From Verrucomicrobiota bacterium (GTDB lineage Bacteria > Verrucomicrobiota > Verrucomicrobiia > Limisphaerales > UBA11358), in NCBI GenBank assembly GCA_021324235.1, contig JAJPJM010000174.1:1-51243 (forward strand): a stretch of 51,243 nucleotides of DNA, in the 5' to 3' direction. This document shows, piece by piece, positions 1 to 51,243 of the stretch. The notes beneath the pieces are model-generated. The model searched no databases, had not been told where the DNA came from, and saw only the letters and a program-made list of their open reading frames with translations. The number at the start of each line of letters is the position of its first letter. The stretch's first letter is position 1. A program made the translations under genes and the position numbers.

Positions 1-860
1 ACCGCCACCACGTCCACGCCGCGTTCCACGAGCGCGCCGACGTGATTGAGAATGCGTTCGCGGTCCAGTTCGCCAAAGGCGTTGCGCGTGGCCGAGACGG
101 CCGCGCCGCAGAGGAGGTGGAAATGGGCGTCCCGCGCCGGCTTGAACTGCGCGTTGCGCTCCTGCGTGATGCGCTCCACGTCGCTCATCGTGATGAGGCC
201 GCACAAATGGTCCTGGTCATCCACGACCAGCAGTTTGTGGATGCCGATGTGCTCGGTGAAAAATTTGTCGGCGCGCGCGATGGGGTCCTTGCCGAGTTCC
301 TTTTCCTTGACTGTGTGAACCTGCGAACGCGGTGTCAACGCCTCGGAAACCTTCTTTTTGGCGTAGCGCGGCTTGACGACGTGGCCGGACAACAGACCGA
401 CCAGCCGGCCTTTTTTGTCCACGACCGGAAAGGTGCTGAAGCCGAATCTTTTTTGCTCGATCAACGCGAGCACGTCGCCGATGAATTGTTCGGGGGCCAC
501 CTGGATTGGTTCCTGAATCAGGCCGTGGACGTGGTTCTTGACGCGGCTGACCTCGGAAAGCTGCTGGCGTTCCGGCATGTTGTAATGGATGAGGCCGAGG
601 CCGCCGTTCAGCGCCATGGCAATGGCCATGCGCGATTCGGTCACCGTGTCCATGTCCGACGAAATGACCGGGATGTTCAGGTGCAAGTGGTCCGCGAGTG
701 TGGTGCCGAGCTGCGTGTCACGCGGGAGGATTTCCGAGTAGAGCGTTGCCAGCGTGATATCGTCGAAGGTCAGCGCCAGGCGGCTGTTGGCCGGGAAGAA
801 CTGTTCCGCCGGCTGATAGAACTGGCCGTCGGAGTTGTCGGGTTGCCGCGTTGCTGCCAT
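1..860 (-). CDS. guaB: IMP dehydrogenase, 5' part (gene runs off the window start)
   Basis: IMP dehydrogenase oxidises IMP to XMP with NAD+, the committed step of guanine nucleotide synthesis in the cytosol. The reverse-strand reading starts at an ATG at 860-858 and stays open to base 1 (286 codons). It shows the family N-terminus (LTFDDITL, then [29 protein letters not shown] in pieces), followed by two CBS units at about residues 95-205 ([35 protein letters not shown]). The first residues of the second half of the barrel follow ([13 protein letters not shown]..., ending GVDVVAV). The catalytic Cys loop lies beyond the window edge, so activity cannot be judged. No neighbour is co-directional and close; the next gene upstream starts about 100 bases away. 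A long plus-strand open frame over this region is an antisense shadow. Confidence 0.93.
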
Positions 861-967
861 GTCGGAAAATGAAGCCTGACCCTGGCCTTTGGCAAGACAA
901 TTTTTTGGTTCAACCGAAATCGGTGGGGCGGGCGTATTCGCGAGCCGGAAATCAGAACTTCGCAATT

Positions 968-1648
968 CTACCAGCTTTTACCGGCAAACCAGACACAACC
1001 AATCACCATCGCGGCCCCGGCACAGGTGCCCATCAGGCCCCGATAGATGGTCATGCTGTTGGCCGCGTAACGGCTGGTCAGCCAGCCGATGCCCGAGGAA
1101 AATCCCGCCATCGCCAGCACCGTCCCGGCGCCGAAAGCGATCAGATACGTGAAAGCCTGCAATTTGGTCGGCAGGGCCAGCATGGGCAGGATGCCAAGGA
1201 TATGCGAACTGCCGGCGAACCCGTGCAGCGTGCCGATGGCGAAGGCCGTGTGCGTGTGGCGGTCGTGCGCCTGCGGTGCTTCGTGCCGCGCGGGATGATG
1301 ATGAACATGGAAGTGGACGTGGCGTTCGCCGTGATGTTCGTGCTCATGCGCGTGAACATTGTGTTTGAGCGCGCGGCGCAGTGCCCAGAGGCCGATGCCG
1401 AAGAGGACCACACCGACGATGCGGTCGCCCCATGACGAGAGCAAATCCACAGGCAACCGGGCGCGCAGCCACAATGCCAGCACTCCCACCATCGCCACCC
1501 CTGACGAATGGCCAAGCCCCCAACGCACTCCGGGAATCCAGGCGCGCTGCGGCCGGCGCACCGCCAGCGGGGCGATGGCCGTCAGATGGTCCGGCCCCGT
1601 CAACACGTGAATGAGGCCGGCAATCAGTCCGGTAATAACGACAATCAT
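968..1648 (-). CDS. NicO/UreH-type nickel/cobalt transporter-like membrane protein
   Basis: This is a predicted inner-membrane protein of 226 residues with about six hydrophobic segments. It has the signature H-x3-GPDHL near residues 14-22 and a second His motif, HGFAGSSH, near residue 142; both are typical of the NicO/UreH-like permeases that move Ni2+ or Co2+. Between the two halves (about residues 96-133) is a very His-rich loop with over fifteen His residues, as expected for a metal-binding cytoplasmic loop. The frame is open upstream to 1705. I prefer the ATG at 1648 because the first 19 residues of the longer form are polar and precede the hydrophobic start ([11 protein letters not shown]). 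No clear Shine-Dalgarno is visible for either start. The metal specificity cannot be read from sequence, and no nickel enzyme is nearby. Confidence 0.75.
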
Positions 1649-1915
1649 AAATCTACGTCCGGCGAAGCTGCCCGAATCCCGATTTCGGCGCAAAACAAAC
1701 TTCACCCGTCATTGAGTATCCGGCTTGTAAACCGGCCCAGCCACACGTCGATTGACGAAAGCCGGCCATTTTCTGCTCAAGTTGGAAGGGCTCAATCTGA
1801 ATAACCCGTTTGATGCCTTTTGTGCCAGATCCAAACGTTGGCGGGCGATTGCGCCTCCATCCGTCTTCGGGTAATTTCGATGCGACCGGAAGGCGAATAT
1901 CTAAGCCTCAAAACC

Positions 1916-2257
1916 ATGACCAACCCATCCAAATCCAAAGGCCTGCCCGGCGGGCAGGTGGCGAGGGCCGCTGAATTCATCGGCTACCAGGACGGCTCGG
2001 TCGTCAGCCGGGAACTGGTCAAGAAACCCACCGGCACGGTGACGCTCTTTGCCTTTGACGAGGGCCAGGGGTTGAGTGAACACACTGCGCCGTTCGATGC
2101 GTTGGTGCAGGTATTGGAAGGTGAAGCCGAAATCATGCTTTCGGGCCGGTCCCATCACCTGCAGGGCGGTGAGATGATGCTCCTGCCCGCCGGTCAACCG
2201 CACGCGCTCAAGGCCATCAAACCATTCAAGATGATGCTCACGATGATCCGGTCGTGA
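1916..2257 (+). CDS. Small cupin-domain protein
   Basis: This is a single-domain cupin of about 113 residues. The cupin core is visible: the first motif around 'EHTAPFDALVQVLEGEAEI', then 'GGEMMLLPAGQPHALKAI' with the conserved Pro-Ala/Gly-x-Pro-His of motif 2. Such small cupins bind a metal through His/Glu residues and are mostly of unknown substrate; several act as sensors or as sugar or oxalate-like binders. The frame is open from 1820, but the internal ATG at 1916 (MTNPSKSK) gives a length matching the family, and a weak purine-rich stretch lies upstream. It is a stand-alone gene between two convergent or divergent minus-strand genes. Confidence 0.7.
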   Translation: MTNPSKSKGLPGGQVARAAEFIGYQDGSVVSRELVKKPTGTVTLFAFDEGQGLSEHTAPFDALVQVLEGEAEIMLSGRSHHLQGGEMMLLPAGQPHALKAIKPFKMMLTMIRS

Positions 2258-2360
2258 ACGTAAAGCTTGTGTGAGTCGGGTTGAGTTTTTCAGACACTCC
2301 GGCGGTTCGTCCCTGCCTTCAGCGTCGCGCGCGCTTTTCGGCGGCTATGCAAGGTTCGCG

Positions 2361-3332
2361 TCAATCGGGATAACCGGCCGGATGTTTTTTGTGCCAGGTC
2401 CAGGCGGCGGTGACCATGTCTTCCAGTTTTGCAAATTTCGGTTTCCAGCCCAGTTCGCGGATCGCCTTTTCGGCAGAGGCCACAAGCCGGGGCGGGTCGC
2501 CGGGCCGCCGCGGTTTCTCAACCGCCGGAATTTTTTTGCCCGTGACTTGCTCGCACATTTGAATGACTTCGCGCACGGAGTAGCCGTCGCCGTTGCCCAG
2601 ATTGTAGAAACCGGTTTTGCCCGACTGCAATCCGAGGATGTGCGCCTGCGCCAGATCAAGGACATGGATGTAATCGCGGATGCACGTGCCGTCGGGCGTC
2701 GGATAGTCCGTGCCGAAAATCTCGGCCTGCGGCAACTGGCCGAGCACAACCTGCAACACCCTTGGAATCAAATGGGTCTCAATGCGATGATGTTCGCCGA
2801 ATTTTTCGCTCGCGCCGGCGGCGTTGAAGTAGCGGAAGGCGATGAACTCCAGGCCGTAAATGCTCTGATACCACTGGAGGATTTTCTCAAACATCAGCTT
2901 GGATTCGCCGTAGGGATTGATGGGGCGCTGCGGCAGGTCCTCGGTCATCGGGATCCGGTCGGGCGGGCCGTAGGTGGCGCAGGTGGAACTGAACACGAAT
3001 TTCTTCACGCCGCCTTCGACGGCGGCATCAGCCAGTTTGAGCGCGTTGAAGGCGTTGTTGTGGAAATACTTTTTCGGGTTGGTCATGGATTCACCGACCA
3101 GCGCGTTCGCGGCGAAGTGCATGATGGCGTCGGGTTTGGCGGAGGTGACGGCATTGAGGATGTCGCCCTCCTGTTCCGGCCGGCCCGGAATGAATTTCGC
3201 GCGCGCGTCCACGGCCGAACGATGGCCTTCGGTGAGATTGTCATAGACCGTGACCCGATGTCCGGCGTTGAGCAGTTCTTCCGTGCAAATGGAACCGATG
3301 TAACCGGCGCCGCCGGTGACAAAAATGTTCAT
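2361..3332 (-). CDS. galE: UDP-glucose 4-epimerase
   Basis: GalE interconverts UDP-glucose and UDP-galactose using tightly bound NAD+. The product (323 residues, normal length) has the Rossmann motif TGGAGYIGS at residues 6-14. It also has the extended-SDR Ser (FSSTCATYG), the catalytic YxxxK as YGESK, and the C-terminal 'RPGDPPRLVAS' substrate-loop signature of GalE. It is the last gene of a minus-strand operon: its ATG overlaps the TGA of the upstream gene by four bases (ATGA at 3332-3329). It fits functionally with the beta-galactosidase and galactanases found later in the window, because galactose released from galactan needs the Leloir route. It is, however, not linked to them transcriptionally. 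Confidence 0.93.
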   Translation of the reverse strand: MNIFVTGGAGYIGSICTEELLNAGHRVTVYDNLTEGHRSAVDARAKFIPGRPEQEGDILNAVTSAKPDAIMHFAANALVGESMTNPKKYFHNNAFNALKLADAAVEGGVKKFVFSSTCATYGPPDRIPMTEDLPQRPINPYGESKLMFEKILQWYQSIYGLEFIAFRYFNAAGASEKFGEHHRIETHLIPRVLQVVLGQLPQAEIFGTDYPTPDGTCIRDYIHVLDLAQAHILGLQSGKTGFYNLGNGDGYSVREVIQMCEQVTGKKIPAVEKPRRPGDPPRLVASAEKAIRELGWKPKFAKLEDMVTAAWTWHKKHPAGYPD

Positions 3333-3871
3333 GCTGAAACTATGGAAGGAGCACGTCGAAGTTCAAAGTTCAAAATGGAAAGCGTGCGGATGGTTCCGAC
3401 GCGGGTAATGAGCCATTGGCCGCCGATTTTTTGCAACGTGAATTTCATTTCCTGGACAATCATGTCCTGGTCGCCTCCCACGCGCGCTTCGACGGTGAAG
3501 TCGGCCACGGCGGAGCGTTTGTCCGGACCGAGGGTCACGTTCACGTCGAGGAATTTGACGTTAAGGCTGCTGACCATGGAACGGGCGGTGGCGGCGGTTT
3601 GGGTGACTTCATCCCGGCCCAGCATGGTGATCTGGAAGCGGCCGGGCACGTCCAGGTCGACCTCAACATTGGTGGAGAAGCAGCCGGCCAGATTTTCCGC
3701 GTCAGCCAGCCGCGCCAGCGGGCCCTCATCAGTTGCGAAAGAAGCGAGTCGGGCGACGGTGGCGAGACGCTGGCGGACGATCTTTTCGGGGCTGGGAAAC
3801 CAAACCGTCCACAGCCAAACGCCCACCGCCACCAATGCGGCCAGCACCACGATACGGAAGACACTTTTCAT
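3329..3871 (-). CDS. Small membrane-anchored protein, SnoaL/NTF2-like
   Basis: This is a 180-residue protein with an N-terminal hydrophobic segment (about residues 5-24, ending WTVWF) that should act as a membrane anchor or signal. The rest is a mixed alpha/beta domain ending in 'FTLQKIGGQWLITRVGTI', a pattern common in SnoaL/NTF2-like folds. No catalytic motif is recognisable. The start codon overlaps the stop of the signal-peptidase gene (ATGA), and the stop overlaps the galE start (ATGA), so three genes are translationally coupled. The function is unknown; the operon position suggests an envelope role. Confidence 0.7.
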   Translation of the reverse strand: MKSVFRIVVLAALVAVGVWLWTVWFPSPEKIVRQRLATVARLASFATDEGPLARLADAENLAGCFSTNVEVDLDVPGRFQITMLGRDEVTQTAATARSMVSSLNVKFLDVNVTLGPDKRSAVADFTVEARVGGDQDMIVQEMKFTLQKIGGQWLITRVGTIRTLSILNFELRRAPSIVSA

Positions 3872-4452
3872 AAGACGGCCCGGCCGACGATATGGTCGCG
3901 TTCAACCTTTCCTTTCACGTGATATTCCGCCGGCATGGAACGGTTGTCGCCCACGACATAATACTCGTCGGGGCCGAGTTTGACTGGAGGCAGGGTCCAA
4001 ACGCAATCGAGTTCTTTTTCGTAAGGTTCATCGAGCACCTTGCCGTCAATCAGGACCTGGCCGTTGACAAAGGCCACTGTTTCACCGGGCAGACCGATGA
4101 TACGTTTCATATACATGACGCTCGGCCACAGAATGCTCGGATCGGACAGCCGGATGCCCACGATGTCACCGCGATGCGGGCCGTGCCGCAGATAGGCGAG
4201 CCGGTTTACGAAATTCACCGCGCCGTTCCGGCAGGTGGGTAACATGCTGATGCCTTCAATGCGGACGGGCAACAGGATAAACGGGAACACAATGACGCAG
4301 GTGACGATCAGGATAACCAGGCGCGTCAGGGTCAGTTTCCAATTGCGGCCGATCACGACAACTCTCACCCAGTGGGGCAATCGCTGTGGTGGCGTAGATG
4401 AGGTTTGATCTGGCGCCGACATCGGTAACCGATTTTCGGCGGGATTTGCCAA
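3868..4452 (-). CDS. lepB: Signal peptidase I
   Basis: Type I signal peptidase cleaves signal peptides of exported proteins at the outer face of the inner membrane. The 194-residue product has one transmembrane segment (about residues 43-62). The catalytic Ser box is EGISMLPT (Ser69) and the catalytic Lys box is YMKRIIGLPGE (Lys116). Box E follows, as 'YYVVGDNRSMPAEY' with the canonical GDNR; the usual Ser-x-DSR continuation is altered to S-M-P-A-E-Y. It is shorter than E. coli LepB and close to minimal bacterial forms. The aminotransferase gene ends 9 bases upstream and the following gene overlaps by four bases, so it lies in the middle of a four-gene operon. Confidence 0.9.
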   Translation of the reverse strand: MANPAENRLPMSAPDQTSSTPPQRLPHWVRVVVIGRNWKLTLTRLVILIVTCVIVFPFILLPVRIEGISMLPTCRNGAVNFVNRLAYLRHGPHRGDIVGIRLSDPSILWPSVMYMKRIIGLPGETVAFVNGQVLIDGKVLDEPYEKELDCVWTLPPVKLGPDEYYVVGDNRSMPAEYHVKGKVERDHIVGRAVL

Positions 4453-4461
4453 TCGCGCAAC

Positions 4462-5550
4462 TCAGATTTGTTTCATCGTTTTGTCCAGCACGGCGTAGAG
4501 TTGATTCATGGTTGTCTCGTTCTCGTCACCCATGTTGGAGATGCGGAAGGTCTTGCCTTTGATTTTCCCGTAGCCGCCGTCAATCAGAAAGCCCTGGTCT
4601 TTGACGAGTTTTTGCAACTTCGCCACGTCCACGGCACGGCCGCCAGGTTTGGCGCCGTTGTTGACGCAGGTGAGGGTAACGGATTCAAAGCCCGGTTCGG
4701 GAAACAGCGTGAAGCCGTGTTTCGCCGCCCAGGCGCGCGTCATTTCGGCGAGCTTTTTGTGGCGCGCGAAGCGATTTTCCAGTCCTTCGGCGAAAATGTC
4801 CTCCAGCTTCGATTGCAACGCATAAACATGGCCGATGCTGGGCGTGCTGGGCGTCATGCTTTGTTCCGCGTTCTTCTGGAATTCGACAAAGTCGAAATAA
4901 TAGCCCCGGTCCTTCAGCGTGGCTGCCCGGGCGAGCGCCGCCGGCGAGCAGGTGAAGAGCGAGGTGCCGGGTGGCAGGGCAAACGCCTTCTGCGTACCGG
5001 CCAGCAACACATCGATGCCGAGCGCGTCGAATTCGATTTTCGTCGCGCTCATCGAGCTCACGGCGTCCACGATGAACATCACGTCGGGATATTTCTTCTT
5101 GAGCGCGGCAATTTCGGCCAGCGGGCTCATCACGCCGGTCGAAGTTTCGTTGTGAATGAGGGTGAGGGCGTCGAACTGGCCCGTCGCCAGTTTTTTGTCC
5201 ACGGCCTCGGCGCGGATGGGCGACCCCCAGTCCACCTGCAGGGCCTCGGCGTCCTTGCCGCAGCGTTTCGACACGTCGAACCATTTGTCCGAAAACGCGC
5301 CGCACATGCAGTTGAGGACTTTTTTGGCGACGAGATTGCGGATGGCGCCCTCCATGACGCCCCAGGCGGATGAGGTGGAGATGTAAACGAGCTGCTTCGT
5401 GTAAAGCAGTTGCTGGAGCTGCGGTTGGATGGCGGCGTAGAGGTCCTTGAACCCCTGGCCGCGATGGCCGATCATCGGTTTGCGGAACGCCTCGAACGTT
5501 TTCTCGCTCACTTCGACCGGCCCCGGGATGTGCAATTTGACGTGCGCCAT
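4462..5550 (-). CDS. Class V aminotransferase (alanine-glyoxylate / serine-pyruvate type)
   Basis: This is a PLP-dependent fold-type I aminotransferase of the class V (serine-pyruvate/alanine-glyoxylate) group, about 362 residues. Visible features are the N-terminal 'IPGPVEVSEKTFEAF' and 'MIGHRGQGF', the cofactor region 'STSSAWGVMEGAI', the Asp of 'FIVDAVSSMSA' and the Schiff-base lysine in 'AGTQKAFALPPG' (Lys188 from this start). The C-terminal substrate residues include 'FRISNMGDENETTM'. Two starts are possible: GTG at 5571 or ATG at 5550. Neither has a good ribosome site, and I use the ATG because the family motif begins soon after. Possible physiological roles are glyoxylate, serine or glycine metabolism or phosphoserine-type transamination; the exact substrate is undetermined. 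It heads the operon with lepB and galE. Confidence 0.88.
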   Translation of the reverse strand: MAHVKLHIPGPVEVSEKTFEAFRKPMIGHRGQGFKDLYAAIQPQLQQLLYTKQLVYISTSSAWGVMEGAIRNLVAKKVLNCMCGAFSDKWFDVSKRCGKDAEALQVDWGSPIRAEAVDKKLATGQFDALTLIHNETSTGVMSPLAEIAALKKKYPDVMFIVDAVSSMSATKIEFDALGIDVLLAGTQKAFALPPGTSLFTCSPAALARAATLKDRGYYFDFVEFQKNAEQSMTPSTPSIGHVYALQSKLEDIFAEGLENRFARHKKLAEMTRAWAAKHGFTLFPEPGFESVTLTCVNNGAKPGGRAVDVAKLQKLVKDQGFLIDGGYGKIKGKTFRISNMGDENETTMNQLYAVLDKTMKQI

Positions 5551-5650
5551 ATACTTTGTGAAATTTTTCACGACCTGAGGTGGAAAGGCAAGAACAGCTT
5601 TGTCAATTGCTCCACGAAAATTGGCAAATTCACCGGCGAATCACGGTTTT

Positions 5651-5734
5651 ACATACCCATTGGCACGAAACCAGGCCACGGCGTCGGCGAACGCCTGTTT
5701 TGGCGGCGTTTGCGGCAGGCCCAGTTCCCGGATG
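5651..5734. repeat. 84-bp direct repeat, copy 1 (detached 3' end of the epimerase gene)
   Basis: These 84 bases are identical to 7468-7551, which is the 3' end of the HpnA-like epimerase. Read on the minus strand, copy 1 encodes the same last 28 residues (ending ANGYV) and then continues in frame as Lys-Pro-stop. The functional copy continues as Lys-Arg-stop. The repeat therefore brackets the TPR gene and about 1.7 kb of AT-richer DNA. Confidence 0.95.
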
Positions 5735-5778
5735 CCATAGCTTGATTTTCAATAATTATTTACACCAAAGCGCCAAGT

Positions 5779-7392
5779 TTAACTTGCGCTCAAGTCTTTC
5801 AAAATTTCCTTTGCTGTCTCATCGTCAGGAAACAGCTTCAAGAACTCATTCGCCGTGTGTTTGGCCCAGTCGAGCTGATTATTCAAAACGTAGAAGATAA
5901 TTGTGTTTAATCCCCATTCGCGTGTTCGTTCCTTCTTTTCATCACCTTCAGGCATCTTTTGAATGATGATGTTTGCGTGAGCCAGATTTGTACGTGCTAT
6001 TGACAGATTATTGCCTTGCTCGCTTTGTTTCAGGGCTATCGCGGCGATTAGCAAGGATGGAACAACATTGTTGGGTTCCTGATTTCCAGCGATTTCAGCT
6101 TGTGCCACACCTTCGTTCCATTTTTCTTCTCTCACTAGAGCCTTTGCGAGGAGCAGATGATTCCGCGCAGAATTTTCATATTTCAGGTGTGATTCACAAA
6201 CAGACACGATTTCTTCAGGTGACGCCATCGAATTGAGCATCGTGCCGAGCAACAAATCCCACGATGCTTCGCGTGTCGGGTCGAGCTTTACTGCCCGTCG
6301 GAAATCAGTTGTTGCCACTTGGTTGTTTCCAAACGTCATGTTTAGGAAACCAAGATTTTCAAAAGCTCCCGCTGCCGTTTTTTTATCGGAATTATCTGAG
6401 AGGTCCTCAAGGCGCGTCATCGCACCGTGGATGGAATGCCGTATTTTCTCAGGCATCATCTCAACTGTGTAGTTGGTAGGCCAGTTGGCTTGGATCAACG
6501 CCCTGATCCATTCAAAGTAAGCGGCAATGCTTATTAGTTCGTAATTTTTAGAGCTCAGCCCAGTTGCCTTTTGTAAATTGGCAATTGTCTCTGGAGAAAA
6601 GAAGGCTGAAAGCCATTGGGAAGAACTGATTTCTTCGTCATTGCGATAATGCCGAAAGAAACAGTTTTGCCAGTTGGATACGCACATAAATCCGGCACGT
6701 TGGAAGAATACTTCCGGTTCCCCCGGAGCCAGCTTCATGGCTTGGTCAAAACATCGGGAAGCCTCATCGCGCGACACTTCTGCCTGCCTGAGCGCTTCCG
6801 GCAAAGGCCGATAAGCCAAAATTTGCTGTGCGGGCGGCAGTGGTGAAGGCGTAACCTGACTGCGTAAATTATCTGGGAACATCAAGGGGAACGACTCGGT
6901 AGCTAGAAAATTGCCGAGGCCAACCCAGCAGCGCCATTCATTGGAAGAAACCAATACCGCCTTGCGATAGACGCTTTCGGCTTCCTCGTTGTTATCGAGT
7001 TGCCATAGAGATTTGCCCAGTTCCGTCAAAACCAAGCCGTCTTGTGGTCTGGCGGTAATTCTGCTTCGGCAAAGTTGTTCAGCTTTCTGATAGCAAACTC
7101 GTGACTCGTTGGTTTCACCGTTGTTGTCCAGAAGATTTCCCAATTGCAAAAATTGTTCGACATTGTCAGGTCGTCGTTTCAATTCTTCACGAAGCTTGGA
7201 AATTTCGACACTCGTGTCCGTATTTTTGGTGACCACCCACTCACCACATTGAAAATTAATTCCGAAACTGAAAGAAAGATTCATTTCCGGGAAAACGACC
7301 AGTTCATGTAGCTGGTTACTGCCACGTGGCGGCGCAGCGGCTTGCAAGGAAAGTGCTATTGTAAGAATGATCGCGGCAAAAATTCTTTTCAT
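5779..7392 (-). CDS. Secreted TPR-repeat protein on an AT-richer insert
   Basis: This 537-residue protein starts with a clear signal peptide (MKRIFAAIILTIALSLQAAA, cleavage near residue 20). Tetratricopeptide repeats lie at about residues 65-150 (LREELKRRPDNVEQFLQLGNLL; ALVLTELGKSLWQLDNNEEAES-like units), around 200-225, and again around 340-480. TPR arrays are protein-interaction scaffolds and no enzymatic motif is present. Base composition is visibly lower in GC than that of both flanks, and the gene is bracketed by the 84-bp duplication of the epimerase 3' end, so it looks acquired. It would act in the periplasm or at the outer membrane. No partner is identifiable. The start ATG at 7392 is followed directly by the signal peptide, so I trust it. 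Confidence 0.8.
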   Translation of the reverse strand: MKRIFAAIILTIALSLQAAAPPRGSNQLHELVVFPEMNLSFSFGINFQCGEWVVTKNTDTSVEISKLREELKRRPDNVEQFLQLGNLLDNNGETNESRVCYQKAEQLCRSRITARPQDGLVLTELGKSLWQLDNNEEAESVYRKAVLVSSNEWRCWVGLGNFLATESFPLMFPDNLRSQVTPSPLPPAQQILAYRPLPEALRQAEVSRDEASRCFDQAMKLAPGEPEVFFQRAGFMCVSNWQNCFFRHYRNDEEISSSQWLSAFFSPETIANLQKATGLSSKNYELISIAAYFEWIRALIQANWPTNYTVEMMPEKIRHSIHGAMTRLEDLSDNSDKKTAAGAFENLGFLNMTFGNNQVATTDFRRAVKLDPTREASWDLLLGTMLNSMASPEEIVSVCESHLKYENSARNHLLLAKALVREEKWNEGVAQAEIAGNQEPNNVVPSLLIAAIALKQSEQGNNLSIARTNLAHANIIIQKMPEGDEKKERTREWGLNTIIFYVLNNQLDWAKHTANEFLKLFPDDETAKEILKDLSAS

Positions 7393-7457
7393 CTGCTTTC
7401 TCCCAGATAACAGGCGTGATAATAAGCCAACAAGGACTACTCCAAAAAAACAAAAAA

Positions 7458-8465
7458 TTACCTTTTCACATACCCATTGGCACGAAACCAGGCCACGGCG
7501 TCGGCGAACGCCTGTTTTGGCGGCGTTTGCGGCAGGCCCAGTTCCCGGATGGCCTTGGCGGGGTTATACCACATTTTGTCCCGCGCCATGCGCACCCCGG
7601 CCAGGGGAGCCTTGGGTGATGTGCCGGTGAGGGAGGCGATTCCCTCGTTAACATGCGCCAGCGTCAGGGCGACCCAGTAGGGGATCTGAATTTTCGGCGA
7701 CGGGATGCCGGTGATTTCTTCCAGCGCCGTCAGCGTCTCATGCATCGTCCAGTTCCCCTCCGCGTGGCCCAGGATGTAGCGTTCGCCGATCCGTCCCTTT
7801 TCCGCTGCGAGAATATGCCCCGCCGCCACGTCGCGGACATGGATCCAGTTCAACCCCGTGTCGAGGTACGCGGGCAGTTCGCGATTCAAAAAATCCACAA
7901 TAATCCGGCCGGTCGGCGTCGGTTTCGCGTCATGCGGACCGATGGGGGCGGAGGGATTGACGATGATGACCGGGAGGCCCTGGCGCGCCAGCCGGGCCGC
8001 CACTTCCTCCGCCTGCCATTTCGAACGCTTGTAAGGGCTGGTCAATTGCACTTCGGGAACGGTCGCCGATTCATCCGATGGAACAGCGGTGCCATTCAGC
8101 ATTTGGGGCAGGCCGATGCAGCCGACGGTGCTCGTATAGACAATGCGTTTGCAGCCGGCCATGCCGGCGGCTTCAATTACGTTGCGCGTACCGTCAACGT
8201 TCGTGGCGTACATGGATTGGTAATCATGCAGCCACAAATGGTAACTCGCTGCGGCATGAAAGCACCAATCGCATCCGGCCATTTCGCGTTTCAGCATGGC
8301 TCCGTCGCTCACGTCGCCGGTCACACGTTCGAATTCCAGGCCGGCGAGCGCCCGCCCGTTGTTTTCCGGTCGCAGCAACGCCTTGACGCGATGCCCGTGC
8401 GCGAGCAGTTCGCGAATCAGGTTCGAGCCGATGAAGCCGGCAGCCCCGGTGACAAAACATTTCAT
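7458..8465 (-). CDS. HpnA-like NAD-dependent sugar epimerase/dehydratase
   Basis: This is an extended short-chain dehydrogenase of 335 residues. The nucleotide-binding motif TGAAGFIGSNL lies at residues 6-16, the 'YTSTVG' Ser motif follows, and the catalytic YxxxK is YKRSK. The overall pattern ('CDWCFHAAASYHLWLHDYQSMYATNVDGTRNV' in parts, 'GRIIVDFLN', 'ELPAYLDTGLNWIHVRDVA') matches the hopanoid-associated sugar epimerase HpnA group and the dihydroflavonol-reductase-like family. No other hopanoid gene is adjacent, so the role in hopanoid side-chain synthesis is only family-based. The start is the ATG at 8465, since the 16 upstream residues of the open frame precede the Rossmann strand and are not conserved. 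The last 28 codons are duplicated at 5651-5734. Confidence 0.8.
   Translation of the reverse strand: MKCFVTGAAGFIGSNLIRELLAHGHRVKALLRPENNGRALAGLEFERVTGDVSDGAMLKREMAGCDWCFHAAASYHLWLHDYQSMYATNVDGTRNVIEAAGMAGCKRIVYTSTVGCIGLPQMLNGTAVPSDESATVPEVQLTSPYKRSKWQAEEVAARLARQGLPVIIVNPSAPIGPHDAKPTPTGRIIVDFLNRELPAYLDTGLNWIHVRDVAAGHILAAEKGRIGERYILGHAEGNWTMHETLTALEEITGIPSPKIQIPYWVALTLAHVNEGIASLTGTSPKAPLAGVRMARDKMWYNPAKAIRELGLPQTPPKQAFADAVAWFRANGYVKR
7468..7551. repeat. 84-bp direct repeat, copy 2 (inside the epimerase 3' end)
   Basis: Exact partner of 5651-5734, lying within the last codons of the epimerase gene. Identity ends on one side at the codon before Lys-stop and on the other side after the sequence for Ile-Arg-Glu-Leu-Gly. 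Confidence 0.95.
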
Positions 8466-8573
8466 TATGGCAGAAACGGGGCGATTCTGGGGTCGTGCCC
8501 CGGAAGACGCCACAAAATTTTACATCCGGCCACTTGACTTGGAACGGCGACTGCGAAAAACTGGTTGCGTTGT

Positions 8574-8990
8574 ATGCCGGTTAAAAGCAGTGCCAGAAAG
8601 AAGTTGAGCCGCGTCGGTCAGCGCGATCTCGATACCAAGATTCAATTCCTGGAGGGACTGGTTCGTCGCGATCCCGATTACGTGGACGCGTTGCAGCTTT
8701 TGGGCGACCATTTCACGAAGCGCGGCCGTTATCTGGAGGGGCTGAAAGTGGATGAACGTCTGGCCCGGCTCGAACCGCGCAACCCGCTCGTCTATTACAA
8801 CCTGGCTTGCAGTTACGCCCTCACCGAACACTTCGACCGCGCCGTCCTCGCCCTGGAGAAGGCGCTCAACCTCGGCTATCGCGATTTCGACTGGCTCGCC
8901 AAAGACCCGGATCTCCGCAAACTCCGTCAGCAACCGGTTTATCGTGATATTCAAGCCAAAATCCGGCGGATGAAGGTTGAGGTCCGTTGA
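8574..8990 (+). CDS. Small TPR-like protein
   Basis: This is a 138-residue soluble protein with at least two TPR-like helical hairpins: around residues 25-60 ('FLEGLVRRDPDYVDALQLLGDHFTKRG') and 66-105 ('LARLEPRNPLVYYNLACSYALTEHFDRAVLALEKAL'). It ends in a short basic tail. No signal peptide or catalytic motif is seen. A TTG three codons upstream could also start it; the ATG at 8574 is more natural. It is transcribed divergently from the epimerase and followed, after 80 bases, by the isomerase gene in the same direction, so the two may be co-transcribed. It is likely a scaffold or tetratricopeptide adaptor of unknown partner. Confidence 0.7.
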   Translation: MPVKSSARKKLSRVGQRDLDTKIQFLEGLVRRDPDYVDALQLLGDHFTKRGRYLEGLKVDERLARLEPRNPLVYYNLACSYALTEHFDRAVLALEKALNLGYRDFDWLAKDPDLRKLRQQPVYRDIQAKIRRMKVEVR

Positions 8991-9070
8991 ATCGTGGCCG
9001 GTGGTCGCGTCGAACCGTTCCTGGACGCGGTTGATTTGACAGTCAAACGGCTGAACGCTTTGGCAAACAT

Positions 9071-10204
9071 ATGAACGTCACCGTCCGCGGACGTACCCGG
9101 CAGTATCGCACCGTTGCTTTCGATCCCACGCGGAACGCCGTCCGGCTCATTGAACAACGCCTGCTCCCGCACGAATTCAAAATCGTAGCCACGAAGAATT
9201 TTCGCGAAACCGCCGGGGCCATCCACGACATGGTGGTGCGCGGCGCGGGCGCGATCGGCGCGACCGCAGCCTATGGTCTGGCCCAGGGCGCGCTGGCCTT
9301 TCGTGGGCACGATTTGCGGAAATTTCACCGCCATATCGAGGCCGTTTATCGGATACTCAAAGCCGCGCGGCCCACGGCGGTTGACCCCGTCAACGCCATG
9401 AACGGTGTGCGCGCCGCGATGCGCGCCGGCGAAACCGTTGAGGAGCAACAAAGGCTCGCGCTGGCCGCTGCCGGGGAATTCGCCGGGGAAGATGTGGCGC
9501 ATTGTGAAGCCATCGGCCGCCATGGCGCGAAGCTGATTCGCCACGGCGCGAAAATTCTCACCCATTGCAACGCCGGCTGGCTGGCGTTTGTGGACGTGGG
9601 CACGGCCACCGCGCCGATGTATGCTGCGCAGGCGCAGGGCAAAAAGTTTCATGTCTTTTGCGATGAAACCCGTCCGCGTTCGCAGGGTGCGACGCTCACC
9701 GCGTGGGAACTGGCGCAGCAAAAAATCCCGCACCAGATTATCGCCGATAACGCGGCCGGCCATTTGATGCAGCGTGGCGAGATTGATCTGGTCATCGTCG
9801 GCAGCGACCGCACACTCGGGCGCACCGGCGAAGTCGCGAACAAGATCGGCACCTACACCAAGGCCGTTTTGGCGAAGCGACATGGGATTCCGTTTTATGT
9901 GGCGATTCCCCTTTCGACCATTGATTGGCAGTTAAAATCCGGTTTCGGTATTCCGATCGAGGAACGTCACGAAAGCGAAGTGCTCGGCGCTTGGGGAGTG
10001 ATTTCAAATCCGCAATCCGCAATCCGCAATCCGCAATTGGGCAGGCGAACCTATGTTCGCGTGGCGAATCCCACAAGCGGGGCGCGCAACCCGGGTTTCG
10101 ACGTGACGCCGCCGGAATTGATCACGGGGATCATTACCCCGGTGGGGATTTTCACCCCCCGGGCATTGTGGAGGCAGCGGCAGCGGCTGGGTTACGTCGA
10201 TTGA
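9071..10204 (+). CDS. MtnA-like aldose-1-phosphate isomerase (5-methylthioribose-1-P isomerase family)
   Basis: The family isomerises 5-methylthioribose-1-phosphate to the ribulose form in methionine salvage; close relatives use 5-deoxyribose-1-P or ribose-1,5-bisP. Family marks are 'MVVRGAGAIGATAAYG' (residues 54-69), catalytic Cys166 in THCNAG, 'DETRPRSQGATLTAWEL', catalytic Asp246 in VGSDR, 'ANKIGTYTKAVLAKRHGIPFYVA' and the C-terminal 'GFDVTPPELITGIIT'. The usual GADRIAANGD loop reads GSDRTLGRTGE here, so the substrate may differ. An unusual stretch at residues 313-322 (NPQSAIRNPQ) is encoded by four copies of the heptamer AATCCGC inserted in a surface loop just before 'GRRTYVRVANP'. No other methionine-salvage gene is in the window. 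The length (377) is slightly above the usual 340-360, partly because of this insert. Confidence 0.82.
   Translation: MNVTVRGRTRQYRTVAFDPTRNAVRLIEQRLLPHEFKIVATKNFRETAGAIHDMVVRGAGAIGATAAYGLAQGALAFRGHDLRKFHRHIEAVYRILKAARPTAVDPVNAMNGVRAAMRAGETVEEQQRLALAAAGEFAGEDVAHCEAIGRHGAKLIRHGAKILTHCNAGWLAFVDVGTATAPMYAAQAQGKKFHVFCDETRPRSQGATLTAWELAQQKIPHQIIADNAAGHLMQRGEIDLVIVGSDRTLGRTGEVANKIGTYTKAVLAKRHGIPFYVAIPLSTIDWQLKSGFGIPIEERHESEVLGAWGVISNPQSAIRNPQLGRRTYVRVANPTSGARNPGFDVTPPELITGIITPVGIFTPRALWRQRQRLGYVD
10007..10034. repeat. Four tandem AATCCGC heptamers inside the mtnA-like gene
   Basis: Four perfect 7-bp units in a row, followed by a partial fifth (AAT). Because 7 is not a multiple of 3 the repeat is read in successive frames, giving N-P-Q-S-A-I-R-N-P-Q. 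Similar heptamer arrays occur at 35240-35347 and 41359-41372. Confidence 0.95.
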
Positions 10205-10247
10205 ACTTGCTCCGGCTACAAATTGAAATTAGCTTGGGATTCTGTGT

Positions 10248-10322
10248 GGCGGGGTAGCCAAGTGGTAAGGCAGGGCTCTGCAAAAGCCTCATCCGTCGGT
10301 TCGATTCCGACCCTCGCCTCCA
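10248..10322 (+). tRNA. tRNA-Cys (anticodon GCA), CCA encoded
   Basis: A full cloverleaf can be drawn. The acceptor stem GGCGGGG pairs with CCTCGCC (one G-U). The anticodon stem GGGCT/AGCCT encloses the loop CTGCAAA with anticodon GCA. The T arm is GTCGG-TTCGATT-CCGAC. The discriminator base is U73, the known cysteine identity element, followed by an encoded CCA. The integrase-like gene 165 bases downstream makes this tRNA a likely integration site. Confidence 0.96.
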
Positions 10323-10369
10323 GCTCTAGCTGCTTGAGCAGCACAGAATTAGGAGGTTCGGAAAGCCAA

Positions 10370-10410
10370 TGGCTAACAGTTTGGCTAACAACTTTTGGAT
10401 TGTTCCAAAA
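10370..10410. other. Short direct and inverted repeats between tRNA-Cys and the recombinase
   Basis: Two copies of TGGCTAACA (10370-10378 and 10382-10390) are followed by a perfect inverted repeat TTTTGGA / TCCAAAA (10393-10399 and 10404-10410, 4-base spacer). Placement between a tRNA and a recombinase gene makes these plausible recombinase-binding sites; this is inference. The inverted repeat has no following T-run, so it is a poor terminator. Confidence 0.45.
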
Positions 10411-10486
10411 TTGTTTCAGTATTCGGGATGATTGTCCCGCTATTGCCTGACTGCCGGAATCTTCGCCAAGGTAGGATGGACGACGC

Positions 10487-11491
10487 ATGAACATGAAACT
10501 GCGTTACCGCCTATTCCTACGCCGCAAAAGCGTTTACTACGCCTTTGACGACACCACCAAAACCTTCACCAGCCTCAAGACCAAGGACAAGGCCGAGGCC
10601 GCGCGCCTGCTTGTCGCCATGAACGAAGCCGGCCACCAACCCGCCATGAATTTGAGTCTCGCCCGCGTCTATCTCCGCCACAGCGACCCGCTGGTGTCCA
10701 CGCGCACCTGGCAGAACGTGCTGGATGAAATCATCGCCATCAAAACCGGCCCGACACAGGCGCGCTGGAAATCCGCCGCCAAGGACAAGGCGTTCGACCT
10801 GATCCGCAGCCGCGTCCTGATTGAAACACAGGGCGAACATTTGCTGGCCGTGTTGCGCACCGGCACGGTTTCGACGAATGCGTTTCTGCGGAAGGTTCAC
10901 AACTTCGCCGTGGACATGAATTGGCTGCCCGCGACGGTCATTCCCCGCCGGCAATGGCCCGCCATCCACTACAAGGAGAAACGCGCCATCACACTTGAGG
11001 AACACCAGAAGATCATCGCCGCCGAGGTCAACCCGGAGCGCAAGACGCTGTATCAGTTGTGCTGGCACTTGGGCGCGAGCCAGGGCGACATCGCGAACTT
11101 GAAGGGCGAGGACGTGGACTGGACCAACGGCACGGTGAGCTTCACCCGCAAAAAGACCGGCGTGCCGGTGCTGGTCCACTTGGGCGGCGAGGCGCTGAAT
11201 CTGTTCAAAGATTTGCCCAGCGAAGGTGCATTGTTCCCGTATCTGTCGCGTGTGCGGGCGAACGACCGGGCGACGGAATTTAGATCACGTTGCCGGCAGC
11301 TTGGCCTTAACGGCGTCACATTGCACAGCTACCGCTACGCTTGGGCGGAACGAGCCAAGACCGTCGGCTATCCCGAACGGTTCGCACAGGAGGCTTTGGG
11401 CCACAACAGCAAGGCGGTACATCGCGCTTACGCCAAACGCGCCTTGATGAAAATTCCGTCGTTGGAAGAATATGAGCAAAAGCCAAGGTGA
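10487..11491 (+). CDS. Tyrosine-recombinase-like integrase lacking the first catalytic Arg
   Basis: The 334-residue protein has the two-domain layout of phage-type integrases: an N-terminal SAM-like core-binding region to about residue 150, then a catalytic domain. Conserved residues are Lys222/223 of the beta-hairpin, His280-x-x-Arg283 (HSYR), His306 in LGH and the nucleophile Tyr315 (HRAY). The motif that normally carries Arg I (G-L-R-x-S-E-I) reads G-A-S-Q-G-D-I at residues 196-202, so Arg I is absent. I recall similar 'GxSQxDIxxL' proteins as common in Verrucomicrobia and Planctomycetes, so this may be a family trait rather than decay. It lies just after tRNA-Cys, consistent with an integrated element or a resident recombinase. 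No second att copy was noticed in the window. Confidence 0.8.
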   Translation: MNMKLRYRLFLRRKSVYYAFDDTTKTFTSLKTKDKAEAARLLVAMNEAGHQPAMNLSLARVYLRHSDPLVSTRTWQNVLDEIIAIKTGPTQARWKSAAKDKAFDLIRSRVLIETQGEHLLAVLRTGTVSTNAFLRKVHNFAVDMNWLPATVIPRRQWPAIHYKEKRAITLEEHQKIIAAEVNPERKTLYQLCWHLGASQGDIANLKGEDVDWTNGTVSFTRKKTGVPVLVHLGGEALNLFKDLPSEGALFPYLSRVRANDRATEFRSRCRQLGLNGVTLHSYRYAWAERAKTVGYPERFAQEALGHNSKAVHRAYAKRALMKIPSLEEYEQKPR

Positions 11492-11557
11492 AAGTCGCCT
11501 ACCCGAAACGCGTGGAATGATTTCGCTTTGGACTAATGACAACAACCACTGCGGTTT

Positions 11558-13135
11558 TCATTTTTTGTCCACACTATATTTGTGCCTTCTGGCAATGATT
11601 CCAATAGTTCTAATGGTGAATGCGGTATAAGCCAACACCACTACAAGGTTGAAAACCAGAACCTCAGCCGGCGATACCAAGGTGGTGGAATCATGCAGGC
11701 CATCATTCGCCAGGCACTGATAAAGGTCAAAAACGGCCAGCGTCAACAATCCGATCACGATTGGAAACATGATCGGAAACACCACAAAGCCGCGTGGTGG
11801 CGGGTCATCCCCACGTATTGGCCTAAAACGCGGACGCTTTTGCCATTGTAAAAAACGTGTGTATGGAGCCACCGCAAGACTCGCCGCCGCTATTGAGAGC
11901 GAGATGATTAAACACATTTCTGCCACCGGATTTTGCGAACGCACTTTCCATCCCTGGTAAAGAGCGTGGGCACCGCCGAGTTGGAACCAGATCGTGCATA
12001 TCAAGATCAATCCGAATATCCAAAACTTTAGCGCTCTTAGCATATTTTTTACGTTAACCGGACCGGCTGTGGGATCAGTAACCTTTCTTGGCATGGTCCA
12101 TTCGGCTGCCATATAGGTGTTATCCTCAATTTGTATCTGTTGCCGACGAAGATGTTGTTCGCGGGTCAATATCAACAAATCAACACAGAAGAGATAAAAA
12201 ATGAATGCGGCCAGGAATAAATCAAAGTGTATTGGCACCTGAAAAAAATCACATTTCATGGCAACGACATACACCGCCAACCAAAGCAGATAGACAGTCG
12301 CCCGCTTCCTGAACATCCGAACCATAAATTGCCGTTCGCGCGGAGACTTGGAGTCGTCGGCGTGTGCCTTGAGAGAAACGTAAGCGCTGCCAACGGTCGC
12401 AAACAATCCGCCGATTGACCCTGCTCCGAAAGTCGCGGCACTTTTTATCGTCACTGCTTTTACGAGGGTCAAAGTTGAGATGGAAGCCGTCGCGCCCTTG
12501 GCCAGCGCGACGGCAGTAATAGTTTTCACCAACGTCGCCGGCGCGGCTTGAACGGAATTGGCGGAAATCGCTCCGGCAAGAGTTGCCGTCGTCGAATTCA
12601 CGCCGCGTCGCATCAATAATTTCTGCAATTTTTCCACCGCTCGGTTCACGCGCTTCTTGGCCGCGTCTTCACTTGCACCCAAAGCCGCGCCTACTTCACT
12701 CATGCTTTTGCCTTCAAAAAACCGGAGCACAATAGCGTTGTGATCTATTTCTCCAAGTTCAGCCAAAGCCGTGTCCAGCAGCGGGGCGATTTGCGGCCAC
12801 TCGTCGTTTTCGGGTTCATTCAAAGTGGATTGCATAAATGCCTCCTGTTCTCGGTGTTGCCGCCGCCGTTGAATTTTTATTGCATCAGCGGAAGCATATC
12901 GGGCGGTGCGGCAAAGCCAGCCGGACAGCACGGTGTGCCGGGGCAATTTATCCGCCTTGCGCGCCAGAATGATAAAGACGGCCTGCGTGATTTCCTCTGC
13001 CAGATGCGAATCACGCACCTGCCGCAACGCGACGGAATAGACGAGATTGACGTGCCGCGATACCAGTGTGGTGAACGCTTCCTCGGAATGGCTTTGGGCA
13101 TATTCCCGCAGCAACGCTATGTCGTCGGTCATCAT
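11558..13135 (-). CDS. ECF-type RNA polymerase sigma factor fused to a membrane domain
   Basis: The N-terminal 170 residues form an ECF sigma factor. Region 2 contains '[25 protein letters not shown]...[15 protein letters not shown]', and region 4 contains '[36 protein letters not shown]'. A linker with the phrase '[23 protein letters not shown]', typical of Verrucomicrobia/Planctomycetes sigma proteins, leads into a C-terminal half with about six hydrophobic segments (from about residue 230 to the end). No separate anti-sigma gene is adjacent, so the membrane half may hold the sigma part at the membrane until a signal arrives. Several Met codons are possible starts (13156, 13144, 13135, 13132); I use 13135, which directly precedes the conserved TDDIALL start. 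Confidence 0.82.
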
Positions 13136-13216
13136 CTTACCCATATATGGACGCACTCGTGAAAAGGGGACAATTTTTTATTTCGACGCTGGCAATGCGC
13201 CGCGGCCAGATGACAT

Positions 13217-13486
13217 TCATACTTTCACGGCAGCCGGTTTTCGGAAGCGGACGGTCTGGGTTGTATTCTGCACCTCGGAATTTTTCTCTTCAGTTTTGGC
13301 TATCCCAACTTCCTCGCCCCTGTCCCTCTGTTTCCGGTTCATTTCCTGAATCTGCTTTTCGACGATGCGAATAGCTTTGTCGAGCCAAGCTTCGTCGCAG
13401 CTCATCCGCTCGATCTCAACGGTGGCAAACCATTTGCGGGCGTTCTGCGGCGGCTTGCCCGACGGCTTGAGATGCCAGGCTCGCAC
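13217..13486 (-). CDS. Hypothetical short protein, possibly a gene remnant
   Basis: This open frame of 89 codons starts with GTG and ends in a charged, helix-prone segment (IVEKQIQEMNRKQRDRGEE). The preceding in-frame stop is about 20 bases upstream of the first recognisable residues. I recognise no domain. The whole 440-base stretch 13157-13597 between the sigma-factor start and the ClC gene holds only this frame. It may be the 3' remnant of a larger gene. Confidence 0.3.
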   Translation of the reverse strand: MRAWHLKPSGKPPQNARKWFATVEIERMSCDEAWLDKAIRIVEKQIQEMNRKQRDRGEEVGIAKTEEKNSEVQNTTQTVRFRKPAAVKV

Positions 13487-13597
13487 CAGGAACGGCGTGT
13501 ACTAATTCGGCCAGCAAATATGCTCGCCGCTTCCTCCATTCCCACGCACGCAGGCCGAGGCCGTCCGTCTGTTGTTACTTGTCGGTGGCGTTTCAGG

Positions 13598-15319
13598 TCA
13601 GAGACTGCTTTGTGCGGCGTTGATTTGGGCACGCAGTAAATCGTGCAATGTAACCATGCCCAGCAGCTTGCCGCTTTCAGCATCGCAAACCAGCACCGTG
13701 CCGGTCGGCGATTCAATAAGCAGGGCTTGCAATTCGCGGATGGTCTGGCGTGGACCACAGCGAACGACGGGAGCCAATTTTGGTGCCCGATTTTCGGCCA
13801 TCGCCTCTGTCAGTTCAGTTCGCGTGGCAACGCCGGCCAATTTATCCTCCCGCATGATCGGAAAGCACGTGAACGCATAAGCTTTCAAAACTTTCTCCAC
13901 TTCCGCAGGTTCCAAACTGTTCAAAACAATGGGCTGCAAATTCGCAATTGCAGAGACGGGCAGCTTTTCCCAGCTTTGCAGGTCACGCGGCGGGAGCAGC
14001 TTCTCCAGCTTGTGGCCGTCCTGTTCCAAAATGGCGTCGTAGAAATTCGCGCGCGTCAGGCGGCGGCTGACGCCTTGACTGATGAGTGCGCCGATCATCA
14101 GCACCGGCACAAGGGAAAATTCATGCGTCATTTCGAATACAATAAGGATGCCCGTTACCGGCGCACGCACCACCGCACCCAGACAGGCGCTCATGCCGAC
14201 GACCGCCAGCGTAAGTGAATCCTCGGAGGGCAGCGGTGTCACCAACCCGACCACACCAGCCAGCAACAATCCGCTCATACCACCAAAGAACAGCGTCGGA
14301 GAAAAAATCCCGCCACAACCACCGAAGCCATAGCAGAGGACCGTCGCCAGCAATTTTGCCCCCAGCAGCACACCGGCAATGTCCCAGGGCAATTGCTGGT
14401 TCAATCCAGCGGAAAGGTCGCCATAGCCCAAACCAAACACGCCGAGCCGTCCAGTCAGCAAGAACACGGTCGCGCCGATGCCCCATGCCAACGTTGCCCC
14501 GATGGCGGGTTTCAGCCAGCCAGGAATTTTGCCCGGTTGCCGCTGTCTTTCACGTAAGTTCAGGGTTGTCTTCTGGAACAGAACGCCCATCAAACTTGCC
14601 AGTGTCGCAGCGAACGGCGTCAGCACATACGCCCGCCACGTTGGCGCTTCGATATTTGCGATGGAGAACGCAGGCTGCCTGCCGACCAAACCGTGCACGA
14701 TGAGTGCGCCGATCACCGAGGCCAGCAATACGCTGCTGAGCAGATTGCTGTTCAAATCCTGGATGATTTCCTCCATCACGAACGTCACCGCAGCTATTGG
14801 CGTATTAAAGGCCGCCGCCAGGCCCGCCGCCGCGCCTGAAGCGGTCGCACGACGACGGTTCTGTTTCGCCTCCCCCGTCAGACCCGCCAGTTGCGATGCC
14901 AACCCGGCAGCCACATGCACGCTGGGACCTTCCCGGCCCAGGCTGCTGCCGCCACCGATGCTCAACACGCCACCCAAAAATTTCACCCACACCGTGCGCC
15001 ACGGGATGACACCGAAATCCTTCCAGAAAGCCACCTTGGCTTGCGGGATGCCGCTGCCGGCTGCTTCCCGGCAGAATGTATTCAGCAAATATCCCGCTGC
15101 CAGGGCGGTGGACACCATGACGACAAAACTTCCGGCTAAAAATGTGGCGTGAGATTGCGTGGCCAGCCGGACGAAGGTCGCGTTGTACAGGATGTTGATC
15201 AACAATTGAAATGCGACCACTGCTAAACCCGCGCCGAGCCCGTAAAGGCAGGTTTGCAGGATGTTACGGGTGTTTTTGGGCAGTTTTCCGAAATAACCCG
15301 ATAGTGATGTAGCAAACAC
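13598..15319 (-). CDS. ClC-family chloride/proton antiporter with CBS domains
   Basis: This is an inner-membrane ClC protein of 573 residues with about ten helices. Selectivity-filter motifs are present: GSGIP at residues 88-92, GREGP at 128-132 with the gating Glu130, and 'GGIFSPTLF' for GxFxP. The inner proton glutamate is also present (FVMEE, Glu184, aligning with E203 of E. coli ClcA), so it should work as a 2Cl-/H+ exchanger rather than a channel. Residues from about 440 on form two CBS units (SAIANLQPIVLNSLEPAEVEKVL...; TGTVLVCDAESGKLLGMVTLHDLL) that could sense nucleotides. The start codon is GTG at 15319. It has no operon partner. Confidence 0.92.
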   Translation of the reverse strand: MFATSLSGYFGKLPKNTRNILQTCLYGLGAGLAVVAFQLLINILYNATFVRLATQSHATFLAGSFVVMVSTALAAGYLLNTFCREAAGSGIPQAKVAFWKDFGVIPWRTVWVKFLGGVLSIGGGSSLGREGPSVHVAAGLASQLAGLTGEAKQNRRRATASGAAAGLAAAFNTPIAAVTFVMEEIIQDLNSNLLSSVLLASVIGALIVHGLVGRQPAFSIANIEAPTWRAYVLTPFAATLASLMGVLFQKTTLNLRERQRQPGKIPGWLKPAIGATLAWGIGATVFLLTGRLGVFGLGYGDLSAGLNQQLPWDIAGVLLGAKLLATVLCYGFGGCGGIFSPTLFFGGMSGLLLAGVVGLVTPLPSEDSLTLAVVGMSACLGAVVRAPVTGILIVFEMTHEFSLVPVLMIGALISQGVSRRLTRANFYDAILEQDGHKLEKLLPPRDLQSWEKLPVSAIANLQPIVLNSLEPAEVEKVLKAYAFTCFPIMREDKLAGVATRTELTEAMAENRAPKLAPVVRCGPRQTIRELQALLIESPTGTVLVCDAESGKLLGMVTLHDLLRAQINAAQSSL

Positions 15320-15492
15320 AACGTCAATATATTTACAAAAATGCGTCGCAATTCAAGAATTCTACGCGGAGAAGACAGGAGTCGCCGGTTTTTCGATGGT
15401 CAAACCATCGCGGCGGGCATTCTTTCGTTTCTAGTATCCCCCCACCCACAGTGGATCATTGAAGTTGTTGAAGCAAATGGTATAGTTCAACC

Positions 15493-16674
15493 ATGGAAGG
15501 CGGGAAAGTGTTGATCTCCGGTGGCGGCATCGCGGGACTCACCCTCGGAATCCTCCTGAAAGAAAAGGGGTATGAACCGACAATCATTGAACGCGACCCT
15601 GCGATCCGTACCGAAGGCTACGTTATAGATTTCTTCAGCACCGGGTGGGATGTTGCACGGCGCATGAACCTGATCGGGGAATTGCGGAAAATAATCTACC
15701 CGATTGATTCTCTGGAATATGTGGACGCGGACGGCAGGCCATATCTCTCGCTCCCCATTGAAAGCGTGAGAAACGCGCTCGACGGAGAATATACCTATAT
15801 GCAGCGTTCCGATCTTGAGCGCGTCCTTTTTGACCGCGCCAAAACGGTCGGTTTCTCGGTTCGTTTCAACACGACGATCAAATCACTCGAAGAAAATGTT
15901 TCCGAGGTGGTCGTCACATTCCAGAATGACACGAAAGAATCCTACGCTCTGGTTTTCGGCGCAGACGGCGTGCACTCGCGCGTCCGGGAGTTGACGTTCG
16001 GCCCCGAGTCGCAATTCGACCGCTTCCTCGGCTATTATGTCGCCGCGTTCCATATCGAACATCACCATTATAACATCGGCAGGTCGCTAGCCATATACGA
16101 GGAACCGAATCGCTCCCTGTGGGTTTACTCACTGGGAGAAAATAGGTTGAGTGCAATATACGTTTTCCGGCACAAGAACATCGGGTACGTTCCCCCCGCA
16201 GAACGACTGCCGCTGCTACAGGAAACATATTGCGGCGCGGGTTGGCTTGCCGAGAACATCCTCGCCGATTTTCCCGCAACCCAACCGATCTTTTTCGATT
16301 CGGCCACACAGATTGTCATGCCAGCGTGGAGCAAGGGGCGCATCGCTCTTCTCGGCGACGCGTGCGCGTGTCTTACCCTGCTTGCCGGACAGGGGTCGCA
16401 TTTGGCGATGGCGGAGGCCTACGTTATTGCACAGGAACTGGAGCGCCACGGCGGCGATTACCGTACCGCGTTTGCCGCGTACGAAAAAACGCTCCAAGCC
16501 GTGACTAAGAAGAAGCAACGGGACGCCATACGGATTTCAAAGTTTTTCGTACCGTCAAAACGATCTTTTGTGCCGCTGCGGCGGCTCCTTCAAAAGACTC
16601 TTTTCAGCAATCTTCTTATAAGGTATGGGCTCGAAATTTTCGGCTTGAAAAGTGCGTTGTCGGGGTATCAATAA
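15493..16674 (+). CDS. FAD-dependent monooxygenase (PHBH/TetX type)
   Basis: This is a class A flavoprotein monooxygenase of 393 residues, which hydroxylates a small, usually aromatic or polycyclic substrate with NAD(P)H and O2. Motifs in order are the FAD-binding GGGIAG (residues 10-15) with Glu of 'IIERD' at the end of the second strand, the DG motif in 'GADGVHSRVR', and the GD motif 'LLGDACACLTLLAGQGSHLAM' near residue 290. The last 60 residues are basic and hydrophobic. The substrate is unknown; the overall pattern resembles TetX-like and salicylate-hydroxylase-like enzymes, but that alone does not imply resistance. A purine-poor leader precedes the ATG. The flanking DNA holds only poorly conserved genes. 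Confidence 0.85.
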   Translation: MEGGKVLISGGGIAGLTLGILLKEKGYEPTIIERDPAIRTEGYVIDFFSTGWDVARRMNLIGELRKIIYPIDSLEYVDADGRPYLSLPIESVRNALDGEYTYMQRSDLERVLFDRAKTVGFSVRFNTTIKSLEENVSEVVVTFQNDTKESYALVFGADGVHSRVRELTFGPESQFDRFLGYYVAAFHIEHHHYNIGRSLAIYEEPNRSLWVYSLGENRLSAIYVFRHKNIGYVPPAERLPLLQETYCGAGWLAENILADFPATQPIFFDSATQIVMPAWSKGRIALLGDACACLTLLAGQGSHLAMAEAYVIAQELERHGGDYRTAFAAYEKTLQAVTKKKQRDAIRISKFFVPSKRSFVPLRRLLQKTLFSNLLIRYGLEIFGLKSALSGYQ

Positions 16675-16804
16675 GCGAGCGAGTGAAATAGTTTCATAGG
16701 GTTGATGAAATAACCGGGTGATTGTGATGGCGCCTCAACGAGCTTGTCCAATTCCGTTTGGTTGCCGATATCGACCAGCACTCTCAATGATGGCCCGTCT
16801 TGTT

Positions 16805-17272
16805 TCAGCGACCCTGCCTGGATGAATTATCCAAGTCGTTTCTCTCGCCTCCACTCGCCGTAAGGTTAAGGCAGCTTGTTGCACGTTGCCGGCGGCGGAA
16901 GAATGGCCGCCGCAATGGTTTGAACACCGAAGAACAGGCGGATGTGGTCGTCATGGTTCGTTCATCTGCCATCCCGTTTTCCATAATACGAAGACGATGC
17001 TCAGCTCGGCAAAACTCAACAATGCGGGTATGAGCAGCGCCATAATTCCAAAGCGTGACTTTTCCAAAACGAAGGATACCCAGCAATGCCAGTCCCGCCA
17101 TAAACGGAGCGATGCCCAGAAGAATCAAAACACCAATGGGAAAGTGAGGGCCGGATGCGCTCCAGCCCGCATCAATAAAAGCGACAAGATAAATCGGCAA
17201 AGCGACAATTGGAGCTAGCCACACGACGAGCCACGCGGTGAGCGGAAGAACTGCCTGATGAATGATTTTCAT
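16805..17272 (-). CDS. Hypothetical membrane protein, possibly frameshifted at its 3' end
   Basis: The N-terminal 70 residues hold two or three transmembrane segments (AVLPLTAWLVVWLAPIV; IGVLILLGIAPFMAGLALLGI). From about residue 100 the sequence turns into a low-complexity Arg/Ser/Thr stretch that does not look like a folded domain. Downstream on the same strand, in a different frame, a coding-like 3' tail (ending 'GYFINPMKLFHSLAY' then stop, at about 16812-16673) lacks any start. Together they suggest a gene damaged by frameshifts. No family is recognised. Confidence 0.4.
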   Translation of the reverse strand: MKIIHQAVLPLTAWLVVWLAPIVALPIYLVAFIDAGWSASGPHFPIGVLILLGIAPFMAGLALLGILRFGKVTLWNYGAAHTRIVEFCRAEHRLRIMENGMADERTMTTTSACSSVFKPLRRPFFRRRQRATSCLNLTASGGERNDLDNSSRQGR

Positions 17273-17314
17273 TGCGAACGTTTTTCTTTCCCAGCCACGC
17301 CGGGAACTTATTTT

Positions 17315-18247
17315 TCAGAATTTATACTGCGTGTATAACATGATTTGTTCCTCATACCGGCTTGTGATGCCACTCTGGCTTGGTTGGAAATTATCCCTGC
17401 CGGCGCTGGCCGTGAGATAGACACCGTGTTTGCCATGAACATAGGCGAGTGTTGCGCCAACTTTCGGTGGGGACCAGCCATTCACCTTCCAGTCGGGATA
17501 TTCCACCGCCAGCGCAGTGGTCAAAACCTTACCGTCAATAGAGATAGGATTTCGCAGGATTAACGACGGACCATTGATCGCCACGTCGATTTCAACCTTA
17601 TCACTGAAAGTGACAAAGCCTCTGGGGTTGGTGCTCAATAGATCTCGCAACCCAACGTGGATGTCGTCTTTTCTGGCATTGGCCATTCCCGGATACCCCG
17701 CGTCAGCCGGGGACAGCGGAGAGATAATTCTCTTGTCATAGCCATCATTCAGAAACGTTTCCCGAACGATTCTGATGATGCCGCCCGGATGATAGTTTGC
17801 ATCCAGGTAATCCCCGAGGGATTGAACGGCCGTCCTTCTAAAAACTGATGCGCCACGACTGGTGGCCAGGTCGTTGGGACTTCTCAGGAATGAAGCGTCA
17901 CGATTCATGTATAGCAGGGAATCTTCGATGAGCACCCTGGCCGACATCAGGGCTGATTCCGCTTTTTGGGTTCCCACTTTTTCAAGGATAAAGGAAAGGC
18001 TCTTTTCATCTTTCTCCTCAAAGTCTGGTTTCGGTTCCAGGGTAACCTCGTCCCACCGGAGACTGATCACTACAAATAATGAATTGGTGTGATAATATAG
18101 CTCCAGATTTGGGCGGACTGGAATTTTGGGATCGGCTGTGAATCTAAATAGGGAGGCATATTGTTGTGCCTGAGATTGCGTGGTGGAGACTCCCAGGAGC
18201 ACGACCAAGGTTAAGATCCCCAAAGGTCTGAAATTTTGAGAAACCAT
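17315..18247 (-). CDS. Exported protein of unknown function ending in a beta-barrel-like C-terminus
   Basis: This is a 310-residue protein with a signal peptide (LGILTLVVLLGVSTTQSQAQ, cleavage near residue 28). The body is rich in alternating hydrophobic strands at the C-terminus (VGATLAYVHGKHGVYLTASAG; EEQIMLYTQYKF) and ends in Phe, as expected for an outer-membrane beta-barrel protein recognised by BamA. No enzymatic motif or known family was recognised. The start ATG at 18247 immediately precedes the signal peptide. Flanking genes are unrelated, with a 42-base gap to the next minus-strand gene downstream. Confidence 0.6.
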   Translation of the reverse strand: MVSQNFRPLGILTLVVLLGVSTTQSQAQQYASLFRFTADPKIPVRPNLELYYHTNSLFVVISLRWDEVTLEPKPDFEEKDEKSLSFILEKVGTQKAESALMSARVLIEDSLLYMNRDASFLRSPNDLATSRGASVFRRTAVQSLGDYLDANYHPGGIIRIVRETFLNDGYDKRIISPLSPADAGYPGMANARKDDIHVGLRDLLSTNPRGFVTFSDKVEIDVAINGPSLILRNPISIDGKVLTTALAVEYPDWKVNGWSPPKVGATLAYVHGKHGVYLTASAGRDNFQPSQSGITSRYEEQIMLYTQYKF

Positions 18248-18583
18248 AGGCCTCCTTCATGGAAGTGTGGGGGCCAAGGTTTTCATGACGAAGGCTACTG
18301 CCGACGGGTGCGTGGCGCTATTAGGTGTTTCCCCACTATGCCAGGCAATAATCCGATGATATTGGCTACCCAAGGCAAGGGGATGATTCGTCGGCGAATG
18401 GCTCCAACCCGGTCAAAACCTTCAACGAAACCTTCAATAACCGATTGCGCGGTGGGTTTATGGCGAGTTAAGTCGGGTAGCGGGCGGATAGTATTTGAAA
18501 CCGCTTGAAGATGAATTGTGTCCAGATGAAATCAAACTGAGTTGACTATTGAGATTTTTGAGTGAAGCAAAGGCCGCCTGATC
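18248..18583. other. Gene-free stretch of 336 bases
   Basis: No gene with a start codon is convincing here. A minus-strand frame from about 18530 to 18299 reads a protein-like sequence (...VIEGFVEGFDRVGAIRRRIIPLPWVANIIGLLPGIVG...) and then stops, but it has no ATG, GTG or TTG near its beginning. It could be a relic. No terminator or repeat is obvious. Confidence 0.5.
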
Positions 18584-21169
18584 TTAGTCACTTCGGTCAG
18601 TCCGGATGGAAACGCTGGCGGCTTTCAAGCCTGCCGACCTGGCAGTGAGCTTAATGGTTCCGGTTTGCCCAGCCTTGGAGCGGACGATGGCAAGGCAAAG
18701 GCCGTTGAAGGCCTTGCGGTCATCGGATGGAAATGAAGTCAAATCCGTCGGATCACCGTTGTCGGTGGCCACGATTTCGCCCGGCCCCGAAATTTCGAAA
18801 TGAATCGCATTGCCGGCGCGGGGCACCATCACGCTGTGCTTGTCTTCAACCGTCAAGGTGACGAAGGACAGATCGCTGCCATCCGCGTGAATTATGTCGC
18901 GGTCTGGCTGCAGGGCGAGTTTCGCAGCCGGGCCGGTGGTTTGCACCATATCGGTCGCCCATTTTTTGCCGCCCTTGTAAGCGACGACCTTGAGTTTGCC
19001 CGGTTCGTATTTGACGTCATTCCAACAAAGGCGGTATTGGTGTGGCTCCTTCTTTCTCAGTCCCAGGGATTGGCCGTTGAGGAACAGCTCGGCTTCGTCG
19101 CCGGAAGTATAAACAAAGACCGGGGTGATCTGGCCGGTGCGATCCGGCCAGTTCCAGCATTGGGGCACGATGTGGGCCATCGGCCAATCGGGTCGCCAGT
19201 GCGCCTGGTACAGATAGAAGCGGTCTTTCTTGAAGCCAGCCAGGTCCACAATTCCGAAGTAGGAACTGCGCGACGGGTCATTGGGCCCATCGTAGGGGGT
19301 CGGTTCGCCGAGGTAATCGAACCCCGTCCACACGAATTCTCCCGCGACGAACGGATTTTCATCCTGGCCTTTGAATTCGGTGTCGGGAATCGTTGCCCAA
19401 TACGGCGCGGAAAGGTCGTAGGAGCTCATCTGGAAGCCCGACTTGCCATCATTCTTGTTGGTGTTGACCGGATAAAAGTATTCACCGCGAGAGCTGATGC
19501 AGGAGGCGGTCTCACTGCCAAAGATCGGCAGGCGGGGATTGGCCGCGTGCACCCGCGCGTATTCGAAGGGTTTGTAATTATAGCCAAAAACATCCATGTT
19601 CGTTTGAAAGCCGTCGAACCCGGACGCAATGTGATCGCACGCGGCGGTGGTTGGACGCGTCGGGTCTTCCTGATGTGCAATGCGGGTCAACCCGGCCGCA
19701 ATCCCGGGTCCGGCCGGCGTTCCCTGGTCCGGCACTTCGTTGCCGATGCTCCAGAGAATAACACTGGGATGGTTGCGATCGCGTCTCAATTCCGCGCGCC
19801 AGTCTTTCTCATGCCAGTCGTTGAACAACCGATGATAATCGTTTGGCCGCTTGCCCTGTTCCCAGCAATCAAATGATTCGTCCATCACCAGCATGCCCAG
19901 GCGGTCGCACAAATCGAGCAACTCCGGCGCGGGCGGGTTGTGGCTGGTGCGGATGGCATTGCAGCCCATCTCCTTCAATATTTCGATCTGACGTTCCAAT
20001 GCCCGGGTGTTGATGGCTGTGCCCAGCGCGCCCAGATCGGCGTGGTCGCACACGCCATTGAGGCGAACGTGTTCGCCGTTCAGGAAGAAACCCTGGTCGG
20101 CATCAAATTTGATGGTACGGATGCCGAACGGGGTGGTGTATTGGTCCAGCAATTTGCCGTCCTGTTCAATCGAAGTCACCACCACGTAGCGTTGCGGACG
20201 CTCCAGACTCCAGAGCCGCGGGTTTTTGAGGGTGATTTGCGCTTCAGCGGATTGATTATTTTCGGACGCGATTTGCACGCCGTCGGTGGTGAGGGAAGCC
20301 AGAGGTTTGCCTTGCGCGCCGTCCGCCGTGAGTTCGCAAATCTCGTTTTTTACCGACACGGTGACGGCGGATTTCGAGTCGTTGGCCACGGTGACCTGGA
20401 TTTTTACGGTCGCGGCGGCGGGGCTGACTTCGGGCGTGGTCACATACGTTCCCCAGTGTCCCACATGCACCGGCCCGGTTTTTACGAGCCAGACATGGCG
20501 GTAAATCCCGCCGCCCGGATACCAGCGCGAGGACGCCGGCGGGTTGTCCAGGCGGATGGCGAGGACATTTTCCGCGCCGGCCTTGATATAGGGCGTCAGG
20601 TCGAGTTCCCATGAAGCGTAGCCATAGGGCCAACCACCGACATATTGGCCGTTCAGCCAGACATTCGCATAAGACATGGCACCATCCACGGCGAGATAAA
20701 GGCGGTGGTCCTGGTCGGAGGCGGGAACATTGAAATGCTTGCGATACCAACCGACACCCTCCCACGGCAGCTTGCCGGTTGAGCCGGGAGCCGTCTGCGT
20801 GAAGGGACCTTCGGCACCCCAATCGTGGGGAAGATTCAACTGGCGCCAGCCGTTGTCATTGAAGTCCGGCTGAGTGCAGGTGACGTCACCGCCGGGGTTG
20901 CCTGGCGGGCGCATTACGGGTTTGCCGTCATCCACAAACTCATTGCCGGTGGCCATGACCCAAGGTTTAATGTTGGCATAACTGAGTTCGTTACTCGTGT
21001 CCACCGGATCGCCCTTGATAAAGCGCCAGTCGGAGTCGAAGGCAAGACGCTCGCGAACCGGCGCGGCGGTTGGCGCGGCGGTTGCCCACAGATTCAGGTT
21101 AATGAAAATAGTCACCAGCAGGCGCCACCCGACAATTCGGGACAAATTTAAAGGTGTTATTTTTCTCAT
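18584..21169 (-). CDS. Secreted GH2 beta-galactosidase
   Basis: This glycoside hydrolase family 2 enzyme (861 residues) probably removes terminal beta-galactose from galacto-oligosaccharides. A signal peptide lies at residues 1-32. A jelly-roll sugar-binding domain follows (about 40-230, with 'LPHDWGAEGPF' and 'GVGWYRKHFNVP'), then an Ig-like domain, then the TIM barrel. The barrel has acid/base Glu478 (WSIGNEVPDQ) and nucleophile Glu553 (FGSETAS). C-terminal Ig-like/DUF4982-type and Big-like domains complete it. It is transcribed divergently from the GH53-kinase-regulator operon, and a conserved 20-bp element lies 99 bases upstream of its ATG, pointing towards it. Together with the galactanase it would complete galactan depolymerisation outside the cytoplasm. 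Confidence 0.93.
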   Translation of the reverse strand: MRKITPLNLSRIVGWRLLVTIFINLNLWATAAPTAAPVRERLAFDSDWRFIKGDPVDTSNELSYANIKPWVMATGNEFVDDGKPVMRPPGNPGGDVTCTQPDFNDNGWRQLNLPHDWGAEGPFTQTAPGSTGKLPWEGVGWYRKHFNVPASDQDHRLYLAVDGAMSYANVWLNGQYVGGWPYGYASWELDLTPYIKAGAENVLAIRLDNPPASSRWYPGGGIYRHVWLVKTGPVHVGHWGTYVTTPEVSPAAATVKIQVTVANDSKSAVTVSVKNEICELTADGAQGKPLASLTTDGVQIASENNQSAEAQITLKNPRLWSLERPQRYVVVTSIEQDGKLLDQYTTPFGIRTIKFDADQGFFLNGEHVRLNGVCDHADLGALGTAINTRALERQIEILKEMGCNAIRTSHNPPAPELLDLCDRLGMLVMDESFDCWEQGKRPNDYHRLFNDWHEKDWRAELRRDRNHPSVILWSIGNEVPDQGTPAGPGIAAGLTRIAHQEDPTRPTTAACDHIASGFDGFQTNMDVFGYNYKPFEYARVHAANPRLPIFGSETASCISSRGEYFYPVNTNKNDGKSGFQMSSYDLSAPYWATIPDTEFKGQDENPFVAGEFVWTGFDYLGEPTPYDGPNDPSRSSYFGIVDLAGFKKDRFYLYQAHWRPDWPMAHIVPQCWNWPDRTGQITPVFVYTSGDEAELFLNGQSLGLRKKEPHQYRLCWNDVKYEPGKLKVVAYKGGKKWATDMVQTTGPAAKLALQPDRDIIHADGSDLSFVTLTVEDKHSVMVPRAGNAIHFEISGPGEIVATDNGDPTDLTSFPSDDRKAFNGLCLAIVRSKAGQTGTIKLTARSAGLKAASVSIRTDRSD

Positions 21170-21479
21170 AACTGCAGCATTTCCAGCCGGTTAATTTCAA
21201 ACGAAGGAGTTTCGTTTTGATGACTTCATGATGGCTATTTGACGAATGGCAACCTTTTAAGGAGGTTTTGCCTAGCCTCACAAATGTATGGTTTTGGCGC
21301 TTTGGTCAATTTCCTGGTACAACAATTTCATTTGCGGGTGTAACATCAGCCATATGTCCACACGTTTTCCGGTCCAGCTGCTTCGAGCGTGCCTTGGTTG
21401 CAGTTTCGCACAGCCATCGGGTGCCAATAAAATCTGCAACGATTATTTTTTGCCATCTAGACCCAGCGGAAGATCATCC
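21170..21479. promoter_or_regulatory. Divergent control region between GH2 and GH53 genes
   Basis: This 310-base intergenic region must hold both promoters. It contains copy A of the 20-bp element (21269-21288, minus strand) and, between that and the GH2 start, an imperfect inverted repeat (AACCT...AGGTT). The frame of the GH53 gene is open from 21288, but those 64 extra codons are not signal-peptide-like. A good ribosome site GGAAG lies 7 bases before the ATG at 21480, which decides that start. Confidence 0.6.
21269..21288 (-). promoter_or_regulatory. 20-bp conserved element, copy A
   Basis: On the minus strand this reads TACATTTGTGAGGCTAGGCA, identical to copies B and C. It points to the GH2 gene, whose ATG is 99 bases away. 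If TTGTGA were a -35 box, TTAAAA would sit 17 bases further on as a possible -10; this does not hold well for the other two copies. Confidence 0.7.
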
Positions 21480-22724
21480 ATGGTCTGGTCATTGAACCGC
21501 CTCCGATCCGGCACCTGGACCATGGTGGTTATCAGTTTGTTGCTGGCGGTCCTGCCTGCCGCCCGCGCGACGACTCCAACCAATGCTTCGCCGTTCTATC
21601 TGGGGGCGGACATTTCCACGCTCTCCGAAGTCGACCAGCGGGGCGGAATTTACATGGACGGTGCCGGGCCCGGCGACGCGCTGGCCATTTTTATGAAACA
21701 TGGCTGGACCTGTTTCCGCCTGCGCATTTGGGTGGATCCCACCAATGGCATGAACGGGCTCGCATACACCGTGAAGCTCGCCCGACGCATCAAGGATGCC
21801 GGCGGGACATTCATGCTGGATTTTCATTATTCCGACTGGTGGGCCGATCCGCAGAAACAGAACAAACCCGGCGCGTGGGCCAATGAGGATTTTGATGCCC
21901 TCGTAAAGCAGACCCAAACCTATACCGCGCACGTCATCAAAACGTTGAAGGACGCCGGCGCAACACCGGATTTTGTGCAGATCGGCAACGAGATCACGGG
22001 CGGCATGTTATGGCCCGACGGCCAGGTGAAGGTTCCGCTTTCCACCGTCAAGGTGTTTGGCGGTGATGTGACCGTGATCAAGCCACCCGAACCGTACAAC
22101 GACGTCGAGCAGTGGAACCATCTTATTCGCCTCATCAAGGCCGGGGTCAGTGGCGTTCGCTCGGTCACCACGCCCGGGGACCATGTCCGCATTATCATCC
22201 ACATTGACTGCGGCGGCGACTGGCCGGTTACCCGGTGGTATTTCGATCATCTTGCCCGGGCCGGGGTTGACTATGATATCATCGGTCAAAGCTACTATCC
22301 CAACTGGCACGGCACGCTGGAAAATGTCCGCGACAACCTGTATCATACCATCAAACGTTACCACAAAGACGTGATGATTGTTGAAACCGCATATCCCTCC
22401 CGTGACACGCATCCATTGCCGGCGGCGGCGAAGAATATGATCTGGCCTTTGACGCCCGCGGGTCAGGAACAATTTCTGGCCGACCTCATCAAAACGGTCC
22501 GGGCGGCGCCAGAAGGTCGCGGCATCGGTGTCATGTACTGGCATCCGGAAGCCACTTTGATTCCCGGTGCCACCGGACGCTGGAGCCGGCCGGATGCCAA
22601 TTCCCTTTTTGATGCCAAAGGTTTTCCGCTGCCCGCGATGAACGTATTGGGTGGTCAGCCCGTGCTTCAATCCGCCCGTTCGGACGCGAACCATACGCCG
22701 AAGGCGGATCATACGCTTCCATGA
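21480..22724 (+). CDS. Secreted endo-beta-1,4-galactanase (GH53)
   Basis: GH53 enzymes cut the beta-1,4-galactan side chains of type I arabinogalactan/pectin. The 414-residue product has a signal peptide (residues 15-31, VVISLLLAVLPAARA) followed directly by the (beta/alpha)8 barrel. The barrel shows 'YLGADISTLSEVDQRGG', 'FRLRIWVDP', 'FMLDFHYSDWWADP', acid/base Glu171 in IGNEIT and nucleophile Glu302 in VETAYPS, with 'GVMYWHPEA' at the end. Its stop overlaps the start of the histidine kinase (ATGA at 22721-22724), so enzyme and sensor are translationally coupled, which is unusual. A ribosome site GGAAG is correctly spaced. It is likely the lead gene of the operon GH53-kinase-response regulator. 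Confidence 0.93.
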   Translation: MVWSLNRLRSGTWTMVVISLLLAVLPAARATTPTNASPFYLGADISTLSEVDQRGGIYMDGAGPGDALAIFMKHGWTCFRLRIWVDPTNGMNGLAYTVKLARRIKDAGGTFMLDFHYSDWWADPQKQNKPGAWANEDFDALVKQTQTYTAHVIKTLKDAGATPDFVQIGNEITGGMLWPDGQVKVPLSTVKVFGGDVTVIKPPEPYNDVEQWNHLIRLIKAGVSGVRSVTTPGDHVRIIIHIDCGGDWPVTRWYFDHLARAGVDYDIIGQSYYPNWHGTLENVRDNLYHTIKRYHKDVMIVETAYPSRDTHPLPAAAKNMIWPLTPAGQEQFLADLIKTVRAAPEGRGIGVMYWHPEATLIPGATGRWSRPDANSLFDAKGFPLPAMNVLGGQPVLQSARSDANHTPKADHTLP

Positions 22725-25700
22725 TTGAATCATTGCGCCCTTATCCCGTGCGCGAGCACGGAATATCCGGGACCCGTCTCTGGTGCTTCCAGGCATTTTG
22801 CTGCTGGATGCTAGGCGCCGGATTAGTGGTGCCGGTTGCCGCGTGGGCCAGCGATGAGGTTGCGGTCGCAGCGTCCGTCCCGTTCGTGACCAACATTGCG
22901 CAACTTTCCCGGCTCGGTTCCCAAAATCCGGACGCCGGTTATTTTATTCATCTGGAAGGGGACATTTTGTGGGCGAACCCGGCGCGAGGACAATTTGTTT
23001 TGCAGGATGCATCCGGGGCGGAAGAGTTGGAAATGGATTTGCATGGCCAATCACTGCAACCGGGCCAGCGGGTGTCTTTGGATGGCGAGGGCACCATCAC
23101 CAGCCGCGGCGCGGGATTTCGGCTGGGAGTTCAGGGGCCGGTGGTGGATGACAACGGCGTCCATACGATGATCGAAAAATCCGGCGCAATTTATTTGAAG
23201 GCGGGTTGGCATCCCCTGCGCGTGGATTGGTTCAATGGCGTCGAAAAATATGGGCTGCAAGTGGATTATCAAGGGCCGGCCCTGCCGCGTCAGCGAATTC
23301 CCGATTCAGCCCTTTTTCGCATGCCGCCGGGCACCGCCGGGGCGACCAATGTTGCCGGTGGACTGAATTATGCCTGCTACGCGGTCGACGGGGAAACCTT
23401 GCCTGACTTCAACCAGTTGACGGCCCTCAAAACCGGAATCGTATCCAATTTTGATCTGAGCGTCATGAGCCGCAGCGAACACGTGGGATTACGATTTACC
23501 GGTTATCTTCAAGTACCCCGCGACGGTCTTTATACTTTTTACCTTAAATCGGACGATGGCAGTCAGTTGTTTCTTGGTGAACGGTCGATCCGGATGGAAG
23601 TGGTCGGACAACGACAACTACCGGAACCGCGCCAGACGATCATTGGGCAGACCTTGAGCGAGGAGAGGGATTATCAGCGGGTTGAGGTTGAAGGGAAGGT
23701 AACGTTTGTCAGTGAACATAAAGATGGATGGAATGTGGAGTTAACCACCGAAACCGGTCGCCTGGACGTGGAGGTGGCAGATGGTTCCGGCCTGTCGGCA
23801 GCGCTCTTGTTGAACAGCCGGGTTCAAGTCGTTGGGATTTGTCAGGGCGTTTATGATGCTGATGGGGGGAAAATTGGCGGCACCTTGCTGGTATCGGATC
23901 AGTACGGAATCAAAATCATCGGGGCAAGTGGTCCGACGATAAAAAACCGGGACACCGGGCCTGGAAGGCTGCCCGTGCTCACCACCGCCACTGAAGTTCA
24001 CCAATTGAACCGGGAGGAAGCGCAGCGTGGATATCCCGTAAAAATCCGGGGCGTGGTTACCTGTATTTTTCCGGAGCGCCAGGCCTTCACCATTCAAGAC
24101 GCCACCCGTGGGCTGTATGTGGTTGATTCCTCCGAGAGCCGGTCGGTGCCGCCGCAAATCGGTGAGTATCTGGAGGTCGAGGGCAGGACGGACCCCAGCC
24201 TGTTTGCGCCGATTGTTGACGCGGACCGGGTGAGTGATCTGGGGATGGGACGCATGCCGCAGCCGGTGCGCCCGACTTGGGATCAATTGATGAACGGAAG
24301 CCTGGATGCACAATATGTCGAGCTGCAAGGCATCATTACCACGGTCAACTCGAACGGGGTGACGTTGTTTACGGGCGACGGCCGAATCAAGTTGGAATTG
24401 CGAGTCGCAGAAACAAAAACGGAAGCGCTGAAGACTTATGAAGACGCCGTAGTTCGTGTGCGAGGATGTTTGCTGGCGTCATGGGATTATGTGACGCACC
24501 AGGTAAAAGTAGGCGAGATTCGTGTTTATGGCGCGGAACTATCCGTGGATCAGCCGGCCCCCGAAGATCTGTTTTCAATCCCCTTGAAGACCGTTGCGGA
24601 GCTGCTGCAGTTCAATCCGCAAGCGGGCGTGTTCCAACGGGTAAAAGTTTCCGGGCAGATCATCAGCGCACAAGCCCCGCAATATTACATGATGGATGGC
24701 AACAATGGCCTGCAGTTTATCTTAAAGAAACCCGTGCCGGGGCTGGAAGCCGGCGATCAGGTGGAAGTGGTTGGTTTTCCGGAACTGAGCGGCGCTTCCC
24801 CGCTGTTGCACGAAGCGGTGGCGCGCAAGACCGGTCACGCGGCTCTGCCAAAACCAAGACCGTTGCAATCGAGCAATCTCATCCAAGGGGAGTATGACGC
24901 GACCCGGATCCGGGTGGACGGATTGCTGGTGAATGTGAGGGAAACACCGGTTGGTCTGGCCCTGGAAATGCGAAGTGGCATCCGCACGTTTATGGCTCGA
25001 TTGAATGCCAAAATGGATGCCGTACGCTCGCTGGCTCCCGGCAGCCGTTTGGAACTGATTGGAGTGTACATCGGTGATGGCGGGAACCGGGCCGTGGGGC
25101 AGGACATCACGTCTTTTGAGCTGTTGCTCAACTCTCCCGCGGACATTAAAGTGCTGGCGCGACCGCCTTGGTGGAACCTGGAACGGTTGTTGTTTATCGT
25201 GGGTCTCCTGGTGTGCGTGCTGGCCGCGGCCGCCCTCTGGATTACGCAATTGCATCGACGGGTCGAACAGCGGACGACCGAACTGGGAGCGCAAATCCAG
25301 CAACGTCAGAATGTTGAGCATCAGCGGGCCATGGAACAGGAACGCGCCCGGATTGCCCAGGACCTGCACGATGAACTCGGCTCGGGTATCACGGAAATCG
25401 GCATGTTGGCCGCCCGGGTAAAATTTGCGACCGCTCCCGATGGAAAACGGAACGAATATCTTGAGCAGGTGCGTGAGAAGGCGCGGGAGATGGTCACCGC
25501 CCTGGACGAAATTGTCTGGGCAATGAATCCAAAACATGATTCGCTGGCCTCGCTGGTCAGTTATTTTTGCCTTTATGCAGAGCGTTTCCTGGGTTTGGCG
25601 AACATTGCCTGGAGTCTGGAAGGCATATCCCGGACGTCGGACCACACGGTGGACTCGCGACACCGCCACCAGTTGTTTTTGGCTTTTAAAGAAGCCCTGA

Positions 25701-25942
25701 CCAACGTGGTTCGCCACTCCGGCGCTTCAGAAGTGCGCCTGGGGATTAAGGTGGAGCAGGGACAAGTGTGGCTGACCATCAACGACAACGGCCGCGGGTT
25801 CTCCTCGGAAATTCCGACCGAAGAAATGGACGGCGTGGCGAACATGCGGGCGCGCATCGAAAAATTGGGTGGAAGATTTGAAATAACCAGTCAAGCCGGT
25901 CATGGCACCATTGTCCGGTTCAACATGCCTTTGAGTCCATGA
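22721..25942 (+). CDS. Sensor histidine kinase with PA14 and repeated OB-fold-like sensor domains
   Basis: This 1073-residue kinase pairs with the next gene. After a signal/anchor segment (about 24-45) comes a very large exported sensor of about 770 residues. It has an OB-fold-like domain (about 60-130), a PA14-like domain (about 145-300; 'GLRFTGYLQVPRDGLYTFYLKSDDGSQLFL'), and four to five further OB-fold-like units to about 800. One transmembrane helix (about 822-843) and a coiled linker follow. The HisKA_3 dimerisation domain has phospho-acceptor His883 in 'ARIAQDLHDELGSG', and the HATPase has its N box 'FKEALTNVVRHS' and G1 'NDNGRGF'. It is NarX/DegS-type. PA14 domains bind carbohydrate in many proteins, so a galactan-fragment ligand is a reasonable inference. 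It is overlapped by four bases at both ends. Confidence 0.9.
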   Translation: MIESLRPYPVREHGISGTRLWCFQAFCCWMLGAGLVVPVAAWASDEVAVAASVPFVTNIAQLSRLGSQNPDAGYFIHLEGDILWANPARGQFVLQDASGAEELEMDLHGQSLQPGQRVSLDGEGTITSRGAGFRLGVQGPVVDDNGVHTMIEKSGAIYLKAGWHPLRVDWFNGVEKYGLQVDYQGPALPRQRIPDSALFRMPPGTAGATNVAGGLNYACYAVDGETLPDFNQLTALKTGIVSNFDLSVMSRSEHVGLRFTGYLQVPRDGLYTFYLKSDDGSQLFLGERSIRMEVVGQRQLPEPRQTIIGQTLSEERDYQRVEVEGKVTFVSEHKDGWNVELTTETGRLDVEVADGSGLSAALLLNSRVQVVGICQGVYDADGGKIGGTLLVSDQYGIKIIGASGPTIKNRDTGPGRLPVLTTATEVHQLNREEAQRGYPVKIRGVVTCIFPERQAFTIQDATRGLYVVDSSESRSVPPQIGEYLEVEGRTDPSLFAPIVDADRVSDLGMGRMPQPVRPTWDQLMNGSLDAQYVELQGIITTVNSNGVTLFTGDGRIKLELRVAETKTEALKTYEDAVVRVRGCLLASWDYVTHQVKVGEIRVYGAELSVDQPAPEDLFSIPLKTVAELLQFNPQAGVFQRVKVSGQIISAQAPQYYMMDGNNGLQFILKKPVPGLEAGDQVEVVGFPELSGASPLLHEAVARKTGHAALPKPRPLQSSNLIQGEYDATRIRVDGLLVNVRETPVGLALEMRSGIRTFMARLNAKMDAVRSLAPGSRLELIGVYIGDGGNRAVGQDITSFELLLNSPADIKVLARPPWWNLERLLFIVGLLVCVLAAAALWITQLHRRVEQRTTELGAQIQQRQNVEHQRAMEQERARIAQDLHDELGSGITEIGMLAARVKFATAPDGKRNEYLEQVREKAREMVTALDEIVWAMNPKHDSLASLVSYFCLYAERFLGLANIAWSLEGISRTSDHTVDSRHRHQLFLAFKEALTNVVRHSGASEVRLGIKVEQGQVWLTINDNGRGFSSEIPTEEMDGVANMRARIEKLGGRFEITSQAGHGTIVRFNMPLSP

Positions 25943-26565
25943 CCAAAATTGCCATCGTTGAAGACAACAAGGTAATTCGTGAAAGCCTCACGGAATTCGT
26001 TCATGCGGATCCGGAATGCCGGTGTGTCTGCGCCTGTGCCACCGCGGAGGAAGCCTTGAAAACTTTTCCCAAACACGAGCCGGAGATCGTGCTCATGGAC
26101 ATTCAACTGCCCAACATGTCGGGCATCGATTGTATTGCTCAACTCAAACAGATGCTGCCATCCGTTCAAATCATTATGGTCACGGTTTATGAGGATACCG
26201 ACCGGATTTTCAAGGCACTGCGGATGGGCGCCTGTGGTTATTTGCTGAAACGATGCGCACCCGAAGAGCTGATTTCGGCAATTCGGGAGGTGCGGCAGGG
26301 TGGCGCGCCCATGTCGCGGGAAATCGCCCGGAAGGTCATCGCTTCGTTTCAAGAACCGGCGACCGCGGCCACGGAAGTGGAAGACCTTACGGTTCGCGAG
26401 CGGGAAATCCTGGAGTTGCTGGCCAGCGGTTTCCCCAACAAGGAAATTGCCGACCGCGTCGGGTTGACCGACGGGACCGTACGTTGGCATCTCCGACACG
26501 TATACAACAAGTTGCACGTCCGGTCCCGCACCGAAGCGGCGCTTAAATTTCGTTCAACGAAGTAG
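25939..26565 (+). CDS. NarL/LuxR-type response regulator
   Basis: This 208-residue regulator has an N-terminal receiver domain with phospho-acceptor Asp54 (VLMDIQLPNM), acidic pocket Glu8-Asp9 and the conserved Thr/Lys of 'MVTVYED...GYLLKR'. A C-terminal LuxR-type helix-turn-helix follows at about 145-205 (LTVREREILELLASGFPNKEIADRVGLTDGTVRWHLRHVYNKL). Its start overlaps the kinase stop (ATGA). It is the obvious partner of the kinase, and the most likely protein to bind the 20-bp element found upstream of GH2, the PEP-CTERM gene and the pseudopilin gene. That last point is inference from position only. Confidence 0.93.
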   Translation: MTKIAIVEDNKVIRESLTEFVHADPECRCVCACATAEEALKTFPKHEPEIVLMDIQLPNMSGIDCIAQLKQMLPSVQIIMVTVYEDTDRIFKALRMGACGYLLKRCAPEELISAIREVRQGGAPMSREIARKVIASFQEPATAATEVEDLTVREREILELLASGFPNKEIADRVGLTDGTVRWHLRHVYNKLHVRSRTEAALKFRSTK

Positions 26566-26628
26566 ACTAATCATTGATTTAAAACAGCTTGCACCGTTTT
26601 TCGGATCGGACGGGTCTTCGAAGAACTC

Positions 26629-26648
26629 TACATTTGTGAGGCTAGGCA
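26629..26648 (+). promoter_or_regulatory. 20-bp conserved element, copy B
   Basis: TACATTTGTGAGGCTAGGCA, 56 bases before the ATG of the PEP-CTERM gene. A perfect palindrome TCTTCGAAGA (26615-26624) lies just upstream. Confidence 0.75.
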
Positions 26649-26704
26649 AATTCAGGAATTAGGAGATAATTGAGGTCAAAGCAAAACCCGTAATTCAACT
26701 ATCT

Positions 26705-27472
26705 ATGAAAATTGTTTCTTATGTGACTTCGGCCATTGCTGCGTTAACAATGGCTGTCCTGCCTGCAACAGCTGCCACCTATACAGGCCCTGGCACGGCG
26801 AACGGTGGCGGGGCGAGTGGAGAAGGCATTAGCAGTGTTGTCATCAACAACACCGCGACCGATATCACTTTTACCATCAATTCAAGCGCGGTGCAGAGTC
26901 AGTACGTTCAGTATTTTATTTTGATGCAATACGTTGGCCAGGGTGCCAGCGGAAGCACCGCGCTGCTCAACTCTGCGGGAGCCCTTAACGGGTGGGGCCC
27001 AAGTCTGGGCATCAGTACTGGAGAAAACGCTTTTGCCGCCACTTATAACACCGGCGCCACTCCCGCGTACTATAGTGGTGGCGTTTGGAATCAGGGTTCA
27101 GGAGTGAGCTACACCGCCGGTGGCACGGGATTTACTTTCAATTCCTTTACGCTCTCGTTAAGCAGCCTTGGGTTGAGCGTTGGCCAAAGCTTCTATTTCG
27201 ACGTTGTGTCATCATACCCCAATGGAATCGGGCAATCTGCCTATGGTTCATTGGACAGCATTGGGGGTTATCCTGCGGAGACGGATAATTCCTATACGCC
27301 TTGGCTCGGTTCCAATGCTTATGACGCTGCCACCGACGCCTCCGGTACAACCTTTGGTACGGCTGCAAGCCTGTACACTGTCTCGTCTGTTCCGGAACCG
27401 GCAATCAGCGCGTTGCTCGGGTTGGGTACGCTGCTGATGATCATGCGCCGAAGAACATGCCCGGCCCGCTGA
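26705..27472 (+). CDS. PEP-CTERM exported surface protein
   Basis: This 255-residue protein starts with a signal peptide (cleavage near residue 24, PATAATYTG) and ends with a textbook PEP-CTERM sorting tag. The tag comprises VPEP at residues 230-233, a hydrophobic helix (ISALLGLGTLLMIM) and RRR. The tag is thought to be cleaved by an exosortase (EpsH/XrtA-like), which is not in this window. The middle is a Gly/Ser/Thr-rich, strand-rich domain with no recognised enzyme motif. It is preceded by element B and followed by a strong hairpin, so it is probably a monocistronic, regulated surface protein of the galactan locus. Confidence 0.85.
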   Translation: MKIVSYVTSAIAALTMAVLPATAATYTGPGTANGGGASGEGISSVVINNTATDITFTINSSAVQSQYVQYFILMQYVGQGASGSTALLNSAGALNGWGPSLGISTGENAFAATYNTGATPAYYSGGVWNQGSGVSYTAGGTGFTFNSFTLSLSSLGLSVGQSFYFDVVSSYPNGIGQSAYGSLDSIGGYPAETDNSYTPWLGSNAYDAATDASGTTFGTAASLYTVSSVPEPAISALLGLGTLLMIMRRRTCPAR

Positions 27473-27498
27473 CTTGATTTTTGGTCACTGTGAAGAAA

Positions 27499-27530
27499 AA
27501 AGTGCCGCTTGTGAAAATGAGCGGCACTTT
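27499..27530 (+). terminator. Hairpin downstream of the PEP-CTERM gene
   Basis: A perfect 11-bp inverted repeat AAAGTGCCGCT / AGCGGCACTTT (27499-27509 and 27520-27530) with a 10-base loop, 26 bases after the stop codon. A weak T tract (GGTTTATG) and, further on, a T8 run follow. It probably ends the PEP-CTERM transcript. Confidence 0.75.
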
Positions 27531-27951
27531 GGTTTATGCGGTCATGGGATTTTTTTTTGCACCAAAATTCAGCCCACTTCCCGACCGGGGTGGTATATTG
27601 GTGAAGCGACTCCGGTGCATTTACCATGACCGGCAGGCGGCTTTGCGTAATGTAGAACCAATCAGACCAGGTCGACAGTTGTTGACCCAAAATCACTTAT
27701 GCGGTTTTTCCAGACCGCGCAGAATTCCCACAATTCTCTACATTTGTGAGGCTAGGCAGGGTTGAAAATGCAACTATCATTTAAGCAATCACTAATCGAT
27801 CTATGAAGCAATGTGCATGTTGTCATCCTGACTTTTACCGGTCAGGGTTACTCTGTCGTTCAGCGCCGATTGTGGTTTCCGAAGAATCGAGGGCGACTTT
27901 GGCCCGCTCCACCGGGGGGGCAATGACGTAACGCCAGCCGCCCGATAGAAA
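27531..27951. other. Gene-free leader region upstream of the pseudopilin gene
   Basis: No gene is supported; a short frame that reads through the terminator is not credible. The region contains copy C of the 20-bp element (27739-27758), preceded by a small inverted repeat (AGAATT at 27721-27726, AATTCT at 27732-27737), then about 215 bases of leader before the next gene. Confidence 0.6.
27739..27758 (+). promoter_or_regulatory. 20-bp conserved element, copy C
   Basis: TACATTTGTGAGGCTAGGCA again. The three bases before it (CTC) are also shared with copy B. It lies 217 bases before the pseudopilin ATG. Confidence 0.75.
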
Positions 27952-27975
27952 ATGTACAACCCGGATAATTTATCC

Positions 27976-28851
27976 ATGACTCATTTAAAACCATTGAAAT
28001 TTAAGCCTCGATTACGGTTGGGATTTACGCTGATCGAATTATTGGTGGTGATTGCCATCATTGCCATTTTGGCGGCTATGTTGCTGCCGGCACTGTCCGC
28101 CGCCAAGCTCAGGGCACAGGCCATTCTCTGCACGGCGAATCTCAAGCAGTGGGTGGTGGGCTTTCACCTGTACGCCGGTGACCATAACGACAACATGATG
28201 TTGGGTTGGGGTGATCCCAACGGGATGTGGATGGTGGCTTTGCAACCTTACATGCCCGGAGTTACCAACGGGGTGGGCATGGGGGGGAAACTGTGTTTTT
28301 GCCCGGTGGCGACAAAAGTAAGAAGCGATCTTGGTGGAAACACCTGGACCACCTCGGGAACCACTTTTTTGGCTTGGGGGATCATGGGTCAGGGCGCATA
28401 CAATGTTTCGCTTCCGTGGGGTCGTCCTGGAATGGCCGGCAGCTACGGATGTAACGGTTGGGTAGCCAATCCTGCGAGCGGAACCGTCCCGGCGACTGAT
28501 GCACCAGGATATTGGCGGACATTGACCGGGGCTGGCAAGTACTCGACCAAAACACCCTTGTTTGCTGATTGTGTATGGCCTGGGGCCAATCCACACGCCG
28601 GCGGTATGTACAATTCGTCACCGTCGTTGGATGCACCACCGGCCAATTTGGGTGACTGTCAGGTGGGTGCTGAAATGCCGGCTTTTTGCGTTGTCAGGCA
28701 TCCCGGGAGAAATCCTGTGAATATGGCGTTCGTGGATGGTTCGGCCAGGCCGGTGGGCCTGCGACAGCTTTGGCAGTTGCCTTGGAGCAGAACTTACGAC
28801 CCTTCTCAAGCCGTAAGCAAGTTTTACCCTTGGTTGAACTCCTTCAATTAA
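27976..28851 (+). CDS. Type II/IV pseudopilin-like protein (prepilin N-terminal methylation domain)
   Basis: The 291-residue protein carries the prepilin cleavage/methylation motif [25 protein letters not shown] at residues 16-40 (Gly at -1, Glu at +5). It is followed by the large C-terminal domain common in Verrucomicrobia/Planctomycetes, ending in a His...DG element ([22 protein letters not shown] region). Such proteins are often very numerous in these phyla and are thought to be exported by a type II-like system. It is downstream of element C. An upstream ATG at 27952 is possible; I use 27976 because it gives the usual short basic leader ([16 protein letters not shown]). Confidence 0.85.
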
Positions 28852-28913
28852 TCCAAACCACAACCGGCTGATTTTTGACGCTTGTAAGAAATTAATCCAA
28901 AACCCAAAAAATC

Positions 28914-31667
28914 ATGAAAAAAATACCATTCATAGCGTTCATCGGCGGAGTTCTTTTGAGCGTGGCCCCGTTTGCCTCGGCGGTGAATATTTACACCAAC
29001 GATTGGGGTGGTGCCAGCACATCGGTCGTGGGAGACGCCAATAATGGGCCGGTTCTGGTTGGCTGGACGGTTATTGCCAATCGGCGTGGGAACGGCACAT
29101 CGGTCGGGCCTTATTATGGCATTTACCAAACCACGGGTGCCAACGATCCCGTGCTCGGTTTGGGATTGCCGCCGAACACGTGCTATTTGACCGGTCTGGC
29201 GGGGACTGGCACCAATCAACTGGGAGGTCCCGCGATGATGTACACGACCGACACCTCCGGCCCCGGGGCGGGCGGTGATTCTGCCTATGCCGATATTGAC
29301 CCAACGGCATACACCAACTTGACCATCAATGCCGAAGTCGAAAATAGCGGCGGGAATTGCCCCAACTATCTTGCCGTACGGGTTGGCGGATCCTGGTATG
29401 TGGCCACCAACAATCCCTTTCCCAATATCACTCCGTCATACCCGGCTTTTACCAATTGGAGCATGGTTTATGATCCCACTGCAACCAATTGGAATACCCT
29501 CACGTTGGGCTCCACCTTTGTCACCATCGGTGCGACCGCCGGAGCCAATCTGTCGGGTCCCATCACCGGCATTGGCATTGTTGAGGCCACTAATACCGTT
29601 CCGGGCGGCAATAACGGGATGAACTACGGCCGGATTGTTATTAATCAGGGTCCGGGTGACTTTCCCAAAATACCGGCCACGCTAATCTCGCCGGCGATCA
29701 CCCCTCAAACGGTGTATGTAGGCGGTGGAGCGTCCTTTGTGCCGGTGTTCTCAGGCAACCCCACTCTCGTTTATCGGTGGCAGACCAATGGGGTTAACAT
29801 GAGTGGAAGCAGATACATCGGCACCACCAGCAATATACTGACCATCACCAATATCAACGCCAATGACGGGCTGGCCACTTTCGATGTGGTGGTGACAAAC
29901 TTCATTGGCGCAGCCACAAACACCAGCCTGCAATTGACCGTCAGCAATGTGCCGCCGGGTCTCTTGTACGCGGAATTGTTTCCTTATACCGGACCCAGTG
30001 GCGATATTCCTCTGACGAGTGCCGGTTGGGTCGTCGCTGCGCCGGGCAATACGGTGGTCAATATCTACAATGCCGGCGGTGGTTTGGGTGATGCCTATTC
30101 CTATTCACCGGCCGCCACCACCAACCTTTACTACACAACGGATACCAATGACACCGGGTTGTCCGGATTGCCGTTTGTGGACATCAATCCCGCCAGTTAC
30201 CCGGCCATATCCTTCCAGGCCGGTTTCGTGCCGGGGAATGGACCGGGTCAGGTTTCCGGGGCCGTCTCGGTCTATTGGGCGGTTAAGATGACCAATGGGT
30301 GGTATTGCTCCGCGCAATCCCAGACCATTGTGCTCTCCGGGTTAAGTCCCTACCTGACTTATCAATATGGGTTCAATCCGGCCGCAACCAATTGGAACAA
30401 TCTCACCGTTACCAGCAGCAATGCGGTGATTGGCAGTCAGGCTGCCAGCATTTTGACTGGCAACATCATTGGTGCAGGCCTGGTGATTGCTCACAATGAT
30501 GCCAGCGGTTCAGATATGAACTTCCAGGATTTTGAAATCATCACCAACCAGGCCGTAGCCATGCCGCCGAGCATCGGCCAAGGCTACCCTCTCGACGTCA
30601 GTGTCGCCTCCGGAGGCGGTGCGAGCTTTGGTGTCTCTGCCAGTGGAAGCCAGCCCTTTATTTACAGTTGGACGACCAACGGTGTCTTTGTCTCCAATGG
30701 AGGTCGAATCTCCGGGGCGACCACCGCGACGTTGACCATCGCGAATCTGAACAGCAGCGACAGTGGCTTGCAGATTGTTGCTTATGTCACCAACTCGGCC
30801 GGCGGTGACAACAGCACTTTGTCTGCTGACGGCGGTCCCACCATCCTGACGGTGACTAATCCTCCCGTCGGGCTGGTTTATTCAGAGGTGTTTCCGTTTG
30901 TGGGCCCGGCTGCCGGCAATTATCCGATCAGCGGCGTGGGCTGGACGGAGGCGGTTCCCAACAGTCCCAATGCGCTCTTCCAGGCGGGCTCACCGGGAAC
31001 CAGCTCGGCCAGCCAGGGAGCCGTTTTCGCGTTCCTGGGGACTCCGGGCGTGACCGTGTACTATGCGACGACGGCCTCGGACACCAATCAATCTGGCTTG
31101 CCGTTCCCGAATATTGACCCGGCGGCCTATCCGAACTTGAGCATTTCAGTGGACATTGCGCCCAGCTCCTCTTCCAGCAATGTCACGGCCTACGTGGCGG
31201 TGCAAATGGGAACCAATTGGTACATTGCCGCCAGCGCCCTTCCCGTGCCGACCGCGGTTGATAGCGCGACATTTGCAACCTATACCACCACGTTTAATCC
31301 CGCCGCGGCGAACTGGAAAAATCTGACTGTAACCGGCTCGGGCGGAATCATCGGATCACCGGCCACCCGCAATTTGAGCGGGGTGATGACGGGAGCTGGT
31401 GTGGTCTTCGTCACGGTGGGGACTGGAGGAACCTTCAACTTCCAGAATTTCGTGATCACTGGAACCGGAGTTGGCGGCATCAATGCCGGGTCGTTGACGG
31501 GCGGCAATCTCAACCTGACATGGGTTGGAAACCCGGCCGTAAAACTGCAAAGTTCCACCAACTTGACCAGCAACGTATGGCAGGATGTGCCTGGCACGTA
31601 CGGGCTTTATTCGCTTCCCGTGTCGGTCACCGGACCCCAGAAATTTTTCCGGCTGACGAGCCCGTGA
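28914..31667 (+). CDS. Large exported protein with three repeated beta modules and Ig-like spacers
   Basis: This 917-residue protein has a signal peptide (residues 5-23, cleavage at ASA-V). It contains three homologous modules of about 200 residues: about 24-250, 348-550 and 651-865. Each has a '(Y)YTTDT...DIDP-x-x-YxNL' block, a 'VxxxWY-x-A' block and a 'FNPAATNWxNLTV' block ending with 'NFQ(D/N)F-I'. Between modules 1-2 and 2-3 sit Ig-like domains (about 260-345 and 555-645; 'YRWQTNGV...TITNINANDG', 'YSWTTNGVF...LTIANLNSSDSG'). The tail (LQSSTNLTSN-W-DV...FFRLTSP) resembles the end of many Verrucomicrobia secreted proteins. A glycan-binding or adhesion role is likely but not shown. It shares direction with the galactanase downstream. 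Confidence 0.75.
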   Translation: MKKIPFIAFIGGVLLSVAPFASAVNIYTNDWGGASTSVVGDANNGPVLVGWTVIANRRGNGTSVGPYYGIYQTTGANDPVLGLGLPPNTCYLTGLAGTGTNQLGGPAMMYTTDTSGPGAGGDSAYADIDPTAYTNLTINAEVENSGGNCPNYLAVRVGGSWYVATNNPFPNITPSYPAFTNWSMVYDPTATNWNTLTLGSTFVTIGATAGANLSGPITGIGIVEATNTVPGGNNGMNYGRIVINQGPGDFPKIPATLISPAITPQTVYVGGGASFVPVFSGNPTLVYRWQTNGVNMSGSRYIGTTSNILTITNINANDGLATFDVVVTNFIGAATNTSLQLTVSNVPPGLLYAELFPYTGPSGDIPLTSAGWVVAAPGNTVVNIYNAGGGLGDAYSYSPAATTNLYYTTDTNDTGLSGLPFVDINPASYPAISFQAGFVPGNGPGQVSGAVSVYWAVKMTNGWYCSAQSQTIVLSGLSPYLTYQYGFNPAATNWNNLTVTSSNAVIGSQAASILTGNIIGAGLVIAHNDASGSDMNFQDFEIITNQAVAMPPSIGQGYPLDVSVASGGGASFGVSASGSQPFIYSWTTNGVFVSNGGRISGATTATLTIANLNSSDSGLQIVAYVTNSAGGDNSTLSADGGPTILTVTNPPVGLVYSEVFPFVGPAAGNYPISGVGWTEAVPNSPNALFQAGSPGTSSASQGAVFAFLGTPGVTVYYATTASDTNQSGLPFPNIDPAAYPNLSISVDIAPSSSSSNVTAYVAVQMGTNWYIAASALPVPTAVDSATFATYTTTFNPAAANWKNLTVTGSGGIIGSPATRNLSGVMTGAGVVFVTVGTGGTFNFQNFVITGTGVGGINAGSLTGGNLNLTWVGNPAVKLQSSTNLTSNVWQDVPGTYGLYSLPVSVTGPQKFFRLTSP

Positions 31668-31742
31668 GCGGTTTGAAATTGTAAATCGGTACGAAGCTGG
31701 AGCTGTTCACTTTAAAACCGGGATGGCTCCAGCTTCAAGTTA

Positions 31743-33095
31743 ATGCGTGACCATTCAATCGTAACCAACGTGTTCAAACTGAAACTTGCATGTTTGCTGT
31801 TTGTCGTTTCGGCGCTTTTCGCGCCGGGGACGGTGCCCGCACAGGGCAATTTCATCGCCGGAGCAGATATGTCGTTTCTGGCGTATTATGAATCCCTCGG
31901 TATCGTTTATAAGGACAACGGCGTAACGGAAGACGCGCTTCAAATCCTGAAAACCAACGGCATTAACTGTATCCGTCTCCGATTATTTACCAGCAGCGCT
32001 GCTCAAGCGGCGGCGAATCCTTATAATTACATCAACAACACCAACTACACCATTCCCCTGGCGGTGCGGGTCAAAAACGCCGGGCTGCAATTCCTGCTCG
32101 ATTTTCATTACTCCGACACCTGGGCCGACCCGAGCCATCAAGCCACGCCCGCTGCGTGGTTGACCAATACCTTCCCCCAGATGGTGCAGCAAATGTACAC
32201 TTACAACAGCAATACTGTCGCTGCCTTTGCCGCCGCGGGGGCAACGCCGGATTACGTCCAGATTGGAAATGAAATCACGCAAGGCATGTTGTTCACCAAC
32301 AGCACCGGCGCGACCATCGGACAGGTTTCCGGCAGTTACAACACGTCCTGGTCGCAACTCGGCCAATTGATGAAGGCAGCCGTTCAGGGCATCCAGGACG
32401 CCGCGAACGCTGCCGGGGTTGCCATGCCCAAAATTATCGTTCATATCGACCGGGGCGGGGATTGGGCCACCACCGAATGGTTCTTTGACAACCTGACCTA
32501 TCAAGGAGTTCCTTTTGACATCATCGGTGAAAGTTATTACCCGTTCTGGCACGGCCCGTTAAGCGGTCTGAGCAACTGCCTGACCAATGCCGCACAACGT
32601 TATGGCAAGCCGGTGATCGTTGCGGAGACGGATTTCCCCTGGACCTCGTCGACAAACATATACGGCATTCCGGCCACCACCAACGGACAGGTTCAATATG
32701 TGGTCGCGCTGGCCCAGGTGGTCAAGAGCGTCCCCAATAATCTGGGAGCCGGAATTTTTTGGTGGGGAACGGAATATCAGTACCCAAACGCAAACCAGGC
32801 CGGGTTTGGAACCCGGTCGTTCTTTGGCAGCGACGGTAACGTGTTACCGGTGGCGGATGCCTACGGGCAACTCGCCGTCCCCATTGTTCTGAGTGCCGGT
32901 CTGAGTGGTTCCAATCTGGTGATGCAATGGCCGTTAAGCGGGGCGGGCATGAACTTGATGATGACCACGGACCTGGCGCCGCCGACGGTTTGGCTGCCGG
33001 TGGCCAATGCCATTCAAAATACGGGGACGGTGTTCGATGTCAGCCTGCCGATGAATCCCACGCAGAGCCGTTTTTACCGTTTGCAATCGAACTGA
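31743..33095 (+). CDS. Second secreted endo-beta-1,4-galactanase (GH53) with extra C-terminal domain
   Basis: This 450-residue GH53 enzyme has a signal peptide (cleavage near residue 34, PAQGNF). The barrel has 'IAGADMSFLAYYESLG', 'IRLRLF', 'FLLDFHYSDTWADP', acid/base Glu177 (IGNEIT) and nucleophile Glu295 (AETDFPW), and ends 'GAGIFWWGTEY'. Unlike the first GH53 it carries a C-terminal domain of about 70 residues ending 'SRFYRLQSN', similar to the tail of the preceding 917-residue protein. The two galactanases are clearly divergent paralogues, so they may act on different chain lengths or cell locations. It sits 75 bases after the Ig-like protein and probably belongs to the same transcript. 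Confidence 0.93.
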   Translation: MRDHSIVTNVFKLKLACLLFVVSALFAPGTVPAQGNFIAGADMSFLAYYESLGIVYKDNGVTEDALQILKTNGINCIRLRLFTSSAAQAAANPYNYINNTNYTIPLAVRVKNAGLQFLLDFHYSDTWADPSHQATPAAWLTNTFPQMVQQMYTYNSNTVAAFAAAGATPDYVQIGNEITQGMLFTNSTGATIGQVSGSYNTSWSQLGQLMKAAVQGIQDAANAAGVAMPKIIVHIDRGGDWATTEWFFDNLTYQGVPFDIIGESYYPFWHGPLSGLSNCLTNAAQRYGKPVIVAETDFPWTSSTNIYGIPATTNGQVQYVVALAQVVKSVPNNLGAGIFWWGTEYQYPNANQAGFGTRSFFGSDGNVLPVADAYGQLAVPIVLSAGLSGSNLVMQWPLSGAGMNLMMTTDLAPPTVWLPVANAIQNTGTVFDVSLPMNPTQSRFYRLQSN

Positions 33096-33132
33096 CCGGG
33101 ACTCCGCCCGGGAACAAGGTGCTCTTCGTTTT

Positions 33133-33525
33133 GTGAACAGGGAAACCGCAGCCCGTCAGAAAATCAGTCAGCGCATTGCTTGCAGGTTGGGACATCTCAA
33201 TGCGTGGATGAGCGTGCCGGAACTGGCCAAAGCCGTAAACCTTTCGTCGGCCCTTTACCGCCCTGTTCCGGCAAAAGACCGGCTCTCCGCCGATAATTTT
33301 TTTATCCGACTGCGGATGCATCAAGCCCGCCATCTTTGCTGGCTAAGCGCAAAGCGATGTGAGTTTCCTGCGGCGGCACCGACAGCGGTGATCTGTTTTC
33401 GGACGGCTCGTTTCCAGCCAAACGCAGCGTGTGTTCGACGGCCCGGCCTTCGCCATTCCTGTCTCCACACCCGCCGGTACGGACGCTGGGTGCCGCAGGT
33501 CGGTTCCAAATCCGACTTCGCGTGA
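33133..33525 (+). pseudogene. Decayed AraC-family regulator (C-terminal DNA-binding part)
   Basis: The open frame begins like an AraC/XylS helix-turn-helix (MSVPELAKAVNLSSALYR) and resumes as 'NFFIRLRMHQARHL'. The intervening 'LFRQKTG' signature is present only in the +1 frame, so two compensating frameshifts have occurred. Downstream, fragments resembling the second helix-turn-helix lie in other frames to about 33580. No N-terminal sensor domain is present. The 660-base stretch between the galactanase and the ATP-grasp gene (33096-33757) holds nothing else I can support. Position next to the galactanase suggests it was once its regulator. Confidence 0.5.
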
Positions 33526-33757
33526 AATCTTTTCAAAGGTGTCTCCGGGTTCGGCCCGGGTTCGGCAAGGTGATTGCTAAAGAACGCAATGTCATATTTG
33601 TTTAACAAACCTGAACCGTTGGGTTTGGGCCGGGCCATTGGTCTGGCTGGCATGAAAAACCTCAAATTATTGGGCGAATCCGGCTTTTTCCGGAGCCGGC
33701 TGACTGCGAGGGGCGTGGAATTTTCCTGTTCCCGATGCCGGCAACCGATGTTTTAAA

Positions 33758-35236
33758 ATGCCCACCAAGCCCAAAACGCAACCGATCAAGCGACTGCTCA
33801 GCCACTACGAGCCGTCCGGATTTTTCGACGAGATGCTTGATGGCGAGGGACGGATACGCCCGCATTACCGGCAGTTCCAGGAACTGTTTCAGACGCTGAC
33901 CACGCGGGAGTTCGAGCACAAACGCCAGTCGATTGACCTCGCGTTTTTGCGTCAGGGCATCACCTTCAATGTCTATGGCAATTCGGCAGGCGCGGAAAAA
34001 ATTTTCCCCTTCGACCTGCTGCCGCGGGTCATTCCCGCCGGAGAGTGGGAGATGCTTGAACGCGGCCTCGCCCAGCGCATCACGGCGCTGAATTTGTTCC
34101 TGCGCGACATTTATCATGAGCAAAAAATCCTGCGGGATGGCGTCATTCCACCGTCCTACGTCCTCACGGGAAAACATTTCCGGCGCGAGTTCGTGAACTT
34201 CAACGTGCCGAAGGACATTTACATTCACATTTGCGGTACGGATTTAATCCGGGACAACAAGGGCCAATATCTGGTGTTGGAGGACAACGGCCGCTGTCCC
34301 AGCGGCGTCAGTTACGTTCTGGAAAATCGCCGGGCGATGAAGCGGGCCTTTCCCGCCATGTTCGAAGGCATCGGCGTGCAGCCGGTCGAACATTATCCGC
34401 AGGAACTGCTGAAGATGCTGCACCACATCGCGCCCGCCGGGGTGGCGGACCCGACGATTGTTTTGCTCACGCCCGGCGCCTACAACTCGGCCTATTTCGA
34501 GCACACCTATCTGGCGCGGCAGATGGGCATTGAAATTGTCGAGGGCCGCGACCTGGTGGTGCGCGACGCCCGCGTTTTCATGCGTACCACCAAGGGACTC
34601 CAGCCGGTGCACGTCATTTACCGGCGCATTGACGACGATTTCCTCGATCCGACGGTTTTTCGCCGCGATTCCCTGCTGGGCGTGCCGGGCATCGTCCACG
34701 CCTATCGCGCCGGCAATGTGTCGCTCGCCAATTCAATCGGCACCGGCATCGCCGATGACAAGGTGATGTATTACTTCGTGCCGCGCATGATCAAGTATTA
34801 CCTCGACCAGGAGCCGCTGCTGGCCAACGTGCCGACCTATCTGGCCAGCGAAGCGGAAGACCAGAAGTACATCCTTGAAAATCTCGATCAACTGGTGGTG
34901 AAGGCGGCCAATGAATCCGGCGGCTACGGCATGCTGATGGGGCCGAAGGCAACCCGGGCGGAAATCGCCGCGTTCCGGAAAAAAATTGAGGCCGAACCGC
35001 GCAATTACATCGCGCAGCCGATGATTTCACTGTCACGGCATCCGACGTGCGTGGACGACGATAATTATTTTGAGGGCCGGCACATCGACCTGCGGCCCTA
35101 CATTATTTACGGCGAGAAGATCGCCATCGTGCCCGGCGGCCTGACGCGCGTGGCGTTGCGCAAAGGCTCGCTCGTCGTCAACTCGTCGCAGGGCGGCGGC
35201 AGCAAGGACACCTGGGTGCTCTATGGAGATGAGTAG
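33758..35236 (+). CDS. Circularly permuted ATP-grasp protein (DUF404/DUF407 family)
   Basis: This 492-residue protein belongs to the circularly permuted ATP-grasp type 2 family, predicted (Iyer and co-workers) to form amide/peptide-like bonds with ATP. Family marks are '[14 protein letters not shown]' (about 68-82), '[20 protein letters not shown]' (about 172-192), '[12 protein letters not shown]', the nucleotide-loop '[11 protein letters not shown]', '[11 protein letters not shown]' and the terminal '[27 protein letters not shown]'. All appear intact, unlike in the fused paralogue at 44888. It is the first gene of the long plus-strand cluster with alpha-E and transglutaminase-like partners. 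The substrate is unknown. The ATG follows a plain purine stretch. Confidence 0.88.
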
Positions 35237-35239
35237 GAA

Positions 35240-35347
35240 ATTTATGATTTACGATTTACGATTTACGATTTCGGAGGGCGGGTTTGGACCGCTGGCGCAG
35301 GCCGCGGTACGGGCCAAATCATCAATCATCAATCATCAATCATAAAT
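35240..35347. repeat. Heptamer arrays forming a long imperfect inverted repeat at the alpha-E start
   Basis: The left arm (35240-35271) is three GATTTAC units with flanks; the right arm (35316-35347) is three AATCATC units with flanks. The reverse complement of the left arm matches the right arm at 26 of 32 positions, with a 44-base GC-rich loop between. The right arm runs into the ATG of the alpha-E gene, and no Shine-Dalgarno is visible there. Confidence 0.85.
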
Positions 35348-36389
35348 GCTTTCGCGGGTTGCCAATTCGCTTTACTGGATGTCGCGTTATATCGAACGCG
35401 CCGAAAACATCGCGCGCATCGTGGATGTGAATTTGCAGATGCTGCTGGATCTTCGGAACCTGGATGAAGAGCGTCTGGCGCAACATTGGCTGCCGATCGT
35501 CGAGACGACCGGCGACGAGACACAATTTTTTCAGCTTCACAAAAAGGCCACCGGCCAGGCCGTCACGGAATTTCTCGTGTTTCAAACGGAGAACCCCAAT
35601 TCCCTCGTTTCCGCCATCTGCCAGGCGCGCGAAAATGCCCGCATGATCCGCGACCAGATTACGATTGAGTTCTGGGAGGAATTGAACCGGCTTTACTGGT
35701 TCGTGAAGACGCCGGAAGCGCGGCGGATTTGGAAGGAAAGCCCCAGCGAGTTCTTCCAGCAGGTCAAAAACAGCTCGTTACACCTGATTGGCCTCGGTTA
35801 CGCGACGCTGCTGCGCAACGAAGGCTGGTGGTTTGTACAGATCGGAAAATTCTTGGAACGCGCCGACAAAACGTCGCGCATTCTCGACTTGCGTTCGGGG
35901 GCATTGCCGGAGAAGGGCGCGCCGGAGGCGGCCGGCCAGCCCGAAGCGTTGGAGTGGTCGGCCATCCTGCATTCCTGCAGCGCCTGGGACGCCTACAAAA
36001 CGTTGCACGGCGCGGAGGTGCATCCGCGCGGCGTTGTGGAATTTCTTTTGTTCAACGACGATTTTCCAAGGTCGGCGCGCTTTTGCGTCGGCCAGTTGAA
36101 CCACGCATTGCGCCGCATCTCCGGCGTGCCGGACGGCCGCTTTTGCAATGATGCCGAGAAACTGGCCGGGCGGCTGGTCGCGGAATTGCAGTTCAGCACC
36201 GTGGATGAAATTTTTGGTCGGGGCCTGCATCTTTACCTCGATCAATTGCAGTCCAAGCTCAATGACATCGGTGCGGCGCTGTTCGACGCCTACATTTTCC
36301 AACAGTTCAACAATCTGGAGGACGAAATCATGGTTCAACAGGAGGAGCAACAACAACAGTCCCGAACCATTCGCAAAACCCATTTATGA
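35346..36389 (+). CDS. Alpha-E domain protein (DUF403)
   Basis: This is an all-helical 347-residue protein of the alpha-E family, found almost always next to circularly permuted ATP-grasp and transglutaminase-like genes. The family start 'MLSRVANSLYWMSRYIERAENIARIVDVN' is exact, with the conserved 'W..RY.ERAEN.AR' pattern. 'CQARENARMIRDQIT' and 'GWWFVQIGKFLERADKTSRILDL' follow. Its biochemical role is unknown; it is presumed to assist the ATP-grasp partner. Its stop overlaps the phosphofructokinase start (ATGA at 36386-36389). The start lies inside the heptamer hairpin, which could dampen its translation. Confidence 0.88.
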   Translation: MLSRVANSLYWMSRYIERAENIARIVDVNLQMLLDLRNLDEERLAQHWLPIVETTGDETQFFQLHKKATGQAVTEFLVFQTENPNSLVSAICQARENARMIRDQITIEFWEELNRLYWFVKTPEARRIWKESPSEFFQQVKNSSLHLIGLGYATLLRNEGWWFVQIGKFLERADKTSRILDLRSGALPEKGAPEAAGQPEALEWSAILHSCSAWDAYKTLHGAEVHPRGVVEFLLFNDDFPRSARFCVGQLNHALRRISGVPDGRFCNDAEKLAGRLVAELQFSTVDEIFGRGLHLYLDQLQSKLNDIGAALFDAYIFQQFNNLEDEIMVQQEEQQQQSRTIRKTHL

Positions 36390-37780
36390 AACGCATCGGC
36401 ATCCTGACCGCCGGCGGCGACACGCCCGCCCTGAACGCCACCATTCACGGCGCGGTGGTGCGCGCGAACCAGCTCAAGGTCGAAATCGTCGGCCTCATCA
36501 AGGGATTCAACTGCCTGTTCAACCCGCGCGTGCCGCACGTTCACCTTAACCCGCTGTTTCAGGAAATTCCCGAGCTCGATCCCACCAAAGGCGGCACGCT
36601 CATCGGTTCGTCCCGGGATTATGTCGATCCCGACAATAAAAATGACCTCGACCTGGTCGAATCGCGGTTGAAAAAGCTCGGGATCGAGGGGCTGATCTGT
36701 ATTGGTGGCGACGGCACGCTCAACGGCCTGCAACCGCTGGCCGAGCGCCTGCCCGCCGTGCTGGCCCCCAAGACCATTGATAACGACCTGGGTTTGAATT
36801 ATCCCAGCGAACCGGACGAGTGGGTGCGGGTGAACGATGCCGCGGCCAAACGTGGTTATCGTTACAAGCAGGTTCCGGCCACCGAAACCTTCGATCTCGA
36901 CCACATCGTTAATTATGCCACGCCCGGCTATACGACGGCGGTTTATGTGTCCGCGGGTGGCGTGGAGCGCATCCGCACGACGGCCGAAAGCCACCGGCGC
37001 ATCGCCATCATCGAAGTCATGGGCCGCCATTCCGGTTACATTGCGCTCGGCACGGCCTACGGCCAGCCGGACATCATTCTCATTCCGGAACATCCGCTCG
37101 ACCTCGAACATCTCGTCCACCGCGTCAAACATATTTACGACCTCCAGAAAAACGTCGTCATTGTCTGCGGCGAAGGCATCGTGGACGAGCAGGGCCGGGA
37201 ACTGGGCGCGGAAACGAAATCCACCGACCCTTCCGGCAACGTCGTGCTCAGCGGCGCGGCGGACGCGCTGCGCAACAAGCTGGTCCAGATGATCGGCGAC
37301 CGCTATTTCCAGCTGTATCGCCGTGGTGAATCGGCCAAGGAGGCGATCTTCACGCGCAAAGTCGGCCATACACAGCGGGGCGGGCGGCCGATCCTGTTCG
37401 ACCGGTTTTACGCCGGCTTGCTCGGCGCCAGGGCGGTGGACCTGTTGCTGGAAGGCCGCAACAACGCCGTCTCCGTTCTGCAATACAGCACGGACAAGGG
37501 TTTTCACGTTGAGGGCTACGACGCGAACCGCTTCCGCGATCGCTGGGGGCTCATTCATGCGCGCAAGCTGCATCCGGCGCTGTACGACGCGAAATTGATG
37601 AAACCGTCCCGGCTGGGCATTGATTATTTGCTGCCGATCTTCACCGACGCCATCGGCAACGACGACGCCGAGCACATGCGCTCGACCCTGTTCGATCCCG
37701 GCAACCTCGCGCAGCCCTATCACTCGATGAATACAGATGTCCACAAGCGCATCCGCTATCTGGAAACGGAGGCCGCGTGA
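36386..37780 (+). CDS. 6-phosphofructokinase, probably pyrophosphate-dependent type
   Basis: This PFKA-superfamily enzyme of 464 residues phosphorylates fructose-6-phosphate. Motifs are 'GILTAGGDTPALNATI' at the N-terminus, GGDGT at residues 107-111, PKTIDND at 128-134, 'IEVMGRHSGYIAL' and 'CGEGI'. Lysine in PKTIDND is the mark of PPi-using enzymes (ATP enzymes have Gly there), whereas the Gly of GGDGT is the ATP-type residue. The mixed pair is known in some PFK clades, so the donor is not certain. Translational coupling to the next gene (GTGA overlap), a probable PPi-type PEP carboxykinase, favours PPi. It is unexpectedly embedded between peptide-ligase-like genes. Confidence 0.82.
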   Translation: MKRIGILTAGGDTPALNATIHGAVVRANQLKVEIVGLIKGFNCLFNPRVPHVHLNPLFQEIPELDPTKGGTLIGSSRDYVDPDNKNDLDLVESRLKKLGIEGLICIGGDGTLNGLQPLAERLPAVLAPKTIDNDLGLNYPSEPDEWVRVNDAAAKRGYRYKQVPATETFDLDHIVNYATPGYTTAVYVSAGGVERIRTTAESHRRIAIIEVMGRHSGYIALGTAYGQPDIILIPEHPLDLEHLVHRVKHIYDLQKNVVIVCGEGIVDEQGRELGAETKSTDPSGNVVLSGAADALRNKLVQMIGDRYFQLYRRGESAKEAIFTRKVGHTQRGGRPILFDRFYAGLLGARAVDLLLEGRNNAVSVLQYSTDKGFHVEGYDANRFRDRWGLIHARKLHPALYDAKLMKPSRLGIDYLLPIFTDAIGNDDAEHMRSTLFDPGNLAQPYHSMNTDVHKRIRYLETEAA

Positions 37781-40700
37781 GTTCGCCCGCCAGCCTGATT
37801 CCCTACATCAACGTCAAACTGTCGTTGCTCGGTTTTCCGCCGGTGGCGACCGGCGAGGCGGCCGAGTTGGGTGACATTGTTTCCTCGCTCATCGCGCAGT
37901 ACCGGGAGAAGGAGCGATTGCTGGCCAATCACCTTTGTGCCGCCGACCAGCGGATTCAGACCTTCCTGTACGATTACCTGCAGGACGTGCCGGTCGCCAA
38001 ACTGCCGCTGCGCACGTTGACGCTGGATCGCCCCGGCATGGCGAGGGTGCTGTCGCTGCCGGTGGATCGCGATGAATTTGCCTCCAGCATTCTTAATTCC
38101 TACCGGGTCAAGCAGGGCGTGTTGCACAATCCCAAAAGTGATCGGCGCACCACCCAGGGCATCTTTCATGTGGCCGAAGGCGGCCTGCCGGTTCCTGACG
38201 ATAAAATCGGCGTGCCCAAGCCGGTCTTCGGGAAGCTGTTGAATCTCGCCTTCAATCCACCCCGCGAAATCATGCGCCTGCCGTTCACCGCCACGCAGCC
38301 GCAACCCGCCGAGTGTTTTGTTTCGTTGTTGCTCCGGCCCGTGGTCTGCCCTGAAGTGCCCGGTTTCACGCCGCAGAAGACGATGGAGATTCGCTTCTTC
38401 GCGCCGGGCAATCTCGTCAGCAACCTCGATTTCGTCGAAAACATCTTTGGCAACGGGGGTGACCCGAATCTCCCGGAAAATGACGCCGGCCTCGACACCG
38501 AACATTGGACCGGTAACACCGGTTGTGTCATCCTCGCGCCGCACCTGATCAAAATCACCAAGAAGGACGCCGGCCTGCCGCCGTGGGACAAGGCCACGGA
38601 ACGCCAGCGCCGCGACGGCATGTGCTGGAAGGACGAATGGGAATTCTACAACAACGGCGGTGCGTTCAAACTCACCTGCCGCGACGAAACCGGCGTCATC
38701 GTCACCATTATTGCGGACAACTATTTCGGTTACTGCAAGAAGGAGGTGAAGACCCAGATCAGTTACGCGGCCAATCTTTACGGCCTGTGCGAAGAAGAAC
38801 ACGCGGGCGGTGCGCTGGTTTTTCCCGCCTACGACCTCGGCGAGGAATTCAGCGGCGACCTGCACGTCCGGCGCATGGGCCATTCCTTTGCGGAGGTCAG
38901 TTCCGTCCATCGCGAGGCGATGGAGTTGAAGCCCGAGGGTTACGGAGTGGACAAAAAATATCCGGACATCATTTATGTGCCGGAGGACGCGCGTTTCGAC
39001 CTGCACAAACAAAAAGTCTTCTGGCCCGGCGGCAAGGCCGAACGTTCCATCAAACTATTGCCCGGCCGGACCTACGTGCGTCCGTCCGGCTATAAAATCC
39101 GGCTGGAAAAACCCGGCGCGAACCGTTCCTGGCGGCTGGTGGGCACCGTCGCCGAAGGCACACTCTGCCACAAACCCTGCACCGTTTCCGGCGGCGGCAA
39201 ATCGGAGATTTCCAAACCGATCACCGACGCGGTGCTCACCGGCCCGGTGTTTGTGGCGGATTTCAAAGGGGATTTTGACCAGGTGGCCGGGCTGATCGCG
39301 CGCGACTACAGCGGACGTTTCCGCGACCCGGCGCGGATTGACCAGCGTTCCATCCTCGACCCGGAACGTTCGCTCGGTTCGGTCATCAAATTGCTCATCC
39401 CCGACGAGCACGATTACAAGCCCGAATACAACGCCTGGGTGGAAACCGTGCCGCAGTACCTGCGCGAACTGGTATTCGTCGTGAAACGGTATTACAAGCC
39501 GGAATGGGGTGATCATTGGCGCGAACAGTTCAGCGTCGACATCATCAACGGCAAGCCGGCGAACGAATTGAAATGCGAGAACCGCAAGCTCGTCACCACG
39601 TATCTGCGCGTGGGTTTTGATGCCGACGGCTCCTGGCGCACGTTTGGCTTGCGCAAGGATTTCAATCCGGCGCTGAAAATCCAGGCCGAGGACGACATTA
39701 CCGCGTCGGTCGTCGTTCCGCCGGGTGTGCTCAAGGATTTGCCGGAAGTGGCCGCGGACCCGGGCGGTTCCGTGAAATTCGTTCTAAACGCCGAGGCCCG
39801 CTTGTTTCAGCGCCCGGACGACGCCATTCATCGCGGTTACGACAAGGTGACGGAAGCCGATTTTTCCCGGCCGGACAATTTCTTCTCAAACTACGAGCCG
39901 TTGCCGTCAAAGACCGCACGCGAATTGATCGAAGACGCCATCGGTTTTTATCAGTTCACCGGGCCAATGCAGTCGCTGATCAAGAGTGTGGCGGCGAATG
40001 GTGCCAGCTATTTTGTCTGTTCGGCCAATCCGCGCCTCGTGGACGGCAGGCCAACCAAGAATCCGCGGTATCTGCAAGTCCGGCCCGACCTGACCACCCC
40101 CCGTGAAAGTTATCTTGCGGAAATCGGCGCGCGATTGCGCCGCCGCCTGCCGCCAGGCCGGCCGGTGTTCAACCCTGTGGCCGGCGTGTTGCCGGGCCGC
40201 CGCAACAATCCGCCTGAGGCCGGCATCCGCTCGCTCGCGTGCTATAACCCGATTCATTACTTCGAGTTGCCGGAGCTGTTCATGGAATTCATCTGCAGCA
40301 TGACCGGCAAGTCGCCGTCCACGACGGGTGCCGGCTCGGAAGGCGCGCTCACCAAGGCGCCGTTCAATGCGCTGCCACCCATCATTGACCTGAACAACGC
40401 GCTGGTTTCGTTCATCCTCACCGGCCATCGCGCGTTCGTCACCGCCGCCGGTTACGTCGGGCCGAAGGTCCGCGTGGACCACGACGTCAGTTTGCTCGTG
40501 CCGGAAGTCTGGTGCCGCATGGCACCGGAGGAACGCGATCCCCAATGGTTGATGACCGAACGCTGCCTCGAAAAGTGCGAGGACTTTGAGCACAACGGCA
40601 AAAAGGTTCTGGCCGGCCGGCTGGGCTGGCGCATCAACGCGCGCTTCGTCCGCAATTTTTTCGGGCGCGTGTTCAATCATCCCCAGGCCGTCTTCACCGA

Positions 40701-41175
40701 GGAAATGTTGAAGCCGGAATTGCAGGGACTGGACGTTTTTGTGGACGGCATGGACAACATTGTCACGACCCAAAAGCGCGTCGCCAAAATGTATTTCGAC
40801 GACGGCAGCATTGCCCAGGCGTGTCCACCGTTGAAGGCGCTGCTGCACCTGATGCTCAACGACACGTGGGAAGGCAAAGGCCTCGACGATCCTGAATTCC
40901 GGAAGATGTTCACGCGCGAGTCGTTGCTGGCCGGTGGCTGGTATGCCGCGCGGCTGGCGGCAAAACAGAAGGTGGACCGGCAATTGTGGCGGCGCCATGT
41001 GGAATACCTGGACAAGTTTCTGAAACGCGCCAGCCACGCCGACGAGGCCGCACGCCTCGGGATTGCCGACCGGTTGTCCCGCGCGAAAAAAGTTCTGGAG
41101 CAGGTCGAGTCGCCGGCTTACCGGGAAACCCTGCGCGGTACCCTCGGCGCCGAACCCATTGAAAATTATTTATAA
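37777..41175 (+). CDS. Probable PPi-type phosphoenolpyruvate carboxykinase
   Basis: This is a 1132-residue soluble protein with a GTG start overlapping the PFK stop. It does not look like ATP- or GTP-type PEPCK. Size (about 125-130 kDa) and motifs match, from my memory of the family, the PPi-type PEPCK described in Entamoeba and Propionibacterium, which interconverts PEP + CO2 + Pi with oxaloacetate + PPi. Striking conserved-looking stretches are 'NGGDPNLPENDAGLD' (about 227-241), 'ADNYFGYCKKEVKTQISYAANL' (about 312-333), the P-loop-like 'VSGGGKSEISK' (470-480), 'EDDITAS' and 'SMTGKSPSTTGAGSEGALTK' (about 840-859). A homology search would settle it. The pairing with a PKTIDND-type PFK supports a PPi-linked glycolytic module. 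Confidence 0.62.
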   Translation: MSSPASLIPYINVKLSLLGFPPVATGEAAELGDIVSSLIAQYREKERLLANHLCAADQRIQTFLYDYLQDVPVAKLPLRTLTLDRPGMARVLSLPVDRDEFASSILNSYRVKQGVLHNPKSDRRTTQGIFHVAEGGLPVPDDKIGVPKPVFGKLLNLAFNPPREIMRLPFTATQPQPAECFVSLLLRPVVCPEVPGFTPQKTMEIRFFAPGNLVSNLDFVENIFGNGGDPNLPENDAGLDTEHWTGNTGCVILAPHLIKITKKDAGLPPWDKATERQRRDGMCWKDEWEFYNNGGAFKLTCRDETGVIVTIIADNYFGYCKKEVKTQISYAANLYGLCEEEHAGGALVFPAYDLGEEFSGDLHVRRMGHSFAEVSSVHREAMELKPEGYGVDKKYPDIIYVPEDARFDLHKQKVFWPGGKAERSIKLLPGRTYVRPSGYKIRLEKPGANRSWRLVGTVAEGTLCHKPCTVSGGGKSEISKPITDAVLTGPVFVADFKGDFDQVAGLIARDYSGRFRDPARIDQRSILDPERSLGSVIKLLIPDEHDYKPEYNAWVETVPQYLRELVFVVKRYYKPEWGDHWREQFSVDIINGKPANELKCENRKLVTTYLRVGFDADGSWRTFGLRKDFNPALKIQAEDDITASVVVPPGVLKDLPEVAADPGGSVKFVLNAEARLFQRPDDAIHRGYDKVTEADFSRPDNFFSNYEPLPSKTARELIEDAIGFYQFTGPMQSLIKSVAANGASYFVCSANPRLVDGRPTKNPRYLQVRPDLTTPRESYLAEIGARLRRRLPPGRPVFNPVAGVLPGRRNNPPEAGIRSLACYNPIHYFELPELFMEFICSMTGKSPSTTGAGSEGALTKAPFNALPPIIDLNNALVSFILTGHRAFVTAAGYVGPKVRVDHDVSLLVPEVWCRMAPEERDPQWLMTERCLEKCEDFEHNGKKVLAGRLGWRINARFVRNFFGRVFNHPQAVFTEEMLKPELQGLDVFVDGMDNIVTTQKRVAKMYFDDGSIAQACPPLKALLHLMLNDTWEGKGLDDPEFRKMFTRESLLAGGWYAARLAAKQKVDRQLWRRHVEYLDKFLKRASHADEAARLGIADRLSRAKKVLEQVESPAYRETLRGTLGAEPIENYL

Positions 41176-41358
41176 ATACGAATGAAAGACAAACCAACAA
41201 ACCTTGCCCGCATGAATAACGGCGTGCGAGCCCTGGCCCCGTTTGGTGTTCGTCAGGAGTGGGCGCAGGAAATACTTGGCCCGTTGTCGTTTTGCGCTCT
41301 GAAGCGGCATGAACGCCGTTTGCTGAGTCCGCGGTTCGCAACGTCCCTGCGCTCGTCG

Positions 41359-41372
41359 ATCGTAAATCGTAA
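41359..41372. repeat. Two ATCGTAA heptamers before the transglutaminase-DUF2126 gene
   Basis: Two tandem 7-bp units end 13 bases before the ATG at 41386. The 210-base gap 41176-41385 holds nothing else convincing; a 65-codon frame in it is not supported by any motif. Confidence 0.7.
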
Positions 41373-41385
41373 GTTGTAGATTCGA

Positions 41386-44300
41386 ATGTCCATTCACGTC
41401 GCACTCCATCACAAGACACATTACCGGTACGACCGGCTGGTGAATCTTGGTCCGCAGGTCGTCCGGCTGCGACCCGCGCCGCATTCGCGCACGCGGATTT
41501 TAAGCTATGCGCTCCGGGTCAAACCGGAGAAACACTTCATCAACTGGGCGCAGGACCCGCAGTCCAATTATCAGGCGCGCCTGGTTTTTGAACAACCCAC
41601 CCGTGAATTCCTCGTCGAAGTGGATCTGGTCGCGGAAATGGCGGTGTTGAACCCGTTTGATTTTTTCCTCGAACCGAACGCGCAAAAATTTCCCTTCACC
41701 TACGACCCGTCGCTCGATCATGAACTCGCGCCGTTTCAGCGCAAGTGCTGGCTCACGCCGAATTTTATGCGGTATCTCAATGCGTTGCGGCGCGACCTGA
41801 TCGGCGGAGTCAAAGGGCAGACCCGACAGCAGCGGTTGGAATTGCCTGAAAGCAAAAAACAGTCCACGAACGATTTCATCGTCGGCATCAACCAACGCCT
41901 GTGGAAGGATGTCAAATATACCATCCGGCTCGAACCCGGCGTGCAGACGCCGGAAGAGACACTTGCGAAATTAAGCGGTTCGTGCCGCGACTCCGCCTGG
42001 TTGCTGGTGCAGCTACTCCGTCATTTTGGTCTCGCGGCCCGCTTTGTCAGCGGCTACCTCATCCAACTCAAGCCCGACGTGAAGTCGCTCGATGGCCCGG
42101 GCGGCGCGGAAAAGGATTTCACGGATTTGCACGCGTGGTGCGAGGTTTATCTGCCCGGCGCCGGCTGGATCGGCCTCGATCCGACGAGCGGTCTGCTCGC
42201 CGGCGAAGGGCACATTCCCCTGGCCTGCACACCCGATCCCACCAGTGCTGCGCCGATTTCCGGCGGCGTGGACAAGTGTGAAACCGAATTTGCCTTTGAT
42301 ATGACCGTGACGCGCATCTACGAATCGCCGCGCGTCACGCTGCCGTATTCGGATGGGCAATGGGAAAAGATCGAGTCGCTTGGCCATGCGATTGACGCCG
42401 ATTTAAAGAAGGGCGACGTGCGCCTGACGATGGGCGGCGAGCCGACGTTCATTTCGATTGACGATCCCGATGGCCCGGAATGGAATTTTACCGCCGTTTC
42501 GCAGAAAAAGCGTATTTTGTCCGGCGAACTCATCCGGCGGTTGCGCCGCAAATTTGCGCTTGGCTCGTTGTTGCACTACGGCCAGGGGAAATGGTATCCC
42601 GGTGAACAACTTCCGCGCTGGTCGCTGGCGGCCTACTGGCGCAAGGACGGCGTGCCGATCTGGAAGGACGATTCGCTCATCGCCGATGAATCGAAGGATT
42701 ACGGTCACGGTGCGAAGGAGGCGAAGGAATTGCTCACGCGCATTTCCAAAGTCGTCGGCGCCGATCCCCAATACCTCCTGCCCGCGTACGAAGACGCGTT
42801 TTACTACCTGTGGAAGGAACGCCGCTTCCCGTCGAACGTCACACCGGAGAAATCCAATCTCAAGGACAAGCTGGAGCGTGACCGCATCACGCGTATTTTT
42901 CAGCAGGGCCCCGGTGAAGTGGTCGGTTACGCGTTGCCGATCAAGCGCGCGGGGTATCCGCCTTCGCAAAGCTCCGGCGCGACAGGTGGCAACCAACCTG
43001 GATGGATGTCGGGCGCCTGGTTTCTGCGCGACGACGACACGCTCTGGCTCATCCCCGGCGATTCGCCGATGGGCCTGCGCCTGCCGATCGATTCGATTCC
43101 GTGGGTGGCGGAAAAGGATTATCCGTGGATCCGGCAGCAGGACCCGTCGAATCCCCGATTACCGGAACTGCCGAGGGAATTTCCGTACCGGGTGCGCAAA
43201 CCGGAAACGACCGGGCAACGATTTTTGAGTGGCGGCGGTGCGCCAACACCCGTGGGCTACGGTCCCGGCCAACGCGCGCAGCAACTCGGTGAACGGGAAG
43301 AAGAGCGGGTTGAATTACCGCCGTTGCCGCCAGATTACGATCCGAACCGCCGCCCGGTGCAGGGCCAGAGCGCACCGTGGATTATCCGCACCGCGATGTG
43401 CGTCGAACCGCGCGAGGGACGGTTGCATGTTTTCATGCCGCCGGTCGCCACCACGGAGGATTACCTCGATTTGATTGCCGGCATTGAAACCGCCGTCACC
43501 GAAATGGGTACGCCGGTCATCATTGAAGGCGAGACGCCGCCGCGTGACCCGCGCCTGAACAAGCTGGCCGTCACGCCCGACCCCGGCGTCATTGAGGTGA
43601 ACCTGCATCCGAGCCACTCGTGGGATGAACTGGTCGAACGCACGACGGTACTTTACGAAGAAGCGCGCCGGACGCGGCTCGGCACGGAAAAATTCATGCT
43701 CGACGGCCGTCACACCGGCACCGGCGGCGGCAATCATATCATCATCGGCGGCGACACACCGTCGAACTCGCCGGTGCTGCGCCGGCCGGATTTGCTGCGT
43801 TCACTTATCGCCTACTGGCAGAATCATCCATCATTGAGCTGGCTCTTCAGCAGCCTGTTCATCGGCCCGACGAGCCAGGCGCCGCGCATTGACGAGGCGC
43901 GCAACGATTCGCTTTACGAACTCGAGGTCGCATTCAAGGAACTGGAACGCAACACGCAACGGTTCGGCTACACGCCGCCATGGCTCTGCGACCGCCTGTT
44001 CCGCAACCTGCTGATGGATGCCGGCGGCAACACGCATCGCGCCGAGTTCAGCATCGACAAGTTGTTCCCGCCGGAAAGCAGCGGCGGCCGGCTCGGCCTG
44101 GTCGAGATGCGCGCGTTTGAAATGCCGCCGCACGCGCGCATGAGCCTCGCGCAGCATCTGCTCCTGCGCGGCCTCGTGGCGAAATTCTGGAACGAGCCCT
44201 ACCAAAATGGCCTCGTCCGGTGGGGCACGGACATCCATGACCGCTGGATGCTGCCGCACTTTTGTGAAACGGATTTCCGGGACATCATCCGCGATTTGCG

Positions 44301-44895
44301 CGATGCCGGTTATCCGTTTGAACCCGACTGGTTCGCACCGCACTTCGAATTTCGTTTTCCGTTCATCGGCGACCTGGAACAGCGCGACATCCAGATCGAG
44401 CTTCGCACTGCGCTCGAACCATGGCACGTGCTCGGGGAGGAACCGGGCGGCGGCGGCACGGTGCGTTACGTGGACAGCTCGCTCGAACGCCTGCAGGTCA
44501 AGGCACGAGGACTCGTCGGTGACCGCTTCGCCGTCACCTGCAACGGCCGGCGCGTGCCGTTGCATCCGACCGGCACCAACGGCGAAGGGGTCGCGGGCGT
44601 CCGTTACCGCGCCTGGCAACCGCCCGAATGTTTGCAGCCGACCATTCCCTCGCACGCGCCACTGCGCTTCGATCTTTATGATACCTGGAACGGACGTTCG
44701 CTGGGTGGTTGCCAGTATCATGTCGCGCATCCCGGCGGGCGCAGCTATGAAACATTTCCCGTGAACAGCTACGAGGCCGAGTCGCGCCGGTTGGCGCGCT
44801 TTTTCCGCCACGGCCACACGGCGGGCAAAATGGAAATTCCGCCGGCGCCGGTGAATCCGGACTTTCCCTTCACCCTGGATTTACGCAATGTCTGA
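41386..44895 (+). CDS. Transglutaminase-like / DUF2126 two-domain protein
   Basis: The 1169-residue protein joins a transglutaminase-like papain-fold peptidase (about 1-330) to a DUF2126 domain (about 345-1169). The first part has the N-terminal 'HHKTHYRYDRLVNLGPQVVRLRPAP' beta region and the catalytic triad Cys200 (SGSCRDSAW), His249 (DLHAWCEVYLPGAGW) and Asp of GLDPTSG. The DUF2126 part begins at 'VRLTMGGEPTFISIDDPDG' and shows 'HPSHSWDELVERTTVLYEEARRTRLG' and 'FMLDGRHTGTGGGNHIIIGG'. This arrangement is typical of the family found with ATP-grasp and alpha-E genes. It has no signal peptide, so it acts in the cytoplasm, presumably cleaving or transferring isopeptide-type bonds. Its last bases overlap the next gene by eight. 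Confidence 0.9.
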   Translation: MSIHVALHHKTHYRYDRLVNLGPQVVRLRPAPHSRTRILSYALRVKPEKHFINWAQDPQSNYQARLVFEQPTREFLVEVDLVAEMAVLNPFDFFLEPNAQKFPFTYDPSLDHELAPFQRKCWLTPNFMRYLNALRRDLIGGVKGQTRQQRLELPESKKQSTNDFIVGINQRLWKDVKYTIRLEPGVQTPEETLAKLSGSCRDSAWLLVQLLRHFGLAARFVSGYLIQLKPDVKSLDGPGGAEKDFTDLHAWCEVYLPGAGWIGLDPTSGLLAGEGHIPLACTPDPTSAAPISGGVDKCETEFAFDMTVTRIYESPRVTLPYSDGQWEKIESLGHAIDADLKKGDVRLTMGGEPTFISIDDPDGPEWNFTAVSQKKRILSGELIRRLRRKFALGSLLHYGQGKWYPGEQLPRWSLAAYWRKDGVPIWKDDSLIADESKDYGHGAKEAKELLTRISKVVGADPQYLLPAYEDAFYYLWKERRFPSNVTPEKSNLKDKLERDRITRIFQQGPGEVVGYALPIKRAGYPPSQSSGATGGNQPGWMSGAWFLRDDDTLWLIPGDSPMGLRLPIDSIPWVAEKDYPWIRQQDPSNPRLPELPREFPYRVRKPETTGQRFLSGGGAPTPVGYGPGQRAQQLGEREEERVELPPLPPDYDPNRRPVQGQSAPWIIRTAMCVEPREGRLHVFMPPVATTEDYLDLIAGIETAVTEMGTPVIIEGETPPRDPRLNKLAVTPDPGVIEVNLHPSHSWDELVERTTVLYEEARRTRLGTEKFMLDGRHTGTGGGNHIIIGGDTPSNSPVLRRPDLLRSLIAYWQNHPSLSWLFSSLFIGPTSQAPRIDEARNDSLYELEVAFKELERNTQRFGYTPPWLCDRLFRNLLMDAGGNTHRAEFSIDKLFPPESSGGRLGLVEMRAFEMPPHARMSLAQHLLLRGLVAKFWNEPYQNGLVRWGTDIHDRWMLPHFCETDFRDIIRDLRDAGYPFEPDWFAPHFEFRFPFIGDLEQRDIQIELRTALEPWHVLGEEPGGGGTVRYVDSSLERLQVKARGLVGDRFAVTCNGRRVPLHPTGTNGEGVAGVRYRAWQPPECLQPTIPSHAPLRFDLYDTWNGRSLGGCQYHVAHPGGRSYETFPVNSYEAESRRLARFFRHGHTAGKMEIPPAPVNPDFPFTLDLRNV

Positions 44896-47500
44896 CGCCG
44901 ACAACGAGCGGGCGAACCGCAAACCGAAGATGATTCAGTCCCCATCCATGGCCGGCGAAGCCGGCAACGCCAAAAAGGTTTCATCGGCCGGCGGTTTGCT
45001 TGCCGGTTACCAGCCGGTTTCGGGTGCCTTCGACGAATTAATTGCCGCCGACGGCCAGCCGCGTCCTCATTATTCGAAATTGATCGGCGCGTTGGAGGGG
45101 TTGAGCCCGACGGAACTGCAATTGCGTTGGGACACGTGTCAACGCTTTGTCCACGAACAGGGGATTACCTACAATGTTTATGGCGATCCGCGCGGCATGG
45201 AACGACTCTGGCAATTGGACCCGGTTCCTTTTGTCATGGCTCCGGAGGAATGGCGGGGGATTGAAGCCGGATTGGTCCAACGTGCGCTCCTGTTGAACCG
45301 TATCCTCGCGGATTGCTACGGGGCGCAGGAGCTCATCCGGTCGCGCTGGCTGTCGCCGGCGCTGGTGTTCGCGCAACCCGATTTTCTGCGTCCGTGTCAC
45401 AACCTGCGCCCGCCGGACAATGTCTTTCTCCACTTTTACGCCGCCGACCTCGCGCGATCGCCGGATGGTCGCTGGTGGGTGGTTTCCGACCGGACGCAAA
45501 TCCCGACCGGCGCCGGGTATGCGCTGGCCAACCGGCTCGTCACCTCGCGCATCCTGCCGGAACCGTTCCGGGACAATCACGTCCACCGGCTGGCTGGTTT
45601 CTTTCAGCAGGTCCAGCACACGCTCGCCCGGCTTGCACCGCGCGCGCCCGACCATCCCCGGGTGGTGATGCTCACACCCGGTCCGCACAACGAGACCTAC
45701 TTTGAACAGGCCTATTTGGCGCGTTACCTGGGTTACCTGCTGGTCGAAGGCCAGGACCTCACCGTGCGGGACAACAGCGTCTTTCTGAAAACCCTGAGCG
45801 GCCTCGAACGGGTGGATGTGATTCTGCGGCGTGTGGACGACGATTTTTGCGATCCGCTCGAACTGCGCAATGATTCGATGCTGGGTGTGCCCGGACTGGT
45901 CGAGGCGTTGCGCGCGGGCAACGTGGTGGTGGCCAACGCGCCCGGTTCCGGCCTGTTGCAAAGCCCGGCGTTCATGGCGTTTCTGCCGGGGTTGTGCCGG
46001 CACCTGCTGGGCGAGGAATTGAAGCTGCCGTCGGCGGCGACGTGGTGGTGCGGCCAGGAACCGGCCCGCCAACATGTCATCCAAAACCTGGACCGGCTGG
46101 TGATCAAACCGGCATTTCGTTCAGGCGTGTGGCGCGCGCAAGCCTCAAATCCTTTGAGCGCCGACGAACGCGACGCGTTGCGCCGGCGCATCGAATTTGA
46201 TCCGGACCTGTTCGTGGCGCAGGAGCGCGTGGAATTTTCCACCGCGCCCTCGTGGGACGGCGTCCGGCTGACGCCGCGTCCGGTCGAGCTGCGCGTGTTC
46301 CTGGTCGCGAACGACGGCGGTTATAGTGTCATGCCTGGCGGATTGACGCGGGTTTCACCCGGTGCCGGCACCTTCATCTCCATGCAGCACGGTGGCAGCA
46401 GCAAGGACACCTGGGTCGTTTCCGAGGCGCCCGTCGAGGAAACCACGCTGTTGTATGCGGCGAACCAGAATGTGGATCTGCGGCGCACGGGCAACAACCT
46501 GCCCAGCCGGCTGGCCGACAATTTCTTCTGGCTCGGCCGCTATTCAGAACGCGCCGATGAAACCGCCCGGCTATTGCGCAGCACGCTGCGGCGGTTCAAC
46601 CCGGAACGGACGGGCAGCGCGATGCCGTTGCTGGGTCCGCTGCTGCAGACGCTCGAACGGCAGGGACAGTTGCCCGGATTGCTGGGCAAGACCGAGCTGC
46701 GCCAGAATCCGGAGGCGTTTGAGGCCGAACTGCTGGCCGCCATCTTTGATCCGTCCCGTTCCGGCAGCCTGAGCCAGATCGTGGACCATCTGCAACGGCT
46801 GGCCATGTTCGTACGCGACCGGACCTCCAACGACATGTGGCGCGTGTTGAGCCGGCTCAACGAACGGCTGGCGACGCCGGCGACCAGCCTGGTGTTGCTC
46901 GCGGGCGACGCCACGGGCGTCTTGAACGAAACGCTGATTGGCCTTGCCGCCTTTCACGGTCTGGCGCGCGAGAACATGACCCGCGCCCAGGCCTGGCGTT
47001 TTCTCGACATGGGCCTGCGCATCGAACGCGCGCTTTATCTGGGCACGCTGCTCGATGCCACGTTGCGTTCGCCCCGGGCCGAGGATCCCAGCGTGCTCGA
47101 GGCCGTGCTGGAGGTGGCGGACAGTTCCATCACCTTCCGCTCGCGTTACAATTTGCTGCCGCATCTGCCGGCGGTGTTCGATCTCGTGCTGCTCGATGAC
47201 AAAAATCCGCGTTCGGTGCTCTTCCAGATTCAGCGGCTGGCACAGCATTTCGAGCGGCTGCCGCGTGACCGTGAAACCACCACCGGCACCGGCAAACAAA
47301 TCCTGGCCGATTGCCTGGCCCGGTTGCAGCAGATGGACGCCCGAGAACTCGCCGGCCCCCGCGAAAGCTGGCTCGAAGGCAGGTTGAGCCAGGGCATCGC
47401 GGAAACCCTGGAGGAGCTGCCGCGGCTCTCCGATGCCATCGCCGCGGATTATTTCGCGCATTCGGCCATTTTCCGCACCGGCCGGGAAGGGGAGCCATGA
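44888..47500 (+). CDS. Fused circularly permuted ATP-grasp and alpha-E protein
   Basis: This single 870-residue chain carries the two functions encoded separately at 33758 and 35346. The ATP-grasp-like part (about 35-530) has 'ITYNVYGDPRGMERLW' and 'GGLTRVSPGAGTFISMQHGGSSKDTW'. The alpha-E part (about 537-870) starts 'LPSRLADNFFWLGRYSERADETARLL'. In the ATP-grasp part the EDN-x-R-x-PSG motif of the stand-alone protein is replaced by SDR-T-Q-I-P-TG, and the GGYG loop by SGVWR, so its nucleotide chemistry is probably different or lost. The start overlaps the previous gene by eight bases and its stop overlaps the next start (ATGA), so it is tightly coupled. Confidence 0.88.
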   Translation: MSDADNERANRKPKMIQSPSMAGEAGNAKKVSSAGGLLAGYQPVSGAFDELIAADGQPRPHYSKLIGALEGLSPTELQLRWDTCQRFVHEQGITYNVYGDPRGMERLWQLDPVPFVMAPEEWRGIEAGLVQRALLLNRILADCYGAQELIRSRWLSPALVFAQPDFLRPCHNLRPPDNVFLHFYAADLARSPDGRWWVVSDRTQIPTGAGYALANRLVTSRILPEPFRDNHVHRLAGFFQQVQHTLARLAPRAPDHPRVVMLTPGPHNETYFEQAYLARYLGYLLVEGQDLTVRDNSVFLKTLSGLERVDVILRRVDDDFCDPLELRNDSMLGVPGLVEALRAGNVVVANAPGSGLLQSPAFMAFLPGLCRHLLGEELKLPSAATWWCGQEPARQHVIQNLDRLVIKPAFRSGVWRAQASNPLSADERDALRRRIEFDPDLFVAQERVEFSTAPSWDGVRLTPRPVELRVFLVANDGGYSVMPGGLTRVSPGAGTFISMQHGGSSKDTWVVSEAPVEETTLLYAANQNVDLRRTGNNLPSRLADNFFWLGRYSERADETARLLRSTLRRFNPERTGSAMPLLGPLLQTLERQGQLPGLLGKTELRQNPEAFEAELLAAIFDPSRSGSLSQIVDHLQRLAMFVRDRTSNDMWRVLSRLNERLATPATSLVLLAGDATGVLNETLIGLAAFHGLARENMTRAQAWRFLDMGLRIERALYLGTLLDATLRSPRAEDPSVLEAVLEVADSSITFRSRYNLLPHLPAVFDLVLLDDKNPRSVLFQIQRLAQHFERLPRDRETTTGTGKQILADCLARLQQMDARELAGPRESWLEGRLSQGIAETLEELPRLSDAIAADYFAHSAIFRTGREGEP

Positions 47501-48372
47501 CCTACAACGTCGTCCATCGCACGCTTTACGAATACGCCGCCCCGGTGGCGGTATCGCATCATGTGGCACGGCTGGAACCGCGCGCCACCGCCACGCAGGA
47601 GCGCGATAGCTTTACTTTGAAGATTTTCCCCGAACCCGCCCTGCGCAAAACGCGGCCCGATTATTTCGGCAACCGGCTTTGCTTTTTTACCGTCCAGCAG
47701 GTCCACAGCCGGCTTGAAATCATCACCTCCAGCCGGGTGACCGTGCGCACGGACAAACCATCGGCCAACGAATCCTCGGCGTCCTGGGAATCCGTGGCGG
47801 GAATGTTCCGCGACCCAGTGTCGCCGGAGGTGGTCGAGCCGTACCAGTTCATCTTCGATTCGCCGCAGGTGCGGGCGTCGTTTGAGCTGGCGGATTATGC
47901 CGCCCAAAGTTTTCCCGCCGGCACGCCGCTGCTGGCCGGGGCGCGGGACCTGACGCGGCGGATTTTTGAGGATTTCAAGTATGACGCCAGGGCGACCACG
48001 GTGGCAACGCCGCTGGAAGAGGTCCTGGAAAAGCGCCGGGGCGTCTGCCAGGACTTTGCCCACCTCGGCATTGCCTGCCTGCGTTCGCTGGGTCTGCCCG
48101 CGCGTTACGTCAGCGGTTATTTGCGCACGCGCCCGCCGGAAGGCAAGCCGCGGCTGACGGGCGCGGACGCTTCGCACGCCTGGTTTGCGGTTTATTGCCA
48201 TGGCACCGGCTGGGTGGATTTTGACCCGACGAACAACGTGCAGCCGGCGGAGGAACACATCACGGTGGCATATGGCCGGGACTTCGGTGACGTCAGCCCG
48301 TTGGCGGGTATTCTCACCGGGGGCGGCAAACATTCCTTGAAGGTGGCGGTGGACGTGGCCGAGGTCGGATGA
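47497..48372 (+). CDS. Transglutaminase-like cysteine peptidase family protein (first of two)
   Basis: This 291-residue protein has the N-terminal beta region 'MTYNVVHRTLYEYAAPVAVSHHVARLEPR' and the catalytic triad Cys184 (RRGVCQDFAHL), His227 (ASHAWFAVY) and Asp of 'WVDFDPTNN'. It ends with the family element 'HITVAYGRDFGDVSPLAGILTGGG'. No signal peptide is present. The start ATG at 47497 overlaps the previous stop; longer in-frame extensions upstream are just the neighbour's sequence in another frame. It is probably a peptidase or amidase for the product of the ATP-grasp ligases. Confidence 0.9.
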   Translation: MTYNVVHRTLYEYAAPVAVSHHVARLEPRATATQERDSFTLKIFPEPALRKTRPDYFGNRLCFFTVQQVHSRLEIITSSRVTVRTDKPSANESSASWESVAGMFRDPVSPEVVEPYQFIFDSPQVRASFELADYAAQSFPAGTPLLAGARDLTRRIFEDFKYDARATTVATPLEEVLEKRRGVCQDFAHLGIACLRSLGLPARYVSGYLRTRPPEGKPRLTGADASHAWFAVYCHGTGWVDFDPTNNVQPAEEHITVAYGRDFGDVSPLAGILTGGGKHSLKVAVDVAEVG

Positions 48373-48438
48373 GGGCCGGGAATTTTTTTTCAATTTTTGC
48401 TCGCCGGACCGGCGGATTTTCGCATTGATAGCGCGCGC

Positions 48439-49269
48439 ATGAAGTGGGACATCATTCATCGGACGCGGTACACGTACGCTTCGCCCGTGAAAAACAGTTT
48501 CAACGAGGCGCGGCTTCAGCCTTTTTCCAACGGGGAACAAACGGTGGAAACGTTTGCCTTGAACGTGCTGCCCGCCACCCGCGTCAGCCAGTACCACGAT
48601 TTCTACTCCAACATCGTCCATCACTTTGAAGTGGTGGATCCCCACTCGTCGCTCCTCATCGAGAGCCGGTTGCGCGTGGCGACCCATCCGCCCGCGGCGT
48701 TGTCCACCACGGCGACGCCCTGGCCGTTGGCGCGCGTTGGCGAGGCGCTGAAGGACACGCGCAGCTACGAGTTTCTGGAGACCAGCCGGTATGTGGAGAT
48801 GACGCCGGAAGCCTGGCGTCTGGCCCTGGACGCGGCCATCGGCCTGACCGACACGTGGCAGGCGGCGCTGGCCATCATGCGGTACGTGCATCAGCGCATC
48901 GAATATGTGCCGAACTCAACCACCGTTCACACCCACATGCGCGGGGTATTGCGGGAAGGGCGCGGGGTTTGCCAGGATTTTGCCCACGTGATGATTGGCC
49001 TTTGCCGCGCGCTGAAAATCCCGGCGCTGTACGTGAGCGGTTATCTGGCCACCGAGAAGGCCAGCGCCACCCACGCGTGGACGGAGGTTTTTATTCCCAC
49101 CATCGGCTGGCGCGCGCTGGATCCGACCCACGATTGTCAGGCCGGCGAAACGTACGTGAAAATTGCCGTCGGCCGCGATTACGCCGATGTCCCGCCCATC
49201 ACCGGCACTTACAAGGGAACCACCGACCGCAGTCTGGAAGTTGAGGTGAAAATCAAACCGGCCGCCTGA
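48439..49269 (+). CDS. Transglutaminase-like cysteine peptidase family protein (second of two)
   Basis: This is a 276-residue paralogue of the preceding protein, with 'MKWDIIHRTRYTYASPVKNSFNEARLQP' at the start. The triad is Cys178 (GRGVCQDFAHV), His212 (ATHAWTEVF) and Asp of 'WRALDPTHD', and the end is 'IAVGRDYADVPPITGTYKG'. The ATG at 48439 is 66 bases after the previous stop. The frame is open 14 codons further upstream, but the conserved start fits 48439. It ends the ATP-grasp/alpha-E/transglutaminase cluster. Two intact copies plus the DUF2126 fusion make three potential cysteine hydrolases in one operon. Confidence 0.9.
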   Translation: MKWDIIHRTRYTYASPVKNSFNEARLQPFSNGEQTVETFALNVLPATRVSQYHDFYSNIVHHFEVVDPHSSLLIESRLRVATHPPAALSTTATPWPLARVGEALKDTRSYEFLETSRYVEMTPEAWRLALDAAIGLTDTWQAALAIMRYVHQRIEYVPNSTTVHTHMRGVLREGRGVCQDFAHVMIGLCRALKIPALYVSGYLATEKASATHAWTEVFIPTIGWRALDPTHDCQAGETYVKIAVGRDYADVPPITGTYKGTTDRSLEVEVKIKPAA

Positions 49270-49306
49270 GACACTTCGCCGGGAGTTGAAGCACCACGAT
49301 GGGCGC

Positions 49307-49690
49307 TCAAGCGGTCTGGTCGTCTTTTGGCTTTTCCACCAGGGCGGCGAGTTTTTTATCGGCGATCTCCATGTCCGGCGTTCGTTGGGACTGGGCGGGC
49401 ACGGCCGTCGATAGCGCACCCGGTTTGGGCGCCGGTGCCGGGGGGGAAATTCTCGATGTCTCCGGATAAGCCCGGCGGATCAGCCATCGGCCGCCCAGCA
49501 GCCACCAGGCGACGAGCAGGTTGAAAATCACGGGCAAAAGCGCATTGATGATGTCGCCGGCGTTGGCCGTCTGGATGGCGCTGAAATCCAGCAGCGGCGT
49601 CACGGCGCTCAGGCCGAGGTAAAGAAAAAACAGCCCCAAAAGCCGGACTGCCAGGCTGAAGATGTCCTTGAACAGGTCGCTTGATTTCAT
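49307..49690 (-). CDS. Small membrane protein of unknown function
   Basis: This is a 127-residue protein with two hydrophobic segments in its first half (LAVRLLGLFFLYLGLSAVTPLL; NALLPVIFNLLVAWWLLGG). A Pro/Ala-rich linker and a short charged tail follow. It is transcribed against the transglutaminase gene, ending 37 bases from it. No family is recognised. The 273 bases between its start and the next gene hold nothing I can identify. Confidence 0.55.
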   Translation of the reverse strand: MKSSDLFKDIFSLAVRLLGLFFLYLGLSAVTPLLDFSAIQTANAGDIINALLPVIFNLLVAWWLLGGRWLIRRAYPETSRISPPAPAPKPGALSTAVPAQSQRTPDMEIADKKLAALVEKPKDDQTA

Positions 49691-49963
49691 CGCGCGCGGA
49701 ATCTGTGCGTGAGTTGGACGCGTTTGCCGTCAGCCGTGAGTTTAAGAAGGCTGCCTCGCTGTGTTCAAGTACTATCCCATTTTGCGTCGAAATTGTCCTG
49801 TTTCAGCTTGCTTGATTAAATGTAGCGCCGAGGTGCCGAGGCGGGCAGAATGCCTGTGATTCTTGGATACGTTCCGCCTCCTTATGTCGGCGGCTACGAT
49901 CGAATCCGAGTTCTACGACGGGCCGCTCGACACATCCGGCCGAATCAGTTAAATGTTGCCCCC

Positions 49964-51243
49964 ATGTTTTTCAGCCCGGGCTTTGACCGATCGGTTCGTT
50001 TGAATAAAAATGCGGGTTGGTCCGCCCTCCTTGTTTTATGGCTGCTTCCGGTCTTTCCGTTCACGAGTCTGGCCCTTCCCCAACGACTGGTGCTGGGCCT
50101 GGATGGGGTGGCTTACCGTGACGTGCAAGCCCTGCAAAACGGCATCGTTTGCACGAATATTTGGGGCAGGCCATTTCGCCGTCAGGCTTTCGGTTCGGCT
50201 GAGGGATACTTCCCGGCCAGCCGCATGGTCTCGACATTTCCCTCCACCAGCGACGTCGCGTGGACGGATATTTTCGGCGACCGCCCGTTGCCGGGGTATC
50301 AACGCACCTATTTCAGCGCGGCGGCCAATTCGCAAATCGTCATCAACGGCATCACCACCACCATGGAGCATGAGGCGCAGATGCAGTGGGAGTTGGAAAA
50401 CAACATGCTGCGCACCATGGGTTACATGTATCCGATCCACACGTATGAATATGAGATCCACGAAGCGCTCAGGAATTTTTGGAACGATCCCGACAACAGC
50501 GGCAGCTATTACGTCTATATTCGCGCCACCGACGACGCCCAGCACCTGGACCGCGACGTCCTGGACCTGCTTTGCGGGCTCGATGCCCAGCTTCAGGCGA
50601 TGCGGGCGCGCTACCGGACGCAGACTGGTCGCGATCTGCAAATCCTGATTCTGTCGGACCACGGGCACAATCATGCCGACGTCTTCAAGCGCGTTGAGGT
50701 CCGGCCGTTTCTGGAAAAAGCCGGTTACCGGATCACCGAATCCATTGAGGGGCCAAAGGACGTGGTTCTGCCCACCACCGGCATCGAGGACTGGGTGGAA
50801 ATCCACAATGTGCCTGCCGCCACCACCGCGCTCGTGCCCTTGCTGATCCATCTGGAGGGCGCGGACCTGGTGACGGGCCGGGACCCGGATGCCCCCAATC
50901 GTTTCCTTGTCATGAATTCCAAGGGTGAACGCGCCGATATTGACTGGAATCCGGCCAACAACACCTACCGCTATTCAACCGAAACCGGCGACCCGCTCGG
51001 TTACCGTCCGGTGGTTGAGGCGCTGGCCCGGGAGAAACTACTGGATGCCGATGGTTTTGCCACGGCCGATGTCTGGATGACGGCGACCTTGACCAATCAT
51101 TATCCGCTGGCGCTGGAACGGATTGTCCGCGGTCTTACGCGGGTCACGCTCAATCCCGCGACCATTCTCATCAGCCTGGACAACGGTTACGCTCATTCCG
51201 GCTGGCTGATGCAAAAGGGTGCGGACCTGTCCACTTTCAGCAG
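49964..51243 (+). CDS. Exported alkaline-phosphatase-fold protein, 5' part (runs off the window end)
   Basis: The frame opens at ATG 49964 and stays open for 426 codons to the last base. After an N-terminal signal/anchor (about residues 20-39, ALLVLWLLPVFPFTSLA) come alkaline-phosphatase/sulfatase-superfamily marks. These are 'LVLGLDGVAYRDV' with the first metal Asp, 'STFPSTSDVAWTDIFGD' with the Ser/Thr nucleophile region, 'RATDDAQHLD' and 'LILSDHGHNHADV' (Asp-His metal ligands). It resembles nucleotide pyrophosphatase/phosphodiesterase-type members more than sulfatases (no CxPxR motif). It is likely a periplasmic or surface phosphohydrolase; the substrate is unknown. Confidence 0.75.
   Translation, partial: MFFSPGFDRSVRLNKNAGWSALLVLWLLPVFPFTSLALPQRLVLGLDGVAYRDVQALQNGIVCTNIWGRPFRRQAFGSAEGYFPASRMVSTFPSTSDVAWTDIFGDRPLPGYQRTYFSAAANSQIVINGITTTMEHEAQMQWELENNMLRTMGYMYPIHTYEYEIHEALRNFWNDPDNSGSYYVYIRATDDAQHLDRDVLDLLCGLDAQLQAMRARYRTQTGRDLQILILSDHGHNHADVFKRVEVRPFLEKAGYRITESIEGPKDVVLPTTGIEDWVEIHNVPAATTALVPLLIHLEGADLVTGRDPDAPNRFLVMNSKGERADIDWNPANNTYRYSTETGDPLGYRPVVEALAREKLLDADGFATADVWMTATLTNHYPLALERIVRGLTRVTLNPATILISLDNGYAHSGWLMQKGADLSTFS

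Follow-up and report, generated by a model that had tools for sequence, protein, structure and literature searches.

A repeated 20-base element in the genome of an uncultured verrucomicrobium is very probably the operator together with the -35 region of promoters that are controlled by a two-component system encoded at the same locus. On the comparisons presented here it is most likely the docking site of the neighbouring response regulator, which would act with the core promoter to switch on genes of a galactan-degrading locus. This reading has its basis in the repeat itself, a dyad within it, the spacing of this dyad to a -10-like hexamer, conservation in other genomes, co-occurrence with the regulator and paired changes in both dyad arms. 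The sequence-only reading of this DNA had offered the operator of the co-located regulator or a promoter element as alternatives. The evidence appears to favour both, as the dyad tracks the regulator and is fused to a -35-like hexamer with a near-constant -10.

The locus and its repeated element

The element TACATTTGTGAGGCTAGGCA occurs exactly at 21269-21288 (minus strand), 26629-26648 (plus strand) and 27739-27758 (plus strand) of the window, by which we mean the whole 51,243-nucleotide stretch that was analysed (GenBank GCA_021324235.1, contig JAJPJM010000174.1). Each of these copies, named A, B and C below, points towards its adjacent gene. Copy A lies 99 bases from the ATG of the GH2 gene, copy B 56 bases from that of the PEP-CTERM gene, and copy C 217 bases from the ATG at 27976 of the pseudopilin-like gene or 193 bases from an in-frame ATG at 27952. 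Copies, positions, strands, directions and distances agreed with those reported from the sequence alone, and 100 dinucleotide shuffles yielded 0 matches at up to 3 mismatches. Alignment of the copies also bore out two further claims of that reading: between copies B and C the match extends to 23 bases (CTC plus the 20-mer; each matches copy A at 21/23), and the surrounding sequence is unconserved, with a flank identity of just 18-39% (50 bases above and 70 below). In the whole genome of the organism (3.09 Mb, 185 contigs, 90.9% complete) these were the only three copies at up to 3 mismatches, and a reversed control pattern gave 0 matches. The genome search that had been proposed as a check thus found three copies at one locus and not a dispersed element.

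Genes and copies are arranged in the order GH2, copy A, GH53, kinase, regulator, copy B, PEP-CTERM protein, copy C, pseudopilin-like protein, an Ig-domain protein and a second GH53 (Table 1). Copy A sits between the divergent GH53 and GH2 genes and is directed at GH2. The label "galactan" for the locus is suggested by the two GH53 genes and the GH2 gene. The regulator combines a receiver with a GerE/LuxR HTH domain and is therefore of the NarL/FixJ type; its recognition helix TVRWHLRHV comprises residues 180-188 and its best PDB match was NarL (1a04, E 7e-35). It is not a NarL orthologue, scoring 157.2 bits with NF007935 against an equivalog cut-off of 250.

Table 1. Genes and proposed promoter elements, in window coordinates.
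Feature	Position	Strand	Evidence and remarks
Sigma-70 region 2/4 protein, 532 aa	11558-13156	-	Mechanical ORF; ECF-like with long C-terminal extension
GH2 glycoside hydrolase	18584..21169	-	Pfam; proposed target of copy A
Copy A, weak -10-like TGCCAT	21246-21251	-	17-bp spacer; 3/6 matches
Copy A, -35-like TAGGCA	21269..21274	-	Alignment
Copy A, dyad CCATACA-TT-TGTGAGG	21276..21291	-	Proposed response regulator operator towards GH2; sequence, aligned with 21 other sites
GH53 endo-galactanase-type gene, divergent from GH2	21288..22724	+	Pfam; mechanical ORF start, GH53 domain from residue 104
Sensor histidine kinase (PA14, HisKA_3, HATPase_c)	22721..25942	+	Pfam; 4-base overlap with the regulator gene; proposed partner
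NarL/FixJ-type response regulator (receiver + GerE/LuxR HTH)	25939..26565	+	Pfam Response_reg PF00072 and GerE PF00196 above cut-offs; proposed binder
Copy B, dyad CTCTACA-TT-TGTGAGG	26626..26641	+	Proposed operator towards PEP-CTERM gene; alignment
Copy B, -35-like TAGGCA	26643..26648	+	Alignment
Copy B, -10-like GATAAT	26665..26670	+	16-bp spacer
PEP-CTERM protein	26705..27472	+	TIGR02595 20.7 bits, cut-off 16; no Pfam match; proposed target of copy B
Copy C, dyad CTCTACA-TT-TGTGAGG	27736..27751	+	Proposed operator towards pseudopilin gene; alignment
Copy C, -35-like TAGGCA	27753..27758	+	Alignment
Copy C, -10-like TATCAT	27775..27780	+	16-bp spacer
Pseudopilin-like protein (N_methyl)	27952..28851	+	PF07963; TIGR02532 on 27976-28851; proposed target of copy C

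Anatomy of the proposed promoter module

The 20-bp unit described earlier was rightly seen as a discrete signal and was misjudged in its size, the real unit being about 23-26 bp plus a -10. The 20-mer belongs to a larger module, in which a 16-bp imperfect dyad CYNYACA-TT-TGTGAGG is followed by a single C, the -35-like hexamer TAGGCA and, 16-17 bp on, a -10-like hexamer. The logo of group 1, made from 22 aligned sites (20 at up to 3 mismatches plus two of genome G084), consisted of an A-rich stretch, C[CT][AC][CT]ACA, TT, TGTGAGG, C, T[AG]GGCA and AA, after which conservation was low until the T-rich -10 positions. The left of the two inverted arms is degenerate and the right, promoter-proximal arm (TGTGAGG) almost invariant, which is why a non-palindromic 20-mer was seen at first. 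The module has the 7-2-7 form of two inverted heptamers with a 2-bp gap; left-arm symmetry is just 4-5/7 in the window copies and perfect in versions found with paralogous regulators.

Over 27 sites the best match to TATAAT was found at offsets 16/17 after the motif (mean 3.78/6), while other offset pairs in the same sites gave 3.07/6 at the overlapping 17/18 and 1.4-2.9 elsewhere. Taking the -10 hexamer at -12 to -7, the dyad is centred near -43.5/-44.5. The layout is class II-like, as the site adjoins the -35 at a fixed distance to the -10. TAGGCA agrees at 4/6 positions with TTGACA, the textbook -35, and such a weak match would be expected of an activator-dependent promoter.

Small palindromes had also been noted just before copies B and C, for example TCTTCGAAGA before copy B. 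When the 32 bases upstream of the sites were compared by eye with L077 and L078, the two orthologous loci nearest to the window's, none was seen at the same place. We therefore rejected them as a component of the signal and regard them as probably due to chance.

Co-occurrence of element and regulator across genomes

Of the 49 genomes from the organism's family, eight contain the 20-mer with no more than 3 mismatches. The eight best orthologues of the regulator (77-100% identity) sit in exactly these eight genomes, with the next regulator at 73%. Such a perfect agreement of the two sets would arise by chance with a probability of 1 in C(49,8), or about 2e-9 (calculated by hand and with kinship ignored). 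Among 320 genomes of the order, 11 had a site at up to 2 mismatches, and in 10 of them a regulator of at least 75% identity was encoded. The sole exception was G067, a 96% complete genome of another family, in which no regulator above 50% identity was found; this might be an orphan site, a case of a missed regulator or a recent transfer of the target gene. The G067 site (L089; G067:C80, ~2797, minus strand) has 1 mismatch and precedes a GH2 gene that shares 69% identity with that of the window.

Regulators of at least 75% identity were present in 14/320 genomes of the order, and 11 of these genomes contain the element with no more than 3 mismatches. G084, which encodes the regulator, has two sites with 4-5 mismatches. 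G148 and G149 (orthologues at 80% and 82%) showed no site at up to 3 mismatches genome-wide and none above background in the 19.0 and 12.8 kb of sequence analysed. In the order search the reversed control also matches 41/320 genomes (hand count), so that hits with 3 mismatches alone were regarded as background. Twelve genomes with solely such matches and without a close regulator were left out of the evidence; two of these were inspected, one with no regulator in the stretch (L092) and one with a regulator at 47% (L094). The exact 19-mer (the 20-mer minus its first base) was further found in six stretches on five public MAG contigs, from Limisphaerales or Verrucomicrobia where named. These assemblies (G009, G013, G016, G019 and G239) overlap with the family and order counts and are not independent of them.

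A regulator of at least 65% identity was encoded in 13/17 site-bearing loci among L077-L094. Of the 20 group-1 sites with no more than 3 mismatches, 19 have a same-strand ORF start at most 250 bases away (mechanical starts), and the twentieth site runs off its contig. Target genes of the relatives' sites were assigned by tblastn with the window proteins. GH2 genes were targets in the window, L077, L078, L079 and L089, PEP-CTERM-like genes in the window, L077, L078, L080 and, weakly (27-32%), in L090 and L093, pseudopilin genes in the window, L077, L078, L080 and L084, and a GH53 gene in L080; the targets in L081 and L091 had no window counterpart at the site. The orthologous loci L077 and L078 thus carry the element at the same three genes as the window. 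Conservation upstream of GH2, GH53 and PEP-CTERM genes in relatives, which the sequence-only reading had named as a check, was found and included pseudopilin genes too.

Paired arm changes at paralogous regulators

Paralogues of the regulator at 71-73% identity have the helix VRWHLENIY in place of VRWHLRHVY. Directly behind two of these (L082, L086) we found CCTGACA-TT-TGTCAGG and CCTGACA-TT-CGTCAGG, in which the fourth base and its partner are changed jointly. The locus of a 65% regulator (L087) has two sites, CCGGACA-TT-TGTCCGG and CCGGCCA-TT-TGTCCGG, in which the change extends to the third base and its partner. This joint change of both arms matches the prediction for recognition by a symmetric dimer. 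Three further sites were assigned to the paralogue group by sequence alone, namely L081 15898 and L082 12209, which are of the same G006 region, and L088, on a 4.9-kb contig without a regulator gene. The L082 12209 site (CCCTCCA-TT-TGACAGG) is asymmetric at the fourth base. CTAGGCA follows the dyad in 7/7 paralogue-group sites. Behind the third 71-73% regulator (L085) no site was found in the 418 bases before the contig end. A search of the 49 genomes for the two paralogue dyads found a regulator within 1.5 kb in 5/15 and 6/12 loci, each with the expected helix, and is mostly circular, since all these regulator genes but one (G013) were in the set that defined the dyads; it was given no weight.

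Geometry and specificity in the wider regulator family

We analyzed the regions behind 128 regulators, comprising 114 of the 150 listed rows of a family search, three of other families and 11 further ones. The regulators were picked by similarity, not randomly, and 127 of the regions have at least 120 bases downstream. Dyads of 16 bp with a 2-bp centre were enriched (71/127 versus 39.8 in shuffles). Those with a 4-bp centre were equally enriched (71/127 versus 40.4), and those with 5-7 bp mildly (53-56 versus 40-42). Combinations of a dyad (at least 6/7) with a -10 (at least 4/6) peaked at distances of 22 bp (12 versus 1.7 shuffled) and 23 bp (21 versus 1.0; n=127). With one row per distinct helix and groups 1 and 2 removed, the counts were 5/81 (22 bp) and 12/81 (23 bp) versus 0.6 and 0.9. 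The peak was unchanged (12 and 21 of 124) when the count was repeated without L143 and L148 (wrong strand) and L136 (interrupted). These counts indicate that the dyad-to--10 geometry of the regulator family is real. Most related regulators miss the strict rule of dyad plus -10 within the 250 bases searched.

The dyads vary between clades, for example CTAGCCG-CT-CGGCTAG with VK(W/F)HLQHIY, TCACCAG-AA-CTGGCGA with VHTHIRHIY, and TCGGATG-AA-CATCCGA with VRTHISAVY. By an automatic rule a regulator-operator pair was obtained for 41/127 regulators; the automatic choice missed a recognisable site for L081 and L101, which were kept in the counts. Helix positions were mapped to NarL numbering through alignment with 1a04. 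The contact residues of NarL were taken to be K188, V189 and K192. Where the NarL-189 position is W or F, the outermost dyad base was C in 18/19 pairs; with another residue there it was T in 19/22, kinship included in both counts. TAGGCA followed the same division, with a mean of 3.3/6 in the 19 pairs with W/F helices versus 0.95/6 in the other 22. As it is absent from regulators without W/F in the helix, it was rejected as a constant -35 of the whole family, and because it goes with these residues it may be contacted by the regulator instead of sigma. The partial Mantel correlation of helix and operator given receiver distance was 0.20 (reached by 8/2000 permutations), suggesting a weak correlation beyond kinship. 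The partial correlation of receiver and operator was larger (0.41), and the code is therefore tied to clade.

The heptamer consensus of NarL is TACYYMT. Seven regulators with the helix VRVHLRRI, which is near NarL's TVKVHVKH, are followed by TAC(C/T)(C/T)CA-AT-TGAGGTA, matching the NarL consensus at 12/14; these seven rows represent three sets with nearly the same helix. Means were 4-7 for regulators with other residues. Scores of at least 12 were reached by 10/126 regulators, i.e. the seven and three others (12-13 somewhere downstream). This scoring missed a recognisable site for L077, L081 and L082, which were kept in the counts. For L134, which has the NarL-like helix VKVHLKHI, the prediction failed, as its best NarL-like dyad scored 10/14, the commonest value (61/126). 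Recognisable group-1 sites scored 4-5/14 against the same consensus and are thus not of the NarL sequence type.

A second regulator in the own genome has the dyad TAACCAG-AA-CTGGTGA 183 bases on (G000:C52:13325-13341; L196, L230). This dyad has a single exact copy in the genome, with 5 looser matches versus 10 for the control.

We see an even chance that the order multiplied one NarL-type system so that a genome contains many insulated versions of it, each next to a 16-bp dyad of its own in a fixed position upstream of the -10 and with dyad base pairs readable from a few helix residues. If so, regulons of uncultured genomes would be predictable from the regulator sequence alone.

Proposed mechanism and alternative explanations

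In the proposed mechanism, the kinase, presumably placed as the sensor of a signal that might be galactan fragments, would phosphorylate the NarL-type regulator, a dimer of which would bind the 16-bp dyad. Bound near -43.5/-44.5, it would recruit RNA polymerase for transcription of the GH2, PEP-CTERM and pseudopilin genes, and of GH53 in one relative. According to the portions of PMC7419079 that describe them, Escherichia coli ogt has a NarL 7-2-7 site centred at -44.5 that abuts the -35, and for yeaR one 7-2-7 site immediately upstream of the -35 is enough. By analogy, the layout that the window promoters share with ogt and yeaR suggests activation by the phosphorylated regulator. An ogt version with the -44.5 site alone was not coupled to nitrate, and its authors favour contact of NarL with the alpha C-terminal domain, on the opposite DNA face, over contact with sigma (same portions of PMC7419079); "class II-like" therefore denotes a position here and not a proven contact. 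Points against the mechanism are the orphan site of G067, the regulators of G148 and G149 without a recognisable site, the failure at L134, a helix-operator link that is hard to separate from kinship, the poor GH2 -10 (3/6), the limited symmetry of the left arm and the many regulators that miss the strict rule.

The regulator might instead bind as a repressor, with an operator adjoining the -35 hindering polymerase. Between the site and the -35-like hexamer there is a single base, and NarL represses some promoters, e.g. frdA, in the part of PMC4549865 concerned with it. We consider repression unlikely, as the dyad lies upstream of the -35, in contrast to frdA, where the site spans the -10 or start. 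A site centred near -44 activates at ogt (PMC7419079, in the portions cited), and the 4/6 match of TAGGCA to TTGACA would be expected of an activator-dependent promoter. Less probable still, and in our view very unlikely, is a promoter of an alternative (ECF-type) sigma factor in which the conserved block would be the -35 and no activator would be needed. At a distance of about 8 kb there is a gene for a sigma factor that has regions 2 and 4, and the block does end in a -35-like hexamer at a near-fixed distance to the -10. This protein, one of 18 window queries, had no match among those listed in 21 loci, whereas the regulator was present at 65% identity or more in 13/17. Symmetric arm changes and dyads varying with regulator clade suit a dimeric HTH regulator, and a -35 of 20 bp would be unusually long; the sigma reading is thus disfavoured.

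That 20 bases are identical in three places could also point to a mobile or dispersed repeat or to an RNA leader element, to which we assign hardly any probability. The three copies of the genome lie at one locus, all before secreted-type or hydrolase genes, and a dispersed repeat was rejected as even a tolerance of 3 mismatches reveals no further copy. The element is moreover conserved in orthologous loci of other genera, the flanks of the three window copies are unrelated, and it would not be transcribed, since the -10 lies downstream of it.

Relation to known systems

With the NarL operators of ogt and yeaR, as far as PMC7419079 covers them, the promoters proposed here share a NarL/FixJ-type regulator and a 16-bp inverted repeat with a 2-bp centre directly upstream of a poor -35. 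They differ in the arm, which is CYNYACA and not TACYYMT, in the C-TAGGCA that follows the dyad, and in the proposed local regulon of sugar hydrolase, PEP-CTERM protein and pseudopilin, in place of the nitrate-responsive genes of NarL. An engineered NarL site, TACCCCTAAAGGGGTA, given in an excerpt of PMC4549865, has the same form as the dyads of the VRVHLRRI clade. A conserved site before PEP-CTERM genes that tracks a kinase/regulator pair phylogenetically is also described for PrsK/PrsR of Proteobacteria in the relevant part of PMC1569441. Unlike PrsR, which is sigma-54 NtrC-like and has a -24/-12 motif according to that part, the regulator of the window is NarL-type and its promoters show -35/-10 geometry. 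By Pfam it has no sigma-54 interaction domain, and the hexamers GATAAT and TATCAT are found instead.

The open-access PubMed Central literature searched yielded no publication that deals with this element or with the operators of these Verrucomicrobia regulators. The individual parts belong to known kinds; the sequence of the operator, the gene set and the clade-wide regulator-operator series did not appear in the literature searched. The proposal names a regulator, an operator and a gene set for the galactan locus of an uncultured verrucomicrobium, and would tie PEP-CTERM and pseudopilin surface proteins to glycan use through shared control. Together, the paralogous regulators and the differing operators that match them make up a natural series that provides data on how NarL-type helices choose DNA, and informs on the insulation of duplicated two-component systems and on regulon prediction in a phylum where genetic work is scarce.

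In Bacteroidota, polysaccharide utilisation loci are regulated locally by hybrid two-component or ECF systems. The window locus resembles them in encoding a sensor and regulator inside the glycan locus under their proposed control, and differs from them in its separate kinase and NarL-type regulator and in the short dyad by the -35. SusC/SusD had no Pfam match among the 25 window proteins scanned, a subset of the window's genes. Elsewhere in the window, a run of genes at 33758-47500 encodes a circularly permuted ATP-grasp protein, an Alpha-E protein, a phosphofructokinase-like protein, a 1132-aa protein without Pfam match and DUF2126/transglutaminase proteins, and is probably a separate cluster of the amidoligase type. 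A Phage-integrase family protein is encoded at 10487-11491.
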